Of a DNA stretch of 64,000 nucleotides, positions 1 through 64,000 are shown piece by piece. Positions within the stretch are counted from its first letter, which is position 1. Every line of letters starts with the position of its first letter. Both the position numbers and the translations under genes were made by a program. Source of the DNA: Lysobacteraceae bacterium (GTDB taxonomy: Bacteria; Pseudomonadota; Gammaproteobacteria; Xanthomonadales; Xanthomonadaceae); contig SCUI01000010.1 in assembly GCA_004297225.1 (NCBI GenBank), positions 558,001 through 622,000 of the forward strand, given 5' to 3'. The notes below the pieces were generated by a model that was not told where the DNA came from, searched no databases, and saw only the letters and a list, made by a program, of their open reading frames with translations.

Positions 1-63
1 TCGCTGCTCGGCATGGCCTGGTTGCGGATGGTGTTGCCGGCGCGCCCCGGCGGCCGGGGCTGA
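1..63 (+). CDS. C-terminal end of an upstream CDS (partial, ...SLLGMAWLRMVLPARPGGRG*)
   Basis: Open frame from window edge to TGA at 61-63, directly before the next ATG at 67. Confidence 0.4.
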   Translation, partial: SLLGMAWLRMVLPARPGGRG

Positions 64-66
64 GCG

Positions 67-912
67 ATGCGCGCGCTGGTGTTCGGTGGCAGCGGGCAGA
101 TCGGGGCCGCACTGTTGCCGCGCTTGCGCGACAGCGGATGGGAGGTGGTGGCGGTATCGCGGGAAGCGCGTGGCGATGCGCCTGGATTGCGCTGGCTGCG
201 CGGCGACCTGGCTCGTTGCGAAGGTTTGCCGGCGGCTGTCGACGCCATCTTCAGTTGCGGTCCGCTGGACCACTTCGCGCGCTGGTACCAGGACCCACCC
301 GTGCAGGCGCCGCGCGTCGTGGCCTTCGGCTCGACGAGCGTGTCGGTGAAGCAGGATTCCGCGGATCGCGACGAGCGCGATTTGGCGGCGCGGCTCGCGG
401 GCGCCGAGCAGGCGTTGTTCGCCACCGCGGCCGCGCACGGCGCGCAGGCTACGGTGCTGCGGCCGACGCTGGTCTATGGCGCAGGCCGCGACCAGACCAT
501 CGCGCGCATGGCGAGGTTCGCGGCGCGGCGCGGCTGGCTGCCGATTCCTTCCGGCGCGACCGGCTTGCGCCAGCCGGTGCACGTGGACGACCTGGCGGCG
601 GCGGCAATGGCCGTGCTGGACGTCCCGGCCACCCAGGGCCGCGCCTACGCGCTGCCCGGCGGGGAGACGCTGCCGTTCCGGACGATGGTGGCGCGTACCC
701 TGGCGGCGTTGCCCGGCAAGCCGCGCCTCGTCGAATTGCCGTCGCCGGTGTTCGCCATGCTGGCCGCCGGCGCGCGCCTCGCGGGTCGCGGCACCGGCCT
801 GGGGCGCAGCGCCATCGCCAGGTTGCGCGAGGACCTGGTGTTCGACGCCGGTCCTGCGCGCGCGGACTTCGATTACGCGCCGCGCGCGTTCCAACCGCGG
901 CGCGAGGGCTAG
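67..912 (+). CDS. NAD(P)-dependent epimerase/dehydratase (SDR) family protein
   Basis: N-terminal MRALVFGGSGQIGAALLPRL Rossmann motif; 281 aa ORF. Confidence 0.8.
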   Translation: MRALVFGGSGQIGAALLPRLRDSGWEVVAVSREARGDAPGLRWLRGDLARCEGLPAAVDAIFSCGPLDHFARWYQDPPVQAPRVVAFGSTSVSVKQDSADRDERDLAARLAGAEQALFATAAAHGAQATVLRPTLVYGAGRDQTIARMARFAARRGWLPIPSGATGLRQPVHVDDLAAAAMAVLDVPATQGRAYALPGGETLPFRTMVARTLAALPGKPRLVELPSPVFAMLAAGARLAGRGTGLGRSAIARLREDLVFDAGPARADFDYAPRAFQPRREG

Positions 913-1805
913 ATGTCGCGAGCCTGCGGCAGCGGTCGCGACTTCGCCAGTGCGCGCAGCGCGATCAGCAGCACGCCGCCCAGCACCATCGCGCCACCGA
1001 TCCACAGCTGCGGGCCCGGATCGTCGCCGTAGAACAGCAGGCCGAGCACCACCGCGAGCACCGGCGACAGCAACAGCCACGGCGTCACCTGTGCCACCGG
1101 GTGGCGTTGCACCAGCACGTAGTACAGGCCGTGGCCGAGCAGCGACGAACCGATCGCCGAATACGCGGCGCCGCCCCACGCCACCCAGCTCGCGTTGCGC
1201 AGCCCGGCGAAGCCGCCGGGTTCGAGCAGCGCGCTCAGCAGCAGCAACGGCAGCAGCCCGATCACCGCCGTCCAGCCCTGCTGGCTGAACATGTCCAGGC
1301 CGGTGAGCCGCCGCATCAGCACCGTGCCGGTGGCGAGGAAGAACGCCGACACCAGCATCAGCACCAGCGACGCGGGTGCGCGCAGCACCATTGGATCGAA
1401 GCCGATCACCAGCACGCCGGCGAAACTGAGCGCGATCGCCAACGCCGTGCGCCAGGCGAAGCGTTCGCCCAGCCACCACCACGCCAGCAACGCCGCCATC
1501 GGCACATAGCTTTGCATCACGATCGCCGGCGAGGACAGGTTGCCCGCCAGTTGCAGCGCCCAGAAACTGAGGCCGAAGTGGACCACGCCGTTGCACAGCG
1601 CCACCGCGAACAGCAGCGGCCACTGGCCTTGCGCCGGCGGTTTCAGGAACGGCACCAGCAGCAACGCCAGGATCGCCAGCCGCACCGCGGTGAACAGGAA
1701 CGGCGGGATTTCCTGCAGCGCCCAAGCGGACGTGAGGAAGTTGAACGCCCACGCGACGCAGATGACGCCGACCAGCAGCAGGTCGCGGCCCCCGAGGCCG
1801 TGGAC
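909..1805 (-). CDS. EamA/DMT family transporter
   Basis: Hydrophobic repeats; VHGLGGRDLLLVGVICVAWAFNFLTSAWAL start; ORF track start (2192) is too long. Confidence 0.8.
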   Translation of the reverse strand, partial: VHGLGGRDLLLVGVICVAWAFNFLTSAWALQEIPPFLFTAVRLAILALLLVPFLKPPAQGQWPLLFAVALCNGVVHFGLSFWALQLAGNLSSPAIVMQSYVPMAALLAWWWLGERFAWRTALAIALSFAGVLVIGFDPMVLRAPASLVLMLVSAFFLATGTVLMRRLTGLDMFSQQGWTAVIGLLPLLLLSALLEPGGFAGLRNASWVAWGGAAYSAIGSSLLGHGLYYVLVQRHPVAQVTPWLLLSPVLAVVLGLLFYGDDPGPQLWIGGAMVLGGVLLIALRALAKSRPLPQARDI

Positions 1806-1822
1806 GCCGTGCGCCGGCACGG

Positions 1823-2305
1823 CTACCAGGTCCAGCCGAGCTTGCGGTAGAGCTTGGCCAGCACCCAGGCGGGGCCGATCAGCAGGTAGGTGAGGTCGGT
1901 GAGGAAGCTGGGCTTGCGGCCTTCGATGCGGTGGCCGACGAACTGCGCGATCCACGCCAGCACGAATACCGCGATTGCGAGCAGCAGCAGCGACTGCGTG
2001 CCCAGCGCCAGGTGCAGCCAGCGCGTCAGCCACGCCATCGCGACGAACACCACCAGCATGCCGTAGCCGATCCGGCGCGAGGCGCGGAAATAGAACGACC
2101 AGGCGAAGAACATGGCAAGGGCCGCCCAAAGGCCAGGACGGAACAGGGTGCCGAGGACCGGAATGCACCACAGCAGCGCGACCACGCTCCACAGGATCAA
2201 TGGCACCGCGACCACGTGGATGCGCTGGTTGGTTGCGTTGCGATGGTCGCCCGAATAGTGCGCGAACCAGCGGTCGATGCGGCGCTCGCCGGCGGCGGTG
2301 CTCAT
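1823..2305 (-). CDS. DUF962/Mpo1-like membrane protein
   Basis: [45 protein letters not shown]...; typical Mpo1-like pattern. Confidence 0.8.
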
Positions 2306-3204
2306 ACCGAGATCCCCGCCAGCCGCTCCAGCGCCTCGGCGTACTTGGCGCGCGTGCGTTCGATCACCGCGGCGGGCAGCCTCGGCCCCGGCGCGGTCTT
2401 GTCCCAGTCCAGCGTTTCCAGGTAATCGCGCACGTACTGCTTGTCGTAGCTCGGCGGGCTGCTGCCGACGGCGTATTCGTCCGCGGGCCAGTAGCGGGAC
2501 GAATCGGGCGTCAGCATCTCGTCCATCACGTACAGGTGGCCGTCGGCGTCGGTGCCGAACTCGAACTTGGTGTCGGCCAGCAGGATGCCGCGCTCGGCCG
2601 CGTAGTCGCGGGCGAACGCGTACAGGCGCAGGGTCGCGTCGCGCACCTGCTCGGCGAGGTCGGCGCCGACGGTGCGCACCATGGTGTCGAAATCGATGTT
2701 CTCGTCGTGGTCGCCGGCGGCGGCCTTGGTCGAGGGGGTGAAGATCGGCTGGGGCAGCTGTTCGGCCTGGCGCAGGCCGTCGGGCAGGCCGATGCCGCTG
2801 ACCCGGCCGGTGCGCTGGTAATCCTTCCAGCCGCTGCCGATCAGGTAGCCGCGCGCGATCGCCTCCACCGGCACCGGCTTCAGCCGCCGTGCCACCACCG
2901 AGCGCTTCTCGTACAGGGCCGGGTCCACGCCCGGCGGCAGCACGCCGGCGACCTCGATGCCGGTGAGGTGGTTGCGGATGATGTGCGCAGTCTTGCCGAA
3001 CCAGAAGTTGCTGATCTGGCACAGCATCTCGCCCTTGCCGGGGATCGGGTCGGGCAGCACCACGTCGAAGGCGCTGAGGCGGTCGGTCGCGACGATCAGC
3101 AGCCGCGGCTCGCCCTCGCCGGGCAGGTCGTAGACGTCGCGGACCTTGCCGCGATGGCGCAGCGCGAGGCCGGGAAGCTCGGATTGCAGCAGGGTGGTCG
3201 CCAA
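2302..3204 (-). CDS. purC: Phosphoribosylaminoimidazole-succinocarboxamide synthase
   Basis: [56 protein letters not shown]; likely TTG start. Confidence 0.93.
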
Positions 3205-3283
3205 GCGGGTGCCCTGGTGGAGTGCCCTGGTAGAGCGGGCCGGCCAGTGTAGGGCTTCCGGCGCCTGCGGGTACACTGGCGCC

Positions 3284-3967
3284 ATGCCGACACGCCCGCA
3301 ACCGACCGTCATCGCGCCCTCGATCCTGTCCGCCGATTTCGCCCGGCTCGGCGAGGAGGTCGACGCGGTGCTGGCGGCCGGCGCCGACTGGGTGCATTTC
3401 GACGTGATGGACAACCATTACGTGCCGAACCTGACGATCGGGCCGATGGTGTGCGAGGCGCTGCGCAAGCACGGGATCACCGCGCCGATCGACGTGCACC
3501 TGATGGTCGAGCCGGTGGATCGCCTGGTCCCGGATTTCGCCAGGGCGGGCGCGACCGAGATCAGTTTCCATCCCGAAGCCAGCCGCCACGTGCACCGCAC
3601 CATCCAGCTGATCAAGGCCAGCGGTTGCCGCGCCGGGCTGGTGCTGAACCCGGCGACGCCGGTGGACGTGCTGGACTGGGTGCTCGAGGAACTTGACCAC
3701 GTGCTGCTGATGTCGGTCAATCCCGGCTTCGGCGGGCAGTCGTTCATCCCTTCGGCGCTGGACAAGCTGCGCCTGGTGCGGGGCATGATCGACCGCAGCG
3801 GCAAGCCGATCCGGCTGGAGATCGACGGCGGCGTGAAGCCCGGCAACATCGGCGAGATCGCCGCCGCCGGCGCCGACACCTTCGTCGCCGGCAGCGCGAT
3901 CTTCAGCCAGCCCGACTACGCAGCGGTGATCCGCGAAATGCGCGCCGCGGTGGATGCCGCCCGCTGA
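3284..3967 (+). CDS. rpe: Ribulose-phosphate 3-epimerase
   Basis: [16 protein letters not shown]...[17 protein letters not shown]...[11 protein letters not shown]. Confidence 0.95.
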
Positions 3968-3997
3968 AAGAAAAAGCGATTATATACTTGACAAACC

Positions 3998-4021
3998 ACG
4001 TATCGCCCCATCGCGATACGT
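3998..4021. promoter_or_regulatory. Inverted repeat ACGTATCGC-N6-GCGATACGT (operator-like)
   Basis: Perfect 9-bp arms read directly; TTGACA at 3988-3993 immediately upstream. Confidence 0.5.
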
Positions 4022-4038
4022 AGACAAATTAGACAAAT
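4021..4038. repeat. Tandem direct repeat TAGACAAAT x2
   Basis: TAGACAAATTAGACAAAT read directly. Confidence 0.6.
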
Positions 4039-4127
4039 CTGCCACTGTCTGCGGATTGACTTGACGGCGGAATGTGACGGGTGTACGGTTTGTCTGCCTC
4101 CAGACCCAAAGGAGGCGGAGACCGCCC

Positions 4128-4910
4128 ATGAATAGTCAGACCGCCGCCGCCACCGATACCGCCAAAGAAGAGCGCGGCCGGAGCTCCATCGAGTTCACCT
4201 ATTCGGCCTTGGACGACTCGGCTGAGTTGATCGAAACCGTGCGCGCGGTCGGCGGCATCGGCTGCAGTCTCGAAGCGCTGGCTGCCAAGTTGGACATGTC
4301 GGCCACTAGTGGCGGTTTCCGGCAGAAGGTGTACAGCGCCCGCACCTTCGGCCTCTGCGATCTTTCTCGTGGGCAAGTGACACTGACAGACCTCGGGCTT
4401 CGCGTCATCGATCCCCCCCATATGAAGGCTGCTCGGGTTGAGGCTTTCCTTGGCGTTTCCCTGTATCGCCAAATGTATGAACAGCTAAAGGGGCAGCAGT
4501 TGCCGCCGATCGCAGCCCTTGATCGGATGATGTTGACGGCTGGAGTGGCCCCCAAGCAAAAGGAACGGGCTCGCCAAGTCTTTATTCGATCCGCCAAATT
4601 CGCTGGCTTCTTCGATATTCATGCAGATCGCTTGGTAAAGCCCGAGATTCGCGATTCCGGCATGGCCTCCGAAAGGGAGCAGCAAAAGCCTGACGACAGC
4701 GCTGTGGCGCCGGCGCCCATGCCGCGAGTCTTCTACGGCGGTGGCGGCGGCGACGGTAGCGACGGCATCCACCCAGCAATCCTAGGACTGCTGCGCGATC
4801 TGCCCCAGGCCGGGATAGAACTTTCAAGCAAGCGACGTAAAGCGCTCGTGGCGGCGTTCACGTCGGCTATCGACTTCATCTACCCCGAACCTGAAGGGCA
4901 TGTGCCGTGA
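4128..4910 (+). CDS. Hypothetical protein; winged-helix/DUF5343-like architecture suspected
   Basis: RBS AAAGGAGG upstream; 260 aa; TTGACG-N17-TACGGT promoter candidate at 4061-4089. Confidence 0.65.
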   Translation: MNSQTAAATDTAKEERGRSSIEFTYSALDDSAELIETVRAVGGIGCSLEALAAKLDMSATSGGFRQKVYSARTFGLCDLSRGQVTLTDLGLRVIDPPHMKAARVEAFLGVSLYRQMYEQLKGQQLPPIAALDRMMLTAGVAPKQKERARQVFIRSAKFAGFFDIHADRLVKPEIRDSGMASEREQQKPDDSAVAPAPMPRVFYGGGGGDGSDGIHPAILGLLRDLPQAGIELSSKRRKALVAAFTSAIDFIYPEPEGHVP

Positions 4911-5051
4911 GGAGATAGCGAGCCTTCGCACACTGCCCACCGCTGAGTGACCGGGCATCCCGTGTGCATAGGCCAGAAACGAAGCGGCCCCGGACTGGTC
5001 AGAGTCCGAGGCCGCGTGGGAAGCAAGTCGCTCACCCTGTTACTTCGATGT

Positions 5052-5137
5052 GCCCGTGTGGCGAAACTGGTAGACGCAGCGGACTTTAAATCCGAAGCTG
5101 TGAGAGGCAATTGCGGGTTCGAGTCCCGCCACGGGCA
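5052..5137 (+). tRNA. tRNA-Leu (anticodon TAA)
   Basis: GCCCGTG...CACGGGC acceptor stem, ACTTTAAAT anticodon loop, long variable arm, GGTTCGAGTCC T-arm; CCA not encoded. Confidence 0.93.
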
Positions 5138-5201
5138 CTGCCTAAAAATAGCAAATTTCAGCCCTAAGCGCTACCCCGCGCCCTAGGCGCGGAGAAGCGG
5201 T

Positions 5202-5789
5202 ATGGCTACGGCGACGACTGGCCCGTGGTGGGCTGACCATACGCAGGAGGCAACGACCTTCTCGGTCCGCCACCTCCACCCGACCTTCACGGACTACTGT
5301 ATTCCCGCGATTGCTGCGACGAAGAGTAAGCCTGGACGCGAGGCCATCAAGGTCAAGCTGCGCATCTCCTACTCGCATCACTGTTTCACGCGAGACTTGG
5401 AGGGCACCCCTGGGGCCGACCCGGACCATTACTACAACTGCAGTAAGCGCCCGAAAGAAAAGCGCGTCTTCTGCCCGCATCGTTGGAATGAAAGCCATGC
5501 TCTTCCGGGCATTCTATCCGGCCTCAACAAGTGTTACTTCGCGCCCAAGACGAAGAAGAATAAGGAAGAAAATTTTTTCATCTGGCGCAACCCGTCGAAC
5601 CCAGCGCTAGGCGAATACTTCGTGTTCTTCAAGCTAAAGTTGCACAAGAACGGGTTTATCGACCTTGTGGTGCAGAGCGCTTATCCGCGCACGGATGGCG
5701 AACGTCTCAAGAACTCTGGCCCGACTACGCTGCAAACGCTGATCGCGAATATGGTAGGCGGGAAGAAGACCTTCAATCCCAACCGCTAA
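5202..5789 (+). CDS. Hypothetical protein with conserved-looking His/Cys residues
   Basis: 195 aa ORF with GGAGAAGCGG upstream, followed by a terminator-like hairpin; lower GC than neighbours. Confidence 0.6.
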   Translation: MATATTGPWWADHTQEATTFSVRHLHPTFTDYCIPAIAATKSKPGREAIKVKLRISYSHHCFTRDLEGTPGADPDHYYNCSKRPKEKRVFCPHRWNESHALPGILSGLNKCYFAPKTKKNKEENFFIWRNPSNPALGEYFVFFKLKLHKNGFIDLVVQSAYPRTDGERLKNSGPTTLQTLIANMVGGKKTFNPNR

Positions 5790-5792
5790 AAA

Positions 5793-5819
5793 CAAGAAAC
5801 CCGCCGAAGCGGGTTCTTG
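5793..5819 (+). terminator. Hairpin CAAGAAACCCGC-cgaa-GCGGGTTCTTG
   Basis: Near-perfect stem (one bulge) directly after ORF stop; no strong T tract. Confidence 0.5.
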
Positions 5820-6039
5820 CGAAGCGTGATGTATCTAACCGGAGACTCTTGGTTATTCCACTCTGGGTGGAACCCTTGCGGGTGGTAGACCTATCTTGAA
5901 CCGGCTCGAGGGGTCCGTAGTCGCTCATGGCGACAGGGGGAATCATCCATGCTATTGACCGCCCCGTCAATAGCCTTGCTAATGAAATCTTATTTCGATC
6001 GAAAAGTCGCAACTGTTTGATTATTAAGCAAATTGCGAC

Positions 6040-6189
6040 TCATTTCTTCTTCACTTTCTTAACCTCGTTCCCGGCCCTTGGAGTCCGCTTCGGATCCGGC
6101 GGAGTCTCCAGCATTCGACGCAACACGTCGTCGAGCTCCTGGGCCCTTGCCTTGGGGGCTGCGGGGAGCTTCACAAGTCGCTTAGCCAC
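6040..6189 (-). CDS. Short 49-aa basic protein (VAKRLVKLPAAPKARAQELDDVLRRMLETPPDPKRTPRAGNEVKKVKKK), GTG start overlapping transposase stop
   Basis: Manual reverse translation; not in supplied ORF list; overlaps the TAA of the transposase fragment. Confidence 0.5.
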   Translation of the reverse strand: MAKRLVKLPAAPKARAQELDDVLRRMLETPPDPKRTPRAGNEVKKVKKK

Positions 6190-6304
6190 AGTAGGTAAGT
6201 CGCATTCCTGCAATCGATTGCAAGAGCATATCGCTACGCTCCCGGTCCGTCGTCTTGCGATGATTCCAACGGAAGTCGAACTCCGTCACATCCCGCTGAA
6301 GATG
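6182..6304 (-). pseudogene. C-terminal fragment of ISXO2-like (IS1595-family) transposase
   Basis: ...HLQRDVTEFDFRWNHRKTTDRERSDMLLQSIAGMRLTYCG* matches the usual C-terminal EFDFRxNxR...RLTY signature; no upstream transposase domain. Confidence 0.7.
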
Positions 6305-6310
6305 CTGCCA

Positions 6311-6345
6311 AAGAAAAAGGCCGGCGCACTCGCCGAGCGCCGGCC
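6311..6345 (-). terminator. Rho-independent terminator, minus strand
   Basis: Minus strand GGCCGGCGC-N9-GCGCCGGCC followed by TTTTTCTT. Confidence 0.65.
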
Positions 6346-6469
6346 CTTGGGAAATGGGAGCGTCCTGCTCCGTCTTTCGTCCCTGCGATGGCCTTCGATT
6401 TTCCCGATGGACGATGACGGGAACGTGACCGTGCCGCGGGACCGGACGCGCGTGGTGCCTCGCGTCCGA

Positions 6470-6498
6470 TTGCCGGCCGCGCATCGCCCGGCTACAGT
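6470..6498 (+). promoter_or_regulatory. Candidate trp promoter TTGCCG-N17-TACAGT
   Basis: -35-like 6470-6475 and -10-like 6493-6498, 7 nt before ATG at 6506. Confidence 0.5.
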
Positions 6499-6505
6499 GG
6501 CGCCC

Positions 6506-6664
6506 ATGCATCCCGGGATCCGCCCGCTGTCCTTCCCTGCCGACGCCGGTTGGCGATGGTGGCCTGTCGCCACCGTTGCCCCCGCCTGCCCGTCGCCCAA
6601 GGAAGCCCCGCGTGAGCCTGCCAGACCCGCAAGACCGCACCGCGCCACCGGCGCCAGCTGCTGA
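6506..6664 (+). CDS. Candidate trp operon leader peptide MHPGIRPLSFPADAGWRWWPVATVAPACPSPKEA...
   Basis: W-R-W-W codons 16-19 (6551-6562); ORF overlaps trpE start; adjacent promoter-like element. Confidence 0.5.
   Translation: MHPGIRPLSFPADAGWRWWPVATVAPACPSPKEAPREPARPARPHRATGASC
6552..6580 (+). promoter_or_regulatory. Hairpin spanning the Trp codons of the leader ORF
   Basis: GGCGAUGGUGGC-cuguc-GCCACCGUUGCC, 12 pairs including two G-U wobbles. Confidence 0.55.
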
Positions 6665-8132
6665 CCCCCAGGACCTTTTCGATGCGCCGCGCAAGCGGCT
6701 GCGTCCGCTCGTGCGCGAAGTCGCCTCCGACCTCGACACGCCACTGTCGGTCTACCTGAAGCTCGCCGACGGCCCGTACACCTACCTGTTCGAATCGGTC
6801 GAGGGCGGCGAACGCTTCGGCCGCTACTCGATCATCGGCCTGCCGGCCACGCGCGTGTACGCCTTCGCCGGGCACACCCTGTACGCCACCGAGCACGGCG
6901 AGCTGGTCGAGGCGCGCGAGGTCGCCGATCCATTCGCCGAGGTCGAACGCCTGCGCGCCATGCACGAGGTGGAAAGGATCGAGGGCCTGCCGGGCTTCAC
7001 CGGCGGCCTGGTCGGCTGGTTCGGCTTCGAATGCGTGCAATTCCTGGAACCGCGGTTGCGCGAAGCGGGCGGCGAGCGCCACGACGAACTCGGCACGCCC
7101 GACATCCTGCTGATGCTCAGCACCGAGCTGGCCGTGTTCGACAACCTCAAGGGCCGGCTGTACCTGGTGGTGCACGCCGATCCCGACGAACCGCAGGCGA
7201 TCGCCCGCGCCAACCGCAGGCTCGACGAGCTGGTCCACCGCCTGCGCCACGGCGGCGCCGGCTATCCGCAGCTGTTGCAGCCGCAGGTGCTCGACGAGGG
7301 GCACTTCACCTCCGGCTTCACCCGCGAGGGCTTCATCGAAGCGGTCGAGCAGGCCAGGCGCTACATCGCCGCCGGCGACGTCTTCCAGGTGGTGCTCTCG
7401 CAGCGCCTGTCGGTACCGTTCCATGCGCGCCCGCTCGACGTCTACCGCGCGCTGCGGGCGTTGAATCCATCGCCCTACATGTATTTCCTGGATGTCGGCG
7501 GGACGCAGGTGGTCGGCAGCTCGCCGGAGATCCTGGCGCGGCTGCGCGACGGCGAGGTGACGGTGCGCCCGATCGCCGGCACGCGCCCGCGTGGCGCGAC
7601 AGCGGCCGAAGACGCGGCCATGGAGGCCGAGCTGCTGGCCGATCCGAAGGAGCGCGCCGAACACCTGATGCTGATCGACCTGGCGCGCAACGATGTCGGC
7701 CGCATCGCCGAGCCGGGCACGGTCGCGGTGGGCGAGCGCTTCGGCGTGGAGCGCTACAGCCACGTCATGCACCTGGTCAGCGAAGTCACCGGCCGGCTGC
7801 GCGCGGGCCTGTCCTATGCCGACGTGCTGCGGGCGACGTTTCCCGCCGGCACCGTCAGCGGCGCGCCGAAGATCCGCGCGCTGGAACTGATCCGCGCGCT
7901 GGAACCGATGAAGCGCAACGTCTACGCCGGCGCCATCGGTTACCTGGGCTGGAACGGCGACGCCGACACCGCCATCGCCATCCGCACCGCGGTGGTCCAG
8001 GACGGCCAGCTGCACGTGCAGGCCGGCGCCGGCATCGTCCACGACTCCGACCCCGCCCGGGAGTGGGAGGAAACCATGAACAAGGGCCGCGCGCTGTTCC
8101 GGGCGGTGGCCGAAGCGGCGCGGGGGCTGTAG
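6612..8132 (+). CDS. trpE: Anthranilate synthase component I
   Basis: GRYSIIGLPA, VVLSQRLSVPF, GSSPEILARL, PIAGTRPRG, AGTVSGAPKIRALELI; GTG start with AAGGA RBS. Confidence 0.95.
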   Translation: MSLPDPQDRTAPPAPAADPQDLFDAPRKRLRPLVREVASDLDTPLSVYLKLADGPYTYLFESVEGGERFGRYSIIGLPATRVYAFAGHTLYATEHGELVEAREVADPFAEVERLRAMHEVERIEGLPGFTGGLVGWFGFECVQFLEPRLREAGGERHDELGTPDILLMLSTELAVFDNLKGRLYLVVHADPDEPQAIARANRRLDELVHRLRHGGAGYPQLLQPQVLDEGHFTSGFTREGFIEAVEQARRYIAAGDVFQVVLSQRLSVPFHARPLDVYRALRALNPSPYMYFLDVGGTQVVGSSPEILARLRDGEVTVRPIAGTRPRGATAAEDAAMEAELLADPKERAEHLMLIDLARNDVGRIAEPGTVAVGERFGVERYSHVMHLVSEVTGRLRAGLSYADVLRATFPAGTVSGAPKIRALELIRALEPMKRNVYAGAIGYLGWNGDADTAIAIRTAVVQDGQLHVQAGAGIVHDSDPAREWEETMNKGRALFRAVAEAARGL

Positions 8133-8253
8133 GCGCGAATGATCACGAATGCTGAACGTTTGCCTTCACGCGAAACGTCGTCTTCACGGGCCGCTTCGTT
8201 CAATCGTCCGGGACGCGCAGTGGCTGCGCGAATTTCCGCCCGGGAGGGATTGC

Positions 8254-9003
8254 ATGCAGGTGGTCGACGCCAATCTGGTTCGTTCGCGTTTCTCGCTGGG
8301 CGGGCACCCGCAGGTGGTCGAAATGATCTGCCCGCACTGCCTGCGGGAAGCGACCTTCAACATCCGCCGCTGGACCGAGCACGCCGGCCGCATCGCCGCG
8401 ACGGAGACGCCGTGTCCGCGTTGCAACATCGACGTCCTGTTCATGAACCTGGTGTCCACGGTGGACTCGCCGGGCGAGACCACGCTCTACGCGCATCCCG
8501 ATCCGGTCGGGCGCACGCCGATGGAAGGCACGCACTACCTGGAAAGCCTGTCGGCGCCGCTGGGCCGCACCTACGACATGGCCCTGAAGCACTACAACCA
8601 GGGCGACTGGGGCAGCGCGGCACTGCTGGTCCGGCACCTGCTGGAAGGCCTGGCCACGCGCCTGCTGACCGACACCTATCCGGAAGCGCCGCTGCCGCGG
8701 CAGCTGGAGACGCTGACCAAGGGCGTGGACCTGCATGCGCCGCTGGAGGACATCGCCGACATGCTGGCGCCCGAGGGTGTGTTCGGCAAGCAACTGCAGG
8801 ATCCGACCAGCATCGGCCAGAACGCGGCCGAGCAGATGCTGGAACTGACCGAGCAGCTGCTGTCCTACATGGTGGTGCTGCCGGGCGCGATGGCCGAGCT
8901 GAAGGACCGCATCGCCACCGCGCCGGTACCGCTGCGCCGCGGCATCGGCATGCCGACGCCGACCGCGGTGCCGACGCCGACGTTCTCCGCCACCGCGGGC
9001 TGA
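8254..9003 (+). CDS. Hypothetical protein with two CxxC knuckles, DUF4145-like
   Basis: [14 protein letters not shown]...[14 protein letters not shown]...; located between trpE and trpG. Confidence 0.65.
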
Positions 9004-9052
9004 TCGGGCGGGGAGCGCGCGCGACCGCGCATGCCGCCCGGGGAGGGTCGGC

Positions 9053-9631
9053 ATGCTGCTGGTGATCGACAACTACGACAGTTTCACCTTCAACCTCGTC
9101 CAGTACCTGCAGGCGCTGGGGGCCGAGGTGCGGGTGGAACGCAACGACGCACTGACGGTGGCGCAGATCGACGCGCTGGCGCCCGCGCGCATCCTCATTT
9201 CCCCCGGGCCCTGCACGCCGAACGAAGCGGGCGTGTGCCTGGACGTCGTGCGGGAACTCGGGCCGCGCATCCCGATCCTCGGGGTCTGCCTCGGCCACCA
9301 GGCGATCGGCCAGGCCTACGGCGGACAGGTGGTGCGCGCCGGCAGGATCATGCACGGCAAGACCTCGCGCATCCGCCACCATGGCACCGGCGTGTTCGCC
9401 GGCCTGCCCGATGGCTACGAGGCCACGCGCTACCACTCGCTGGTGGTGGATCGCGGTTCCTTGCCCGAGTGCCTGGAGGTGACCGCCTGGACCGAGGACG
9501 AGGACGGCGGCATCGAGGCGCTGATGGGGTTGCGGCATCGCTCGCATCCGGTGCAAGGGGTGCAGTTCCACCCCGAATCGATCCTCACCGAGCACGGGCA
9601 CGCATTGTTGAAGAACTTCCTGGAGTCATGA
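9053..9631 (+). CDS. trpG: Anthranilate synthase component II (glutamine amidotransferase)
   Basis: [18 protein letters not shown]...[14 protein letters not shown]...GVQFHPESI. Confidence 0.95.
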
Positions 9632-10671
9632 TGGGCATCACCCCCGCGGAGGCGCTGCAGCGCACGATCGAGCATCGCGAGATCTTCCACGACGAGATGG
9701 TCGGGCTGATGCGCATGGTGATGCGTGGCGAAGTCTCGCCGGCGATGACCGCGGCGATCCTCACCGGCCTGCGGGTGAAGAAGGAAACCGTCGGCGAGAT
9801 CGCCGCGGCGGCGAGCGTGCTGCGCGAGTTCGCCCTGCCGGTGGAGGTCGCCGACCGCACCCACCTGGTGGATATCGTCGGCACCGGCGGCGACGGTGCG
9901 CACACCTTCAACATTTCCACCGCGGCGATGTTCGTGGCCGCCGCCGCCGGCGCGCGGGTGGCCAAGCACGGCAACCGCAGCGTGTCCTCCAGGTCGGGCG
10001 CCGCCGACGTGCTGGAAGCGCTGGGCGCGGCGATCGAGCTGGCGCCCGGACAGGTTGCCCGATGCCTGGAGGAGACCGGCATCGGCTTCATGTACGCGCC
10101 GCTGCACCATCCGGCGATGAAGGTCGTCGCACCGGTGCGCCGCGAGCTCGGCGTGCGCACGCTGTTCAACATCCTCGGGCCGCTGACCAACCCGGCCGGC
10201 GCGCCGTCGATCCTGATGGGCGTGTTCCACCCGGACCTGGTCGGCATCCAGGTGCGGGTACTGCAGCAGCTGGGCGCGAGCCGCGCGCTGGTGGTGTGGG
10301 GCCGCGACGGCATGGACGAACTGTCGCTGGGCGCGGCGACGCTGGTGGGGGAGCTGCGCGACGGCAGGATCCGCGAGTACGAGGTGCACCCGGAGGATTT
10401 CGGCATCGCCATGGCGCACACCCGCAACTTGCGCGTGGCCAACCCGGCCGAATCCGAAGCGATGCTGCGCGCGGCGCTGGACAACGTGCCGGGCCTGCCG
10501 CTGGAGATCGTCGCGCTGAACGCGGGCGCCGCGCTGTTCGCCGCCGGGGTCGCCGACGACATCGGCGACGGCATCGCCCGCGCGCGCGAGGCGATCGCTT
10601 CCGGTGCCGCGCGCGGCAAGCTCGCGCAGTTCGTCGCCACCAGCCAGCGCCTGGCGCGGGAACCGGCATGA
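9628..10671 (+). CDS. trpD: Anthranilate phosphoribosyltransferase
   Basis: [17 protein letters not shown]...[25 protein letters not shown] overlap with trpG. Confidence 0.95.
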
Positions 10672-11474
10672 CGGTGCTGCAGCGGATCCTGGCGCGCAAG
10701 GCCGAAGAGGTCGCCGATCGCCGCGCGCGCGTGCCGCTGGCGGAGCTGGAAACGCGCGCGGCCGCGCAAGCGCCCGCGCGTGGATTCGGCGACGCGATCG
10801 AAAGGAAGATCGCCAGCGGCGCACCGGCGGTGATCGCCGAGGCCAAGCGCGCCAGCCCGTCGAAGGGCCTGATCCGCGCCGACTTCGACCCGGCCGCGAT
10901 CGCCCGCGGCTACGAAGCCGGCGGCGCGGCCTGCCTGTCGGTGCTGACCGACGAGGATTTCTTCCAGGGCAGCGATGCCTTCCTGCGGCAGGCGCGCGCG
11001 GCCTGCGCGCTGCCGGTGCTGCGCAAGGACTTCACCATCGATTCCTACCAGGTGTTCGAGGCGCGCGCGCTCGGTGCCGACTGCGTACTGCTGATCCTGG
11101 CCGCGCTGGAGGACGCCAGGTTGCACGAACTGGCGGCCCTGGCACTGGCGCTGGGCATGGACGTGCTGCTGGAAGCCCACGACCGCGTGGAACTGGAACG
11201 GGCCCTGCAGGTGCCCGGCGCCGGCGGGCGGATGCCGCTGCTGGGGATCAACAACCGCGACCTGCGCAGCTTCGCGGTGTCGCTGGACACCACGCTGTCG
11301 CTGCGCGACCGCGTCCCGCCCGGGCGGCGGCTGGTCACCGAAAGCGGCATCGCCGGCGCCGCGGACGTGGCCCGCCTGCGCGCCGCCGGCATCCACGCAT
11401 TCCTCGTCGGCGAGGCGTTCATGCGCGAACCCGATCCCGGCGCGGCGCTGCAACGGTTATTCTTCGCCGCATGA
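10668..11474 (+). CDS. trpC: Indole-3-glycerol-phosphate synthase
   Basis: [14 protein letters not shown]...[26 protein letters not shown]...GINNRDL. Confidence 0.95.
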
Positions 11475-12181
11475 CCGACGCCGCCGTCTCGGCCAGCCGC
11501 CCGCTGGTCGTATTCGACTTCGACCACACCCTCTACGATGGCGATTCCGGCGCGCACCTGGTTTCGTGGCTGCTCAAGCGCCGCCGCTGGCGCAAGGCGC
11601 TGGCACTGCTGGCGACGCCGCTGCTGCTGCCGTTGCTGGCCTGGTTGCCGACGCGCCGGCACGGCATTTCCGGCTACCTGTGGATCGGCACCGTCGGCGA
11701 CACGCGGCCGTTCGAGCGCCTGATCGACGCCTACGTCGCCGCCAACGCGCCTTCGATCCGCGCGCGCCTGCTGTCGCCGGCGCTGGCGGTGCTGCACGGG
11801 CACCGTGTGGCCGGCGACGAGGTCGTGGTCGCCACCGGCGCGCCGCCGGAGCTGGCGCGCGCGATCCTCGACTTCGTCGCCCACCAGGACCTGCCGGTGG
11901 TGGGCAGCCTCGGCCGCAGGATGCTGGGCGGCTATGTCACCGACCAGCACTGCCACGCCGGGAACAAGATGCGGATGCTGCGCGCGCGCGGCTACGGCGC
12001 GGTCGAGGTCGCCTATTCGGACAGCAGCGCCGACCTGCCGCTGTTGCGCGCGGCGCGCAAGCCGGTGGTGGTGAACCCCAAGCCGCGGCGCGTGGAAATG
12101 TTCCGCCGCGTGTTGCCTCCCGGCACGCCGATCCTCAACTGGGGATGCAGCAGCCGGGCAGGGGATCAACGCGTCCCGTAG
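11471..12181 (+). CDS. HAD-family phosphatase
   Basis: [27 protein letters not shown]. Confidence 0.85.
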
Positions 12182-12849
12182 AGGACGATGGTCTTGCCGC
12201 GCGCGTGCAGCACGCCGTCGGCCTGCAGCTTCTTCAGCACGCGGCCTGCCATTTCGCGCGAGCAGCCGACCAGGCGCGCGAGCTCCTGGCGCGACACGCG
12301 CAGCTGCGTGCCCTGCGGATGCGTCATCGCCTCCGGCTCCTGGGTCAGGTCGTGCAGCGTGCGGACGATGCGGTCGGTGACGTCGAGGAAGGCCAGGCGC
12401 CCGGCCTTGCGGCTGGTGTCCAGCAGCCGCCGCGACAGCTGCGAGCCGATCTGCCACAGCAGCTTCGGCGCATCCGCCACCAGCGGCCCGGCGAACAGCT
12501 GGTACAGGCGCTCGTAGCTGATCTCGGCGAGCTCGCAGGCGACGCGGGTGCGGAGGATGACCTCGCGCCGCTCCGATTCGATGAACAGGCCCATTTCGCC
12601 GACGAATTCGCCGGCGCCGAAGTAGCCCAGCACCAGCTCGCGGCCGTCGTCTTCCTCGGTGATGATGCTGGTCGAGCCGTTGACCATGTAATACAGGGTG
12701 CCGGCCGGGTCGCCGGGCCGGAACACGTCGGTCCGGGCGGGGTAGCGGCGCCGGTGGCAATAGCCGAGGAAGCGGTCGATGGCGGTGGCATCCGGGGCCA
12801 GCGGGTTGTTGCTGGCTGGGCGGTGTGCTCCGTGCGGGGCGGTCGACAT
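12166..12849 (-). CDS. clp: CRP/FNR-like regulator (Clp)
   Basis: cNMP domain [40 protein letters not shown] plus [25 protein letters not shown]; next to speD as in Xanthomonas. Confidence 0.88.
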
Positions 12850-12983
12850 GCGGGTTCCATCGGCAGGCAGGTGGCCAGCAGGTTAGTCGCTGGCCGCCCG
12901 CCCGGCAAACCCGTGAGGGTGGCGTCCTTGGGGTACCCGGCCGGATGCCGCATAATTCCGCTCTTCGCCCACCGGAAAGGCCG

Positions 12984-13781
12984 ATGTCCGTGGTCAAGCC
13001 ACTCCCGCGCCTGAAGCTCCAGGGCTTCAACAACCTGACCAAGGCGCTGTCGTTCAACATCTACGACGTCTGCTATGCCGTGTCCGAGGACCAGCGCCGG
13101 CGCTACATCGAGTACATCGACGAGGAATACAACGCCGACCGGCTGACCCAGATCCTCACCGACGTCGCCGACATCATCGGCGCCAACGTGCTCAACGTCG
13201 CCCGCCAGGACTACGACCCGCAGGGCGCCTCGGTGACGATCCTGATCTCCGAGGAGCCGGTGATCGACAAGTCGCAGGCCAAGGGCGTGATCTCCGACGC
13301 CGTGGTCGCGCACCTGGACAAGTCGCACATCACCGTCCACACCTATCCGGAAACCCACCCGGACAACGGCATCGCCACCTTCCGCGCCGACATCGACGTC
13401 GCCACCTGCGGGGTGATCTCGCCGCTGAAGGCGTTGAACTACCTGATCGAGTCGCTGGAATCGGACATCGTGGTGATGGACTACCGGGTGCGCGGCTTCA
13501 CCCGCGACATCAAGGGCCGCAAGCACTACATCGACCACAAGATCAACTCGATCCAGGACTACCTGGCCAAGAACATCCGCTCGCGCTACGAGATGCTCGA
13601 CGTCAACGTCTACCAGGAAAACATCTTCCACACCAAGATGCACCTGAACGACTTCGACCTCGACAACTACCTGTTCGAGGAAAAGGCCAAGAACCTGTCG
13701 TTCAAGGAGCGGATGAAGATCGAGGCCCGGCTCAAGCGCGAGATCGAGGAGCTCTACCACGGCCGCAACCTGGTGGAGTGA
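12984..13781 (+). CDS. speD: S-adenosylmethionine decarboxylase proenzyme
   Basis: [23 protein letters not shown]...[36 protein letters not shown]. Confidence 0.95.
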
Positions 13782-13793
13782 CGCCTCCCACAA

Positions 13794-14432
13794 TCAAAGC
13801 CTGTAAGCCACGGTCTTCATCAAGCGCGAGGCCGCCGCCATCAGCGACGGCACCGACGGCGGCAAGGAGCGCGCCCCTGCGGCTTCCGCGTTCGCCGCGT
13901 GCCGCGCCTCGTCGGACTTCATCGTCGCCAGGATCGCGCGGCTGCGCGCGTCGGCTTCGGGCAGCACGCGCAGGTGCTCGTCCAGGTGCGCTTCCACCTG
14001 GCGCTCGGTCTCGACCACGAAGCCCAGGTTCCAGCCGTCGCCGCGCAGCCCGGCGACCGCGCCGATCGCGAAGCTGCCGGCGTACCACAGCGGGTTGAGC
14101 AGGCTGGCGCGGCTGTCGAGTTCGCGCAGGCGATCGGCGCACCAGACCAGGTGGTCGGTCTCCTCCTGCGCGGCCGCGAGCAGCTGGCGACGGGTGGCGG
14201 CGTCGCGCGCGACGGCGGCCTGGCCGACGTACAGCGCCTGCGCGCAGACCTCGCCGACGTGGTTGATGCGCATCAGCCCGGCGGCGTGGCGGCGCTCGTC
14301 CTCGTCGAGCACGACCTCCGGCTCGCCGCGCCCGGGATTCGGCCGCTCGGCATGCAGGCTGCCGGTGATCGTCGCCAAGGCGTTCTGGGCGCCGTCGAGC
14401 AGGCGGTCCAGCGGGGTCAACATGCGTTCCAT
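13794..14432 (-). CDS. coq7: Demethoxyubiquinone hydroxylase
   Basis: [21 protein letters not shown]...[18 protein letters not shown]. Confidence 0.93.
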
Positions 14433-14436
14433 GGGC

Positions 14437-15561
14437 TCAGGATAGCTGTTCGGCGAGGAATTCGAGCGGATGCTGCACGCGCATGCCGGTGCCGTTGGCC
14501 AGGTGCAGGCGGCAGCCGATGTTGGCGCTGAGCAGGCGGGTGGCGCCGCTGGCGTGCAGTTGCGCGAGCAGGGGTTCGCGGAAGCGCGCTGCGCGCGCGG
14601 GATCGGTGGCCAGCTGGGTGCCGGCGGCACCGCAGCAGCCGTGGCCGGCGTCCAGCGAAACCACTTCGAGGCCCGGCACGCGCGCGAGCAGCGCCCGGGT
14701 GGCCGCGACGCTGTGCACGCCGTTGCGCTGGGTGCAGGGCAGGTGCAGCGCGACGCGCTCGCGGCACGGACGGAACGCGAGGGCTTCGACCCGTGCGGCG
14801 AGGAACACCTGCGCATCCTCGGTCGCGGCGACGCCGCGCAGGCTCGCCTCGAGCGTTTCGTGGCAGCCGCTGGCCAGCGTCAGCACGGTGCCGGCACGGG
14901 CGAACGCGCGCTGGTTGCGCGCGCCCAGGGCCGCCGTCGCGGCCAGGTCGCCCGCGTGCGCGTGCAGCGCGCCGCAGCAGCCCTGGCCGCCGGGTTCGGC
15001 CACCACCACGCCGGCCGCCGCGCACAGGCGGCCGACGGCATCACGCAGCCCGGCTTCGTAGGGCCCGGCGACGCAACCGCGGAACAGCGCGACGTCGCCT
15101 TGCCGGGGCAGCGCCGGCCCGCGCCGCGCAGCGGGCGGGCGTGGCAGCAGGCGCAGCGCCCGCGGCAGCAGCGGCCACGCCAGGCGGTAGCACCAGAGCA
15201 TTGCCGCCAGCACCCGGGGCCGCGCCGAAAGCCATTCGAGGGCGCGCTGGGTGAAACCAGGCTGGCGCCGGGCCCGCTGCCGTTCACGCGCGAGCACCAG
15301 CAGGGCCCCGTACTCGACCCCGGACGGGCACACTTCCTCGCAGTTGCGGCAGGCCAGGCAGTGGTCCAGGTGGTCCTCGCCGGCTTCCGTGGCCGCCACG
15401 GTCCCCAGCACCAGCGCCCTGGCCATCGCGATCCGGCCGCGGGCCGATTCGGCCTCGATCGCCTCCACCTGGTAGGTCGGGCACACCGGCAGGCACAGCC
15501 CGCACTGGACGCAGACGTCGGCCAGCGCCAGCAGCGGGTCGGGGGCGGCGGGACCGTTCAT
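14437..15561 (-). CDS. (Fe-S)-binding protein, glycolate oxidase iron-sulfur subunit-like
   Basis: [32 protein letters not shown], two CCG motifs. Confidence 0.85.
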
Positions 15562-15703
15562 GTCCACAGGATAGGCGCGGTTGCGGCGGGAGCCGTGGCC
15601 CGCTATCATTCCGCGTCTTGCATTTCGCTTCCACAACGCGTGGCGAAGTTCGCCCGGCAGGCCGCCGCCCGAACCAGCCCGACAAGGTACCAACCGACCC
15701 GCC

Positions 15704-16132
15704 ATGAAGACTTTCAGCGCCAAGAACGAGACCGTCCAGCGGGACTGGTACCTCGTCGATGCCGAGGGCAAGACCCTTGGCCGCCTCGCCTCCGAGATCG
15801 CGCGCCGCCTGCGCGGCAAGCACAAGCCCGTCTTTACCCCGCACGTGGACACCGGCGACTACATCGTCGTGGTCAACGCGGAGAAGGTCGCGGTCACCGG
15901 CAAGAAGCTGCAGGACAAGATGTACCACCGGTTCACCGGCTACGTCGGCAACCTGAAGACCGAAAGCCTGGCCCAGGCGCTTGAGCGCCACCCCGAGCGC
16001 GTGATCGAGACCGCGGTGAAGGGCATGCTGCCCAAGAACCCGCTCGGCCGCGCGATGTACCGCAAGCTCAAGGTGTACAAGGGTGCCGAGCACCCGCACG
16101 CCGCCCAGCAGCCGCAGCCGCTCGAGATCTAA
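15704..16132 (+). CDS. rplM: 50S ribosomal protein L13
   Basis: [33 protein letters not shown]. Confidence 0.97.
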
Positions 16133-16141
16133 GGTAACCAC

Positions 16142-16534
16142 ATGGCAACCCAGCAGAATTACGGCACCGGCCGCCGCAAGTCCTCCACCGCCCGCGTGTT
16201 CCTGCGCAAGGGCAGCGGCGCCATCACCATCAACGAGCGCCCGCTCGACGAATTCTTCGGTCGCGAGACCGCGCGCATGATCGTGCGCCAGCCGCTCGAG
16301 CTGACCCAGTCGACCGGCAAGTTCGACGTCGTCGCCACGGTCGAGGGCGGTGGCACCACCGGCCAGGCCGGCGCCCTGCGCCTGGGCATCGCCCGCGCGC
16401 TGGTCGAGTACGACGAGACGCTGAAGCCGGACCTGCGCAAGGCCGGGTTCATGACCCGCGATGCGCGCGAGGTCGAGCGCAAGAAGGTCGGCCTGCACAA
16501 GGCGCGCCGCGCCACGCAGTTCTCCAAGCGTTAA
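16142..16534 (+). CDS. rpsI: 30S ribosomal protein S9
   Basis: [34 protein letters not shown]...QFSKR. Confidence 0.97.
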
Positions 16535-16581
16535 TGCTTGTCGTCGCCGGGGCCCGGCTCCGGCGCTACAATTTTTTGCAC

Positions 16582-16656
16582 AGCCCCGTCGCCAAGCGGT
16601 AAGGCACCTGACTCTGACTCAGGCATTCGGAGGTTCGAATCCTTCCGGGGCTGCCA
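16582..16656 (+). tRNA. tRNA-Gln (anticodon CTG)
   Basis: AGCCCCG...CGGGGCT GCCA, anticodon loop CTCTGAC, T-arm GGTTCGAATCC; CCA encoded. Confidence 0.93.
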
Positions 16657-16664
16657 GATCCAAG

Positions 16665-16693
16665 AAAACCCGCCCGCGTGGCGGGTTTTTTTT
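16665..16693 (+). terminator. Rho-independent terminator after tRNA-Gln
   Basis: AAAACCCGCC-cgcgt-GGCGGGTTTT followed by T tract. Confidence 0.85.
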
Positions 16694-16732
16694 GGGCACC
16701 CGGAAACGGCAGCCGCGGACGGCGCATGCCGA

Positions 16733-17878
16733 TCAGCCGCGGACGGGGTCGCGGCTGTCGTGCGCCTTGCGCAGCAACTCGCTGCTCTCGCGCAGCAGGG
16801 CCGGGGCCAGTTCGCCGAAATATCCCTGGACGTCGTGGAAACGCTCGATCAGCGCGTCGCGCTGGCCGTCGCGTACCAGTTGCAGCAGGTCGTCGAGGGT
16901 TTGCCGGTAATCGCCCAGCAGCTCGGGAAGGTGGGCCGCGGCCATGATGATGTCGGCATACAGTGCCGGGCTTTGCGCGAACAGACGGCCGACCATGGCC
17001 AGTTCCAGCCGGTAGATCGGCGAACTCAACCGCAGCAGTTCCTGCAGGTCCGCGCCCTGGCGCTGCAGGAATGCGCCATAGGCCATGCTGGTGAAGTGGC
17101 GCATCGCCTGGATCAGCACCATCGCGCGGTCATGCTGCACGGGCGACTCATCGCGGAGCACCGCGCCCCAGACCGCCATCTGTTCGAGCAGCCAGCGATA
17201 TTGCGGCTGGCCGCGGCCGTGGCACACGACGATCACCTGCTTGGCCAGGTTGCCCACGTCCGGGCCGAACATCGGGTGCAGCCCGACCACGGGACCCGCA
17301 TGCCGGTCCAGCATCGCCTGCAGTGGCGCCGCCTTGATGCTGGTGACATCGGCGAGCACGCAATCGGCCGGCAGTTCCGGCAACGCGCGGATCACCGCGC
17401 AGGTACGGTCGATCGGCACCGCCACCAGCACCAGTGCGGCATCGGCCAGCGCCTCGCGGGCGTGCCCCCAGTCGTCCTTTTCCAGGGTGCGCAGGGGGTA
17501 TCCCGATCGCGCGAAGAACGTGCCCAGGCATCGCCCCACCGCCCCGTGGCCACCGACGATGACGACCGGCCGCGACAGGTCCCCGGTGGCCGGAAACCGC
17601 GCGTCCTGGGTCGCATACGATTCGCGCATCACCCGCCGCAGGACGTCCTCGACCAGATCGGGACTGACCTGCGCGGCAGCGGCCGCCTCGCGTCGCGCCG
17701 CCAGCAGCTCGGTTTCGCGCTCGGGGACGTACAGCGGCAGGCCGTGGGCGCTCTTGTGTTCGCCCACCGCGGCGGTCATGCGCGCGCGCTGCGCAAGCAA
17801 CTGGATCAGTTCGCCGTCGATGCGGTCGATCTGTGCACGCAATCCGGACAGGTCACTGGACACGTTCGCCCTCCTCAT
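16733..17878 (-). CDS. tyrA: Chorismate mutase / prephenate dehydrogenase
   Basis: LRAQIDRIDGELIQLLAQRARMTAAVGEHK (CM) and VVIVGGHGAVGRCLGTFFARSGYPL (PDH). Confidence 0.9.
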   Translation of the reverse strand: MRRANVSSDLSGLRAQIDRIDGELIQLLAQRARMTAAVGEHKSAHGLPLYVPERETELLAARREAAAAAQVSPDLVEDVLRRVMRESYATQDARFPATGDLSRPVVIVGGHGAVGRCLGTFFARSGYPLRTLEKDDWGHAREALADAALVLVAVPIDRTCAVIRALPELPADCVLADVTSIKAAPLQAMLDRHAGPVVGLHPMFGPDVGNLAKQVIVVCHGRGQPQYRWLLEQMAVWGAVLRDESPVQHDRAMVLIQAMRHFTSMAYGAFLQRQGADLQELLRLSSPIYRLELAMVGRLFAQSPALYADIIMAAAHLPELLGDYRQTLDDLLQLVRDGQRDALIERFHDVQGYFGELAPALLRESSELLRKAHDSRDPVRG

Positions 17879-17939
17879 CGCGCCCGAACGCCGGACATCG
17901 ATATTGTAGATACGCCACCCGGGGCTCCTACAATGACGC

Positions 17940-18683
17940 ATGGAGCCCGCGTTCCCGCCGCCCTACACGCCCCCCGCCGCGCTGCTCTCGCAACTGCGCG
18001 GGCATGGTTACGCCGTGCTTGCGCCCGAGGCGGTCGCCGGGCTGTGTGGCGTGGGCCTGGACGCGCTGCAGGCGCTGGCGCCGTCCTGGGGCGACCTTCC
18101 GCCAGACCGATACCTGCGCGACGGCGGCCGCTACCGCCAGCGCCGGCATGCCTGCTACGTACTGGCCGATGGCGCCGTGGCGCCGGTACCGCGGCGCGCG
18201 CACTGGCAGTCGCTCGAGTACAACGCGCTGCACGGCGGCATGCATCGCTGGTTCGAACCGATCGAAGCGATGGTCGCTTCGCAGCCTGCGTGGGCGCAAA
18301 CCATGGTTGCCCTGGCGCGCCTTTTCTCGCAGTTGCATGACACGCGCCGCTGGCACGTGGAGGCGCACCAGTTCCGGATCGACACCGCCGACGGCATCGG
18401 CCGGCCGACGCCGGAAGGCGCGCACCGCGATGGCGTGGACTTCGTCGCGGTGTTCCTGGTCGCGCGGGAGAACATCAAGGGCGGCGAAACCCGGGTCTTC
18501 GAAGCCGCCGGTGCCGCGGGCCTGCGCTTCACCCTGGCCCGGCCGTGGTCCCTGCTGCTGCTCGATGATGCGCGCGTGATCCACGAGTCCACGCCGATCC
18601 AGCCGGAGGATCCCGATGCCCCCGGGCATCGCGACACGCTGGTGCTGACCTACCGCGCCGAAGGCTTCCAGGGCGACACCTGA
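17940..18683 (+). CDS. 2OG-Fe dioxygenase family protein (PF10014-like)
   Basis: VEAHQFRIDTADGIGRPTPEGAHRDGVDFVAVFLVARENIKGGET...HESTPI. Confidence 0.85.
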   Translation: MEPAFPPPYTPPAALLSQLRGHGYAVLAPEAVAGLCGVGLDALQALAPSWGDLPPDRYLRDGGRYRQRRHACYVLADGAVAPVPRRAHWQSLEYNALHGGMHRWFEPIEAMVASQPAWAQTMVALARLFSQLHDTRRWHVEAHQFRIDTADGIGRPTPEGAHRDGVDFVAVFLVARENIKGGETRVFEAAGAAGLRFTLARPWSLLLLDDARVIHESTPIQPEDPDAPGHRDTLVLTYRAEGFQGDT

Positions 18684-18722
18684 GCGCAGGCTACAATCCG
18701 CGGTTCCCCACGGAGGAACCCC

Positions 18723-19712
18723 ATGAAACTCGGAAGCCTCAAGGAAGGCGGGCGCGACGGCACCCTGGTGGTGGTCTCGCGCGACCTTGCGCAGGCGGTG
18801 CGCGCCACCGGCATCGCGCCGACGCTGCAGCGCGCGCTGGAGGACTGGTCGAACATGGCGCCGCGCCTGGCGGCGCTGTCCGAAGCGCTCGACGCCGGCA
18901 GCGCCGACGGCGCCTTCGCGCTGGAAATGCCGGCGCTCGCCGCGCCGCTGCCGCGCGCTTATGAATTCGTCGACGGCAGTGCCTACCTGCCGCACGTGGA
19001 GCGCGTGCGCCGCGCCCGCGGCGCGGAGGTCCCGGCGAGCTTCTACAGCGACCCGCTGATGTACCAGGCGACCAGCGCCGGCTTCCTGGGCCCGCGCGAC
19101 CCGGTGCGCGTGGTGAGCGAGGACTACGGCATCGACCTGGAAGCCGAGATCGTCGTGGTCACCGACGACGTGCCGATGGGGGTGACGGCCGAACAGGCCG
19201 CCGCGCACATCCAGCTGGTCGGCCTGGTCAACGACGTGTCGCTGCGCAACCTGATCCCGGGCGAACTCGCCAAGGGCTTCGGCTTCCTGCAATCCAAGCC
19301 GCGCTCGGCGCTGTCGCCGGTGTTCGTGACGCCGGACGAGCTGGGCGGATCCTGGCGCGGCAACAAGCTGCACCTGCCGCTGGTCACCCACGTCAACGGC
19401 GAATGGTTCGGCGCGCCGGAAGCGGGCGTGGACATGCAGTTCGACTTCGCCCAGCTGGTGGCGCACGCGGCGAAGACGCGGCCGTTGTCGGCGGGCACGA
19501 TCGTCGGCTCGGGCACCATCGCCAACCAGGACACCAGCCTGGGCGCGTCCTGCTTCGCCGAGAAGCGCACGGTCGAGGCACTGGCCACCGGCAAGCCGGT
19601 GACGCCGTTCATGTCGTTCGGCGACCAGGTGCGGATCGAAATGCTCGACCGCGACGGCAACAGCCTGTTCGGCGCCATCGAACAGCGCATCGAGCGGCAG
19701 CCGCTGCCGTAA
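18723..19712 (+). CDS. Fumarylacetoacetate hydrolase family protein
   Basis: YGIDLEAEIVVVTDDVPMG...GLVNDVSLRNL...GTIANQDTSLGASCFAEKRTVE. Confidence 0.9.
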   Translation: MKLGSLKEGGRDGTLVVVSRDLAQAVRATGIAPTLQRALEDWSNMAPRLAALSEALDAGSADGAFALEMPALAAPLPRAYEFVDGSAYLPHVERVRRARGAEVPASFYSDPLMYQATSAGFLGPRDPVRVVSEDYGIDLEAEIVVVTDDVPMGVTAEQAAAHIQLVGLVNDVSLRNLIPGELAKGFGFLQSKPRSALSPVFVTPDELGGSWRGNKLHLPLVTHVNGEWFGAPEAGVDMQFDFAQLVAHAAKTRPLSAGTIVGSGTIANQDTSLGASCFAEKRTVEALATGKPVTPFMSFGDQVRIEMLDRDGNSLFGAIEQRIERQPLP

Positions 19713-19742
19713 GATCGGCCAAAGGGAAACCGGGGAGCTTCG

Positions 19743-20402
19743 ATGGATCGTCTGTGCCTGTTTTCGTACTGGCGCTCCAGCGCGTCCTACCGCGTGCGGA
19801 TCGGCCTGAACCTGAAGGCATTGCCGTACGACATCATGCCCGTGCACCTGCTGCGCGACGGTGGCCAGCAACGCACGCCGGAGTTCCGCGAAGCCAACCC
19901 GCAGATGCTGGTGCCGGTGCTGCAGCACGGCCAGCGCATGCTGCGGCAGTCTTTGTCCATCCTCGAGTACCTGGACGAGATGTGGCCGGAGCATCCGCTG
20001 CTGCCCGCGACCGCGCGCGATCGCCAGCGCGTGCGTGCGCTGGCGCAGGTGGTGGCCTGCGACGTCCATCCGCTGAACAACCTGCGCGTGCTGCAGTATT
20101 TCGAGAACGAGTGGGGGGTGCCGCAGGCCGAGCGCGAGAGCTGGGCCAGGCACTGGATGGCGGAAGGCTTCGCCGCTTTCGAGGCACTGCTGCACGACCA
20201 CCCGTCCACCGGTGCCTACTGCGACGGCGACGTGCCGACCCTGGCCGACTGCTGCCTGGTGCCGCAGGTGTACAACGCGCGCCGCTTCGGCCTGGACCTG
20301 TCGCCCTATCCGACCATCGTCCGCATCGAACAGGCCTGCCTGGCGCTGCCCGAGTTCCAGGCCGCCAGGCCGGAAGCCCAGCCGGACGCGCCGGCCACTT
20401 GA
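19743..20402 (+). CDS. maiA: Maleylacetoacetate isomerase
   Basis: LCLFSYWRSSASYRVRIGLNLKALPYDIMPVHLLRDGGQQ. Confidence 0.93.
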   Translation: MDRLCLFSYWRSSASYRVRIGLNLKALPYDIMPVHLLRDGGQQRTPEFREANPQMLVPVLQHGQRMLRQSLSILEYLDEMWPEHPLLPATARDRQRVRALAQVVACDVHPLNNLRVLQYFENEWGVPQAERESWARHWMAEGFAAFEALLHDHPSTGAYCDGDVPTLADCCLVPQVYNARRFGLDLSPYPTIVRIEQACLALPEFQAARPEAQPDAPAT

Positions 20403-20412
20403 CCTGCGGGAG

Positions 20413-21513
20413 TCAGGCGAACACGTCCGCGTAGGGATCGTGTTCGCCGGTGGCGCCTTCGGACAGGCGGAACTTCAGGGCCAGTCCCTCACGCGAGTCG
20501 GCCGCGCGCAGCGCGTCCTCCAGGGCGATGCGGCCTTCCTTGTAGAGGCGGTACAGGCACTGGTCGAAGCTCTCCATGCCCGCTTCCAGCGATTCCTCCA
20601 TCGCCTGCTTGATCTCGTGCACCTGGCCGCGGCGCAGCAGGTCGCGGATCACCGGCGTGTTGATCAGCACCTCGGCCGCCGGCAGGCGGCGGCCGTCGGT
20701 GCCGACCACCAGGCGCTGCGAGATCACCGCCTTCAGGTTCAGCGCCAGGTTCATCAGGATGTTCTTGTGCGCGGATTCGTTGAAGAAGTTGAGGATGCGC
20801 TCGATGGTCTGGTCGGCGTTGTTGGAGTGCAGCGTCGCCAGGCACAGGTGGCCGGTCTCGGCGAATGCGATCGCCGCCTCCATCGTGGTCGCGTCCAGGA
20901 TCTCGCCGATCAGGATGACGTCCGGCGCCTCGCGCATCGCGTTCTTCAATGCGTTGTGGAAGGCGTGGGTGTCGATGCCGACCTCGCGCTGGTTGACGAT
21001 CGACTTCTTGTGCTTGTGCAGGTATTCGATCGGGTCCTCGATGGTGAGGATGTGGCCGGCGCTGGTGCTGTTACGGTGGTCGATCATCGACGCCAGGGTC
21101 GTCGACTTGCCCGAGCCGGTGGAGCCGACCAGCAGCACCAGGCCGCGCGGCGCCATGATGATCTGCTTGAGCACCTGCGGCAGCTGCAGCTCCTCGATCG
21201 AGGGGATGGTGCTGCGGATCGCGCGGACCACCATGCCGACCTCGCCGCGCTGCTTGAACACGTTCACGCGGAAGCGGTTGCCGTCAGGCGCGGCGATGGC
21301 CATGTTCATCTCCAGGTCGCGCTCAAACGCCGGGACCTGGCCCTCGTCCATCAGCGAGTAGGCGATCTTCTTGACCATGCCCGGCGGCAGCCCGGCGTTG
21401 CCCAGCGGGTACATCTTGCCCTCGACCTTGATGTACACCGGCGCGCCGGAGGTGAGGAACATGTCCGACGCGTTCTTTTCGACCATCAGCTTGAGGAAAT
21501 AGCTGATATCCAT
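20413..21513 (-). CDS. pilU: PilT/PilU-family type IV pilus ATPase, PilU-like
   Basis: MDISYFLKLMVEKNASDMFLTSGAPVYIKVEG; Walker A GSTGSGKSTTLA; ETGHLCLATLHSNNADQTIERILNFF. Confidence 0.88.
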   Translation of the reverse strand: MDISYFLKLMVEKNASDMFLTSGAPVYIKVEGKMYPLGNAGLPPGMVKKIAYSLMDEGQVPAFERDLEMNMAIAAPDGNRFRVNVFKQRGEVGMVVRAIRSTIPSIEELQLPQVLKQIIMAPRGLVLLVGSTGSGKSTTLASMIDHRNSTSAGHILTIEDPIEYLHKHKKSIVNQREVGIDTHAFHNALKNAMREAPDVILIGEILDATTMEAAIAFAETGHLCLATLHSNNADQTIERILNFFNESAHKNILMNLALNLKAVISQRLVVGTDGRRLPAAEVLINTPVIRDLLRRGQVHEIKQAMEESLEAGMESFDQCLYRLYKEGRIALEDALRAADSREGLALKFRLSEGATGEHDPYADVFA

Positions 21514-21599
21514 TGCAACGGCCCCTGTGGTCGGCGCCGGCATTGCAGGCGGCGCGCTGGCTGGCGAGAATCGGGCGCACACCCAACCAGGGCGCTCCC

Positions 21600-22547
21600 A
21601 TGACCATCACAAGCTTCGCATACTTCAACCACGCGGGGCTGCTGACGGCGTCACTGTCCGTGCTGCTGCTCGCCGGCTGCGCAACGCTGCCGCCGCCGAC
21701 CGCGGAACTGGCCGAGGCGCAGCAGGCGGTCACGCTCGCCGGCAATGCCGACGCCGACCAGTACCAGCCGGACCTGGTCGCGAGCGCCCGCGCGGAACTG
21801 TCGCGGGCGCAGGCCGCGATGGCCGCCGGCGACAACGACGCGGCGCGCGGCGCGGCGCTGGCGGCGGCCGCGGCCGGCGACCTTGCTGCCGCGCGCAGCC
21901 GCGGCCAGGTACTGGAGCAGGACCTGGCCCAGCGCCGCGCCGAGATCGGCCAGCTGCGTGCGCAGCTGGGCATGCCCGGCGAGGAGGCCGCGCTGGTCGT
22001 GGTGCCCGCGCCGATCGCCGATGCCGAAGCGATGGCGCCGGAAATGCGGCTGCAGGCGCTGGACGCGGACCCGCGTTACGCCGGCCGCGGGGCTTACGAG
22101 CGCCTGCGCGCCCACCAGGCGGTCGACCGGCTCGCGCAGGTGCGCCGCAGCGAGCGCGCCGAGGCGGCCGTGGTCGCCGCCCGCCGGGTGGGCGTGGCCG
22201 AAGTGGCGGCGCGCAACGAGCTGCTGCAGCAGGCCGTCGACCGGGCCGAGCGCAGCCGCAACGAACTGCTGGTGGAAGCCAGCCGGAATGAAGCAGAACG
22301 CGCCCGCGTGGAGGCCGAGCGCCTGCGCGTCCAGGCGCAGATCCAGGCCGAGGAAACCGAGCGCCTGCGGGCCTACCTCGAGGCCGAGGCGAAGGCACGC
22401 CAGCAGGCCGAGGAGGTGATCCTGGACGTGGGCGGCGAGCAGGCCCGCAAGCTGCGCGAGGCACGCGAGCGGGAGGCCGAACTCCAGCGCCAGGAGGCCG
22501 AATTGCTGAAGGAGCAGGAGGCCGCGACCGATCCCGGCGGAACTTGA
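21600..22547 (+). CDS. DUF4398-domain lipoprotein
   Basis: SVLLLAGCA lipobox followed by Ala-rich coiled region. Confidence 0.75.
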   Translation: MTITSFAYFNHAGLLTASLSVLLLAGCATLPPPTAELAEAQQAVTLAGNADADQYQPDLVASARAELSRAQAAMAAGDNDAARGAALAAAAAGDLAAARSRGQVLEQDLAQRRAEIGQLRAQLGMPGEEAALVVVPAPIADAEAMAPEMRLQALDADPRYAGRGAYERLRAHQAVDRLAQVRRSERAEAAVVAARRVGVAEVAARNELLQQAVDRAERSRNELLVEASRNEAERARVEAERLRVQAQIQAEETERLRAYLEAEAKARQQAEEVILDVGGEQARKLREAREREAELQRQEAELLKEQEAATDPGGT

Positions 22548-22598
22548 TCGTATTCATATGAATCAATAAGTTACAAGGCCCTTGCCGGGCCTTGAGAA

Positions 22599-22679
22599 GG
22601 GGAGTAGGGTCAACCCATGCCCCTGGCTCAGATCCACCTGATGACCCCGAACGCCCCGCGCCAAACGGCCGGGGCGTTC
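22599..22679 (+). promoter_or_regulatory. Structured leader candidate: GGGGAGTAG-containing segment followed by hairpin GAACGCCCC-N13-GGGGCGTTC
   Basis: Read directly; lies upstream of the DUF465 gene. Confidence 0.3.
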
Positions 22680-22709
22680 CTGTTTCCCGCGTTCGCGAAG
22701 GAGGATGCA

Positions 22710-22925
22710 ATGTTCGAAGGGCAACCCCAGGAAGAAGTCGAGGCACTCATGCAGCACCCCGAGTTCAAGCAGCTCTACCACCGCCACAAGCAGCTCGACC
22801 GGCAGGTGCTGGACGCCGAACTCGGAGTACTCGCGGTCGACGACGTGACCCTGGCGCAGATGAAGCGCGAGAAGCTCGCCGCCAAGGACCGCCTCACGCG
22901 GTTGTACGACGTGCTCCACCACTGA
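22710..22925 (+). CDS. DUF465/YdcH-like protein
   Basis: EEVEALMQHPEFKQLYHRHKQLDRQVLDAELG...KREKLAAKDRLTRL; GGAGGATGCA RBS. Confidence 0.8.
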   Translation: MFEGQPQEEVEALMQHPEFKQLYHRHKQLDRQVLDAELGVLAVDDVTLAQMKREKLAAKDRLTRLYDVLHH

Positions 22926-23002
22926 ACCTGGCTCACGCGGGCGGCGGCGGCCTCCTCGTCGGCCGTCGCCGTCCGCGGGATGTCATGGGGGATAATCCCC
23001 CC

Positions 23003-24388
23003 ATGACCATCCACCAATCCGTGCTCGAACTCATCGGCAACACGCCGATCGTGCAGGCCCAGCGCCTCGACACCGGCCCCTGCACCCTCTACCTGAAGCT
23101 CGAAAGCCAGAATCCCGGCGGCTCGATCAAGGACCGCATCGGCGTTTCGATGATCGAGGCCGCCGAGAAGCGCGGTGACATCCGCCCCGGCGACACGCTC
23201 GTGGAAGGCACCGCCGGCAACACCGGCATCGGCCTGGCGCTGGTCGCCCGGCAGAAGGGCTACAAGCTGATCCTGGTGGTCCCGGACAAGATGAGCCGGG
23301 AGAAGATCTTCAACCTCAAGGCGATGGGCGCGCAGGTGGTGCTGACCCGCAGCGACGTTGCCAAGGGCCATCCGGACTACTACCAGGACATGGCCGCGCG
23401 GATCGCGCGCGAGACGCCTGGCGCCTACTTCATCAACCAGTTCGGCAACCCGGACAACCCCGCGGCGCACGAGCACGGCACCGGGCCGGAACTGCTGCGC
23501 CAGCTGGACGGCAAGCTCGACGCGATCGTGTTCGGTTGCGGCAGCTCGGGCACGATGACCGGCCTGTCGCGCTTCCTCGCCAAGGCTTCGCCGTCCACCG
23601 AGATGATCCTGGCCGATCCGGTCGGCTCGATCCTCGAGGACTACATCAACCGTGGCGAGATCGTCGAAAAGTCCGCGAGCTGGATGGTCGAAGGCATCGG
23701 CGAGGACTTCCTGCCGCCGATCTCCGACTTCACCCGGGTGAAGAAGGCCTACGCGATCCCCGACAAGGAAAGCTTCCTCACCGCGCGCGAGCTGCTGGAG
23801 AAGGAAGGCATCCTCGGCGGCTCCTCGACCGGCACGCTGCTGGCCGCGGCGCTGCGCTGGTGCCGCGAGCAGACCGAGCCGAAGACCGTGCTCACCTTCG
23901 TCTGCGACACCGGCAACAAGTACCTGTCGAAGATGTACAACGACTACTGGATGCTGGACAACGGCTTCCTGGAGCGCGAGCCGCACGGCGACCTGCGCGA
24001 CCTGATCCTGCGGCCGTTCGCGCAGCGCGACACGGTGGTGGTCGGGCCGAACGACCTGCTGGTCACCGCCTACCAGCGGATGAAACTCTACGACGTCTCG
24101 CAGCTGCCGGTGATGGAAGGCGACGAGCTGGTCGGCATCCTCGACGAATCCGACGTGCTGCTGCACGTGTACGGCGACGAGGCGAAGTTCCGCGACCCGG
24201 TTTCCACCGCCATGGTGAGCAAGCTCGACAGGCTGGACGTGAAATCGCCGATCCAGGCGCTGCTGCCGGTGTTCGACCGCGGCCACGTGGCCATCGTCAC
24301 CGATGGCGGCCGTACCGACGGCGGCAGGTTCCTCGGGTTGATCACCCGGATCGACCTGTTGAATTACTTGCGGCGGCGGGTGCATTAG
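23003..24388 (+). CDS. cbs: Cystathionine beta-synthase
   Basis: LIGNTPIVQAQRL...ESQNPGGSIKDRIGVSMIEAAE...GTAGNTGIGLAL; C-terminal CBS domains. Confidence 0.93.
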   Translation: MTIHQSVLELIGNTPIVQAQRLDTGPCTLYLKLESQNPGGSIKDRIGVSMIEAAEKRGDIRPGDTLVEGTAGNTGIGLALVARQKGYKLILVVPDKMSREKIFNLKAMGAQVVLTRSDVAKGHPDYYQDMAARIARETPGAYFINQFGNPDNPAAHEHGTGPELLRQLDGKLDAIVFGCGSSGTMTGLSRFLAKASPSTEMILADPVGSILEDYINRGEIVEKSASWMVEGIGEDFLPPISDFTRVKKAYAIPDKESFLTARELLEKEGILGGSSTGTLLAAALRWCREQTEPKTVLTFVCDTGNKYLSKMYNDYWMLDNGFLEREPHGDLRDLILRPFAQRDTVVVGPNDLLVTAYQRMKLYDVSQLPVMEGDELVGILDESDVLLHVYGDEAKFRDPVSTAMVSKLDRLDVKSPIQALLPVFDRGHVAIVTDGGRTDGGRFLGLITRIDLLNYLRRRVH

Positions 24389-24397
24389 CATTCGGCG

Positions 24398-26125
<1,728 letters not shown>

Positions 26126-26128
26126 TCC

Positions 26129-27328
26129 ATGCGGTTCCGCTACGAAGGGGTGGATGCCGGCGGCAACGCGGCCAGCGGCCACCTCGAGGCGGCCTCCGAG
26201 CGCGAGGCCTCGCGCCAGCTGGCGGCGCAGGGCATCACCGTGGTCGCCCTGCGCGAGCAGCGCGAACGCGGGCAGTGGCTGCGCCACCGCGCGCGCGCCT
26301 CGACCCGCGAACTGCAACTGGTACTGCAGGAATTCGCGACGCTGCTCGGCGCCGGCGTGTCGCTGGCGACGGCGCTGTCGTCGCTGGCGAAATCCAGCCA
26401 CCATCCCGTGCTCACCGCGGCTTTCGCCGGGATGGAGCGTGCCGTGCGCCGCGGCGAGAGCTTCAGCGCGGCGTTCCGTGCGTCGGGCCTGCCGATCCCG
26501 GAATACTTCCACCAGCTGGTGCAGGCCGGCGAAGCCACCGGCCGCCTCGCCGAGTCGCTGCGCGCGGGCGTGGAGCAGTTCGAATACGACCAGCGCGTGG
26601 CCGCTGAATTCCGCGCCGCGCTGGTGTATCCGTCGGTGCTGGTCGGTTCGGGCATCGCCGCGGTCGGGATCATCTTCCTCTGGGTGGTGCCGCGCTTCGG
26701 CGGCCTGCTGACCCAGCATGGCGAGCAGATGCCCGCGCTGTCGCGCTGGACCATCACCACCGGCGTCTGGCTCAGCAACAACGCCTGGCTGGTGCTGCTC
26801 GCGATCGTCGCGCTGGCGGTGGGCGCGCGAGCGCTCTGGCGCCAGCCGGGATTCCGCGACCGGCTGGCGGAGCGTGCGGCGAGCCTGCCGGTACTCGGCG
26901 AATGGCTGGTCGAAGCCGAAGTCGGGCGCTGGGCCAGTACGCTGGCGGCGCTGCTCAACGGCCGCGTCGAGCTGATCCGCGCGCTCGGGCTGGCCGCGGG
27001 CTCGGTGCGCCTGGCCTTCATCCGCAACCGCCTGTCGCTGGTCGCGCGGACGGTGAAGGGAGGTTCCACCCTGTCGGCCGCGCTGCGCGAACATCGCGCG
27101 CTCAATCCGACCGGCTACGACCTGGTCGCGGTCGGCGAGGCCAGCGGCGAACTGCCCAAGCTGCTCGCCGCGCTCGCCCGCCTGTACGAAACCACCGGCC
27201 GCGACCGCATGAAGCGCGCGTTGCAATTGATCGAACCGCTGGCGATCATTGTGATCGGCGCCGTGGTCGGGATCATCGTCACCGCCATCGTGCTCGCCAT
27301 CACCAGCGTCAACGACGTGCCGCTCTGA
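26129..27328 (+). CDS. gspF: T2SS inner membrane protein GspF
   Basis: MRFRYEGVDAGGNAASG...LQEFATLLGAGVSLATALSSLA. Confidence 0.93.
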   Translation: MRFRYEGVDAGGNAASGHLEAASEREASRQLAAQGITVVALREQRERGQWLRHRARASTRELQLVLQEFATLLGAGVSLATALSSLAKSSHHPVLTAAFAGMERAVRRGESFSAAFRASGLPIPEYFHQLVQAGEATGRLAESLRAGVEQFEYDQRVAAEFRAALVYPSVLVGSGIAAVGIIFLWVVPRFGGLLTQHGEQMPALSRWTITTGVWLSNNAWLVLLAIVALAVGARALWRQPGFRDRLAERAASLPVLGEWLVEAEVGRWASTLAALLNGRVELIRALGLAAGSVRLAFIRNRLSLVARTVKGGSTLSAALREHRALNPTGYDLVAVGEASGELPKLLAALARLYETTGRDRMKRALQLIEPLAIIVIGAVVGIIVTAIVLAITSVNDVPL

Positions 27329-27344
27329 GCCGTCCGGAGTCAAG

Positions 27345-27794
27345 ATGCCCGCATTCGCCGCCCGCCATGCCCGCGCCCGGGGCTTCACCCTGCTCGAGAT
27401 GCTCGTGGTCCTGGTCATCATCGGCCTGATCGCCAGCCTGGTCGGGCCGCGCCTGTTCAGCCGCGTGGACACGTCCAAGGTGCAGGTCGCCGATACCCAG
27501 GCGCGGATGCTGCGCGGCGCGGTGGAGACCTTCCACCTCGAAGTCGGCCGGCTGCCGACGGTGCAGGAAGGACTCGCGGTGCTCACCACGCCACCGGCCG
27601 ACGAGCGCGCAAGGTCGCGCTGGCGCGGCCCTTACCTGGACGAGGCGGTGCCGGCCGATCCCTGGGGCAATCCGTACGTCTACGACATGCCCGGCCGCGA
27701 CGGCATGCCTTTCGCGCTGTACTCGCATGGCGCCGACGGCAAGCCGGGCGGCGAGGGCAACGACGCGGATGTCGGGTTCCTGCCCGCCAACTGA
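27345..27794 (+). CDS. gspG: T2SS major pseudopilin GspG
   Basis: ARGFTLLEMLVVLVIIGLIASLVGPRLF...DPWGNPYVYDMPG. Confidence 0.95.
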   Translation: MPAFAARHARARGFTLLEMLVVLVIIGLIASLVGPRLFSRVDTSKVQVADTQARMLRGAVETFHLEVGRLPTVQEGLAVLTTPPADERARSRWRGPYLDEAVPADPWGNPYVYDMPGRDGMPFALYSHGADGKPGGEGNDADVGFLPAN

Positions 27795-28188
27795 CCAGGC
27801 CACGCGGCAGCGCGGCTTCACGCTGCTCGAGCTGCTCATCGTCCTGGCTTTGGTCGCGATGATGGCGGCCATGGTCGCCCCTCGCCTGCAGGGCACCTAC
27901 GACGCCGTGGCGCGCAGCGGCGAGCGCGCCGAAGCGCGGCGCCAGCTGGAGAACCTGCCCTTGCGCGCGCGCGACGCCGGACGCGTGATCGAAGTCCTCG
28001 CCGAAGACCCCGGCGCGCTCGCGCGCGAACTGCAATTGCCCGAGGGTTGGCGCATGCAGGCGCTGGCGCCATTGCGGATCGAGGCCAACGGCATCTGCCA
28101 CGGCGGCCAGGTCGCGGTGCAGGCGCCGGGGCTGGCTGAAACCTGGACGCTTGCGGCGCCGGACTGCGGAGTGCTGGATGCGCCGTAG
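27769..28188 (+). CDS. gspH: T2SS pseudopilin GspH
   Basis: QRGFTLLELLIVLALVAMMAAMVAPRL; start within gspG is uncertain. Confidence 0.8.
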   Translation: MSGSCPPTDQATRQRGFTLLELLIVLALVAMMAAMVAPRLQGTYDAVARSGERAEARRQLENLPLRARDAGRVIEVLAEDPGALARELQLPEGWRMQALAPLRIEANGICHGGQVAVQAPGLAETWTLAAPDCGVLDAP

Positions 28189-28603
28189 CGCCGCCCATCG
28201 CGGCTTCACCCTGCTCGAGGCGATCGTCGCCCTCGCGATCCTGGCCGCGGCCGGGCTGGCGCTGTTCGCGGCGATGTCGCAGTCGTTGCAGATGGTGCGG
28301 CGCGCGCAGGACGCGCGCGAGGCCGATGCGGCATTGCGCAACGCGATCGCGTGGAGCGAACGGCTCGATCCGATGGACACTCCCGACGGCGAACAGGCAC
28401 TCGGTGGCGGTTGGCGGCTGCACTGGCAGGCGGCGCTGGTCGAGCCATTGCACGACGGCGCCACCGGTTACCTGCAGCCCGGCCTGTACCAGCTGGGACT
28501 CTACGACCTGCAACTCGAACTATGGCGCGAGGGCGTGTTGCGCCGCGAGGCTACGCTGCGGCGCGTCGGCTACCGCCAGGTTCGACATCCGGAGGCGCTG
28601 TGA
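28178..28603 (+). CDS. gspI: T2SS pseudopilin GspI
   Basis: HRGFTLLEAIVALAILAAAGLALF. Confidence 0.88.
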   Translation: MRRSAAHRGFTLLEAIVALAILAAAGLALFAAMSQSLQMVRRAQDAREADAALRNAIAWSERLDPMDTPDGEQALGGGWRLHWQAALVEPLHDGATGYLQPGLYQLGLYDLQLELWREGVLRREATLRRVGYRQVRHPEAL

Positions 28604-29250
28604 GCAGGCGCGCGGGACGGCGCAGGCTCGCCCGCGGTTTCACCCTGCTGGAGACGATCGTCACCCTGGTCATCGTGTCGATGATCGTGGTCGTGCTGAT
28701 GCAGGCGCTGCGGCAGTCGCTGGCGCTGCGCACGCGGATCCTGCAGCACGAACAGGACGCACGCATGGATGCGCTGCAGGAACAATGGTTCCGCGACACC
28801 GTGCGCGGCGCGATCGCGGATTTGCCGGATGCGCTCGGCACGATGCGGGGAGGGGCGACGGAACTGGAGCTGGTGACCGCCGCGCCACTGTCCGGCCCGG
28901 GCCTGGCGAAGATCCGCTGGAGCCTGCGCCAGGGGCCTTCCGGCGCCTCGCTGGTGTACGACGACGCGCAATGGAAGGGGCTGGAAGTGCTGCCCGGGCC
29001 GTTGCTGGAGGCGCGTTTCGAGTACATGGACGCCGACGGCGCATGGCAGGACGCGTGGGAACAGCCGGCGCCGTCCACGCCGGTGTTCGACGAGGCGCGG
29101 GCGCTGATCCCGGCCGAAGACGCGCTGCCACGCATGATCCGTCTCAGCGCGCGCACGGCGACGGGCGAGCTGTCGTGGTTGGTGGCGATCCCGGCGTACC
29201 TGCAACCACCGCCGCTGCTGCGCATCGAGGAGTCCGGCTTTGGCCTCTGA
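28600..29250 (+). CDS. gspJ: T2SS pseudopilin GspJ
   Basis: ARGFTLLETIVTLVIVSMIVVVLMQAL; GTG start. Confidence 0.88.
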   Translation: MSRRAGRRRLARGFTLLETIVTLVIVSMIVVVLMQALRQSLALRTRILQHEQDARMDALQEQWFRDTVRGAIADLPDALGTMRGGATELELVTAAPLSGPGLAKIRWSLRQGPSGASLVYDDAQWKGLEVLPGPLLEARFEYMDADGAWQDAWEQPAPSTPVFDEARALIPAEDALPRMIRLSARTATGELSWLVAIPAYLQPPPLLRIEESGFGL

Positions 29251-30307
29251 ACCGATGCACCGGCGCGCGCAGCGCGGCTTCGTGCTGGCGATGACGCTCT
29301 GGATCCTCGCCGCGATGGCGGTGGTGGTGGGATTGCTGACGCTATGGTCGCTCGATGCGGTTCGCAATGCGGCCAGCGAACGCGAACAGGTCGAGGACCT
29401 GGTGGCGATGCAGGGCACCCGGGACACCTTGCTGTACCTCGGCGCGACGCGCGCCAGGAACCGCGCGGGGCTGCCGCCGGAACCGCTGTCCGAAGGCGAA
29501 CGCGCGCGCCGCCTGCTCGACGACTTCGGCATGTTCGCCACTGGGCCACGCGGCGGCGAGATCCGGCTCGACGACCAACCCTACCGGGGCCTGGCCGCCG
29601 CTGGGTTCAGCCTGCAGGACGAGGGCGGGCTGTTCCAGGTGGCGGTGCCCCGCGCCGAAGAGCTGCAACGACTGCTCAGGTCGCAAGGCGTCCCGGCGGA
29701 CGTGGTGCCGCGTTTCACCGACGCGTTGCTGGATTACACCGATGCCGACGAACTGCGGCGGCTCGAAGGCGCCGAAGCGCGCGAATACCGTCGCGACGGC
29801 CGGGCCGCGCCGCCCAACCGCAGGTTGCTGCTGCCGGTCGAACTGGCCCGCGTGCAGGGCTGGGAGGCATTGCCCGCGGGCGCGCGCGCACGACTGCCTG
29901 GACTCGTCACCACCTTCGAGAGCGGTGCCGTCAACCTCAACACCATGCCCGAGGCCTTGTTGCCGGCCTGGATCGCCGGATGCCCGGAGAACTGCCGCCG
30001 CCTGGTGGAGCGTCGGCAACGGCTTCCCTTCGCCTCCGGACGCGAGGTCGAATTGCTGCTCGGCGTGACCTTGCCCGGCGACAGCGCGATCGGTTATCGC
30101 TTCCTCGCCTCGGACACGTTGCGCATGACGGTTTGGGGCCGCTCAGGCGTGGCATGGCGCATCCATGTACGATTCACGCCCATCGCCGACCAGCGCGGGC
30201 CCTGGTCGATCCTTGCCGCCCATCCGGTTTCCCGCCCTCCTGAAGATGCGATCGCACAACCGACTGGCAGCAGTCTTTTCGCCGACGCGGCGCCTGCTCG
30301 GCGCTGA
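29240..30307 (+). CDS. gspK: T2SS pseudopilin GspK
   Basis: QRGFVLAMTLWILAAMAVVVGLL; D/E-rich helical domain; operon position. Confidence 0.85.
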   Translation: MASEPMHRRAQRGFVLAMTLWILAAMAVVVGLLTLWSLDAVRNAASEREQVEDLVAMQGTRDTLLYLGATRARNRAGLPPEPLSEGERARRLLDDFGMFATGPRGGEIRLDDQPYRGLAAAGFSLQDEGGLFQVAVPRAEELQRLLRSQGVPADVVPRFTDALLDYTDADELRRLEGAEAREYRRDGRAAPPNRRLLLPVELARVQGWEALPAGARARLPGLVTTFESGAVNLNTMPEALLPAWIAGCPENCRRLVERRQRLPFASGREVELLLGVTLPGDSAIGYRFLASDTLRMTVWGRSGVAWRIHVRFTPIADQRGPWSILAAHPVSRPPEDAIAQPTGSSLFADAAPARR

Positions 30308-31325
30308 ACAGGCGCTGGTGCGCGCGGGCGGGCTGCTGGGCGGCCTGCAGTGGGTCGTGCCGCGCGCGGAATGCCGGTACAGGCGAATCGACTTTTCGCA
30401 TTTGCCGGCGCGGCAGCGCGAGCCCGCGGCGCGGCTGGCGGCCCGGCGCGTGGAGCCCCGGCCCGGGGCGCTGTTCCATCTCGCCTGGACCGGCGGCATC
30501 GTCCACGTGTGGACCTGGCCCGAAGGGGCCGAGCGCATCGGCAACGCCGACGCCGGCTGGATTCCCGAGTCCCTGCTGCGCTCGGCGCCGCGCGGCGACA
30601 GCCTGCGCCTGCTCGAGCAGGTGCAGGGTTTCGAAGGGCAGTCCTGGCGCGACGGCATCCTCGAGGCCAGCCAATGGTGGCCGGCGCCGCCGACGGCGGA
30701 CGCGTGGCGGCGCTTCGTGCGCGCGTGCGGCCTTGGCCCGGGCGATGGCGACACCGTGCCGGAGCCGGTGGACGTCGGCTGGAGCGAGCCCTGGGGCGAC
30801 GGCGCCAGGGGCCTGCCGGCATCGCCCGCCGTGCTGGAACGCTGGGCCTGGACGCTTGGCCTCGGACTCCTGTTTTGCGGCCTGGGCTGGCAACTCGCGG
30901 GCCAGGCCTACTGGAGCATGGCCCAGGCGCGGCTCGACGCGCGGATGGAGGCGTTGCGCGCGCAGGCGTCGCCACTGCTGGCCGCCCGCGAGCGCGCCGA
31001 CGCCGCGCGCGACGCGCTGCTCGCGCTGCAGGCGCTGGACGCCGGCCCGGGCGACTACTCGCTGATGGCCGACGTGATCCGGCCGCTGCCCGAAGACGCC
31101 CGTTTCGCGAGTTGGCAACGCGAGGAAGGCAAGCTGCAGGTCGCGATCCTGTCCGCCGACACCGATCCGCGCCACTTCGTGACCGCCTATGCGGATCGCG
31201 GGCCGCTGGCCAATGCGGTCGCGACGCCGGCCCAGGGCAGCATGGGGCTGGCCTTCGACCTGGCCGCCCCCGCGGACGCGGACGCGGCGACCGGCGATGC
31301 GGATCCCGCGCGGGAGTCGCCGTGA
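30246..31325 (+). CDS. gspL: T2SS protein GspL (PilN-like)
   Basis: Operon position; single TM region WTLGLGLLFCGLGWQLAGQ; start uncertain (62-nt overlap with gspK). Confidence 0.7.
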   Translation: MRSHNRLAAVFSPTRRLLGAEQALVRAGGLLGGLQWVVPRAECRYRRIDFSHLPARQREPAARLAARRVEPRPGALFHLAWTGGIVHVWTWPEGAERIGNADAGWIPESLLRSAPRGDSLRLLEQVQGFEGQSWRDGILEASQWWPAPPTADAWRRFVRACGLGPGDGDTVPEPVDVGWSEPWGDGARGLPASPAVLERWAWTLGLGLLFCGLGWQLAGQAYWSMAQARLDARMEALRAQASPLLAARERADAARDALLALQALDAGPGDYSLMADVIRPLPEDARFASWQREEGKLQVAILSADTDPRHFVTAYADRGPLANAVATPAQGSMGLAFDLAAPADADAATGDADPARESP

Positions 31326-32200
31326 GCGCGTTCGACCTGGAACGCGTGCGCGCGGAATGGCGCGCCAGCCGGCGCCTGCGCCTGGGCGTGCTCGCCGCGG
31401 TGCTGTTCCTTGGTGCGCACGCGATCCTGTCGCTTTCCGACCACCGCAAGACCGGGGTCGAAGCCTACGCGCGCGACGAGGCCCTGTTCGAGCGGCTGCA
31501 GGAAGCCAGCCGCGAACGGCAATGGCCGTCGCGCGCAGAGGCGGCCGAGGCGCGCCTGGCCGAGGTGCTGCATTCGGTACCGCCGGCGCGCAGCGACGGC
31601 CTGGCCCAGGCCGAACTGCAGGCATGGTTGACCGACCTCGCGGCGCACGCCGACATGACCCAGGCCAACGTTCGCGTGGAGACCTCGTTGCCGGTGCCCG
31701 GGCAGGACGGCATGTGGCAGGTCCTCGCGCGCCTGGACGGCAACCTCGCCGAGGCCAGGATCCGCGACCTCGTCCGCGCCCTCGCCGCCGCGCGACCGTG
31801 GGTCCAGACCGAGCGGCTGGAGCTGCAGGCCGGCCAGCAGCCGCGGGCGTCGCTGGTGGTGCGCGGGTATTTCCGGGCGGCCGACGAACTCGACGCGTCG
31901 CAACCGCCGCCGCGTCCTGCGGGATTGCCGCCGGCAAGCCGCACCGAGCCGGCACTGGCGACCTCGACGCCGTCGGGCCAGGCGCCGGCCGCCCCGGGCG
32001 CGATTCCGCCGGCCGCATCCGTGACCGCGGCTGCCGACACCCCTGCTTCGACGATGACGGCGGCCTCGCCCCCGGCTGTCACGCGGTCCGCATTTGCGGC
32101 GCCGATCGGCAGCTCGCGCAAGGAGCAGATGCGCGCGGAAGCGCGGGCGCGCGCGGAACAACAACGGCGCCTGCGCAAGGCCAGGGAGCAGTCGCCATGA
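31322..32200 (+). CDS. gspM: T2SS protein GspM/XpsM
   Basis: Operon position; N-terminal TM RLRLGVLAAVLFLGAHAIL. Confidence 0.75.
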   Translation: MSAFDLERVRAEWRASRRLRLGVLAAVLFLGAHAILSLSDHRKTGVEAYARDEALFERLQEASRERQWPSRAEAAEARLAEVLHSVPPARSDGLAQAELQAWLTDLAAHADMTQANVRVETSLPVPGQDGMWQVLARLDGNLAEARIRDLVRALAAARPWVQTERLELQAGQQPRASLVVRGYFRAADELDASQPPPRPAGLPPASRTEPALATSTPSGQAPAAPGAIPPAASVTAAADTPASTMTAASPPAVTRSAFAAPIGSSRKEQMRAEARARAEQQRRLRKAREQSP

Positions 32201-32658
32201 CCCGTACGCTGCGACGGATCCTGCTGGTCCTGGCCGCCCTCGCGCTCGGCGCGGCCGCATTCCTCGCCTTCGGGCACAAGCCCGGCGCCGGGGCGACGCA
32301 AGCCGCCGGCGGTGTAGACTGGTCACTGCCGTCGCCTGCCGCGGTGGAACTCGCGGCCGCCGACGAGGTCTGGATGTCGCGGGCACCCTGGGGTGCGCTG
32401 CCCCGGCCCACCAACGCCGAACCCCCACCGCCACCGCCGCCCGTCCCGGTGGGCATCGTGGCGTCCGGCGGCAAGTTCCGGGCCCTGTTCGTGGTCCCCG
32501 GTGGTGCGGAGACCCGCGCCGGGGCGGGCGACGCCCTCCCGGACGGGGGGCGTGTCCTCGAGGTTTCCCGTTTCCGCGTGACCTGGGTGGACGGCCAGGG
32601 AACCAAGCATGAGCAGGAGCTGCTCGCCGATCCGTTGCCGCAGGTAGCCACGCCATGA
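32197..32658 (+). CDS. T2SS protein XpsN/GspC-like
   Basis: N-terminal TM, Pro-rich linker, HR-like domain; between gspM and gspD as in xps operons. Confidence 0.75.
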   Translation: MTRTLRRILLVLAALALGAAAFLAFGHKPGAGATQAAGGVDWSLPSPAAVELAAADEVWMSRAPWGALPRPTNAEPPPPPPPVPVGIVASGGKFRALFVVPGGAETRAGAGDALPDGGRVLEVSRFRVTWVDGQGTKHEQELLADPLPQVATP

Positions 32659-34778
32659 GCCAGACCCGACCCAACGTTGCACGCCACGTCCTGCTGCCGG
32701 CGATCCTCGCCGGGATGCTGGCCGCGTGCGCAACGCGGCCGCCCGCGTTCCCGGAGCCGTTGCGCGCGCCCAATCCGGTTCCCGCGGAGGCCGATGCGGC
32801 GGCGACGGACGGACGCCAGCAGATCGAGCCTGGCCCGGTGGTCGGCGCGGCGCAGGCGCGGGCTCCGGTCGAAAAGGCGGCACCGGCGGTGCCGGCGATC
32901 GCGGCGAAGAAGCCCATTTCGCTGGTGCTCGACGGCGTGCCGATGGCCGCGTTCATCAACGTGGTGTTCGGCGAGGAGCTCGGTTTCCCGCTGGAGATCG
33001 AACAATCGGTGCGTACGCGTCCGGACCTGGTCAGCCTGCGGCTGACCAAGCCGCAACCGCCGGACCAGCTGTACCGGGTCGCCGCGCAGGTGCTCAAGGA
33101 CTACGGGATCGAGATCCAGCAGCGCGGCGACGTGCTGCGGTTCGCCCCCGCCGCCGACGCCGGTTCGGCCGCGCCGCAGCTGATCACCACGCGCTCGCTG
33201 CCCGAAGTCCCCGCTGGCCAGCGCACGGTGTTCGTGGCGATGCCGCTGGACGCGAGCGAGCCGGCGCGCGTGGCTGCGCAGTTGCGCAGCCTCATCGGCT
33301 CGAACGGCGTCAACGTGGCGGAGATGCCCGACGCGAACGCATTGCTGATCAGCGGCCCGGGCACCGACGTCCAGGCGGCGATGGAGGCGGCGCTGGTGCT
33401 CGACCGCGCCTCGCTGCGCGACAAGCTGTCGCTGCGCATCAATCCGCTTTACCTTCCCGTCGACCAGCTCGCCGGCGAACTGCGCGACGTGGTGGTGGCG
33501 CAGGGCTACACCGTCCGCAGTGGCCCGGGCACCTCGGGCGTGCTCACCTTCGTGCCGGTGGCCTCGGCCAACGCGCTGATCGTCTTCAGCGAGTCCGAGC
33601 CCGCGTTGCAGGCGGTGCGCGAGTGGGTGCAGCGGCTCGACCAGCCCAACGAGGAAGACGGTGGCGCCGGCGGCGTCTACATGTATTCGGCGCGCCACAC
33701 GACGGTGGAAACGCTGCTGCCGGTGCTGCAGACCATGGTCGGCGGCACCGGGCCCGGCGCCATGGCCGGGACCTCGGCCAACGCCCTTGCCGACGGCGCC
33801 AATCGTGCCGAACCCGCGAACGCCACGCCCAACCGCGGCCGCAACGCGCAGGCCGTCACCATCGGCGGCGCCGGCGGCCAGGTCGCGGTCGATCCGGTGC
33901 GCAACGTCATCGTCTACCAGGGCGACCCGCAGCGCTGGCGCGCGATCCGCAACGTGCTGGCGCGGCTGGACCAGCCTGCGCGGCAAGTGGTGATCGAGGT
34001 GACGGTGGCCGAGGTCACCCTCACCGACGACCTCGCCCACGGCATCGAGTGGGCGTTGCGTCGGGTCGGCATCGACGGCGCCACCGGGCCGTTGACCGTG
34101 TTCGGCGGCAGCGAGACCCAGGGCGGCCTGGTCTGGCGCCCGCTGTCCTCCTCCGGCCAGGTCCGGGCGGTGGTCAACCTGTTCGCCAAGGACAGCCGCG
34201 TCTCGATCCTGTCGACGCCGCGACTGATGGTGAAAAGCGGCGAGACCGCCAGCATCGACGTCGGCACCGAGGTGCCGATCATCACCAGCCAGGCCACCGC
34301 GGTCGACCTGCCCACCACCGGCGGCGACAGCTCGATCCTGCAGTCGATCCAGTACCGCAAGACCGGCGTGCTGCTGGAGATCGAGGCCGTGGTCCATTCC
34401 GGCCAGCGGGTGGACCTGCGGATCACCCAGGAGGTCAGCGAAGCCACGCCGACCGACACCAGCGACATTTCCTCGCCCAGCATCTTCAGCCGCCGGCTGG
34501 AAACCAGCCTGAGCCTGTCCGACGGCCAGGCCATGCTGCTGGGCGGGCTGATCTCCTCCAGCACGACCGACGGCAAGAGCAAGGTGCCGCTGCTCGGGGA
34601 CGTGCCCGTCGTCGGCCGCCTGTTCCAGAACCGCAACAAGCACGGCCAGAAGACCGAGCTGCTGATGCTGATCACCCCCTACGTGGTCGAGGATGCCAGC
34701 CAGGCGCGGGACATCACCGACGCCCTGCGCAGCCGCTTCGGGGCCGGGGAAGAGCGTTTCGAACCGTTCGGACCCTGA
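32655..34778 (+). CDS. gspD: T2SS secretin GspD/XpsD
   Basis: Lipobox LAACAT; N domains; STPRLMVKSGETASIDVGTEVPIITSQ; SLSDGQAMLLGGLISSSTTDGKSKVPLLGDVPVVGRLF. Confidence 0.95.
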   Translation: MSQTRPNVARHVLLPAILAGMLAACATRPPAFPEPLRAPNPVPAEADAAATDGRQQIEPGPVVGAAQARAPVEKAAPAVPAIAAKKPISLVLDGVPMAAFINVVFGEELGFPLEIEQSVRTRPDLVSLRLTKPQPPDQLYRVAAQVLKDYGIEIQQRGDVLRFAPAADAGSAAPQLITTRSLPEVPAGQRTVFVAMPLDASEPARVAAQLRSLIGSNGVNVAEMPDANALLISGPGTDVQAAMEAALVLDRASLRDKLSLRINPLYLPVDQLAGELRDVVVAQGYTVRSGPGTSGVLTFVPVASANALIVFSESEPALQAVREWVQRLDQPNEEDGGAGGVYMYSARHTTVETLLPVLQTMVGGTGPGAMAGTSANALADGANRAEPANATPNRGRNAQAVTIGGAGGQVAVDPVRNVIVYQGDPQRWRAIRNVLARLDQPARQVVIEVTVAEVTLTDDLAHGIEWALRRVGIDGATGPLTVFGGSETQGGLVWRPLSSSGQVRAVVNLFAKDSRVSILSTPRLMVKSGETASIDVGTEVPIITSQATAVDLPTTGGDSSILQSIQYRKTGVLLEIEAVVHSGQRVDLRITQEVSEATPTDTSDISSPSIFSRRLETSLSLSDGQAMLLGGLISSSTTDGKSKVPLLGDVPVVGRLFQNRNKHGQKTELLMLITPYVVEDASQARDITDALRSRFGAGEERFEPFGP

Positions 34779-34986
34779 CCTGAAATCCGGCTGAACAGTG
34801 CGCTGGGTCCCACTTCCAGCCTGAGCCGTTAAGAATAAGTTGTTCAGCGCCCATTGACGTTTGAAAAACGGGCGTACTACCATCGGTGCCGACGCTTGGG
34901 GACTGCGCGGCGTGAGGCACGCGCAGGATTGGGGGGGACCAGGGGAGGGGCGGGAACATGAAACCCGCAATTCCAGGGATCCAACC

Positions 34987-35008
34987 CCAGTGCCGGCGCC
35001 GGCACTGG
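34987..35008. promoter_or_regulatory. Perfect 22-bp palindrome CCAGTGCCGGCGCCGGCACTGG
   Basis: Read directly, 86 nt upstream of ATG at 35095. Confidence 0.6.
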
Positions 35009-35070
35009 CGTGTGCGTGCGGGCGGTAGCGGTGTCCAGGCGTGGACGTGAAAGCATTGATACAAACAAAA

Positions 35071-35082
35071 CCTAAGCTTAGG
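35071..35082. promoter_or_regulatory. Perfect 12-bp palindrome CCTAAGCTTAGG overlapping the RBS
   Basis: CCTAAGCTTAGGAG immediately upstream of ATG at 35095. Confidence 0.45.
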
Positions 35083-35094
35083 AGTAAAGAACAA

Positions 35095-36384
35095 ATGGCC
35101 CTGAACAAGAAGCTGCTCGCTGGCGCAATCGCCGGCCTGCTGTTCTCGACGTCCGCCAGCGCTGTCGTGCTGGACGGTGTCGCGCCGTACAAGTACGCCC
35201 TCGAGCTGGTCAACGGCACTGACCTGCTGGCTCGCGTTGCCGAGGCGCCGCTGAACTACAACTTCAGCCCGAACGAAGTCCGCTACGGTCGTTTCTCCTG
35301 CAACGGCGCGACCCTGTCGAACATCGCCGTTTCCACCACCTCGCCCGACATCGACCTGGGTGCGGTGAACGGCAACGGCACCAACACCATCTTCTTCTCG
35401 ATGACGGGTGACCCGGCGCTGGTCAACCCGACCGCCGCCGAGACGATGGACATCACCGCGGACGTCGAGCTGCTGAACAAGGGCAGCGTCACCTGCGAAT
35501 TCGCCATCTACGACCTGCCGTCGCAGGCCCAGATGGGCGGTCCGGACGGCCTGGTGATCGACTCGGGCACCGACGGCTACAAGGCCTGGATCACCCGTCC
35601 GTCGGGTTACGTCTTCGCCGGTACCGACGGCGAGGCCGTGGCCGACGTCGAGGATCCGCTGGGCGCGTACTTCGGCTTCGTGGGTACCGGCCAGTTCGGC
35701 GCCCTGCAGTTCGAGGCCGTCCCGGGCGTGTGGGACAAGGACAACGCCGACATCACCCTGGCCGACATCTTCGATGCCGACACCACGGTGACGATCGACG
35801 GCGACTTCACCGCCGCTGCCGACCTGACCTGGAACCTCGTGAGCCCGGATGCCCTGGCTGACGATGCCGCCGTGTACGAGTACACCAGCGCCATCCCGGC
35901 CCTCGGCCTGAACGGCCCGCTGGTGTTCATCGAGACCGGTGCCGACGCGATCATGGAGTCCGAGTACACCGCGACCCTCGACGTGTCGACCAACGTCGGC
36001 TACGAGACCAGCGACCGTACGGACACCGTCGGTGAGATCACCCGCAACGGTACCCAGCTGCAGGCGCCGCTGGTGCAGCTGCCGCAGGGTTGGCTGAGCC
36101 GCATCGCCATCACCAACACCGGTGCCCTGGCGCGTGCGTACTCGCTGGAGCTGATGACGGAAACCGGCCGCACGGGCACCATCTCCCCGTCGACGGGTAC
36201 GGTCCCGGCGAACGGCACGGTCGTGATCGACCTGGCCGACATCGTGACCTTCAGCCAGAACCGCGGCACGATCAACCTGAACGTCGCGGCGCCGAACAAC
36301 CAGATCCAGGGTCTGTACCAGATCGTGAATCCGGTTGCCGGTTCGCTGAGCAACCACGTGATGGTGCGTCCGGGCACCAACTAA
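35095..36384 (+). CDS. Secreted protein of unknown function, paralogue A
   Basis: Signal peptide MALNKKLLAGAIAGLLFSTSASA; strongly biased codon usage; C-terminus near-identical to paralogue B. Confidence 0.85.
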   Translation: MALNKKLLAGAIAGLLFSTSASAVVLDGVAPYKYALELVNGTDLLARVAEAPLNYNFSPNEVRYGRFSCNGATLSNIAVSTTSPDIDLGAVNGNGTNTIFFSMTGDPALVNPTAAETMDITADVELLNKGSVTCEFAIYDLPSQAQMGGPDGLVIDSGTDGYKAWITRPSGYVFAGTDGEAVADVEDPLGAYFGFVGTGQFGALQFEAVPGVWDKDNADITLADIFDADTTVTIDGDFTAAADLTWNLVSPDALADDAAVYEYTSAIPALGLNGPLVFIETGADAIMESEYTATLDVSTNVGYETSDRTDTVGEITRNGTQLQAPLVQLPQGWLSRIAITNTGALARAYSLELMTETGRTGTISPSTGTVPANGTVVIDLADIVTFSQNRGTINLNVAAPNNQIQGLYQIVNPVAGSLSNHVMVRPGTN

Positions 36385-36411
36385 GCCCGAAAGCTCCACA
36401 CGCAGTACCAG

Positions 36412-36441
36412 GGAGGCCCGCTTCGGCGGGCCTCCTTTTTT
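36412..36441 (+). terminator. Rho-independent terminator
   Basis: GGAGGCCCGC-TTCG-GCGGGCCTCC followed by TTTTTT. Confidence 0.92.
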
Positions 36442-36485
36442 TATGCGCCGCATGGCCGGATTTCGATTCGTTCGCGTTTGGCCTT

Positions 36486-36511
36486 CATGATCGTGCGCTA
36501 TCGCGATCATG
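36486..36511. promoter_or_regulatory. Inverted repeat CATGATCG-N10-CGATCATG upstream of paralogue B
   Basis: Read directly. Confidence 0.45.
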
Positions 36512-36536
36512 CCCATCCGGAAGACAGGAGTTACTG

Positions 36537-37847
36537 ATGTCGTTGAAGTACAAATTGCTCGCGAGCACCGTGGCCGGGTTGCTGTTGTCGGCGAACGCCG
36601 GCGCGGTGGTGCTGGGAGTCGATCCGGCGCGCGCCTACGCCGCGGAACTCGAGGACGGCACCACGCTGACCGACCCCGCGGACACCGTGTCGTTCGAGGT
36701 CGGCTACAACTTCAGCGACGGTGAGGTGCGCTATGGACGCTTCGCGTGCACCGACAACCTGACGATGGCCGGCTTGACCGTCTCGACCGCATCGCCCGAC
36801 CTGGCCCTCGGCGCGATCAACGGCCAGGGCACCAGCGCAGTCTTCTTCTCGATGACCGCCGGTGCATCGCCGGGAGCGACCGCCGACGACGTCATCACGG
36901 TCGATGCCACCAACACCCTGGAGGACGGCGGCGACGTCAGCTGCGAGTTCGCCATCTACGACCAGCCTTCGCAGGCGCAGGCGGGAGGTGCCAACGGTCT
37001 CGTCTACACCACCGGCCTGCAGCCGTTCATCGAGCGGGTGCCCGGTTTCGTGTTCGAATTCGAGGCGGGGGATCCGGACCAGGGCGTTGCCGACGTCGAG
37101 GCAGCTCTTGGCTCGTACATGGGCTTCACGCCGATCAACGACTGGGCCAACTTCGCGAACTTCCGCTTCCAGGAAGTTGCCGGCGTGCTCAAGGCCGACG
37201 GAACCCAGGTCACCATCCCGGACATCTTCGGCGGCGATACCGCGATCATCGTCGATGGCGACTTCAGCGCGGCCGACAACATCTGGTTGTGGGACAACCT
37301 CAGTGCCAATTGGTATTGGGACAGTTTCGACGATGACAGTGCGTCGTTCACCGGCGTGACGATCCCGCTCGACGCCTACCTCCAGTACGACGTGGACGAC
37401 GTCGACCCGATCCAGGAAAGCGAGTATTTCGCGACCCTCGAGGCCGACGCGAATCCAGGTTATGTCGTGGCGGACGTGGGCCCGATCCGCATCGGCGAGA
37501 TCGTCCGCAACGGTACCCAGCTGCAGGCGCCGCTCGTGCAGCTGCCGCAGGGCTGGCTGAGCCGCATCGCGATCACGAACACGGGGGCCCTGGCGCGTCC
37601 GTATTCGCTTGAAGTGATGACCGAAACCGGTCGCACCGCCACCGTCTCCCCGTCGACCGGCACGGTGCCCGCAGGTGGCACGGTCGTGATCGACCTGGCC
37701 GACATCGTGACCTTCAGCCACAACCGCGGCACGATCCACCTGAATGTCGCGGCTCCGGACAACCAGATCCAGGGTCTGTACCAGATCGTGAATCCGGTGG
37801 CCGGTTCGCTGAGCAACCACGTGATGGTGCGCCCGGCCACCAACTAA
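36537..37847 (+). CDS. Secreted protein of unknown function, paralogue B
   Basis: Signal peptide MSLKYKLLASTVAGLLLSANAGA; colinear with paralogue A. Confidence 0.85.
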   Translation: MSLKYKLLASTVAGLLLSANAGAVVLGVDPARAYAAELEDGTTLTDPADTVSFEVGYNFSDGEVRYGRFACTDNLTMAGLTVSTASPDLALGAINGQGTSAVFFSMTAGASPGATADDVITVDATNTLEDGGDVSCEFAIYDQPSQAQAGGANGLVYTTGLQPFIERVPGFVFEFEAGDPDQGVADVEAALGSYMGFTPINDWANFANFRFQEVAGVLKADGTQVTIPDIFGGDTAIIVDGDFSAADNIWLWDNLSANWYWDSFDDDSASFTGVTIPLDAYLQYDVDDVDPIQESEYFATLEADANPGYVVADVGPIRIGEIVRNGTQLQAPLVQLPQGWLSRIAITNTGALARPYSLEVMTETGRTATVSPSTGTVPAGGTVVIDLADIVTFSHNRGTIHLNVAAPDNQIQGLYQIVNPVAGSLSNHVMVRPATN

Positions 37848-37872
37848 GCCAGGAGCGTTAACCGCAACACGG

Positions 37873-37898
37873 AAGAGGCCCGCTTCGGCGGGCCTCTT
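37873..37898 (+). terminator. Terminator hairpin AAGAGGCCCGC-TTCG-GCGGGCCTCTT
   Basis: Perfect stem directly after paralogue B; may act bidirectionally. Confidence 0.85.
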
Positions 37899-37924
37899 TC
37901 GTTGTGCCTGCCCGCGCGGGACGA

Positions 37925-38812
37925 TCAGGGCATCAGCGCGGCGTGGTAGCGCGGCGAGAGCCAACCGGCGTAATCGGGGCGCGTCGCCTCGTTCGCATAG
38001 GGCTTGCCGCGGATCGCTTCGTACTCGGCCGCCATCCGCGCCCAGGGATGTTCCGCGCGCGGCACGTTGGTGGCCACGCCGCCGTGGAACTGGTGGAAGG
38101 TCGCTTCCCCCAGCAGCATCACCGGCACGACGCCCGGAAGCTGGTGCGCGCGATTGAAGAAGTCCAGGTTGACCAGCCCGCCGCCCGCGCTGGCGAAGGC
38201 TTCGTCCATGCCGCCGAGCGCGAGGAAGTCGTCGCGCCGCAATGCAAAGCAGTTGCTCTCCGACAGCTGGCCGAAATACCCCTCGCCGGACGAGTACGCC
38301 AGGCACGAGACCTCGAACAGGCGGTAGCCGTTTTCCTGCCAGGGCACGCGATCCAGCAGCGCATCCTCGACCGACTGGTCGTAGCCTTCGAGCATCGATT
38401 CGTTCTGCGGCTTCGGCCCGAGGTGCATGCCCAGCGTGTACACGAACGGATGCCGGTGCGATCGCAGCGCGGCGAGCGCATGGTGCAACACGCCCGGCGA
38501 GAGCATGCGCGCGCCGTCGATGCAGACCATCACGTATTCGCCATGCGCGTGGCCGACGGCGCGGTTGATCGCCGCGCACGGCGACGGATTGCCGGCCGGC
38601 GCCTGCAGCAGGCGGATGTCCGCGGACACGGCGTCGACGTCGTCGCGGCGCAAGGGCGCGCTCGAACCGTTGTCCACGGCGATGACTTCCACGTTGGCCG
38701 CATCGATGCCGCGCTGGTAGGGCACGGCGAGCGTGCGCAGGGTGCGCGCGGCCTCGCGGCGCATCTCGTGGAAGACGGCGATGACGCTCAGGCGCGGGCC
38801 GGGTGCGGTCAT
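37925..38812 (-). CDS. Glycosyltransferase family 2-like protein
   Basis: LSVIAVFHEMRREAARTLRTL...VIAVDNGSS...GGMDEAF. Confidence 0.75.
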   Translation of the reverse strand: MTAPGPRLSVIAVFHEMRREAARTLRTLAVPYQRGIDAANVEVIAVDNGSSAPLRRDDVDAVSADIRLLQAPAGNPSPCAAINRAVGHAHGEYVMVCIDGARMLSPGVLHHALAALRSHRHPFVYTLGMHLGPKPQNESMLEGYDQSVEDALLDRVPWQENGYRLFEVSCLAYSSGEGYFGQLSESNCFALRRDDFLALGGMDEAFASAGGGLVNLDFFNRAHQLPGVVPVMLLGEATFHQFHGGVATNVPRAEHPWARMAAEYEAIRGKPYANEATRPDYAGWLSPRYHAALMP

Positions 38813-39558
38813 GCGCGACCCGCCGCTTCCAGCAGCGCGGTATGCATGGCCGCATGGGCATCGGGGAGCGGGGCGTCGCCGGGCGCCGTGCCGGAGCGCA
38901 GTTCCTCCTCGAAGAACTCGTCCGTCGCCCCGCCGCTTCCGCGCAGCCCGAGGGCGCCCGACAGCGCATCGACAGCGGCAACATAGGCCATCGGCGTCGT
39001 ATCGAAATCCACGAGCGGGAACGGTGCCAGCGCGTGCAGCGCCAGCAGGCGCTCGTTGTAGGCGAGCCACAGGTCCAGCGCCGCCCGGGCCGGCATCGAC
39101 GGATCACGCGCGGTCAGCGATGCGACGACCCGCGCGGGGTGGCGGAAGGTGCCGACGAAACGCACGGCGCCCAGGCCTTCGCGCCAGAACGGCAGCGTGA
39201 GCAGGGTGCGCGGATCCTTGAATCCCCATGGCGCGCCGTCGCTGCCGCCCGCCAGCGAGGCCACGATCGCATCGCGTCGTGCCGCCGCCGCCGCGTCCCA
39301 GCGCAGCTGGCGGGGCGGGCGATCCCAGGCGCCGCCGCTGGCGGCCAGCACCGCGTCATTGAGGTCCATGACCTGCTGGTTCTCGCGGTTGCCCTTGCGG
39401 TTGTAGGGGCGCGATTCGTAGACCTCGCCGAGGAACAGCCCGCGTTGCTGCAGGCTGCCGGCCAGGCAGCTGGTGCCGCTGCGGTGCATGCCCAGGATCA
39501 GGATCGGTGGCGAGGGCACGGCGGCTCCGGCGGCGGCAAGGCTGTCGAGGATAGCGAC
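38809..39558 (-). CDS. Sulfotransferase-like protein
   Basis: ILILGMHRSGTSCLAGSLQQRGLFLGE; GFKDPRTLL; FRHPARVVASL. Confidence 0.75.
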   Translation of the reverse strand, partial: VAILDSLAAAGAAVPSPPILILGMHRSGTSCLAGSLQQRGLFLGEVYESRPYNRKGNRENQQVMDLNDAVLAASGGAWDRPPRQLRWDAAAAARRDAIVASLAGGSDGAPWGFKDPRTLLTLPFWREGLGAVRFVGTFRHPARVVASLTARDPSMPARAALDLWLAYNERLLALHALAPFPLVDFDTTPMAYVAAVDALSGALGLRGSGGATDEFFEEELRSGTAPGDAPLPDAHAAMHTALLEAAGRA

Positions 39559-39578
39559 TCGCGCCGTATAGTGCGCCC

Positions 39579-40706
39579 ATGCCGACCCGCCTCGCGCACC
39601 TGTTCCTGGGCAGGCCCCGCACGCGCCAGCAGCACTACGACGCACTCGACGGCCTGCGTGGGCTGGCCGTGCTGATCGTGATCGCCTCGCACCTGTCCCT
39701 GCTCGGTTTCGGGCTGGTCCCGGGCTTGCCGGTCGGCGGCATCGGCAAGAGCGGCGTGTACCTGTTCTTCGTGCTCAGTGCATTCCTGCTGACCCGCCTG
39801 TTGCTGGAACGCACGCCGGCCCGGTTCGCGGATGGCCGGCTATGGGTCGGATATGCAATGCGCCGCGTGCTTCGCATCTGGCCGCTGTACCTGGTGGTGC
39901 TGGCGCTGGCATGGGCGATCACGCGCGCGGGAGCGCCGTGGTGGCACTACCAGCTCGACGGCGCGGCAGTGTTGCGGCACCTCGCCTTGCGGGAAGGCTA
40001 CAGCGTGCTCTGGAGCATCCCGGTCGAGTTCAAGTTCTACCTGTGGTTGCCGCTGATGGCGCTGGCGCTGGCGTGGATGGCTGCGCGGCGGTGGCCGCTG
40101 CCCGCGCAGGCGCTGGTCTGGCTGGCCGCGCTGGCCCTGGCGACGTGGGCCTGGCCGCCCTCGCAGACAGGCATCAACGACGTCCGCCTGGGGCCCTACC
40201 TGCCGCTGTTCCTGGCCGGCGGCGCCGCCGCCGCGATCGACCTGCGCATCGGCCACGGCGGCGCGTCGCGGGGGTGGGGCATCGCCGGGCTGCTGGCCTG
40301 CGCCGCCTTCGTGCTGACGTTGCCGGAAACCTGGGCGGCGCTGTCGGGGACACCCGTGGACCACAAGCTCACCCATACATGGTTCGTGTTCTTCGGCGTG
40401 ACGTGGGCGACGCTGCTGTTGGCGGTGCTGCATGGGCCGCGCTGGTTGCGCGCGCCGTTCGCCTGGGCGCCGATGCGCCTGCTGGGCGTGGTGAGCTTCA
40501 GTGCCTACCTGTGGCACATGCCCGTGCTTTACGGCATGGCGGCCATGGGCGCCGGGGACTGGCCGCTCGCGGGGTGGTGGGTGTTCGCCGCGACGCTGTT
40601 GTTGTCCATGGCATCGTTCCTGCTGGTGGAGCGGCCATGGCGCGATGTCCGGCTACCGGCCGATGCTAAAATCAGCCGGGTTTTTCCATGGTGGAGCCGC
40701 ACGTGA
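39579..40706 (+). CDS. Acyltransferase family protein (OafA-like integral membrane)
   Basis: YDALDGLRGLAVLIVIASHLSLLGFG...GKSGVYLFFVLSAFLLTRLLL; SFSAYLWHMPV. Confidence 0.88.
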   Translation: MPTRLAHLFLGRPRTRQQHYDALDGLRGLAVLIVIASHLSLLGFGLVPGLPVGGIGKSGVYLFFVLSAFLLTRLLLERTPARFADGRLWVGYAMRRVLRIWPLYLVVLALAWAITRAGAPWWHYQLDGAAVLRHLALREGYSVLWSIPVEFKFYLWLPLMALALAWMAARRWPLPAQALVWLAALALATWAWPPSQTGINDVRLGPYLPLFLAGGAAAAIDLRIGHGGASRGWGIAGLLACAAFVLTLPETWAALSGTPVDHKLTHTWFVFFGVTWATLLLAVLHGPRWLRAPFAWAPMRLLGVVSFSAYLWHMPVLYGMAAMGAGDWPLAGWWVFAATLLLSMASFLLVERPWRDVRLPADAKISRVFPWWSRT

Positions 40707-41881
40707 CCAAGAACGACGACCGCGACTCGCATCGCCCCGCCCTCGGCACCCTCGCGATCCACGCGGGGCAATCGCCCGACCCGAGCACCGGCGCGGTGAT
40801 GACGCCGATCTACGCGACCTCCACCTACGTGCAGTCCAGCCCGGGCGTGCACCAGGGCTTCGAATACTCGCGCAGCCACAACCCGACGCGCTTCGCCTAC
40901 GAGCGCTGCGTGGCGGCACTGGAGGGCGGCACGCGCGGCTTCGCCTTCGCGTCGGGCCTGGCCGCCACCTCGACGATCCTCGAGCTGCTGGACAGCGGCA
41001 GCCACGTGATCGCGATGGACGACGTCTACGGCGGCACCTATCGCCTGTTCGAGCGGGTCCGCCGGCGCAGCGCCGGGCTGGACTTCAGCTGGGTCGACCT
41101 CGGCGACAGCGCCGCGTTCGAGGCCGCGATCCGCCCCGAGACGCGCATGGTCTGGATCGAGACGCCGACCAACCCGCTGCTGAAGCTCGTCGAGATCGCC
41201 CGCGTGGCGGAGATCGCGCGCAAGCGCGGCCTCATCGTCGTCGCCGACAACACCTTCTGCTCGCCGATGGTGCAGCGCCCGCTCGAACACGGCGCGCACA
41301 TCGTCATGCATTCAGCCACCAAGTACCTCAATGGCCACTCCGACATCGTCGGCGGCATGGCGGTGGTGGGCGACGACGCGGCGCTCGCCGAGCAGATGGC
41401 CTTCCTGCAGAACTCGGTCGGCGCGGTGCAGGGGCCGTTCGACAGCTTCCTGGCCCTGCGCGGCCTGAAGACGCTGCATTTGCGCATGCGTGCGCATTGC
41501 GACAACGCGCTGGCGCTGGCGACCAGGCTCGAGGGCCACCCGAAGCTGGAGCGCGTGGTCTACCCGGGCCTGCCCTCGCATCCGCAGCACGCGCTGGCGG
41601 GACGGCAGATGGACGGCTACGGCGGCATGGTCTCCATCTTCCTCAAGGGCGGTTTCGAGGCGGCGCAGCGATTCTGCGAGCGCACGCGGCTGTTCGCGCT
41701 GGCCGAGTCGCTGGGCGGCGTCGAGAGCCTGGTCAACCACCCCGCGGTCATGACCCACGCATCGGTGCCGCCCGAGCGGCGCGCGGAGCTCGGGATCGGC
41801 GACAACCTGGTGCGGCTGAGTGTCGGCGTGGAGGACATCGCCGACCTCACCGACGACGTCCTTTCCGCGCTGGGGGAGTAA
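40688..41881 (+). CDS. metB: Cystathionine gamma-lyase/synthase (PLP-dependent)
   Basis: TLAIHAGQSPDPSTGAVMTPIYATSTYVQ; SATKYLNGHSDIVGG. Confidence 0.93.
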   Translation: MVEPHVTKNDDRDSHRPALGTLAIHAGQSPDPSTGAVMTPIYATSTYVQSSPGVHQGFEYSRSHNPTRFAYERCVAALEGGTRGFAFASGLAATSTILELLDSGSHVIAMDDVYGGTYRLFERVRRRSAGLDFSWVDLGDSAAFEAAIRPETRMVWIETPTNPLLKLVEIARVAEIARKRGLIVVADNTFCSPMVQRPLEHGAHIVMHSATKYLNGHSDIVGGMAVVGDDAALAEQMAFLQNSVGAVQGPFDSFLALRGLKTLHLRMRAHCDNALALATRLEGHPKLERVVYPGLPSHPQHALAGRQMDGYGGMVSIFLKGGFEAAQRFCERTRLFALAESLGGVESLVNHPAVMTHASVPPERRAELGIGDNLVRLSVGVEDIADLTDDVLSALGE

Positions 41882-41888
41882 CCGCGGC

Positions 41889-42698
41889 ATGGACCGCCGA
41901 TCCGGGGGGCCCTTGTCCGCGCTCGGCCGACACCGTTCGCTGACCTGGGAGCTGGCGCGGCGCGACGTGCTCGGCCGCTATCGCGGCGCGAGCTTCGGCC
42001 TCCTGTGGTCGCTGATCAGCCCGTTCCTCCTGCTGTGCGTCTACACGTTCGCCTTCGGCACCGTGATGGGCAGCCGTTGGCCGCAGATCGCAAGCGGGGA
42101 GACGCACTTCGCGATCGTGCTGTTCGTGGGGCTCATCGTCCACGGCTTCCTCGCCGAATGCCTGGGGCGCGGGCCGGAGCTCATCGTCTCCAACCCCAAC
42201 TTCGTGAAGAAGGTGATCTTCCCGCTGGAGATCCTGCCCTGGCCGATGGTGCTGTCGGCGTTGTTCCATGCCTGCATGAACGTGGTCGTGTTCCTCCTGT
42301 TGCGGCTCGCGCTCGACGGCGAAATCGCATGGACGTTCGTGCTGCTTCCGCTGGTGATGCTGCCGCTGGTGGTGCTCGGGCTGGGCGTGTCCTGGTTCCT
42401 CGCGGCGACGGCGGTCTACGTCCGCGACATCCGCCAGGTGACCGGTCCGCTGAGCATGGCGTTGCTGTTCCTGTCCTCGGCGATGATGCCGGTCGAGGTG
42501 ATCCCGCCCGCCTACCGCTGGGTGTTCCAGATCAACCCGCTCACCTTCATCATCGACCAGGCCCGCGAGGTCCTGCTCTGGGGGAACATGCCCGACTGGG
42601 CCGGGCTGGGGGTGTACCTGGCGGGCGCGACGGTGGTGATGTTCGCCGGCTGGGCCTGGTTCCGCCTCACCCGGCCGGGGTTCGCCGATGTCCTCTGA
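41889..42698 (+). CDS. wzm: ABC-2 polysaccharide export permease (Wzm)
   Basis: ELARRDVLGRYRGASFGLLWSLISPFLLLCVYTFAFG; six-TM pattern; next to wzt. Confidence 0.9.
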   Translation: MDRRSGGPLSALGRHRSLTWELARRDVLGRYRGASFGLLWSLISPFLLLCVYTFAFGTVMGSRWPQIASGETHFAIVLFVGLIVHGFLAECLGRGPELIVSNPNFVKKVIFPLEILPWPMVLSALFHACMNVVVFLLLRLALDGEIAWTFVLLPLVMLPLVVLGLGVSWFLAATAVYVRDIRQVTGPLSMALLFLSSAMMPVEVIPPAYRWVFQINPLTFIIDQAREVLLWGNMPDWAGLGVYLAGATVVMFAGWAWFRLTRPGFADVL

Positions 42699-44076
42699 AC
42701 TGGCCATCCGCGCGCGGGGCCTGTCGAAGGTCTATCCGGTGTACGCCAAGCCGCACCATCGCCTGATGCAGGCACTGGACCCGCGGCGCGGGCGCCACTG
42801 GCACAACGAATTCCACGCCCTGCAACCGCTGGACCTGGACATCCGCCGTGGCGAGACGGTGGGCATCGTCGGCCGCAACGGCTCCGGGAAGTCCACGCTG
42901 CTGCAACTGGTGTGCGGCACGCTCGCGCCGACCACCGGCAGCGTCGAGGTCGCCGGCCGGATCGCCGCGCTGCTGGAACTCGGCGCCGGCTTCAACCCGG
43001 ATTTCACCGGCCGCGAGAATGCGTACCTCAACGGCTCCGTCCTCGGCCTCTCGCGCGGCGAACTGGACGACTGCTTCGACGCGATCGCGGCGTTCGCCGA
43101 CATCGGCGAATTCATGGACCAGCCGGTCAAGAACTACTCGAGCGGCATGTACGTGCGCCTGGCGTTCGCGGTCGCGATCAACGTCAACCCCGACGTGCTG
43201 ATCGTGGACGAAGCGCTGTCCGTGGGCGACGAAGCCTTCCAGCGCAAGTGTTTCGCCCGCATCGAGCGGATCCGCGAGGACGGCGCGACCGTGCTGTTCG
43301 TCTCGCATGCCGCGGGTACGGTGGTGGAACTGTGCGACCGCGCGGTGCTGCTCGACCACGGCGAGATGCTCGGTTCGGGGCGCCCGCGCGGGATCATCGC
43401 GCGCTACCAGAAGCTCCTGTACGCGCCGGCCGACCGGGCCGCCCGCGTGCGCGAGGAGATTCGTGGCCACTACGCCTCCGGCGCCGCCGACGAGGAAGCA
43501 GACGCGGATGCCGCACCGGCCATCGAGGCCGGTGGCGCGACCGGGCCCGTGGCGCGGCACGCGGCGCCGGCGCGGCCGGGCGTGGCAAGGCACGAGCGCG
43601 CGCGCTGGGATCCGGGGATGGTACCGTCGAGCACCGTGGCCTACGAGAACCTGGGCGCCAGCATCGTCGACCCGCACATCGAGACGCCGGAAGGCGAGCG
43701 CGTCAACGTCCTCGTTGCCGGGGACGAATACGTCTACAGTTACGACGTGGAGTTCACCCGGACGCTGGCGCGCGTCCGCTACGGGATGATGATGCGTTCG
43801 ACCATCGGCATCGACATTGGCGGCTGCGCGAGCGCGATCCCGACCGAGGCCATTCCCGTGGTCGAGCGCGGCACCGTGATCAAGGCGCGCTTCCGCTTCC
43901 GCTGCATCCTCGCGCCGGGCGTGTATTTCGCCAACGCCGGCGTGCTCGCGTCGCTGGGCGAAGGCGAGGAATTCGTCGACCGGCGCATCGACGCGGCGAT
44001 GTTCCGGGTGATGCCGCAGTGGGGGCGCCTGGCCACCGGCCTGGTGGACATGGACGTGGCGCCGGAGGCCGGGTGA
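42688..44076 (+). CDS. wzt: ABC polysaccharide export ATPase with C-terminal Wzt-like domain
   Basis: GIVGRNGSGKSTLLQLVCG; YSSGMYVRLAFAVAINVNPDVLIVDEALSVGD; about 180-aa C-terminal domain. Confidence 0.9.
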   Translation: MSSELAIRARGLSKVYPVYAKPHHRLMQALDPRRGRHWHNEFHALQPLDLDIRRGETVGIVGRNGSGKSTLLQLVCGTLAPTTGSVEVAGRIAALLELGAGFNPDFTGRENAYLNGSVLGLSRGELDDCFDAIAAFADIGEFMDQPVKNYSSGMYVRLAFAVAINVNPDVLIVDEALSVGDEAFQRKCFARIERIREDGATVLFVSHAAGTVVELCDRAVLLDHGEMLGSGRPRGIIARYQKLLYAPADRAARVREEIRGHYASGAADEEADADAAPAIEAGGATGPVARHAAPARPGVARHERARWDPGMVPSSTVAYENLGASIVDPHIETPEGERVNVLVAGDEYVYSYDVEFTRTLARVRYGMMMRSTIGIDIGGCASAIPTEAIPVVERGTVIKARFRFRCILAPGVYFANAGVLASLGEGEEFVDRRIDAAMFRVMPQWGRLATGLVDMDVAPEAG

Positions 44077-47000
44077 GCAGCGGCCTGCTCGTGCTGGGCA
44101 TGCACCGCAGCGGTACCTCGGCGCTGGCCCGGGTGTTGCAGCTCTGCGGCGCCGACATCGGCAGCCGCATCCTCGGCGAAAGCGCGGGCAACGAGGGCGG
44201 GCACTGGGAAGATGCCTTCGCGGTGGAGCTGCACGAGCGCCTGCTCGCCTCGCGCGGAACGCGCTGGGACGAGGCGCTGGGCCTGCCGGCGGACTGGCAT
44301 GCGGACGCGGCGGCCGGCCAGGCGCGGCGCGACATCGGCGCCTATCTGTCGGGCAACCGCGCGCGGCATCCGCTGTGGGCGGTCAAGGATCCGCGCCTGT
44401 CGCTGTTCGCCGACCTGTGGATCGACGCCGCGCGCGACGAGGGGCAGTCGCTGGGTGCAGTGCTGGTGTTGCGGCATCCGCTGGAAGTGGCGAAATCGCT
44501 GGCAGCGCGCGATGGCATCGCGCCGGCCCGCGGGCTGGTGCTGTGGCTGGAATACACGCTGGCCGCGGTCGCCGCGCTGGAGCGTGTGCCGAACACCCTG
44601 CTCACCTACGGCCAGCTGCTCGAGGACTGGCGCGCCTGCGTCGAGCGGATCCGGCAGCTGCCCGGCGGCGCGCACTTGCGGGTCGACGACGCGGCGGCCC
44701 GCCAGGTCGAGGCGTTCCTCGACGGCAAGCTGCGCCACCACGCGGAAGACGACCTGGCTGGCCTGCCGCAGGTGGTGCGCGAAGTCTGGACCGAGCTGTC
44801 CGGCCTTGCCGCCGGGGGTGGCCTGCCGCCGGGCGCGGTCGATCGCCTCGCAGGCCGCATCGCCCCGGTGCGTGAGCTGGTGCATCCACTGCTGGGGGAA
44901 ATGCGGGTCACCCAGCGCAAGTTGTGGGAGCGCGTCGGCCGCGCCGAAGCGCCGGTCGCGACGATTCCCGCAGAGCTCAAGGCATTGGCCGAGCGCGTCG
45001 AGCTGGGCCGCTCCGACCTCGTCTCGGCGATTTCAGACGACTTGCGGCACATGCAGGACGTGGCGGCGCAGGCACTGCAGGCGGCAGCCGCGCGCGAACA
45101 GGAAGCCGCGCTGGCGCGGCAGCTGGCGCCGCGGATGCAGCAGCTCGAAGCCGGGCTCGCGCAGCTCTCGCAGGTGCAGGAGCAACTGCAGCAGTCGACC
45201 GAGCGCTGCGCGGAAGCCCATGTCGAACTGGCCGCGCTTCGCGCCGAAGCGGTCGAAGCCGCGCGACAGCTCGACGCCAGTCGCTCACGGGTGCTGCAAC
45301 TGGAGCACGAAGCCACCGCGCTGCGGGCGGATTCGCAGATGCTCGAGCAGGTCAAGCGCTCGCGATCCTGGCGGCTGACGCGGCCCTTGCGCGTCGCGTT
45401 CCGCTTGCTGACGGGCCGCGGCGACCACGAATTCGCCGTCGCGCGGCAATCGCTGCGCACCCTGGTCGCGCGCACGCCCTTGCTGCCGCGACGCGCCAAG
45501 GCCAGCCTCATCGCGCGCACCCTGCGCGGCGCACCTGCGGGCCACCCCGCGCAACTGCCGGGTGCCGGGATGGCGGCGCTGGTGGCGCTCGCGCCGGCGC
45601 AAGCCGGCCTTGCCGACGTGTTCGACTGGTCGGTGATCGACTGGCATTTCCGCATCCAGCGGCCGCAGCACCTGGCGCGCGCGCTGGCCGGGCGCGGCCA
45701 CCGCGTGTTCTACGTTTCCAACAACTTCGTGGATGCGCCCGAACCCGGCTTCCGGATCGAACCGCTGGACGATTGCGGGCGGCTTTTCCAGGTGAACCTG
45801 CACCTGTCCGGTGCGCCCTCGATCTACGTCGGCCTGCCGGACGATGCCCAGGTCGCCGCTCTGCAGCGCAGCCTGGGCAAGCTGCTCGGCTGGACCGGCA
45901 CCCAGGCCTCGCTGTCGATCGTGCAGCATCCGTACTGGTCGCGGCTGGCCCGCGTGGTGCCGAACGCGCGCGTGGTCTACGACTGCATGGACCACCACGG
46001 CGGCTTCGAGAACAACGCGCCGGCCGTGCTCGAGGCGGAACGCAGCCTGCTGGCCGACGCCGACCTGGTGACGGTGACCTCCTCGTGGCTGGAGCGCGAG
46101 CTCGCCCCGCGCGCGCGCGATGTCGCGGTGATTCGCAACGCGGGCGAATACGAGTTCTTCAGCCAGGCGCCGGGCAAGGTGTTCCGCGACGAGCAGGGGC
46201 GCAAGGTCATCGGCTACTTCGGCGCGATTGCCGAGTGGTTCGACCTCGACCTGGTCCGCCGCGTGGCGCAGGAGAACCCCGGCGCGCTGGTGGTGCTGGT
46301 CGGCAATGACACCGTCGACGCCAGGAGCCGCCTCGCCGGCCTGGACAATGTGCGGCTGGTCGGCGAGCGGCCCTATGCCGACCTGCCCTACTGGCTGCAC
46401 GGCTTCGACGTCGCCTTGCTGCCGTTCCGCATCATCGACCTGACGATCGCGACCAACCCGGTCAAGGTCTACGAATACCTCGCCGCGGGCAAGCCGGTGG
46501 TGGCCGTGGACCTGCCGGAAATGGCGCAGTTCGACGGCCTGGTGCACGTCGCCAGGGATGCGGACGACTTCTCCGCTGCGGTGGCGCGGGTGCTCGCCGA
46601 AGGCGACACGGCGCAGGCACGCGCCGCCCGCCAGGCCTTCGCCGCGGGCCAGACCTGGGACCACCGCGCGCGCGCGCTGGACGAAGCGATCGCCGGGATT
46701 CGCGAACCGCTGGTCAGCGTCGTGGTGCTTGCCTACAACAACCTCGCATTCACCCAGAACTGCCTTTTCAGCATCGAGCAGTACAGCGACTACGCCAACC
46801 TCGAGGTGATCGTCGTCGACAACGCCTCGACCGACGGTTCGCCGGAATGGCTGCGGCAATGGGCCGCCGAGCCGTCCGCCGCGGGCCATCGCCGCCGCCT
46901 GGTCCTCAACGGGCAGAACCTGGGTTTCGCCGCGGGCAACAACGCCGGCCTCGCGGCGGCGCAGGGCGACTACCTCGTCCTGCTCAACAACGACACCTAC

Positions 47001-47486
47001 GTCACCTTCGGCTGGGTCCGCGGGCTGTGCGCGCACCTCCGGCGCGACCCGGCGCTTGGACTGGTCGGGCCGGTGACCAACAACATCGGCAACGAGGCGA
47101 AGCTCGACCTCCATTACCAGGACATCGTCGACATGCACCGGCTCGCCGGCGAGTACACCCGCGCGCATCCCGGCCAGTTGTTCCGGATGCCCACCGTGGC
47201 GTTCTTCTGCGCCGCGATGCCGCGCGCCGTGTATGCGGCGGTCGGCGGCCTGGACGAAGCCTTCGGCATCGGCTTCTTCGAGGACGACGACTACTGCCGG
47301 CGCGTGGCCGATGCCGGCTGGCATGTCGGCTGCGCCGACGACGTGTTCGTGCACCACCATCTGTCTGCGAGCTTCGACAAGCTCAAGACCGAGGCCAGGC
47401 AGGCGCTGTTCGAGAAGAACAAGGCGATCTACGAGGCCAAGTGGGGCCCCTGGGTGCCGCACGTCTACCGGAACGACCCCAGGTGA
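44073..47486 (+). CDS. 1137-aa multidomain protein: sulfotransferase-like, coiled coil, GT4-like, GT2
   Basis: LLVLGMHRSGTSALARVLQ; Q/E/A-rich helix then SRSWRLTRPLR; DWHFRIQRPQHLARALAGRGHRVFYVS; VSVVVLAYNNLAFTQNCLFSIEQYSDYANLEVIVVDNASTDGS. Confidence 0.85.
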   Translation: MSSGLLVLGMHRSGTSALARVLQLCGADIGSRILGESAGNEGGHWEDAFAVELHERLLASRGTRWDEALGLPADWHADAAAGQARRDIGAYLSGNRARHPLWAVKDPRLSLFADLWIDAARDEGQSLGAVLVLRHPLEVAKSLAARDGIAPARGLVLWLEYTLAAVAALERVPNTLLTYGQLLEDWRACVERIRQLPGGAHLRVDDAAARQVEAFLDGKLRHHAEDDLAGLPQVVREVWTELSGLAAGGGLPPGAVDRLAGRIAPVRELVHPLLGEMRVTQRKLWERVGRAEAPVATIPAELKALAERVELGRSDLVSAISDDLRHMQDVAAQALQAAAAREQEAALARQLAPRMQQLEAGLAQLSQVQEQLQQSTERCAEAHVELAALRAEAVEAARQLDASRSRVLQLEHEATALRADSQMLEQVKRSRSWRLTRPLRVAFRLLTGRGDHEFAVARQSLRTLVARTPLLPRRAKASLIARTLRGAPAGHPAQLPGAGMAALVALAPAQAGLADVFDWSVIDWHFRIQRPQHLARALAGRGHRVFYVSNNFVDAPEPGFRIEPLDDCGRLFQVNLHLSGAPSIYVGLPDDAQVAALQRSLGKLLGWTGTQASLSIVQHPYWSRLARVVPNARVVYDCMDHHGGFENNAPAVLEAERSLLADADLVTVTSSWLERELAPRARDVAVIRNAGEYEFFSQAPGKVFRDEQGRKVIGYFGAIAEWFDLDLVRRVAQENPGALVVLVGNDTVDARSRLAGLDNVRLVGERPYADLPYWLHGFDVALLPFRIIDLTIATNPVKVYEYLAAGKPVVAVDLPEMAQFDGLVHVARDADDFSAAVARVLAEGDTAQARAARQAFAAGQTWDHRARALDEAIAGIREPLVSVVVLAYNNLAFTQNCLFSIEQYSDYANLEVIVVDNASTDGSPEWLRQWAAEPSAAGHRRRLVLNGQNLGFAAGNNAGLAAAQGDYLVLLNNDTYVTFGWVRGLCAHLRRDPALGLVGPVTNNIGNEAKLDLHYQDIVDMHRLAGEYTRAHPGQLFRMPTVAFFCAAMPRAVYAAVGGLDEAFGIGFFEDDDYCRRVADAGWHVGCADDVFVHHHLSASFDKLKTEARQALFEKNKAIYEAKWGPWVPHVYRNDPR

Positions 47487-48967
47487 CGGGTGCCGTCCGC
47501 GGACCACGCGAACGCCAGTGGCCCGCGATCCTCCTGGCAACCATCGTCGCGTCCGCGGCGTTCGCCAACGTCGCCGCCTACATCGCGCATGCGGGCAACC
47601 CGCTGGTGATGTCCGACGCCTGGTACTTCATAGACGCCTTCCTGCGCAAGGCGGTGGAGCAGGGCGCCTCGGTCGCGGATTTCTTCGTCAAGCGCTCGGC
47701 CACGGACCACGCGCAGCCATTGATCAAGGCGTTGATGCTGGCGAACGCGGAGTGGTGGGGGCTCGATTTCGTCTACGAGGCCCTGGCGGGGCTCGCGTTC
47801 GCGCTCGCGACCTTCGTCGTGCTGGCCGCCACCACCTGGCGGGGCGCGCGGGAACGGCAACCGGCGTGGCTGCACGGCCTGCTCCTCGGCACCCTGGCCG
47901 CCTGCCTGGTCACGCTCAACAGCGGCATGGTCTTCAGCTGGTCGCTGGTGACGCTGACCTATCTCTGCTATTTCCTCGCGGCCTGCGCAGGCGCCTGCGC
48001 CTGGCGCGCGCTCGCCGGCGGCGGACGCGCCGCGCTGGCGGCGGTGTCGCTGGTCGTCGCGTTCACGATGGACGACGTCGGCCTCCTGATCGCGCTCGCC
48101 CTGGTGCTCTCGGTCGCCTTCGCCGCGGCCAGGCGCCGGGACTTCCGCGCGGCCTGGCCGGTGATCGCGATCATCGTGGCTAGCGAGCTGTGCTACCTCG
48201 TCGCCAGCCGCCTATGGCTGCATTCCGGAGCGGAGGCCGTGACCGGCGCGGTCGGTGCATCGGCGTTCGCGCGGGTCTGGGAACTGCGCGGCAGCGCCGT
48301 GGAGATCGCCCGCGTCGTGCTCGCCACCTCGCTCGCGCACGTGAACCAGATCGTCCACTACTTCCCGGACGACGTCCGCCGCGTGCAGTCGGTGCTGGCC
48401 GGCGTGGCGCTGCTCGCCCACGCCTGGTTCTGGTGGCGCGCCTGGCGCGTGCAATGGAACGCCGCCGTGTTCCACGCCGTGGCGCTGATGCTGCTGGCCT
48501 ACGGGATGGTCGCCGGCATCGTCCATGCCCGCGTGCCCGAGTTCGGCGTCGCCTACCTCAACGAGCCCCGCTACGTGGTGATGTACCTGCTCGGGGATGT
48601 CGCACTGGTGCTGATGCTGCTCGGCCACCCGCTGCGGATGGCCCACCGGGCGGCGCGTGTCGGCGAGGCCGTGGTGCTGGTTGTGCTGCTCGCGTTGCAG
48701 GTCGCGCTGACGCGCTATTCCTGGGACGAGGCGCGCTACCTGGGGATCTACTACCACCAGATGGCGCGGCAGATGCTGGTCCTGGGCGAGGGCGGCATGC
48801 CACCGAACTGCCTGCCGATCCTGTCCGCGTGCGGAATGCCGCCCGCGCAACGCGAAGCGGCATTCGAGTTCCTGCAGCGCCACCAGCTCAACCTCTACTC
48901 GCCGGCGTTCGTCGCCCGTTACCGGCTCGAGGCGGTGGTGCAGCCTGCGGCCGAACCAGCGAATTAG
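47483..48967 (+). CDS. Polytopic membrane protein, possible GT-C-type glycosyltransferase
   Basis: Many TM segments; large first periplasmic loop MSDAWYFIDAFLRKAVEQGASVADFFVKRSATDHAQP. Confidence 0.65.
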   Translation: MTGAVRGPRERQWPAILLATIVASAAFANVAAYIAHAGNPLVMSDAWYFIDAFLRKAVEQGASVADFFVKRSATDHAQPLIKALMLANAEWWGLDFVYEALAGLAFALATFVVLAATTWRGARERQPAWLHGLLLGTLAACLVTLNSGMVFSWSLVTLTYLCYFLAACAGACAWRALAGGGRAALAAVSLVVAFTMDDVGLLIALALVLSVAFAAARRRDFRAAWPVIAIIVASELCYLVASRLWLHSGAEAVTGAVGASAFARVWELRGSAVEIARVVLATSLAHVNQIVHYFPDDVRRVQSVLAGVALLAHAWFWWRAWRVQWNAAVFHAVALMLLAYGMVAGIVHARVPEFGVAYLNEPRYVVMYLLGDVALVLMLLGHPLRMAHRAARVGEAVVLVVLLALQVALTRYSWDEARYLGIYYHQMARQMLVLGEGGMPPNCLPILSACGMPPAQREAAFEFLQRHQLNLYSPAFVARYRLEAVVQPAAEPAN

Positions 48968-48986
48968 GCGCAGGCGCGCCGCGGCC

Positions 48987-49400
48987 TCAGCAGTCGCGGC
49001 CTTCGATCACGATCGAGTGCAGCAGCTTGCCTTGCGGATCCTTGAGCTTGAAGGTCAGGCCCGGCTTGAGCCACGGACCGGTCTTCAGCGATCCGGACGG
49101 CGGCTGCTCGGCGAACGGTGCGTCCTTGCCCGCGTCGTCGACGACGAAGATGCCGACGCTCGTCACCGCCGGATCGGCGATGCGCCAGTACAGCGTGGTG
49201 GGCACGCCGGCGGCGACGTCGCAGGTGCGCACGACGGCGGGATCGGCGCAGAACGCACAGTTGGCAGTATCCACCGCGGGTGCCTCCGGCGCGGCCGCCG
49301 TCGTGCCGGTGGCGGCGGAGGCGGGCGCGGTGGCTTCCGCGGCAGGCCGATTGCAGGCTGCCAGCGCACACACGAGGAACAGGGCAACGGTGACGCGCAT
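48987..49400 (-). CDS. Small lipoprotein of unknown function
   Basis: MRVTVALFLVCALAAC lipobox; CAFC motif. Confidence 0.7.
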   Translation of the reverse strand: MRVTVALFLVCALAACNRPAAEATAPASAATGTTAAAPEAPAVDTANCAFCADPAVVRTCDVAAGVPTTLYWRIADPAVTSVGIFVVDDAGKDAPFAEQPPSGSLKTGPWLKPGLTFKLKDPQGKLLHSIVIEGRDC

Positions 49401-49432
49401 GGGACCTCCGGGACAGGAATGGGATGGCGGGA

Positions 49433-50563
49433 TCATGCCGCAAGCGCGCGGTCGGCGGCGGCCAGGACTTCGTCCATGTGCGCCTCGAGGCCGACCCACA
49501 GCGGCATGCGGACCAGGCGCGCGCTGAGGTCGTCGGTGACCGGCAATTCGCCCGCCGCGCGGCCCAGGCGCAGGCCGGCCGGCGAGGAATGCAGCGGGAT
49601 GTAATGGAACACGGCGCCCACGCCCTGCTCCTTCATGCGCTGGATGAACGCCGTGCGGGCTTCCAGGCTGGGCAGCAGCAGATAGTACATGTGGCCGTTG
49701 TGGATGCAGTGCGAGGGCACCACCGGGCGGCGCACGCGACCCGCCGCTTCGTGCGCGGCTGCCCAGGCGTGGTACCGGTCCCAGAGCTCGAGCCGCCTGG
49801 CGGTGATCGCCTCGCCCTGTTCCGCCTGCGCGGCAAGGAAGGCGGCGACCAGCTCGCTGGGCAGGAACGACGAGCCGATGTCCACCCAGGTGTATTTGTC
49901 CACCTGGCCGCGGAAGAAACGGCTGCGGTCGGTGCCCTTCTCGCGGATGATTTCCGCGCGCTCGGCGAGGTCGCCCTCGCGCGCCAGCAGCGCGCCGCCT
50001 TCGCCGGAGATGATGTTCTTGGTCTCGTGGAAGCTGAGCGCGCCGAGGTCGCCGATCGCGCCGAGCGGCCTGCCGTTGTAGGTGGAGAAGATCCCCTGCG
50101 CGGCGTCCTCGACGACCTTCAGCCCGTGCCGCGCGGCGATCGCCAGGATCGCATCCATCTCGCAGGCGACGCCCGCGTAGTGCACCACGCAGATCGCCTT
50201 CGTGCGCGGCGTGATCGCGGCCTCGACCAGGCGTTCATCGATGTTGAGCGTGTCCTCGCGGATGTCCACGAACACCGGCCTGGCGCCGCGCAACACGAAC
50301 GCATTGGCGGTCGAGACGAAGGTGTAGGACGGCATGATCACTTCGTCGCCGGGCCCCAGGTCCAGCAGGATCGCCGCCATCTCCAGCGCGGCCGTGCACG
50401 AGTGCGTGAGCAGCGCCTTGCTGGCGCCGGTGGTGGCTTCCAGCCACTGGTGGCAGCGCTTGGTGTAAGGGCCGTCGCCGGACAGGTGGCCACGGCGATG
50501 GGCGTCGGCGATGTAGTCGAGTTCGCGGCCCGTCATGAACGGCCGGTTGAAGGGTATGGTCAT
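49433..50563 (-). CDS. wecE: DegT/DnrJ/EryC1 aminotransferase, WecE-like (dTDP-4-keto-6-deoxyhexose transaminase)
   Basis: IPFNRPFMTGRELDYI...HSCTAALEMAAILLDLGPGDEVIMPSYTFVSTANAFVLRGARPVFVDI; HETKNIISGEGG. Confidence 0.88.
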   Translation of the reverse strand: MTIPFNRPFMTGRELDYIADAHRRGHLSGDGPYTKRCHQWLEATTGASKALLTHSCTAALEMAAILLDLGPGDEVIMPSYTFVSTANAFVLRGARPVFVDIREDTLNIDERLVEAAITPRTKAICVVHYAGVACEMDAILAIAARHGLKVVEDAAQGIFSTYNGRPLGAIGDLGALSFHETKNIISGEGGALLAREGDLAERAEIIREKGTDRSRFFRGQVDKYTWVDIGSSFLPSELVAAFLAAQAEQGEAITARRLELWDRYHAWAAAHEAAGRVRRPVVPSHCIHNGHMYYLLLPSLEARTAFIQRMKEQGVGAVFHYIPLHSSPAGLRLGRAAGELPVTDDLSARLVRMPLWVGLEAHMDEVLAAADRALAA

Positions 50564-50571
50564 CGGCGCGG

Positions 50572-50952
50572 TCACGGAGCGGGTGGGGTGGGCGCAAGCG
50601 CCATGACCGTTACCCCGGCGACGATCAGCAGCGTCCCGGCCAGCTTGGCGAGCGACACGTGCTCGCCCAGGATCAATGCCGAGAACGCGAAGATCAGCAG
50701 GAAGCTGGTCGCCGTGAACGGATAGGCGACGCTGAGCGGGAGCTTGCTCAGCGCGAGCATCCAGCACAACGACGCGGCGAACGCCGCGGCCAGGCCGCTC
50801 AGCACCCACGGGTTGGCCAGGGTATGCAGCAGGAAGCCGGCCTTGCCGGCCAGGCCAGGCGGCACTGCGCCGGCGAGTCCCACCTGCCATTTCAGGATCA
50901 GCTGCCCATATACCGTGAGCAGGACCGTGAGTGCGATGAAGAAATAGCCCAT
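50572..50952 (-). CDS. Small SMR/EamA-like membrane protein (ArnE-like)
   Basis: Four TM, 126 aa, LTVYGQLILKWQVG...LSVAYPFTATSFLLIFAFSALILGEHVS. Confidence 0.78.
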   Translation of the reverse strand: MGYFFIALTVLLTVYGQLILKWQVGLAGAVPPGLAGKAGFLLHTLANPWVLSGLAAAFAASLCWMLALSKLPLSVAYPFTATSFLLIFAFSALILGEHVSLAKLAGTLLIVAGVTVMALAPTPPAP

Positions 50953-50961
50953 GTCCCGTCC

Positions 50962-52095
50962 TCAGCGCTTGAGCAGGTCGTTGTAGGCGAGCAGGCACAA
51001 CCGCCCCTCGTCGTCGTGGAGCGTAGCCACTGCCGTCATGTGGCCGCGCAGCGTGGTCGACCCCGGGAACCGGACGCGCAGCACGTGCCCGCGGTCGGGG
51101 TACACCGGCGCCAGGAACGCGAGTTCCGAGCGCAGGAAAAGCGTGCCAAGGCCCGGCACCCGGGTGCCGAAGACGCGCGACAACTCGCTGCCGGCAAGCA
51201 TGCCGTGCGAGATGCGCGAGGCGAACCCCGCCTCGCGCGCGGCCTCGTCGTCGAGGTGGACGCTGTTGGTGTCGCCGGTGGCGGTGGCGAACGCGCGCAC
51301 CTGCTCGCTGGTGAACACTACCGTCTCCTCGATCGCAGGCTCGCCGGCGGACAGCAGCGCGTTGACGTGCCAGGTGTCGTAGGCCTGGACCAGGTTGAAG
51401 CCTTCGCGGCTCCAGACCTTCTGCACGGCGAGGTTCCACACCTGCGTGGAGACTTTCATGCGGCGGTAGCCCAGCGCACGGAACCTGGCCTGCGTGTAGC
51501 GGATCAGGTCGCCGTACAGGCCGCCGCCGGCGTGTTCCGGGTGCACGCCGTACAGCACGCCCTCGCAGTTTGCGGAGGCATGGTCGTGGCTGCAGCAGGC
51601 GAAGGCGACGATCTCGCCATCGCGACGCGCGACCCAGGTCGTGCGGTCGCTGCCGCCGCGAAGGTAACCGGCGGCCCATTCCGCGTAACCCGCCAGGATC
51701 GCCTCGCGATCGAGGATCGGGTTGGCGTGGTAGTGGCTCCTGTAGTCGGCGAAGGTCGTGGCGACCAGCGCCTGCAGCTCCAACGCGTCTCCCGCCGCCG
51801 CCTCGCTGAATTCGAGGTCGTCGTTGCGCAGCGGCTTCGGCTCATGGCGGTCGAGCGCGACGTCGTAATACACGAGCGTGTCCGCATGCAGCGGATGCAG
51901 GCCATAGCGGCCCAGCTGTGCGATCGCGGCGCCCTGGCCGGCGTCGGTGCGCACGATCGCCACGTCCACGGCGCTGCCCGCCAGTTCGAGGAACAGCTCC
52001 CTGGCGTCGACGGTTTGCAGCGTGCCGCGGAACACCCGCAGGCCGAAGCGGCTCGAGTCCGGACCCGATTCCGCCAGCAGGCCGGCGGCCGTCAT
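50962..52095 (-). CDS. GNAT N-acyltransferase (WecD-like) fused to MaoC-like hydratase domain
   Basis: N-terminal GVLYGVHPEHAGGGLYGDLIRYTQARFRALGYRRMKVSTQ; C-terminal TGDTNSVHLDDEAAREAGFASRISHGMLAGSELSRVFG. Confidence 0.82.
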   Translation of the reverse strand: MTAAGLLAESGPDSSRFGLRVFRGTLQTVDARELFLELAGSAVDVAIVRTDAGQGAAIAQLGRYGLHPLHADTLVYYDVALDRHEPKPLRNDDLEFSEAAAGDALELQALVATTFADYRSHYHANPILDREAILAGYAEWAAGYLRGGSDRTTWVARRDGEIVAFACCSHDHASANCEGVLYGVHPEHAGGGLYGDLIRYTQARFRALGYRRMKVSTQVWNLAVQKVWSREGFNLVQAYDTWHVNALLSAGEPAIEETVVFTSEQVRAFATATGDTNSVHLDDEAAREAGFASRISHGMLAGSELSRVFGTRVPGLGTLFLRSELAFLAPVYPDRGHVLRVRFPGSTTLRGHMTAVATLHDDEGRLCLLAYNDLLKR

Positions 52096-53066
52096 CGCGG
52101 CGCCCCGGGGAAATTGGCGTATTCGCTGACCACGTAGTACGGCCGTCCCTTGGCGTCGTTGAACAACCGGCCCAGGTACAGGCCGGTGATGCCGACGCAC
52201 AGGATCATGACGCCGCCCAGCAGCCAGATCGACGCGACGATGCTGGTGTAGCCCGCCACCGCGATGTCGCCGACGCTGTAGCGGTACACGCTGAGCAACA
52301 CGATGAGGAAGGCCAGGGCGGAGAACGCCAGCCCCACCTTGACCACCATCCGCAGCGGCTTGTCCGAATACGACAGCACGATGTTGAGCGCAAGGCGCAG
52401 CAGCTTGCCCAGGTTGTAGCCGCTGCGACCCTCGCCGCGCGGCGCATGCTCCACCGGAACCAGGCGCGTGGGCAGCCCGGTCCACTTCACCATCAGCGGG
52501 AAGCATCGGTCCGCCTCCGGCATCGCATTGACCACGTCGATGACCTTGCGGCTGAACACGCCGAAATTCGCGGTGCTGTGGTCCTGGCGCACGTCGGTGA
52601 GGTAGCCGAGCAGCTTGAAGAAGGCGAACGAGGTGAAGCGCTTGAGCGGTGGGTCCTTCCGCTCGGCGCGCTGGGCCAGGACGATGTCGCTGCCATCCCT
52701 GGCGGCGGCCACGAGTCGCGGCAGTTCCTCCGGCAGGTCCTGCAGGTCGCAGTCCATGACCGCCACCAGTTCGCCGCGCGCGTGTTCGATACCGGCGGAA
52801 ATGGCGTAGTGCTGGCCGAAGTTGCGCGACAGCCGCAGGCCGCGGACTTCGGGATGGATCCGCGACAGCTCCAGGATCCGCTCCCACGAGCCGTCGGGGC
52901 TGCCGTCGTTGACGAGCAGGATCTCGAGGGCCATGCCGGTGGTCGCCACGGCCGCCTTGACCCGCTCCACCAGGTGTTCCAGGCAGTGCTCGCAACCGTA
53001 GACCGGCGAGACTACCGACAACATCCCGGCAACCGGTTCGACGCGCGGGTGGGGAGCGGGTGTCAT
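52092..53066 (-). CDS. GtrB/ArnC-type polyprenyl-phosphate glycosyltransferase (GT2, C-terminal TMs)
   Basis: [22 protein letters not shown]...[15 protein letters not shown]; two C-terminal TM helices ending [22 protein letters not shown]. Confidence 0.88.
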
Positions 53067-54196
53067 CGGCAGGTGTGCTCGCGGATCCTTTCGGCGATGC
53101 GTGTCGCGGCGCGGCCGTCGCCGTAGGGATTGTGGGCCCTGGCCATCGACTGGTGGAAGCCTTCGTCGTCGAGCAGGCGCCCGGCGTCGCGCAGGATGGC
53201 GCCGGCATCGGTCCCGACCAGGCGTACCGTCCCGGCTTCCACCGCCTCCGGCCGTTCGGTGGTCGCGCGCATCACCAGCACCGGCTTGCCCAGGGACGGC
53301 GCTTCCTCCTGTACCCCGCCCGAGTCGGTGAGGATGAAATGCGAGCGCATCATCAGGTAGACGAAGGGCAGGTAGTCCTGCGGCGGCAGCAGGTGGACGC
53401 CGGGCAAGCCGCCGAGGATCCGGTGGACCGGCTCCTGCACGTTGGGGTTGAGGTGGACGGGGTAGACCACCTGGACATCCCCGCGTGCCGCCAGGTCGCG
53501 CAGCGCGGAGCAGATCTGGTCGAAGCCGTCGCCGAAATTCTCGCGACGGTGCCCGGTCACCAGGACCGTGCGCTTGCCCGGATCGAGGAACGGGAACCTG
53601 CCTTCCAGTTCGCCGCGCAGCGCGGCGTCGCCTTCGATGCGCCCGGCGACCTCGAGCAGGGCGTCGATCACCGTGTTGCCGGTGACGTGGATCGCGCCGG
53701 GGGCGACGCCTTCGGCCAGCAGGTTGTCGCGCGCGCGCCCGGTGGGGGCGAAGTGCAGGGCCGCGAGTGGCGCCACCAGCCTCCGGTTGGCCTCCTCGGG
53801 CCACGGCGCGTAAAGGTTGCCGGTGCGCAGGCCGGCTTCGACGTGCCCGACCGGCACCCGGGCGTAGTACGCAGCCAGCGCGGTGGCGAGGGTGGTGCTG
53901 GTGTCGCCGTGCACGAGCACCAGGTCCGGACGGCGCCGTGCGATCACGCCGCTCATGCCGGAGAGGATGCGGCCGAACAGGTCGGGAAGCGCCTGTCCCG
54001 GGGCCATCAGGTCGAGGTCCTCGTCGGGCGCGATGCCGAACAACCGCAGCACCTGGTCCAGCATCTGCCGGTGCTGCGCGGTCACCGCGACCTGCACTTC
54101 GATCCCGGGCGTGACCGCCAGCGCGCCCACCACCGGGGCCATCTTGATCGCTTCCGGGCGGGTCCCAATGGCAACCATCACCCGAGCTTGGGTCAA
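53063..54196 (-). CDS. wecB: UDP-N-acetylglucosamine 2-epimerase (non-hydrolysing)
   Basis: [71 protein letters not shown]; start uncertain (TTG 54196 or ATG 54178). Confidence 0.92.
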
Positions 54197-55131
54197 AGGG
54201 CTCGCTCCAGTTCCGGCAGGATCGCGAACAGGTCGCCGACCAGGCCGATGTCCGCGATTTCGAAGATCGGCGCGTCGGCGTCCTTGTTGATCGCGACGAT
54301 CGTTCCTGCGTCCTTGATCCCGGTCAGGTGCTGGATCGCGCCGCTGATGCCGATCGCCATGTACAGGTCCGGCGCGATGATCTTGCCGGTCTGGCCCACC
54401 TGCAGCTCGTTCGGCACGTAACCGGCGTCGACCGCGGCGCGCGACGCGCCGACCGCGGCGCCGAGCTTGTCGGCCAGCTGGTAGATGATCGCGAAGTTCT
54501 CCTTCGAGCCGACGCCGCGACCGCCGGAGACCACGCGCTTCGCGCTCTGCAGGTCGGGTCGGTCGGTCTTGCCGGCGGCCAGCCCGACGAAGGTCGTGTG
54601 CGTCGGCAGCGCCGCGTCGACCGCGGTCGCTTCGACCGTGGCGCCACCGTCGCGCGCCGCTTCCGGCCACGACGCGGTGCGCACGGTGGCGACGACCGCC
54701 TGGCCCGCGGGCGCCTCGACGGTGACGATCGCGTTGCCGGCGTAGATCGGGCGCTTGAAGGTGCGCTCGCCCTCGACCGCCATCAGGTCCGAGACCTGCG
54801 GCACGCCGAGCAGCGCGGCCACGCAGGGCATCAGGTCCTTGCCGAAGGTGGTGGACGGGCCGAAGACGTGGCTGTAGCCGGCGGCGAGTGCCGCCACCTG
54901 CGGGGCGAGCACCTGGGCGATCGCGTGCGCATTGGCGGGGTTGGAGACCGCGAGCACGCGCGACACGCCGGACAGCTTCGCGGCTTCGGCGGCGACCGCG
55001 GCGGCGTCGTCCGCGAGGACGAGGACGTCGACCGCTTCGGGCGACAGCGCCCGCGCGGCGGACACGCACTTGGCGGTGGCGGCGTTGAGCTTGCCGTCGA
55101 GGTGTTCGGCGACGACGAGGACCTTGGACAT
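54193..55131 (-). CDS. etfA: Electron transfer flavoprotein alpha subunit
   Basis: [28 protein letters not shown]-binding C-terminal half [32 protein letters not shown]. Confidence 0.95.
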
Positions 55132-55883
55132 CAGAGCAACCCCTTCTGCTTCAGCGCGGCCACCAGTTCGGCCGCATCCTTGACCATCACCCCGCGGCTG
55201 CGCTTCGCCGGCGGCGCGTAGTGCGTGGCCTTGAGGCCCTCGCCGGCCTCGACGCCCAGGTCGGCGAACGGGATCGACTCCAGCGGTTTGGACTTGGCCT
55301 TCATGATGTCCGGCAGCTTGATGAAACGCGGCTCGTTGAGGCGCAGGTCGGTGGTGACCACGGCCGGCAGCTCGACCTCGAGCGTCTCCAGCCCGGCGTC
55401 GACCTCACGGGTCACCGTGGCCTTGCCGGCGCCGGCCTCGAGCTTCGAGGCGAAGGTCGCCTGCGGCCGGCCCCACAGCGTGGCCAGCATCTGCCCGGTC
55501 TGGTTGGCGTCGTCGTCGATCGCCTGCTTGCCGAGGATCACCAGGTCCGGCTGCTCCTTTTCGACCAGCTTCAGCAGGGCGCGCGCGGCGGCGAGCGGCT
55601 GGATGTCCTGGCCGGTTTCGGTGACCACGTGGATGGCGCGGTTGGCGCCCATCGCCAGGCCGTTGCGCAGGTGCGCCTGGGCGTCCGCCGGGGCGATGGT
55701 GGCGACCACGACCTCGCTGGCGACGCCCTTGTCGCGCAGGCGCAACGCCTCTTCCAGGGCGATCTCGTCGAACGGGTTGGCCGACAGCTTGACACCGTCG
55801 GTGACCACGCCGGAGCCGTCCGGCCTGACCTGGATGCGGACGTTGAAGTCCACCACGCGCTTGTAGCCGACCAGGATCTTCAC
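55131..55883 (-). CDS. etfB: Electron transfer flavoprotein beta subunit
   Basis: [26 protein letters not shown]...[14 protein letters not shown]. Confidence 0.95.
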
Positions 55884-55960
55884 TTGCAGGGGTTCCTCGT
55901 GTTGCCGCGGGGGCGCACGGCCGATCCGCTAAACTGGGCATTCTAGCGCGCAGGGGTGCG

Positions 55961-57739
55961 ATGTCCGCTCTCGATTGGCAGGGATGGCTCACGATCGGCA
56001 TCGTGCTGGCAACGCTGGCGCTGCTGCTGTGGGAGCGCTTCACCCCGGACAAGGTGCTGCTGGGGTCCGTGGCCGTGCTCATCGGCACCGGGATCCTCCG
56101 CCCGGCCGAGGCGCTGGCCGGGTTCTGGAACCCGGGCGTGCTGACCGTGGCGGTGCTGTTCGTGCTGGTGGCGGCACTGAAGTCGACCGGCGCGATCCGC
56201 TGGGTCGGCGACTGGGTGCTGGGGCGGCCGCGCGGCGAATGGCGGGCGCAGGCGCGGCTGGTGACGATCACCTCGCCGCTGTCCGCGTTCATCAACAACA
56301 CGCCGATCGTGGCGATGCTCACCTCCGCGATCGAGCACTGGAGCACGCGCAGCGGCATCGCCCCGTCCAAGCTGCTGCTGCCGATGAACTACGCCACCAT
56401 CCTGGGCGGCATGTGCACCCTGGTCGGGACCAGCACCAACCTGATCGTGGCCGGCCTGGTGCTGCGCCAGGGCGAGATCGAGCCGCTGGAGATGTTCGAC
56501 CCGCTCGGCGTCGGCGCCGCGGCCGCGGTGGCGGGCGGCCTCTACCTGCTCGTCGCCAGCCGCTGGCTGCTGCCGGAGCGGCGCTCGGCGATGCAGCAGG
56601 CCGGCGACCTGCGCGAATACGTGGTCGAGATGCTGGTCGAGGAGGGTGGCCCCGTCGCCGGGCACAGCATCGGCGAGGCGCGGCTGCGGCAGCTGGCCGG
56701 CTCGTTCCTGGTCGAGCTGGTGCGCGATGGCGAACTGCATTCGGCGGTGCCGCCCACCGAGGTGCTGCGTGGTGGCGACCGCCTGGTGTTCGTCGGCGCC
56801 ACCGACGCGGTGCGCGAACTGCGCCGCGTCCCCGGGCTGCGCCCGGCCAACGACCAGGTATTCAAGATCGACGATGCCGGCGGCCAGCGCACGCTGGTGG
56901 AAGTCGTGCTGTCCTCGTTCTCGCCGGCGGTCGGCCGCACCCTGGTGCAGTCGGCGTTCCGCAGCCACTACAACGCGGCGGTGATCGCGGTCGCGCGCCG
57001 CGGCGAGCGCCTGCCGCGCAAGCCGGGCGAAGTGGTGATGCAGGCCGGCGACACGCTGCTGCTGGAAACCGACGCCGGTTTCGCCCGCCGCCACGTCGGC
57101 AGCGCGGATTTCCTGCTGGTGAACGAGGTGGACGGCGCGCCGCGCGTGGACCGCCCGCGCGCGCTGGTGGCACTGGGCGTGATCGCGTTGATGATCCTGG
57201 CCAACACCGTGCTCGGCGTGGACATCCTGGTCTCGGCGCTGGTGGCGGCGCTGCTGGTGCTGCTGGCGCGTTGCGTGCACGTGGCCGAGCTGCGCCGCAG
57301 CGTGGACCTGCGCCTGATCGTGGTGATCGCCTGCTCGTTCGCGCTGGGCGCGGCCCTGGAGCAAAGCGGGGTGGCGGCGCTGGCGGCGGCGCAGCTGGGC
57401 GCGCTGGCCGGTGGCGATCCGTTCCGGACGCTGGTGCTGGTCTACATCGCGGCGGTGGTGTTCACGGAACTCGTCACCAACAATGCCGCCGCGGTGCTGG
57501 TGTTCCCGATCGCGGTGTCGGCCGCGGCGACCGTGGGCGCGGATCCGATGCCGTTCGTCATCGCCACGATGATGGGCGCCTCGGCCGGGTTCATCACCCC
57601 GATCGGCTACCAGACCAACCTGATGGTCTATGGCCCCGGCGGCTACCGGTTCACCGACTACGTCCGCTTCGGATTGCCGCTTTCGCTGGTGGTGGGCGCG
57701 GCCGTGCTCACCGCGATCCCGCTGTTCTGGGCGTTCTGA
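55961..57739 (+). CDS. SLC13/DASS-family permease with TrkA-C (RCK-C) domains
   Basis: TM-rich protein with soluble RCK-C insert (GEARLRQLAGSFLVELVRDG...); SAFINNTPIVAML; FITPIGYQTNLMVYGPGGY. Confidence 0.88.
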   Translation: MSALDWQGWLTIGIVLATLALLLWERFTPDKVLLGSVAVLIGTGILRPAEALAGFWNPGVLTVAVLFVLVAALKSTGAIRWVGDWVLGRPRGEWRAQARLVTITSPLSAFINNTPIVAMLTSAIEHWSTRSGIAPSKLLLPMNYATILGGMCTLVGTSTNLIVAGLVLRQGEIEPLEMFDPLGVGAAAAVAGGLYLLVASRWLLPERRSAMQQAGDLREYVVEMLVEEGGPVAGHSIGEARLRQLAGSFLVELVRDGELHSAVPPTEVLRGGDRLVFVGATDAVRELRRVPGLRPANDQVFKIDDAGGQRTLVEVVLSSFSPAVGRTLVQSAFRSHYNAAVIAVARRGERLPRKPGEVVMQAGDTLLLETDAGFARRHVGSADFLLVNEVDGAPRVDRPRALVALGVIALMILANTVLGVDILVSALVAALLVLLARCVHVAELRRSVDLRLIVVIACSFALGAALEQSGVAALAAAQLGALAGGDPFRTLVLVYIAAVVFTELVTNNAAAVLVFPIAVSAAATVGADPMPFVIATMMGASAGFITPIGYQTNLMVYGPGGYRFTDYVRFGLPLSLVVGAAVLTAIPLFWAF

Positions 57740-57807
57740 GGCCGGTCGGTGGCTAGAATGACGTCCAACCCATCACCAACCGGCAGCCACGAGAGGATCC
57801 CCGCGCA

Positions 57808-58722
57808 GTGACCCCCGAGCCGAAGATGCTTTCGCACCTGGACCGCCTGGAAGCCGAGAGCATCCACATCCTGCGTGAAGTCGCCGCGGAGTTCCGCAAC
57901 CCGGTGATGATGTACTCGGTCGGCAAGGACAGCTCGGTGCTGCTGCACCTGCTGGTCAAGGCGTTCCATCCGGCGCGGCCGCCGATCCCGCTGCTGCACG
58001 TGGACACGACGTGGAAGTTCCGCGAGATGATCGCCTTCCGCGACCGCCGCGCCACGGAGACCGGAGTCGAGCTGCGCACCTGGACCAATCCGGACGGCCT
58101 GGCGCAGGGGATCGGCCCGGTGACCCACGGCGCCACCGTGCACACCGACGTGATGAAGACCCAGGCGCTGAAGCAGGCGCTGGACAAGTGGCAGTTCGAC
58201 GCCGCGATCGGCGGCGCGCGCCGCGACGAGGAGAAGTCGCGCGCGAAGGAACGGATCTTTTCGTTCCGCAACGCGCAGCACCGCTGGGACCCGAAGAACC
58301 AGCGCCCGGAGCTGTGGGACCTGTACAACGCCCGCATCCACAAGGGCGAATCGGTGCGCGTGTTCCCGATCTCCAACTGGACCGAACTCGACGTGTGGCT
58401 GTACATCTTCCGCGAGAAGATCGAGGTGCCGTCGCTGTATTTCGCGGCCGAGCGGCCGGTGGTGGAGCGCGATGGCGCGCTGATCATGGTCGACGACGAT
58501 CGCCTGCCGCTTCGTGAAGGCGAACAGCCGATGCGGAAGAAGGTGCGATTCCGCACGCTCGGCTGCTATCCGCTCACCGGCGCGATCGAGTCCGAGGCCG
58601 ACACGCTGGAGAAGATCATCGCCGAGATGCTGGTGGCCACCACCTCCGAGCGCCAGGGCCGGGTGATCGACCAGGATCCGTCGGCTTCGATGGAGAAGAA
58701 GAAGCAGGAGGGCTACTTCTGA
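57808..58722 (+). CDS. cysD: Sulfate adenylyltransferase subunit 2
   Basis: [39 protein letters not shown]. Confidence 0.96.
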
Positions 58723-60623
58723 TGAACGACCTGGCCCACGCCGACGCAGCCCGCGCGCAGGTCGCCGCCTACCTGCAGCAGCACGAGACCAAGGACCTGC
58801 TGCGCTTCATCACCTGCGGCAGCGTCGACGACGGCAAGAGCACGCTGATCGGGCGCCTGCTGCACGACACCCGCCTGCTGCTCGACGACCAGCTGTCGGC
58901 GCTGGAGTCGGACAGCAAGCGCCATGGCACCCAGAACGGCGAGATCGATTTCGCGCTGCTGGTGGATGGCCTTGCCGCGGAGCGCGAGCAGGGCATCACC
59001 ATCGACGTCGCCTACCGTTTCTTCGGTACCGACAAGCGCAAGTTCATCGTCGCCGACTGCCCCGGGCACGAGCAGTACACCCGCAACATGGCCACCGGCG
59101 CCTCCACGGCCGACCTCGCGGTGGTGCTGGTGGATGCGCGCAAGGGCCTGCTGACGCAAACCCGGCGCCACAGTTACATCGTTTCGTTGCTCGGGATCCG
59201 CCACGTGCTGCTGGCGGTGAACAAGATGGACCTGGTGGATTACGACGAACAGGTGTTCGACGACATCTGCGAGGGCTACCGCGCGCTGGCGGCGACGCTG
59301 GGCATCCCCCAGGTCACCTGCATCCCGGTCTCGGCACTGAAGGGCGACAACATGCTCGAGCGCTCGCCGGCAATGGCCTGGTACCAGGGCGAGTCGTTGC
59401 TGCAGCACCTGGAAAACGTGCAGGTGGACCGGCACCGGCGCGCGCTGGGCCTGCGCATGCCGGTGCAATGGGTGTGCCGCCCGGACCAGTCGTTCCGCGG
59501 CTTTGCCGGCAGCATCGTCGCCGGCACGGTCGCGCCGGGCGATGCGGTCACGGTGCTGCCTTCCGGCCAGCGCTCGCACGTGGCGCGGATCGTCACCGGC
59601 GACGGCGACCTCGCCAGCGCCGGCGCCGGCCAGGCGGTGGTGCTGACGCTGCGCGACGAGATCGATGCCAGCCGCGGCGACGTCATCGCTGCCGCGGCCG
59701 ATGCGCCGGAGATCTCCGACCAGTTCGCGGCGCACCTGCTGTGGCTGGGCGAGCAGCCGCTGCTGCCGGGCCGTCCCTACTGGCTGCGCATCGGCACCCG
59801 CACGGTCGGCGCGCAGGTCACCGAGATCAAGCACAAGGTCGACGTCAACACGCAGGAAGAACTTGCCGCCAAGAGCCTGGAGCTCAATGAGGTCGGCTAC
59901 TGCAACCTCTACCTCGACCAGCCGGTGCCGTTCGAGGCCTACGCCGACAACCGCCAGCTCGGCGGCTTCATCCTCATCGACCGCCAGACCAACGCTACCG
60001 TCGCCGCCGGCACGCTCGAGTTCGCGCTGCGTCGCGCCGGCAACATCCACTGGCAGCACCTGGAGGTGGACAAGGCCGCGCGCGCGCGGATCAAGCACCA
60101 GGTCCCGCGCTGCCTGTGGTTCACCGGCCTGTCCGGCGCCGGCAAGTCGACCGTCGCCAACATGGTCGAGAAACGGTTGCTGGCGATGGGCCACCACACC
60201 TACCTGCTCGATGGCGACAACGTGCGCCACGGCCTGAACAAGGACCTGGGCTTCACCGCGGAGGATCGCGTCGAGAACATCCGGCGCGTGGCGGAAGTCG
60301 CGAAGCTGATGGTGGACGCCGGCCTGATCGTGCTGGTCAGCTTCATCTCGCCGTTCCGCGCGGAGCGGCGGATGGCGCGCGAGCTGTTCGCCAACGGCGA
60401 GTTCCTCGAGGTGTTCGTGGACACGCCGCTGGAAGTGGCCGAGGCGCGCGACGTCAAGGGCCTGTACGCCAAGGCGCGCGCCGGCCAGCTGCAGAACTTC
60501 ACCGGCATCGATTCGCCGTACGAAGTGCCGGAGGCCGCGGACATCGTGCTCGAAACCCAGCGGCATGAGCCGGGCGAGCTGGCGGAAACGCTGGTCGCCG
60601 AACTGCTGCGCCCGGCCCGCTAG
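58722..60623 (+). CDS. cysNC: Bifunctional sulfate adenylyltransferase subunit 1 / APS kinase
   Basis: [20 protein letters not shown]...[13 protein letters not shown]-terminal APS kinase [23 protein letters not shown]. Confidence 0.96.
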
Positions 60624-61450
60624 CGCAGGCGCGCGGCGACCACTGCGCTGGCGCCGAAGCCGATCGAGCGCCCGGCCGCGATCGCGCGGGCTTCCGCGGC
60701 CAGCAGGCGCTCGATCGCGCGCGTCACCGGGCCGTGCGCGGTGCCGTGCTCGACCTCGGCCGACAGCATCGCCCGCTTGCGTCCCGCGCCGAGCCGGTGG
60801 GGCAGGGCGCGGAACAGCCATTGCGGCAGCACCAGCGGCCGGAACGTGTAGCTGAAGTATTCGGTCTCGAAGAGCCCGGCCAGCAGCGCCTGCAGCGACG
60901 CCCGCGTATGCCGGCGGAAGTGGCCCGCCTCGACGTCGGCGCTGGACCACAGCCAGGCATGGCAGGGCACGGTCAGGTAGAGCATCCCCCCGGGCGCCAG
61001 CAACGGCGCGACATCCTCGATGAAACGCCGGTCCTGCTCGACGTGCTCGATCACGTCGAACAGGCCAAGCGCGCCGAAACTGCCCGGCCGGAAACCCGCC
61101 GCCTCGACCGTGGCGCAGGCGACGTGCGCGAGTCCCCGCCCCTGTCGCGCGTTGCGCGCGCCGACTGGGCCGGGTTCCAGCAGCATCACCTCGCGCCCGT
61201 CCGCCGCCAGCCGCTGGGCGACGTAGCCATTGCCACCGCCGATGTCGAGCAGCATCCCGGACCAGGGATGGTTCGCGACCACCGCAGAGATGCACTGGTT
61301 GCGGTGGCGGAACCAGAACGACTCGTCCTCGACCTGGAAGCAGCCGGCGTGGCCGGTGTCCGAATACGAGACCGCCGCCTGCCCGCTAGCGTAGTAGATG
61401 CCGTCCCCGCCGAGGCGCAGGCCCGTGCTGATGTCTTCGATCCGGGTCAT
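60620..61450 (-). CDS. Class I SAM-dependent methyltransferase
   Basis: [66 protein letters not shown]. Confidence 0.88.
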
Positions 61451-61513
61451 TCGTGTCCTCGCGGCATGCCGCCGCGCTAGACTTTACCTTCTCCTGGACG
61501 TGGGAACGATGCG

Positions 61514-62224
61514 ATGGCGGCAGGCAAGGTGTATCCGGACGCGGGCGCGGCCTTGCGCGGCGTCGTGGCGGACGGGCATACGCTCGCGGTGGGCGGCTTC
61601 GGTCTCTGCGGCATTCCCGAGGCGCTGATCGCGGCCTTGCGGGATTCGGGGGTGAGGGAACTCACCGTCATCTCCAACAACGCGGGCGTGGACGGTTTCG
61701 GCCTCGGCCAGCTGCTCGGCACGCGCCAGATCCGCAAGATGATTTCGTCCTACGTGGGCGAGAACAAGGAATTCGAACGCCAGTTCCTCGCCGGCGAACT
61801 CGAGCTCGAGTTCAACCCGCAGGGCACCCTGGCCGAGCGCCTGCGCGCCGGCGGCGCCGGGATCCCGGCGTTCTTCACCGCCACCGGCTACGGCACCGTG
61901 GTCGCCGAGGGCAAGGAAACCCGGGAGTTCAACGGCCGCATGTACGTGATGGAAACCGCGCTCACCGCCGACGTCGCGCTGGTCAAGGCGTGGAAGGCGG
62001 ACCACGCCGGCAACCTTGTGTTCCGCAAGACCGCGCGCAACTTCAACCCCGCCTGCGCGATGGCCGGCAAGGTCTGCATCGCCGAGGTGGAGGAGATCGT
62101 GGAGACCGGCGCGTTCGATCCCGACCAGGTGCACCTGCCCGGCATCTATGTCGATCGCATCGTCCTCAACGCGACGCCGGAAAAGCGCATCGAGCAACGC
62201 ACGATCCGCCAGGAGGCACGCTGA
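61514..62224 (+). CDS. 3-oxoacid CoA-transferase subunit A
   Basis: [39 protein letters not shown]...NNAG. Confidence 0.92.
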
Positions 62225-62856
62225 TGGCCTGGACCCGTGAAGAAATGGCGCGCCGCGCGGCGCAGGAACTCACCGACGGCGCCTATGTGAACCTCGGTAT
62301 CGGCCTGCCGACGCTGGTAGCCAACCACATCCCCGAGGGCGTGGACGTGTGGCTGCAGAGCGAGAACGGCCTGCTCGGCATCGGCCCGTTCCCGACCGAG
62401 GCCGAGCTCGACGCGGACCTGATCAACGCCGGCAAGCAGACCGTCACCGCGCGCCCGGGCGCCAGCTACTTCGGCAGCCATGATTCGTTCGCGATGATCC
62501 GCGGCGGCCACATCGACCTGGCGATCCTGGGCGCGATGGAAGTCACCGACCGCGGCGACCTCGCCAACTGGATGGTCCCCGGCAAGATGGTCAAGGGCAT
62601 GGGCGGGGCGATGGACCTGGTCGCCGGGGTGCAGCGCGTGGTGGTGCTCATGGAGCACACGACCAGGCAGGGCGAGCCCAAGATCCTGCCGCAGTGCACG
62701 CTGCCGCTGACCGGTGTCGGCGTCGTCGACCGTATCATTACCGACCTGGGGGTGCTCGACGTCACGCCGGCAGGGCTGCGGCTCGTCGAACTGGCGCCGG
62801 GCGTGGACGAAGCTGAACTCCGGGCCAAGACCGGATGCGAGATTGGTCGCGAATAG
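62224..62856 (+). CDS. 3-oxoacid CoA-transferase subunit B
   Basis: [39 protein letters not shown]. Confidence 0.94.
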
Positions 62857-62936
62857 TGCTGGCGGAGGGGCCGCGAGGTTGTCGCGGCCGCGAAACCGGG
62901 GCACGATCCGGGGCACTTACGGGGGAGTGTGAAATC

Positions 62937-64000
62937 GTGGATTCAAGGATTCTTGCGGTAGTCGCGTCGATCGTGCTGCTGGCAGGCGCCTGCAGCGGCA
63001 GCCAGGCGCCGATGCCGGCCAGCACGGCCGCGGCCAGCCCGCTTGCAGGGTCGCCGGCCCTTGGAACGGGCATGGCTGGCCTGCCGGGGGTTGCCATCGC
63101 CGGCAGCCGCACGCAGCCGAGCCGGGCGGCGGCGGCGCCCGACCACGGCGAATTCGCCAGCTATCCCGGCGACGTCCGCCGCGTCACCGGCGCCTACACC
63201 TGGCACCGCGCGGCGTTCAGCGAGGCGCACGCGCGCAACGCCATCGACAGCGGCCACCTGCGCCTGACCACGCCGGACGGACGCCTGCTCGACGTCGTCT
63301 ACGACCGCCACGTGGAGCACGCCTCCGGCGACTGGACCTGGATCGGACACCTCGCCGGGCACGAGGGCGTGCAGACCGTCCTCACGATCGGGGCGGAAGC
63401 GGTGTTCGGCAGCATCGGCCAGGATGTCGGCCTGCCGTTGCGCCTGACCATGCGCGACGGTGCTGCCTGGCTGGTCGAAACCGACGCCGCAATGGTCGCG
63501 CGGATCGACAGCGAGGCGACGCGACCGAGCCGTCCCGACTTCCACGTGCCGGTGCAGCCGCGCGTCGCGCCACGCGGCGCCTCCGCGACGGCCATGCCTG
63601 CCGGCCGGACCGCCTCGGCGACCGCCAGCGCCAGCCCCACCGTCGACCTGCTGGTCGGCTACACCCCCGGCTTGCGCACCGCCTACGGCAGCGCCTCGGC
63701 CGTGCTCACGCGCATCAACAACCTCGTGGACCTCACCAACACCGCCTACGTGAACGGCGGCATCGTCGGCCGCGTACGCCTGGTGCATGCGATGGAGGTC
63801 AACTACACCGACACCAACGACAACGGCACCGCGCTCCAGGAAATGAGCGGATACGAATCCGGGGTCGGCGAGGTCCCGACGTCCCCGGCTTTCGCCGACC
63901 TGCGCGCGGCACGCGAAACCTATGGTGCGGACCTGGTCACCCTGCTCCGCGATTTCCGCGACCCCGAGCACGAGGGTTGCGGCATCGCCTGGCTGCTGGG
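62937..64000 (+). CDS. Secreted lipoprotein-like reprolysin-type zinc metallopeptidase (partial, runs off window)
   Basis: GTG start; VDSRILAVVASIVLLAGACS lipobox; VDLLVGYTPGLRTAYGSASAVLTRINNLVDLTNTAYVNGGIVGRVRLV; not in ORF track because no stop is reached. Confidence 0.75.
   Translation, partial: MDSRILAVVASIVLLAGACSGSQAPMPASTAAASPLAGSPALGTGMAGLPGVAIAGSRTQPSRAAAAPDHGEFASYPGDVRRVTGAYTWHRAAFSEAHARNAIDSGHLRLTTPDGRLLDVVYDRHVEHASGDWTWIGHLAGHEGVQTVLTIGAEAVFGSIGQDVGLPLRLTMRDGAAWLVETDAAMVARIDSEATRPSRPDFHVPVQPRVAPRGASATAMPAGRTASATASASPTVDLLVGYTPGLRTAYGSASAVLTRINNLVDLTNTAYVNGGIVGRVRLVHAMEVNYTDTNDNGTALQEMSGYESGVGEVPTSPAFADLRAARETYGADLVTLLRDFRDPEHEGCGIAWLL

What the first reader, a model, noticed from the sequence alone, without database searches (positions are those of the whole stretch)
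41889..47486. Sulfotransferase-like / coiled-coil / GT4 / GT2 fusion directly downstream of Wzm-Wzt: possible one-polypeptide cap, ruler and polymerase
Seen: GTG at 44073 overlaps the wzt stop. The 1137-aa product starts with a P-loop-like LGMHRSGTS sulfotransferase motif (about residues 1-240), then a Q/E/A/L-rich probable coiled coil (about 295-427) ending in SRSWRLTRPLR, then a GT4-like domain and a GT2 domain. Established: in ABC-dependent O-antigens such as E. coli O9a, WbdD (kinase/methyltransferase plus coiled coil) caps and measures the chain, WbdA (several GT domains) polymerises it, and the Wzt C-terminal domain recognises the cap. Inference: here a sulfotransferase-like cap, a coiled-coil spacer and two GT domains may sit in one protein next to a Wzt that has its own C-terminal domain. 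An alternative is that the N-terminal domain only modifies an internal sugar.
Basis: partly seen in the sequence, partly recalled or inferred. Interest (0 to 1): 0.85.

Follow-up and report, generated by a model that had tools for sequence, protein, structure and literature searches.

The report
Sulfotransferase-capped O-antigen polymerase beside its exporter
One protein in this bacterium's O-antigen gene cluster joins a sulfotransferase, a long coiled-coil rod and two sugar-adding enzymes, and comparison with hundreds of genomes suggests it ends each sugar chain with a sulfate that the neighbouring export pump is built to recognise, a chain-ending chemistry not described before as far as I could find.

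Summary
A 1137-aa ORF (44073-47486) overlaps the wzt stop by 4 nt and encodes a PAPS-type sulfotransferase domain (ST), a continuous helix/coiled coil (303-429, AlphaFold pLDDT 89 for residues 1-450), GT4 and GT2. The locus is the known xanthomonad metB-etfA LPS locus. The one-polypeptide cap-ruler-polymerase layout has precedents (WbbB, WsaE, Klebsiella O7 ORF6); the sulfotransferase as the cap module appears new.

Comparative evidence favours a terminal cap. In the family, the gene overlapping wzt carries an interchangeable N-terminal module: ST (18 loci), methyltransferase (29) or pyruvyltransferase (3). Wzt C-terminal domains (CBMs) beside ST form one clade (18/18). The same GT4-GT2 polymerase occurs with ST, pyruvyltransferase or methyltransferase, each with a different CBM. 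A CBM profile used blind on about 770 genomes found 13 scorable strong hits outside the family: 8 have a sulfotransferase in the cluster by profile, of four subfamilies, 3 more by motif only, 2 none; 0/32 methyl/pyruvyl loci have one within 30 kb.

Not shown: enzymatic sulfation, its position, or the ruler function. ST fusions also occur without such a Wzt. Verdict: new variant of a known kind.

The parts
41889..42698 (+). wzm, ABC-2 permease (ATG at 41889; an in-frame GTG at 41820 is possible)
   Evidence: PF01061 2.2e-23
42688..44076 (+). wzt, ATPase with C-terminal Wzt_C/CBM domain (about residues 310-462)
   Evidence: PF00005 and PF14524 7.6e-24; AlphaFold of the CBM pLDDT 89, best PDB match the E. 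coli O9a Wzt CBM 2r5o
44073..47486 (+). ST - coiled coil - GT4 - GT2 fusion (1137 aa)
44073..44822 (+). sulfotransferase domain (residues 1-250): 5'-PSB-like G9-M-H-R-S-G-T-S16, 3'-PB-like R134...S142, invariant E46 and K105-D-P-R108
44979..45359 (+). continuous long helix / coiled coil (residues 303-429)
45360..45413 (+). basic helix SRSWRLTRPLRVAFRLL (residues 430-447), candidate membrane-proximal element
   Evidence: the SWRxTxPLR motif recurs at the end of the coil in relatives
45600..46682 (+). GT4-type glycosyltransferase domain (about residues 510-870)
   Evidence: TuaH-like match
46701..47483 (+). GT2 glycosyltransferase domain (about residues 877-1137)
   Evidence: PF00535 1.8e-26
47483..48967 (+). 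494-aa membrane protein with about 11 hydrophobic segments, GTG overlapping the fusion's stop; end of the overlapping gene run
   Evidence: no Pfam match
40688..41881 (+). metB-like gene, left border of the LPS locus
   Evidence: PF01053 1.1e-146; metB-etfA locus in PMC2238763
54193..55883 (-). etfA/etfB-like pair, right border of the LPS locus
   Evidence: ORFs, identified by eye; locus convention from PMC2238763
57808..60623 (+). cysD and cysNC (ATP sulfurylase / APS kinase), the genome's PAPS source
   Evidence: PF01583 1.1e-68; the only APS kinase hit in the genome

Best explanation
The protein is a chain terminator, spacer and polymerase for an ABC-transporter-dependent O-antigen. The GT4 and GT2 domains extend the lipid-linked chain at the membrane. 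The 127-residue helix, probably an oligomeric coiled coil, holds the sulfotransferase domain at a distance. When the non-reducing end is long enough to reach that domain, it is sulfated from PAPS and growth stops. The Wzt CBM, of a class specific to sulfotransferase-bearing clusters, recognises the sulfated end and releases it to Wzm-Wzt. Shown by computation: domain identities, PAPS-site residues, long helix, overlapping genes, module swap next to wzt, and CBM-sulfotransferase coupling. Inferred: sulfation of the terminal sugar, CBM recognition of it, ruler function, and that GT4+GT2 suffice for the repeat unit.
For: (1) The slot overlapping wzt holds ST, methyltransferase or pyruvyltransferase modules, usually with a coiled coil and GT domains, in 50 family loci. 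(2) Family CBM test: of 60 Wzt loci, all 12 with CBM score >=109 have ST next (11 directly, 1 after a metB-like gene); 0 of 48 with score <=42 or none have ST within 1.5 kb. ST-linked CBMs are one clade, 99 SH-aLRT. (3) Same polymerase, different cap and CBM: L129 (ST, polymerase 73% identical), L138 (pyruvyltransferase, 73%), L154 and L136 (methyltransferase, 63% and 56%). (4) L131 has an ST-clade NBD but a methyltransferase cap and the matching methyltransferase CBM clade. (5) Blind CBM scan outside the family: 8 of 13 strong hits have a sulfotransferase by profile (P0001-type, Sulfotransfer_1, _2, _3), 3 by motif only; the nearest Sulfotransfer_2/3 hit on the same contig in 32 methyl/pyruvyl genomes is over 30 kb from wzt. 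(6) Stand-alone ST+coil proteins of about 430-440 aa sit in the same slot, including in the same genus (L035, L036, L037), like WbdD. (7) Known coiled-coil terminators have this layout (PMC11231755).
Against: The N-terminal domain itself matches no Pfam model. The nucleotide-binding domain of Wzt tracks cap type nearly as well as the CBM (11 against 10 changes), so much of the coupling could be operon inheritance. ST-coil-GT fusions also occur without an ST-class Wzt CBM (L171, L176, L177; three congeners with an ABC protein lacking Wzt_C; most of the 80 named loci). Two of 13 blind hits (G801, G720) show no sulfotransferase, and the blind test with profile hits only is borderline (8/13 against 3/14, p=0.054; with motif-only hits 11/13, p=0.002). 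No sulfate was found in the A. salmonicida O-antigen, whose wzt is followed by a sulfotransferase-domain gene (PMC4483657), although one sulfate per chain could be missed.
Confidence: 0.68

Rival explanations
1. The sulfotransferase decorates internal sugars of the chain (every repeat or a fraction), and chain length and export are set otherwise; the Wzt CBM simply binds a sulfated polymer.
For: Internally sulfated capsules with cluster-encoded sulfotransferases and PAPS genes are known (PMC11641403). ST-coil-GT fusions exist in clusters without a CBM-bearing Wzt next to them.
Against: The ST occupies exactly the slot and the position (N-terminal to a coiled coil) of methyl and pyruvyl modules in sister loci, and a matching CBM class accompanies it.
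Confidence: 0.17
2. The ST-CBM coupling is hitchhiking: wzm, wzt and the adjacent gene were inherited together, with no functional match between CBM and sulfate.
For: NBD and CBM trees need similar numbers of cap changes, 11 and 10.
Against: Sulfotransferases of at least four subfamilies accompany the same CBM class; wzt-linked STs are not one clade in the ST tree (deep support weak); L131 shows CBM and cap switching together against an ST-type NBD.
Confidence: 0.1
3. The N-terminal domain has the sulfotransferase fold but is inactive or transfers another group, serving as a scaffold or length stop without sulfation.
For: No Pfam hit for P0001 itself; structural E-values are modest and partly shared with other P-loop kinases; no activity data.
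Against: Both PAPS-binding motifs are invariant across 52 diverse relatives, the top structural hits are PAPS-dependent sulfotransferases, and the genome has APS kinase.
Confidence: 0.05

Closest known systems
WbbB (Klebsiella O12 / Raoultella terrigena)
   Same: One polypeptide with an N-terminal terminating module, a coiled-coil spacer and two C-terminal polymerising GTs, next to a Wzt with a cap-reading CBM (PMC11231755)
   Different: Its cap is a Kdo residue added by a glycosyltransferase; here the module is of the sulfotransferase superfamily
ORF6 of Klebsiella pneumoniae O7
   Same: N-terminal cap enzyme, coiled coil, two C-terminal GT modules in one protein (PMC11231755)
   Different: Methyltransferase-kinase cap; GT2-GT2 instead of GT4-GT2
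WbdD (E. coli O9a / Klebsiella O3)
   Same: Cap enzyme plus coiled-coil ruler; the stand-alone ST+coil relatives (L035, L036, L037) resemble it in layout
   Different: WbdD is kinase/methyltransferase and recruits a separate polymerase, WbdA
WsaE (Geobacillus stearothermophilus NRS 2004/3a)
   Same: Trifunctional protein overlapping wzt: N-terminal capping methyltransferase plus two GT domains (PMC2943079)
   Different: 2-O-methyl cap; S-layer glycan; [quoted passage not shown]
wbsalmo ORF19 (Aeromonas salmonicida A450)
   Same: Sulfotransferase-domain gene listed directly after wzt in an ABC-dependent O-antigen cluster (PMC4483657)
   Different: 216-aa separate gene, function left open, no sulfate detected; the authors proposed no capping role

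Membership tests
Coiled-coil chain terminators of ABC-dependent O-antigens (WbdD/WbbB/O7-ORF6 type) | Encoded with wzm-wzt | tested here: met
   4-nt overlap with wzt; same slot in many relatives
Coiled-coil chain terminators of ABC-dependent O-antigens (WbdD/WbbB/O7-ORF6 type) | Extended coiled coil separating terminator from polymerase or membrane region | tested here: met
   helix 303-429; COILS-type 0.99
Coiled-coil chain terminators of ABC-dependent O-antigens (WbdD/WbbB/O7-ORF6 type) | Wzt carries a C-terminal cap-binding module | tested here: met
   PF14524; fold nearest the O9a CBM 2r5o
Coiled-coil chain terminators of ABC-dependent O-antigens (WbdD/WbbB/O7-ORF6 type) | CBM specificity matches the cap enzyme | tested here: inconclusive
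   Strong co-occurrence inside and outside the family, but no binding data and NBD tracks cap nearly as well
Coiled-coil chain terminators of ABC-dependent O-antigens (WbdD/WbbB/O7-ORF6 type) | N-terminal enzyme modifies the non-reducing end and stops growth; coil length sets chain length | not testable with these tools
   Needs biochemistry and LPS gels
WbdD proper (kinase/methyltransferase) | Kinase and/or methyltransferase catalytic domain | tested here: not met
   No such domain in P0001
PAPS-dependent sulfotransferases (Sulfotransfer_3 and related Pfam families) | 5'-PSB and 3'-PB PAPS motifs | tested here: met
   R12-S-G-T-S16 and R134...S142 invariant or nearly so in 52 sequences
PAPS-dependent sulfotransferases (Sulfotransfer_3 and related Pfam families) | Profile match of the protein itself | tested here: not met
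   P0001 has no Pfam sulfotransferase hit at E<=0.1; 30/52 relatives do
PAPS-dependent sulfotransferases (Sulfotransfer_3 and related Pfam families) | Sulfotransferase fold | tested here: met
   AlphaFold plus Foldseek: TPST and CurM sulfotransferases on top, E 2e-4 to 5e-4
PAPS-dependent sulfotransferases (Sulfotransfer_3 and related Pfam families) | Sulfate transfer activity | not testable with these tools
   No assay

The most novel reading that the evidence does not exclude
Sulfate is a widespread but unrecognised terminal cap of ABC-exported O-antigens: sulfotransferases of several unrelated subfamilies were recruited to the slot beside wzt in different proteobacterial classes and are read by one class of Wzt CBM, so cap chemistry can be predicted from the CBM sequence.
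Probability: 0.5. Interest if true: 0.8.

Novelty: new variant of a known kind. Interest (0 to 1): 0.68.

Why it matters
Known caps in this export pathway are methyl, phosphomethyl and Kdo (PMC9445017, PMC11231755). A sulfate cap would add a new chemistry, explain orphan sulfotransferase genes next to wzt such as wbsalmo ORF19, and make the rule that the CBM reads the cap testable by prediction. The window also gives a compact single protein in which cap, spacer and polymerase can be cut apart, and sister loci supply the same polymerase with other caps.

Tried and rejected
(a) cysD-cysNC lies 10 kb downstream, which looked like dedicated PAPS supply, but cysNC sits near the locus in genomes without the ST slot too (G175 pyruvyl cap, G006), so it is synteny and not evidence. 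(b) I expected the CBM to track the cap much better than the NBD; overall it does not (10 against 11 changes); only L131 separates them. (c) Wzt-linked STs are not a single clade; deep nodes are weakly supported, so I do not count exact gains. (d) Sulfotransferase genes in L199, L202 and L218 were first seen by motif; hhalign to the ST alignment (L199, L202) and Pfam did not confirm them, so they are counted apart. (e) The COILS-type score uses a matrix reimplemented from memory; I rely on the AlphaFold helix and the periodicity test alongside it. (f) Conserved basic CBM residues (R370, R432 of Wzt) were seen, but an arginine is also present at the R370 position in the Aquifex methyl-cap CBM, so no sulfate-site claim is made. 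(g) Literature searches found no paper proposing a sulfotransferase terminator; the library is open-access only.
Full report
Observation. The 1137-aa frame at 44073-47486 begins with a GTG that overlaps the wzt stop as GTGA, with GGAGG upstream. The next gene, a 494-aa membrane protein, starts with a GTG that overlaps the fusion's own stop, so wzm, wzt, the fusion and the membrane protein form one overlapping run. Pfam gives GT4 (712-842) and GT2 (882-1055). The N-terminal domain has no direct Pfam hit, but 30 of 52 aligned relatives match Sulfotransfer_3 and the PAPS motifs R12-S-G-T-S16 and R134...S142 are invariant or nearly so in all 52. AlphaFold of residues 1-450 (mean pLDDT 89.1) shows a compact domain, then a continuous helix 303-429 and a second helix 431-447. 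Foldseek ranks tyrosylprotein sulfotransferases and the CurM and olefin-synthase sulfotransferase domains on top, with E-values of 2e-4 to 5e-4. The helix has heptad-like periodicity (3.48, p=0.0005 against shuffles) and a COILS-type probability of 0.99 at 355-428.

Setting. wzm follows a metB-like gene (40688-41881), and etfA/etfB-like genes lie at 54193-55883; metB-etfA is the known variable LPS locus of xanthomonads (PMC2238763). Between them on the minus strand are a DegT-family aminotransferase, a GNAT-MaoC fusion, a GT2 and a UDP-GlcNAc 2-epimerase, which fits nucleotide-sugar supply. The genome's only APS kinase (cysNC, 58722-60623) lies in the window, but that position also occurs in genomes whose slot holds another module (G175, G006) and is not taken as evidence.

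The architecture recurs. In relatives the ST-coil unit follows wzm-wzt as a free protein of about 430-440 aa (L035 of the same genus, L036, L037), fused to two GT2 domains (L023) or to an RgpF domain (L026). The exact ST-coil-GT4-GT2 order occurs in Arenimonas donghaensis (L042), a Thermomonas MAG (L041) and, split over two contig ends, in the congener G004. Of 80 named loci of the ST family, about 17 have the ST gene at or close behind a full-length Wzt, all within Lysobacterales or unclassified proteobacterial MAGs; most of the others do not, so the ST family has further settings.

The slot is a module slot. I fetched 60 Wzt loci of the family and classified the gene that follows. Together with the six seed loci, 50 have a recognisable module there: ST in 18, methyltransferases of several types in 29, polysaccharide pyruvyltransferase (PF04230) in 3. 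All 14 methyl- or pyruvyltransferase slot proteins checked have a predicted coiled coil, and many have GT domains behind it. This is the anatomy described for known chain terminators, where the terminating enzyme sits at the far end of a coiled coil from the polymerase (PMC11231755).

The Wzt C-terminal domain goes with the module. A CBM profile from the six seed Wzts scores 109 or more in 12 of the 60 fetched loci, and all 12 have ST next (11 directly, L129 after a metB-like gene); the 48 with 42 bits or less have none within 1.5 kb, although three (L171, L176, L177) have an ST fusion 2.6-2.8 kb on. ST-linked CBMs form one clade (18/18, SH-aLRT 99). The ATPase domain tracks cap type almost as well (11 against 10 changes), so linkage explains part of this. 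Two observations go beyond linkage. L131 has an ATPase domain inside the ST clade but a methyltransferase module and the CBM of that methyltransferase class. And the GT4-GT2 polymerase is shared across modules: it is 73% identical in L129 (ST) and L138 (pyruvyltransferase), 63% in L154 and 56% in L136 (methyltransferases), while the CBM falls from 41% identity in L129 to weak local matches in the others.

Blind test. I then searched the ST-class CBM profile (A4) in 369 genomes of the class and 399 of the phylum and looked at what lies in the cluster. Strong hits (98 bits or more) outside the family could be scored in 13 loci; G670 ends at a contig edge. Eight have a sulfotransferase by profile: P0001-type in G507, G632, G719, G581 and, divergent 3 kb upstream, G604; Sulfotransfer_2 in G335; a distinct Sulfotransfer_3 in G273; Sulfotransfer_1 in G890. 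Three more (G241, G300, G587) have sulfotransferase-like P-loop motifs only, unconfirmed by Pfam or hhalign; two of these form a family, one member of which (L202) ends in a coil and SRSWRLTKPLR. Two have none: G801, an isolated wzt, and G720, cut by the contig start. Among 14 weak hits, three have a sulfotransferase near. Profile-only counts give p=0.054, with motif hits p=0.002; the loci are not phylogenetically independent. As a control, in the 32 family genomes with methyl or pyruvyl modules the nearest Sulfotransfer_2 or _3 hit on the wzt contig is more than 30 kb away. The recurrence of unrelated sulfotransferase subfamilies beside one CBM class is the main reason to prefer recognition of a sulfated end over shared ancestry. 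The window's CBM model is closest to the O9a CBM 2r5o, whose natural cap is an anionic methylphosphate (established knowledge).

Mechanism. The best reading is that GT4 and GT2 build the chain, the coil spaces the ST domain from them, the ST domain sulfates the non-reducing end once it can reach, and the Wzt CBM selects sulfated chains. The domain facts and the coupling are computed; sulfation, its position, the ruler function and CBM recognition are inferred. Internal sulfation remains the chief rival, because cluster-encoded sulfotransferases can act on repeat units (PMC11641403) and because ST-coil-GT proteins exist without an ST-class Wzt, including three congeners whose neighbouring ABC protein lacks Wzt_C (Pfam-checked in one of the three, L027).

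What is known and what is new. One-polypeptide terminator-polymerases are known: WbbB (Kdo), Klebsiella O7 ORF6 (methyl-phosphate) and WsaE (methyl) (PMC11231755, PMC2943079). Reported caps are methyl, (methyl)phosphate and Kdo (PMC9445017). A sulfotransferase-domain gene next to wzt was noted in Aeromonas salmonicida and left unexplained (PMC4483657). I found no paper proposing a sulfotransferase as the terminator, in an open-access library only. I file the protein as working like this terminator class, with the enzymatic defining features untested, and as a new variant by its cap module.

Noticed in passing
window 38809-39645 (-): A second, unfused sulfotransferase (Sulfotransfer_3, 1e-7; LGMHRSGTS motif) overlapping a GT2-like gene (about 37925-38803, -) just outside the metB border; distant from the fusion's ST in the tree.
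   Followed up: partly
L138, L141, L157: Polysaccharide pyruvyltransferase-coiled coil proteins (two of the three fused to GT domains) occupy the gene slot overlapping wzt, with their own CBM clade (100 SH-aLRT): a candidate pyruvate-type terminator class.
   Followed up: partly
window 47483-48967 (+): 494-aa protein with about 11 hydrophobic segments and no Pfam match, translationally coupled to the fusion; possible GT-C, ligase or modifying enzyme.
   Followed up: no
window 50965-52095 (-): GNAT acetyltransferase fused to a MaoC-like dehydratase domain inside the LPS locus, between a DegT aminotransferase and a GT2.
   Followed up: no
window 55961-60623 (+): CitMHS/Na_sulph_symp permease with TrkA_C domains, then cysD and cysNC: a sulfate uptake and activation block beside the LPS locus, probably general synteny.
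   Followed up: yes
window 35041-37847 (+): Two adjacent paralogous secreted-protein genes sharing a near-identical C-terminal region (about 100 aa).
   Followed up: no
L025, L027, L028 (congeners): In three congeners an ST-coil-GT2 fusion, a second ST gene and an ABC pair lie together; the ATPase checked by Pfam (L027) lacks Wzt_C: an ST fusion that cannot rely on a CBM-bearing Wzt.
   Followed up: partly
L202:3477-4700 (+), L218:1912-3441 (+): Proteins with a FR[AS]GST P-loop motif and a coiled-coil-like tail directly after wzt, no Pfam family (L202 ends in SRSWRLTKPLR): possibly an undescribed sulfotransferase-like terminator family.
   Followed up: partly
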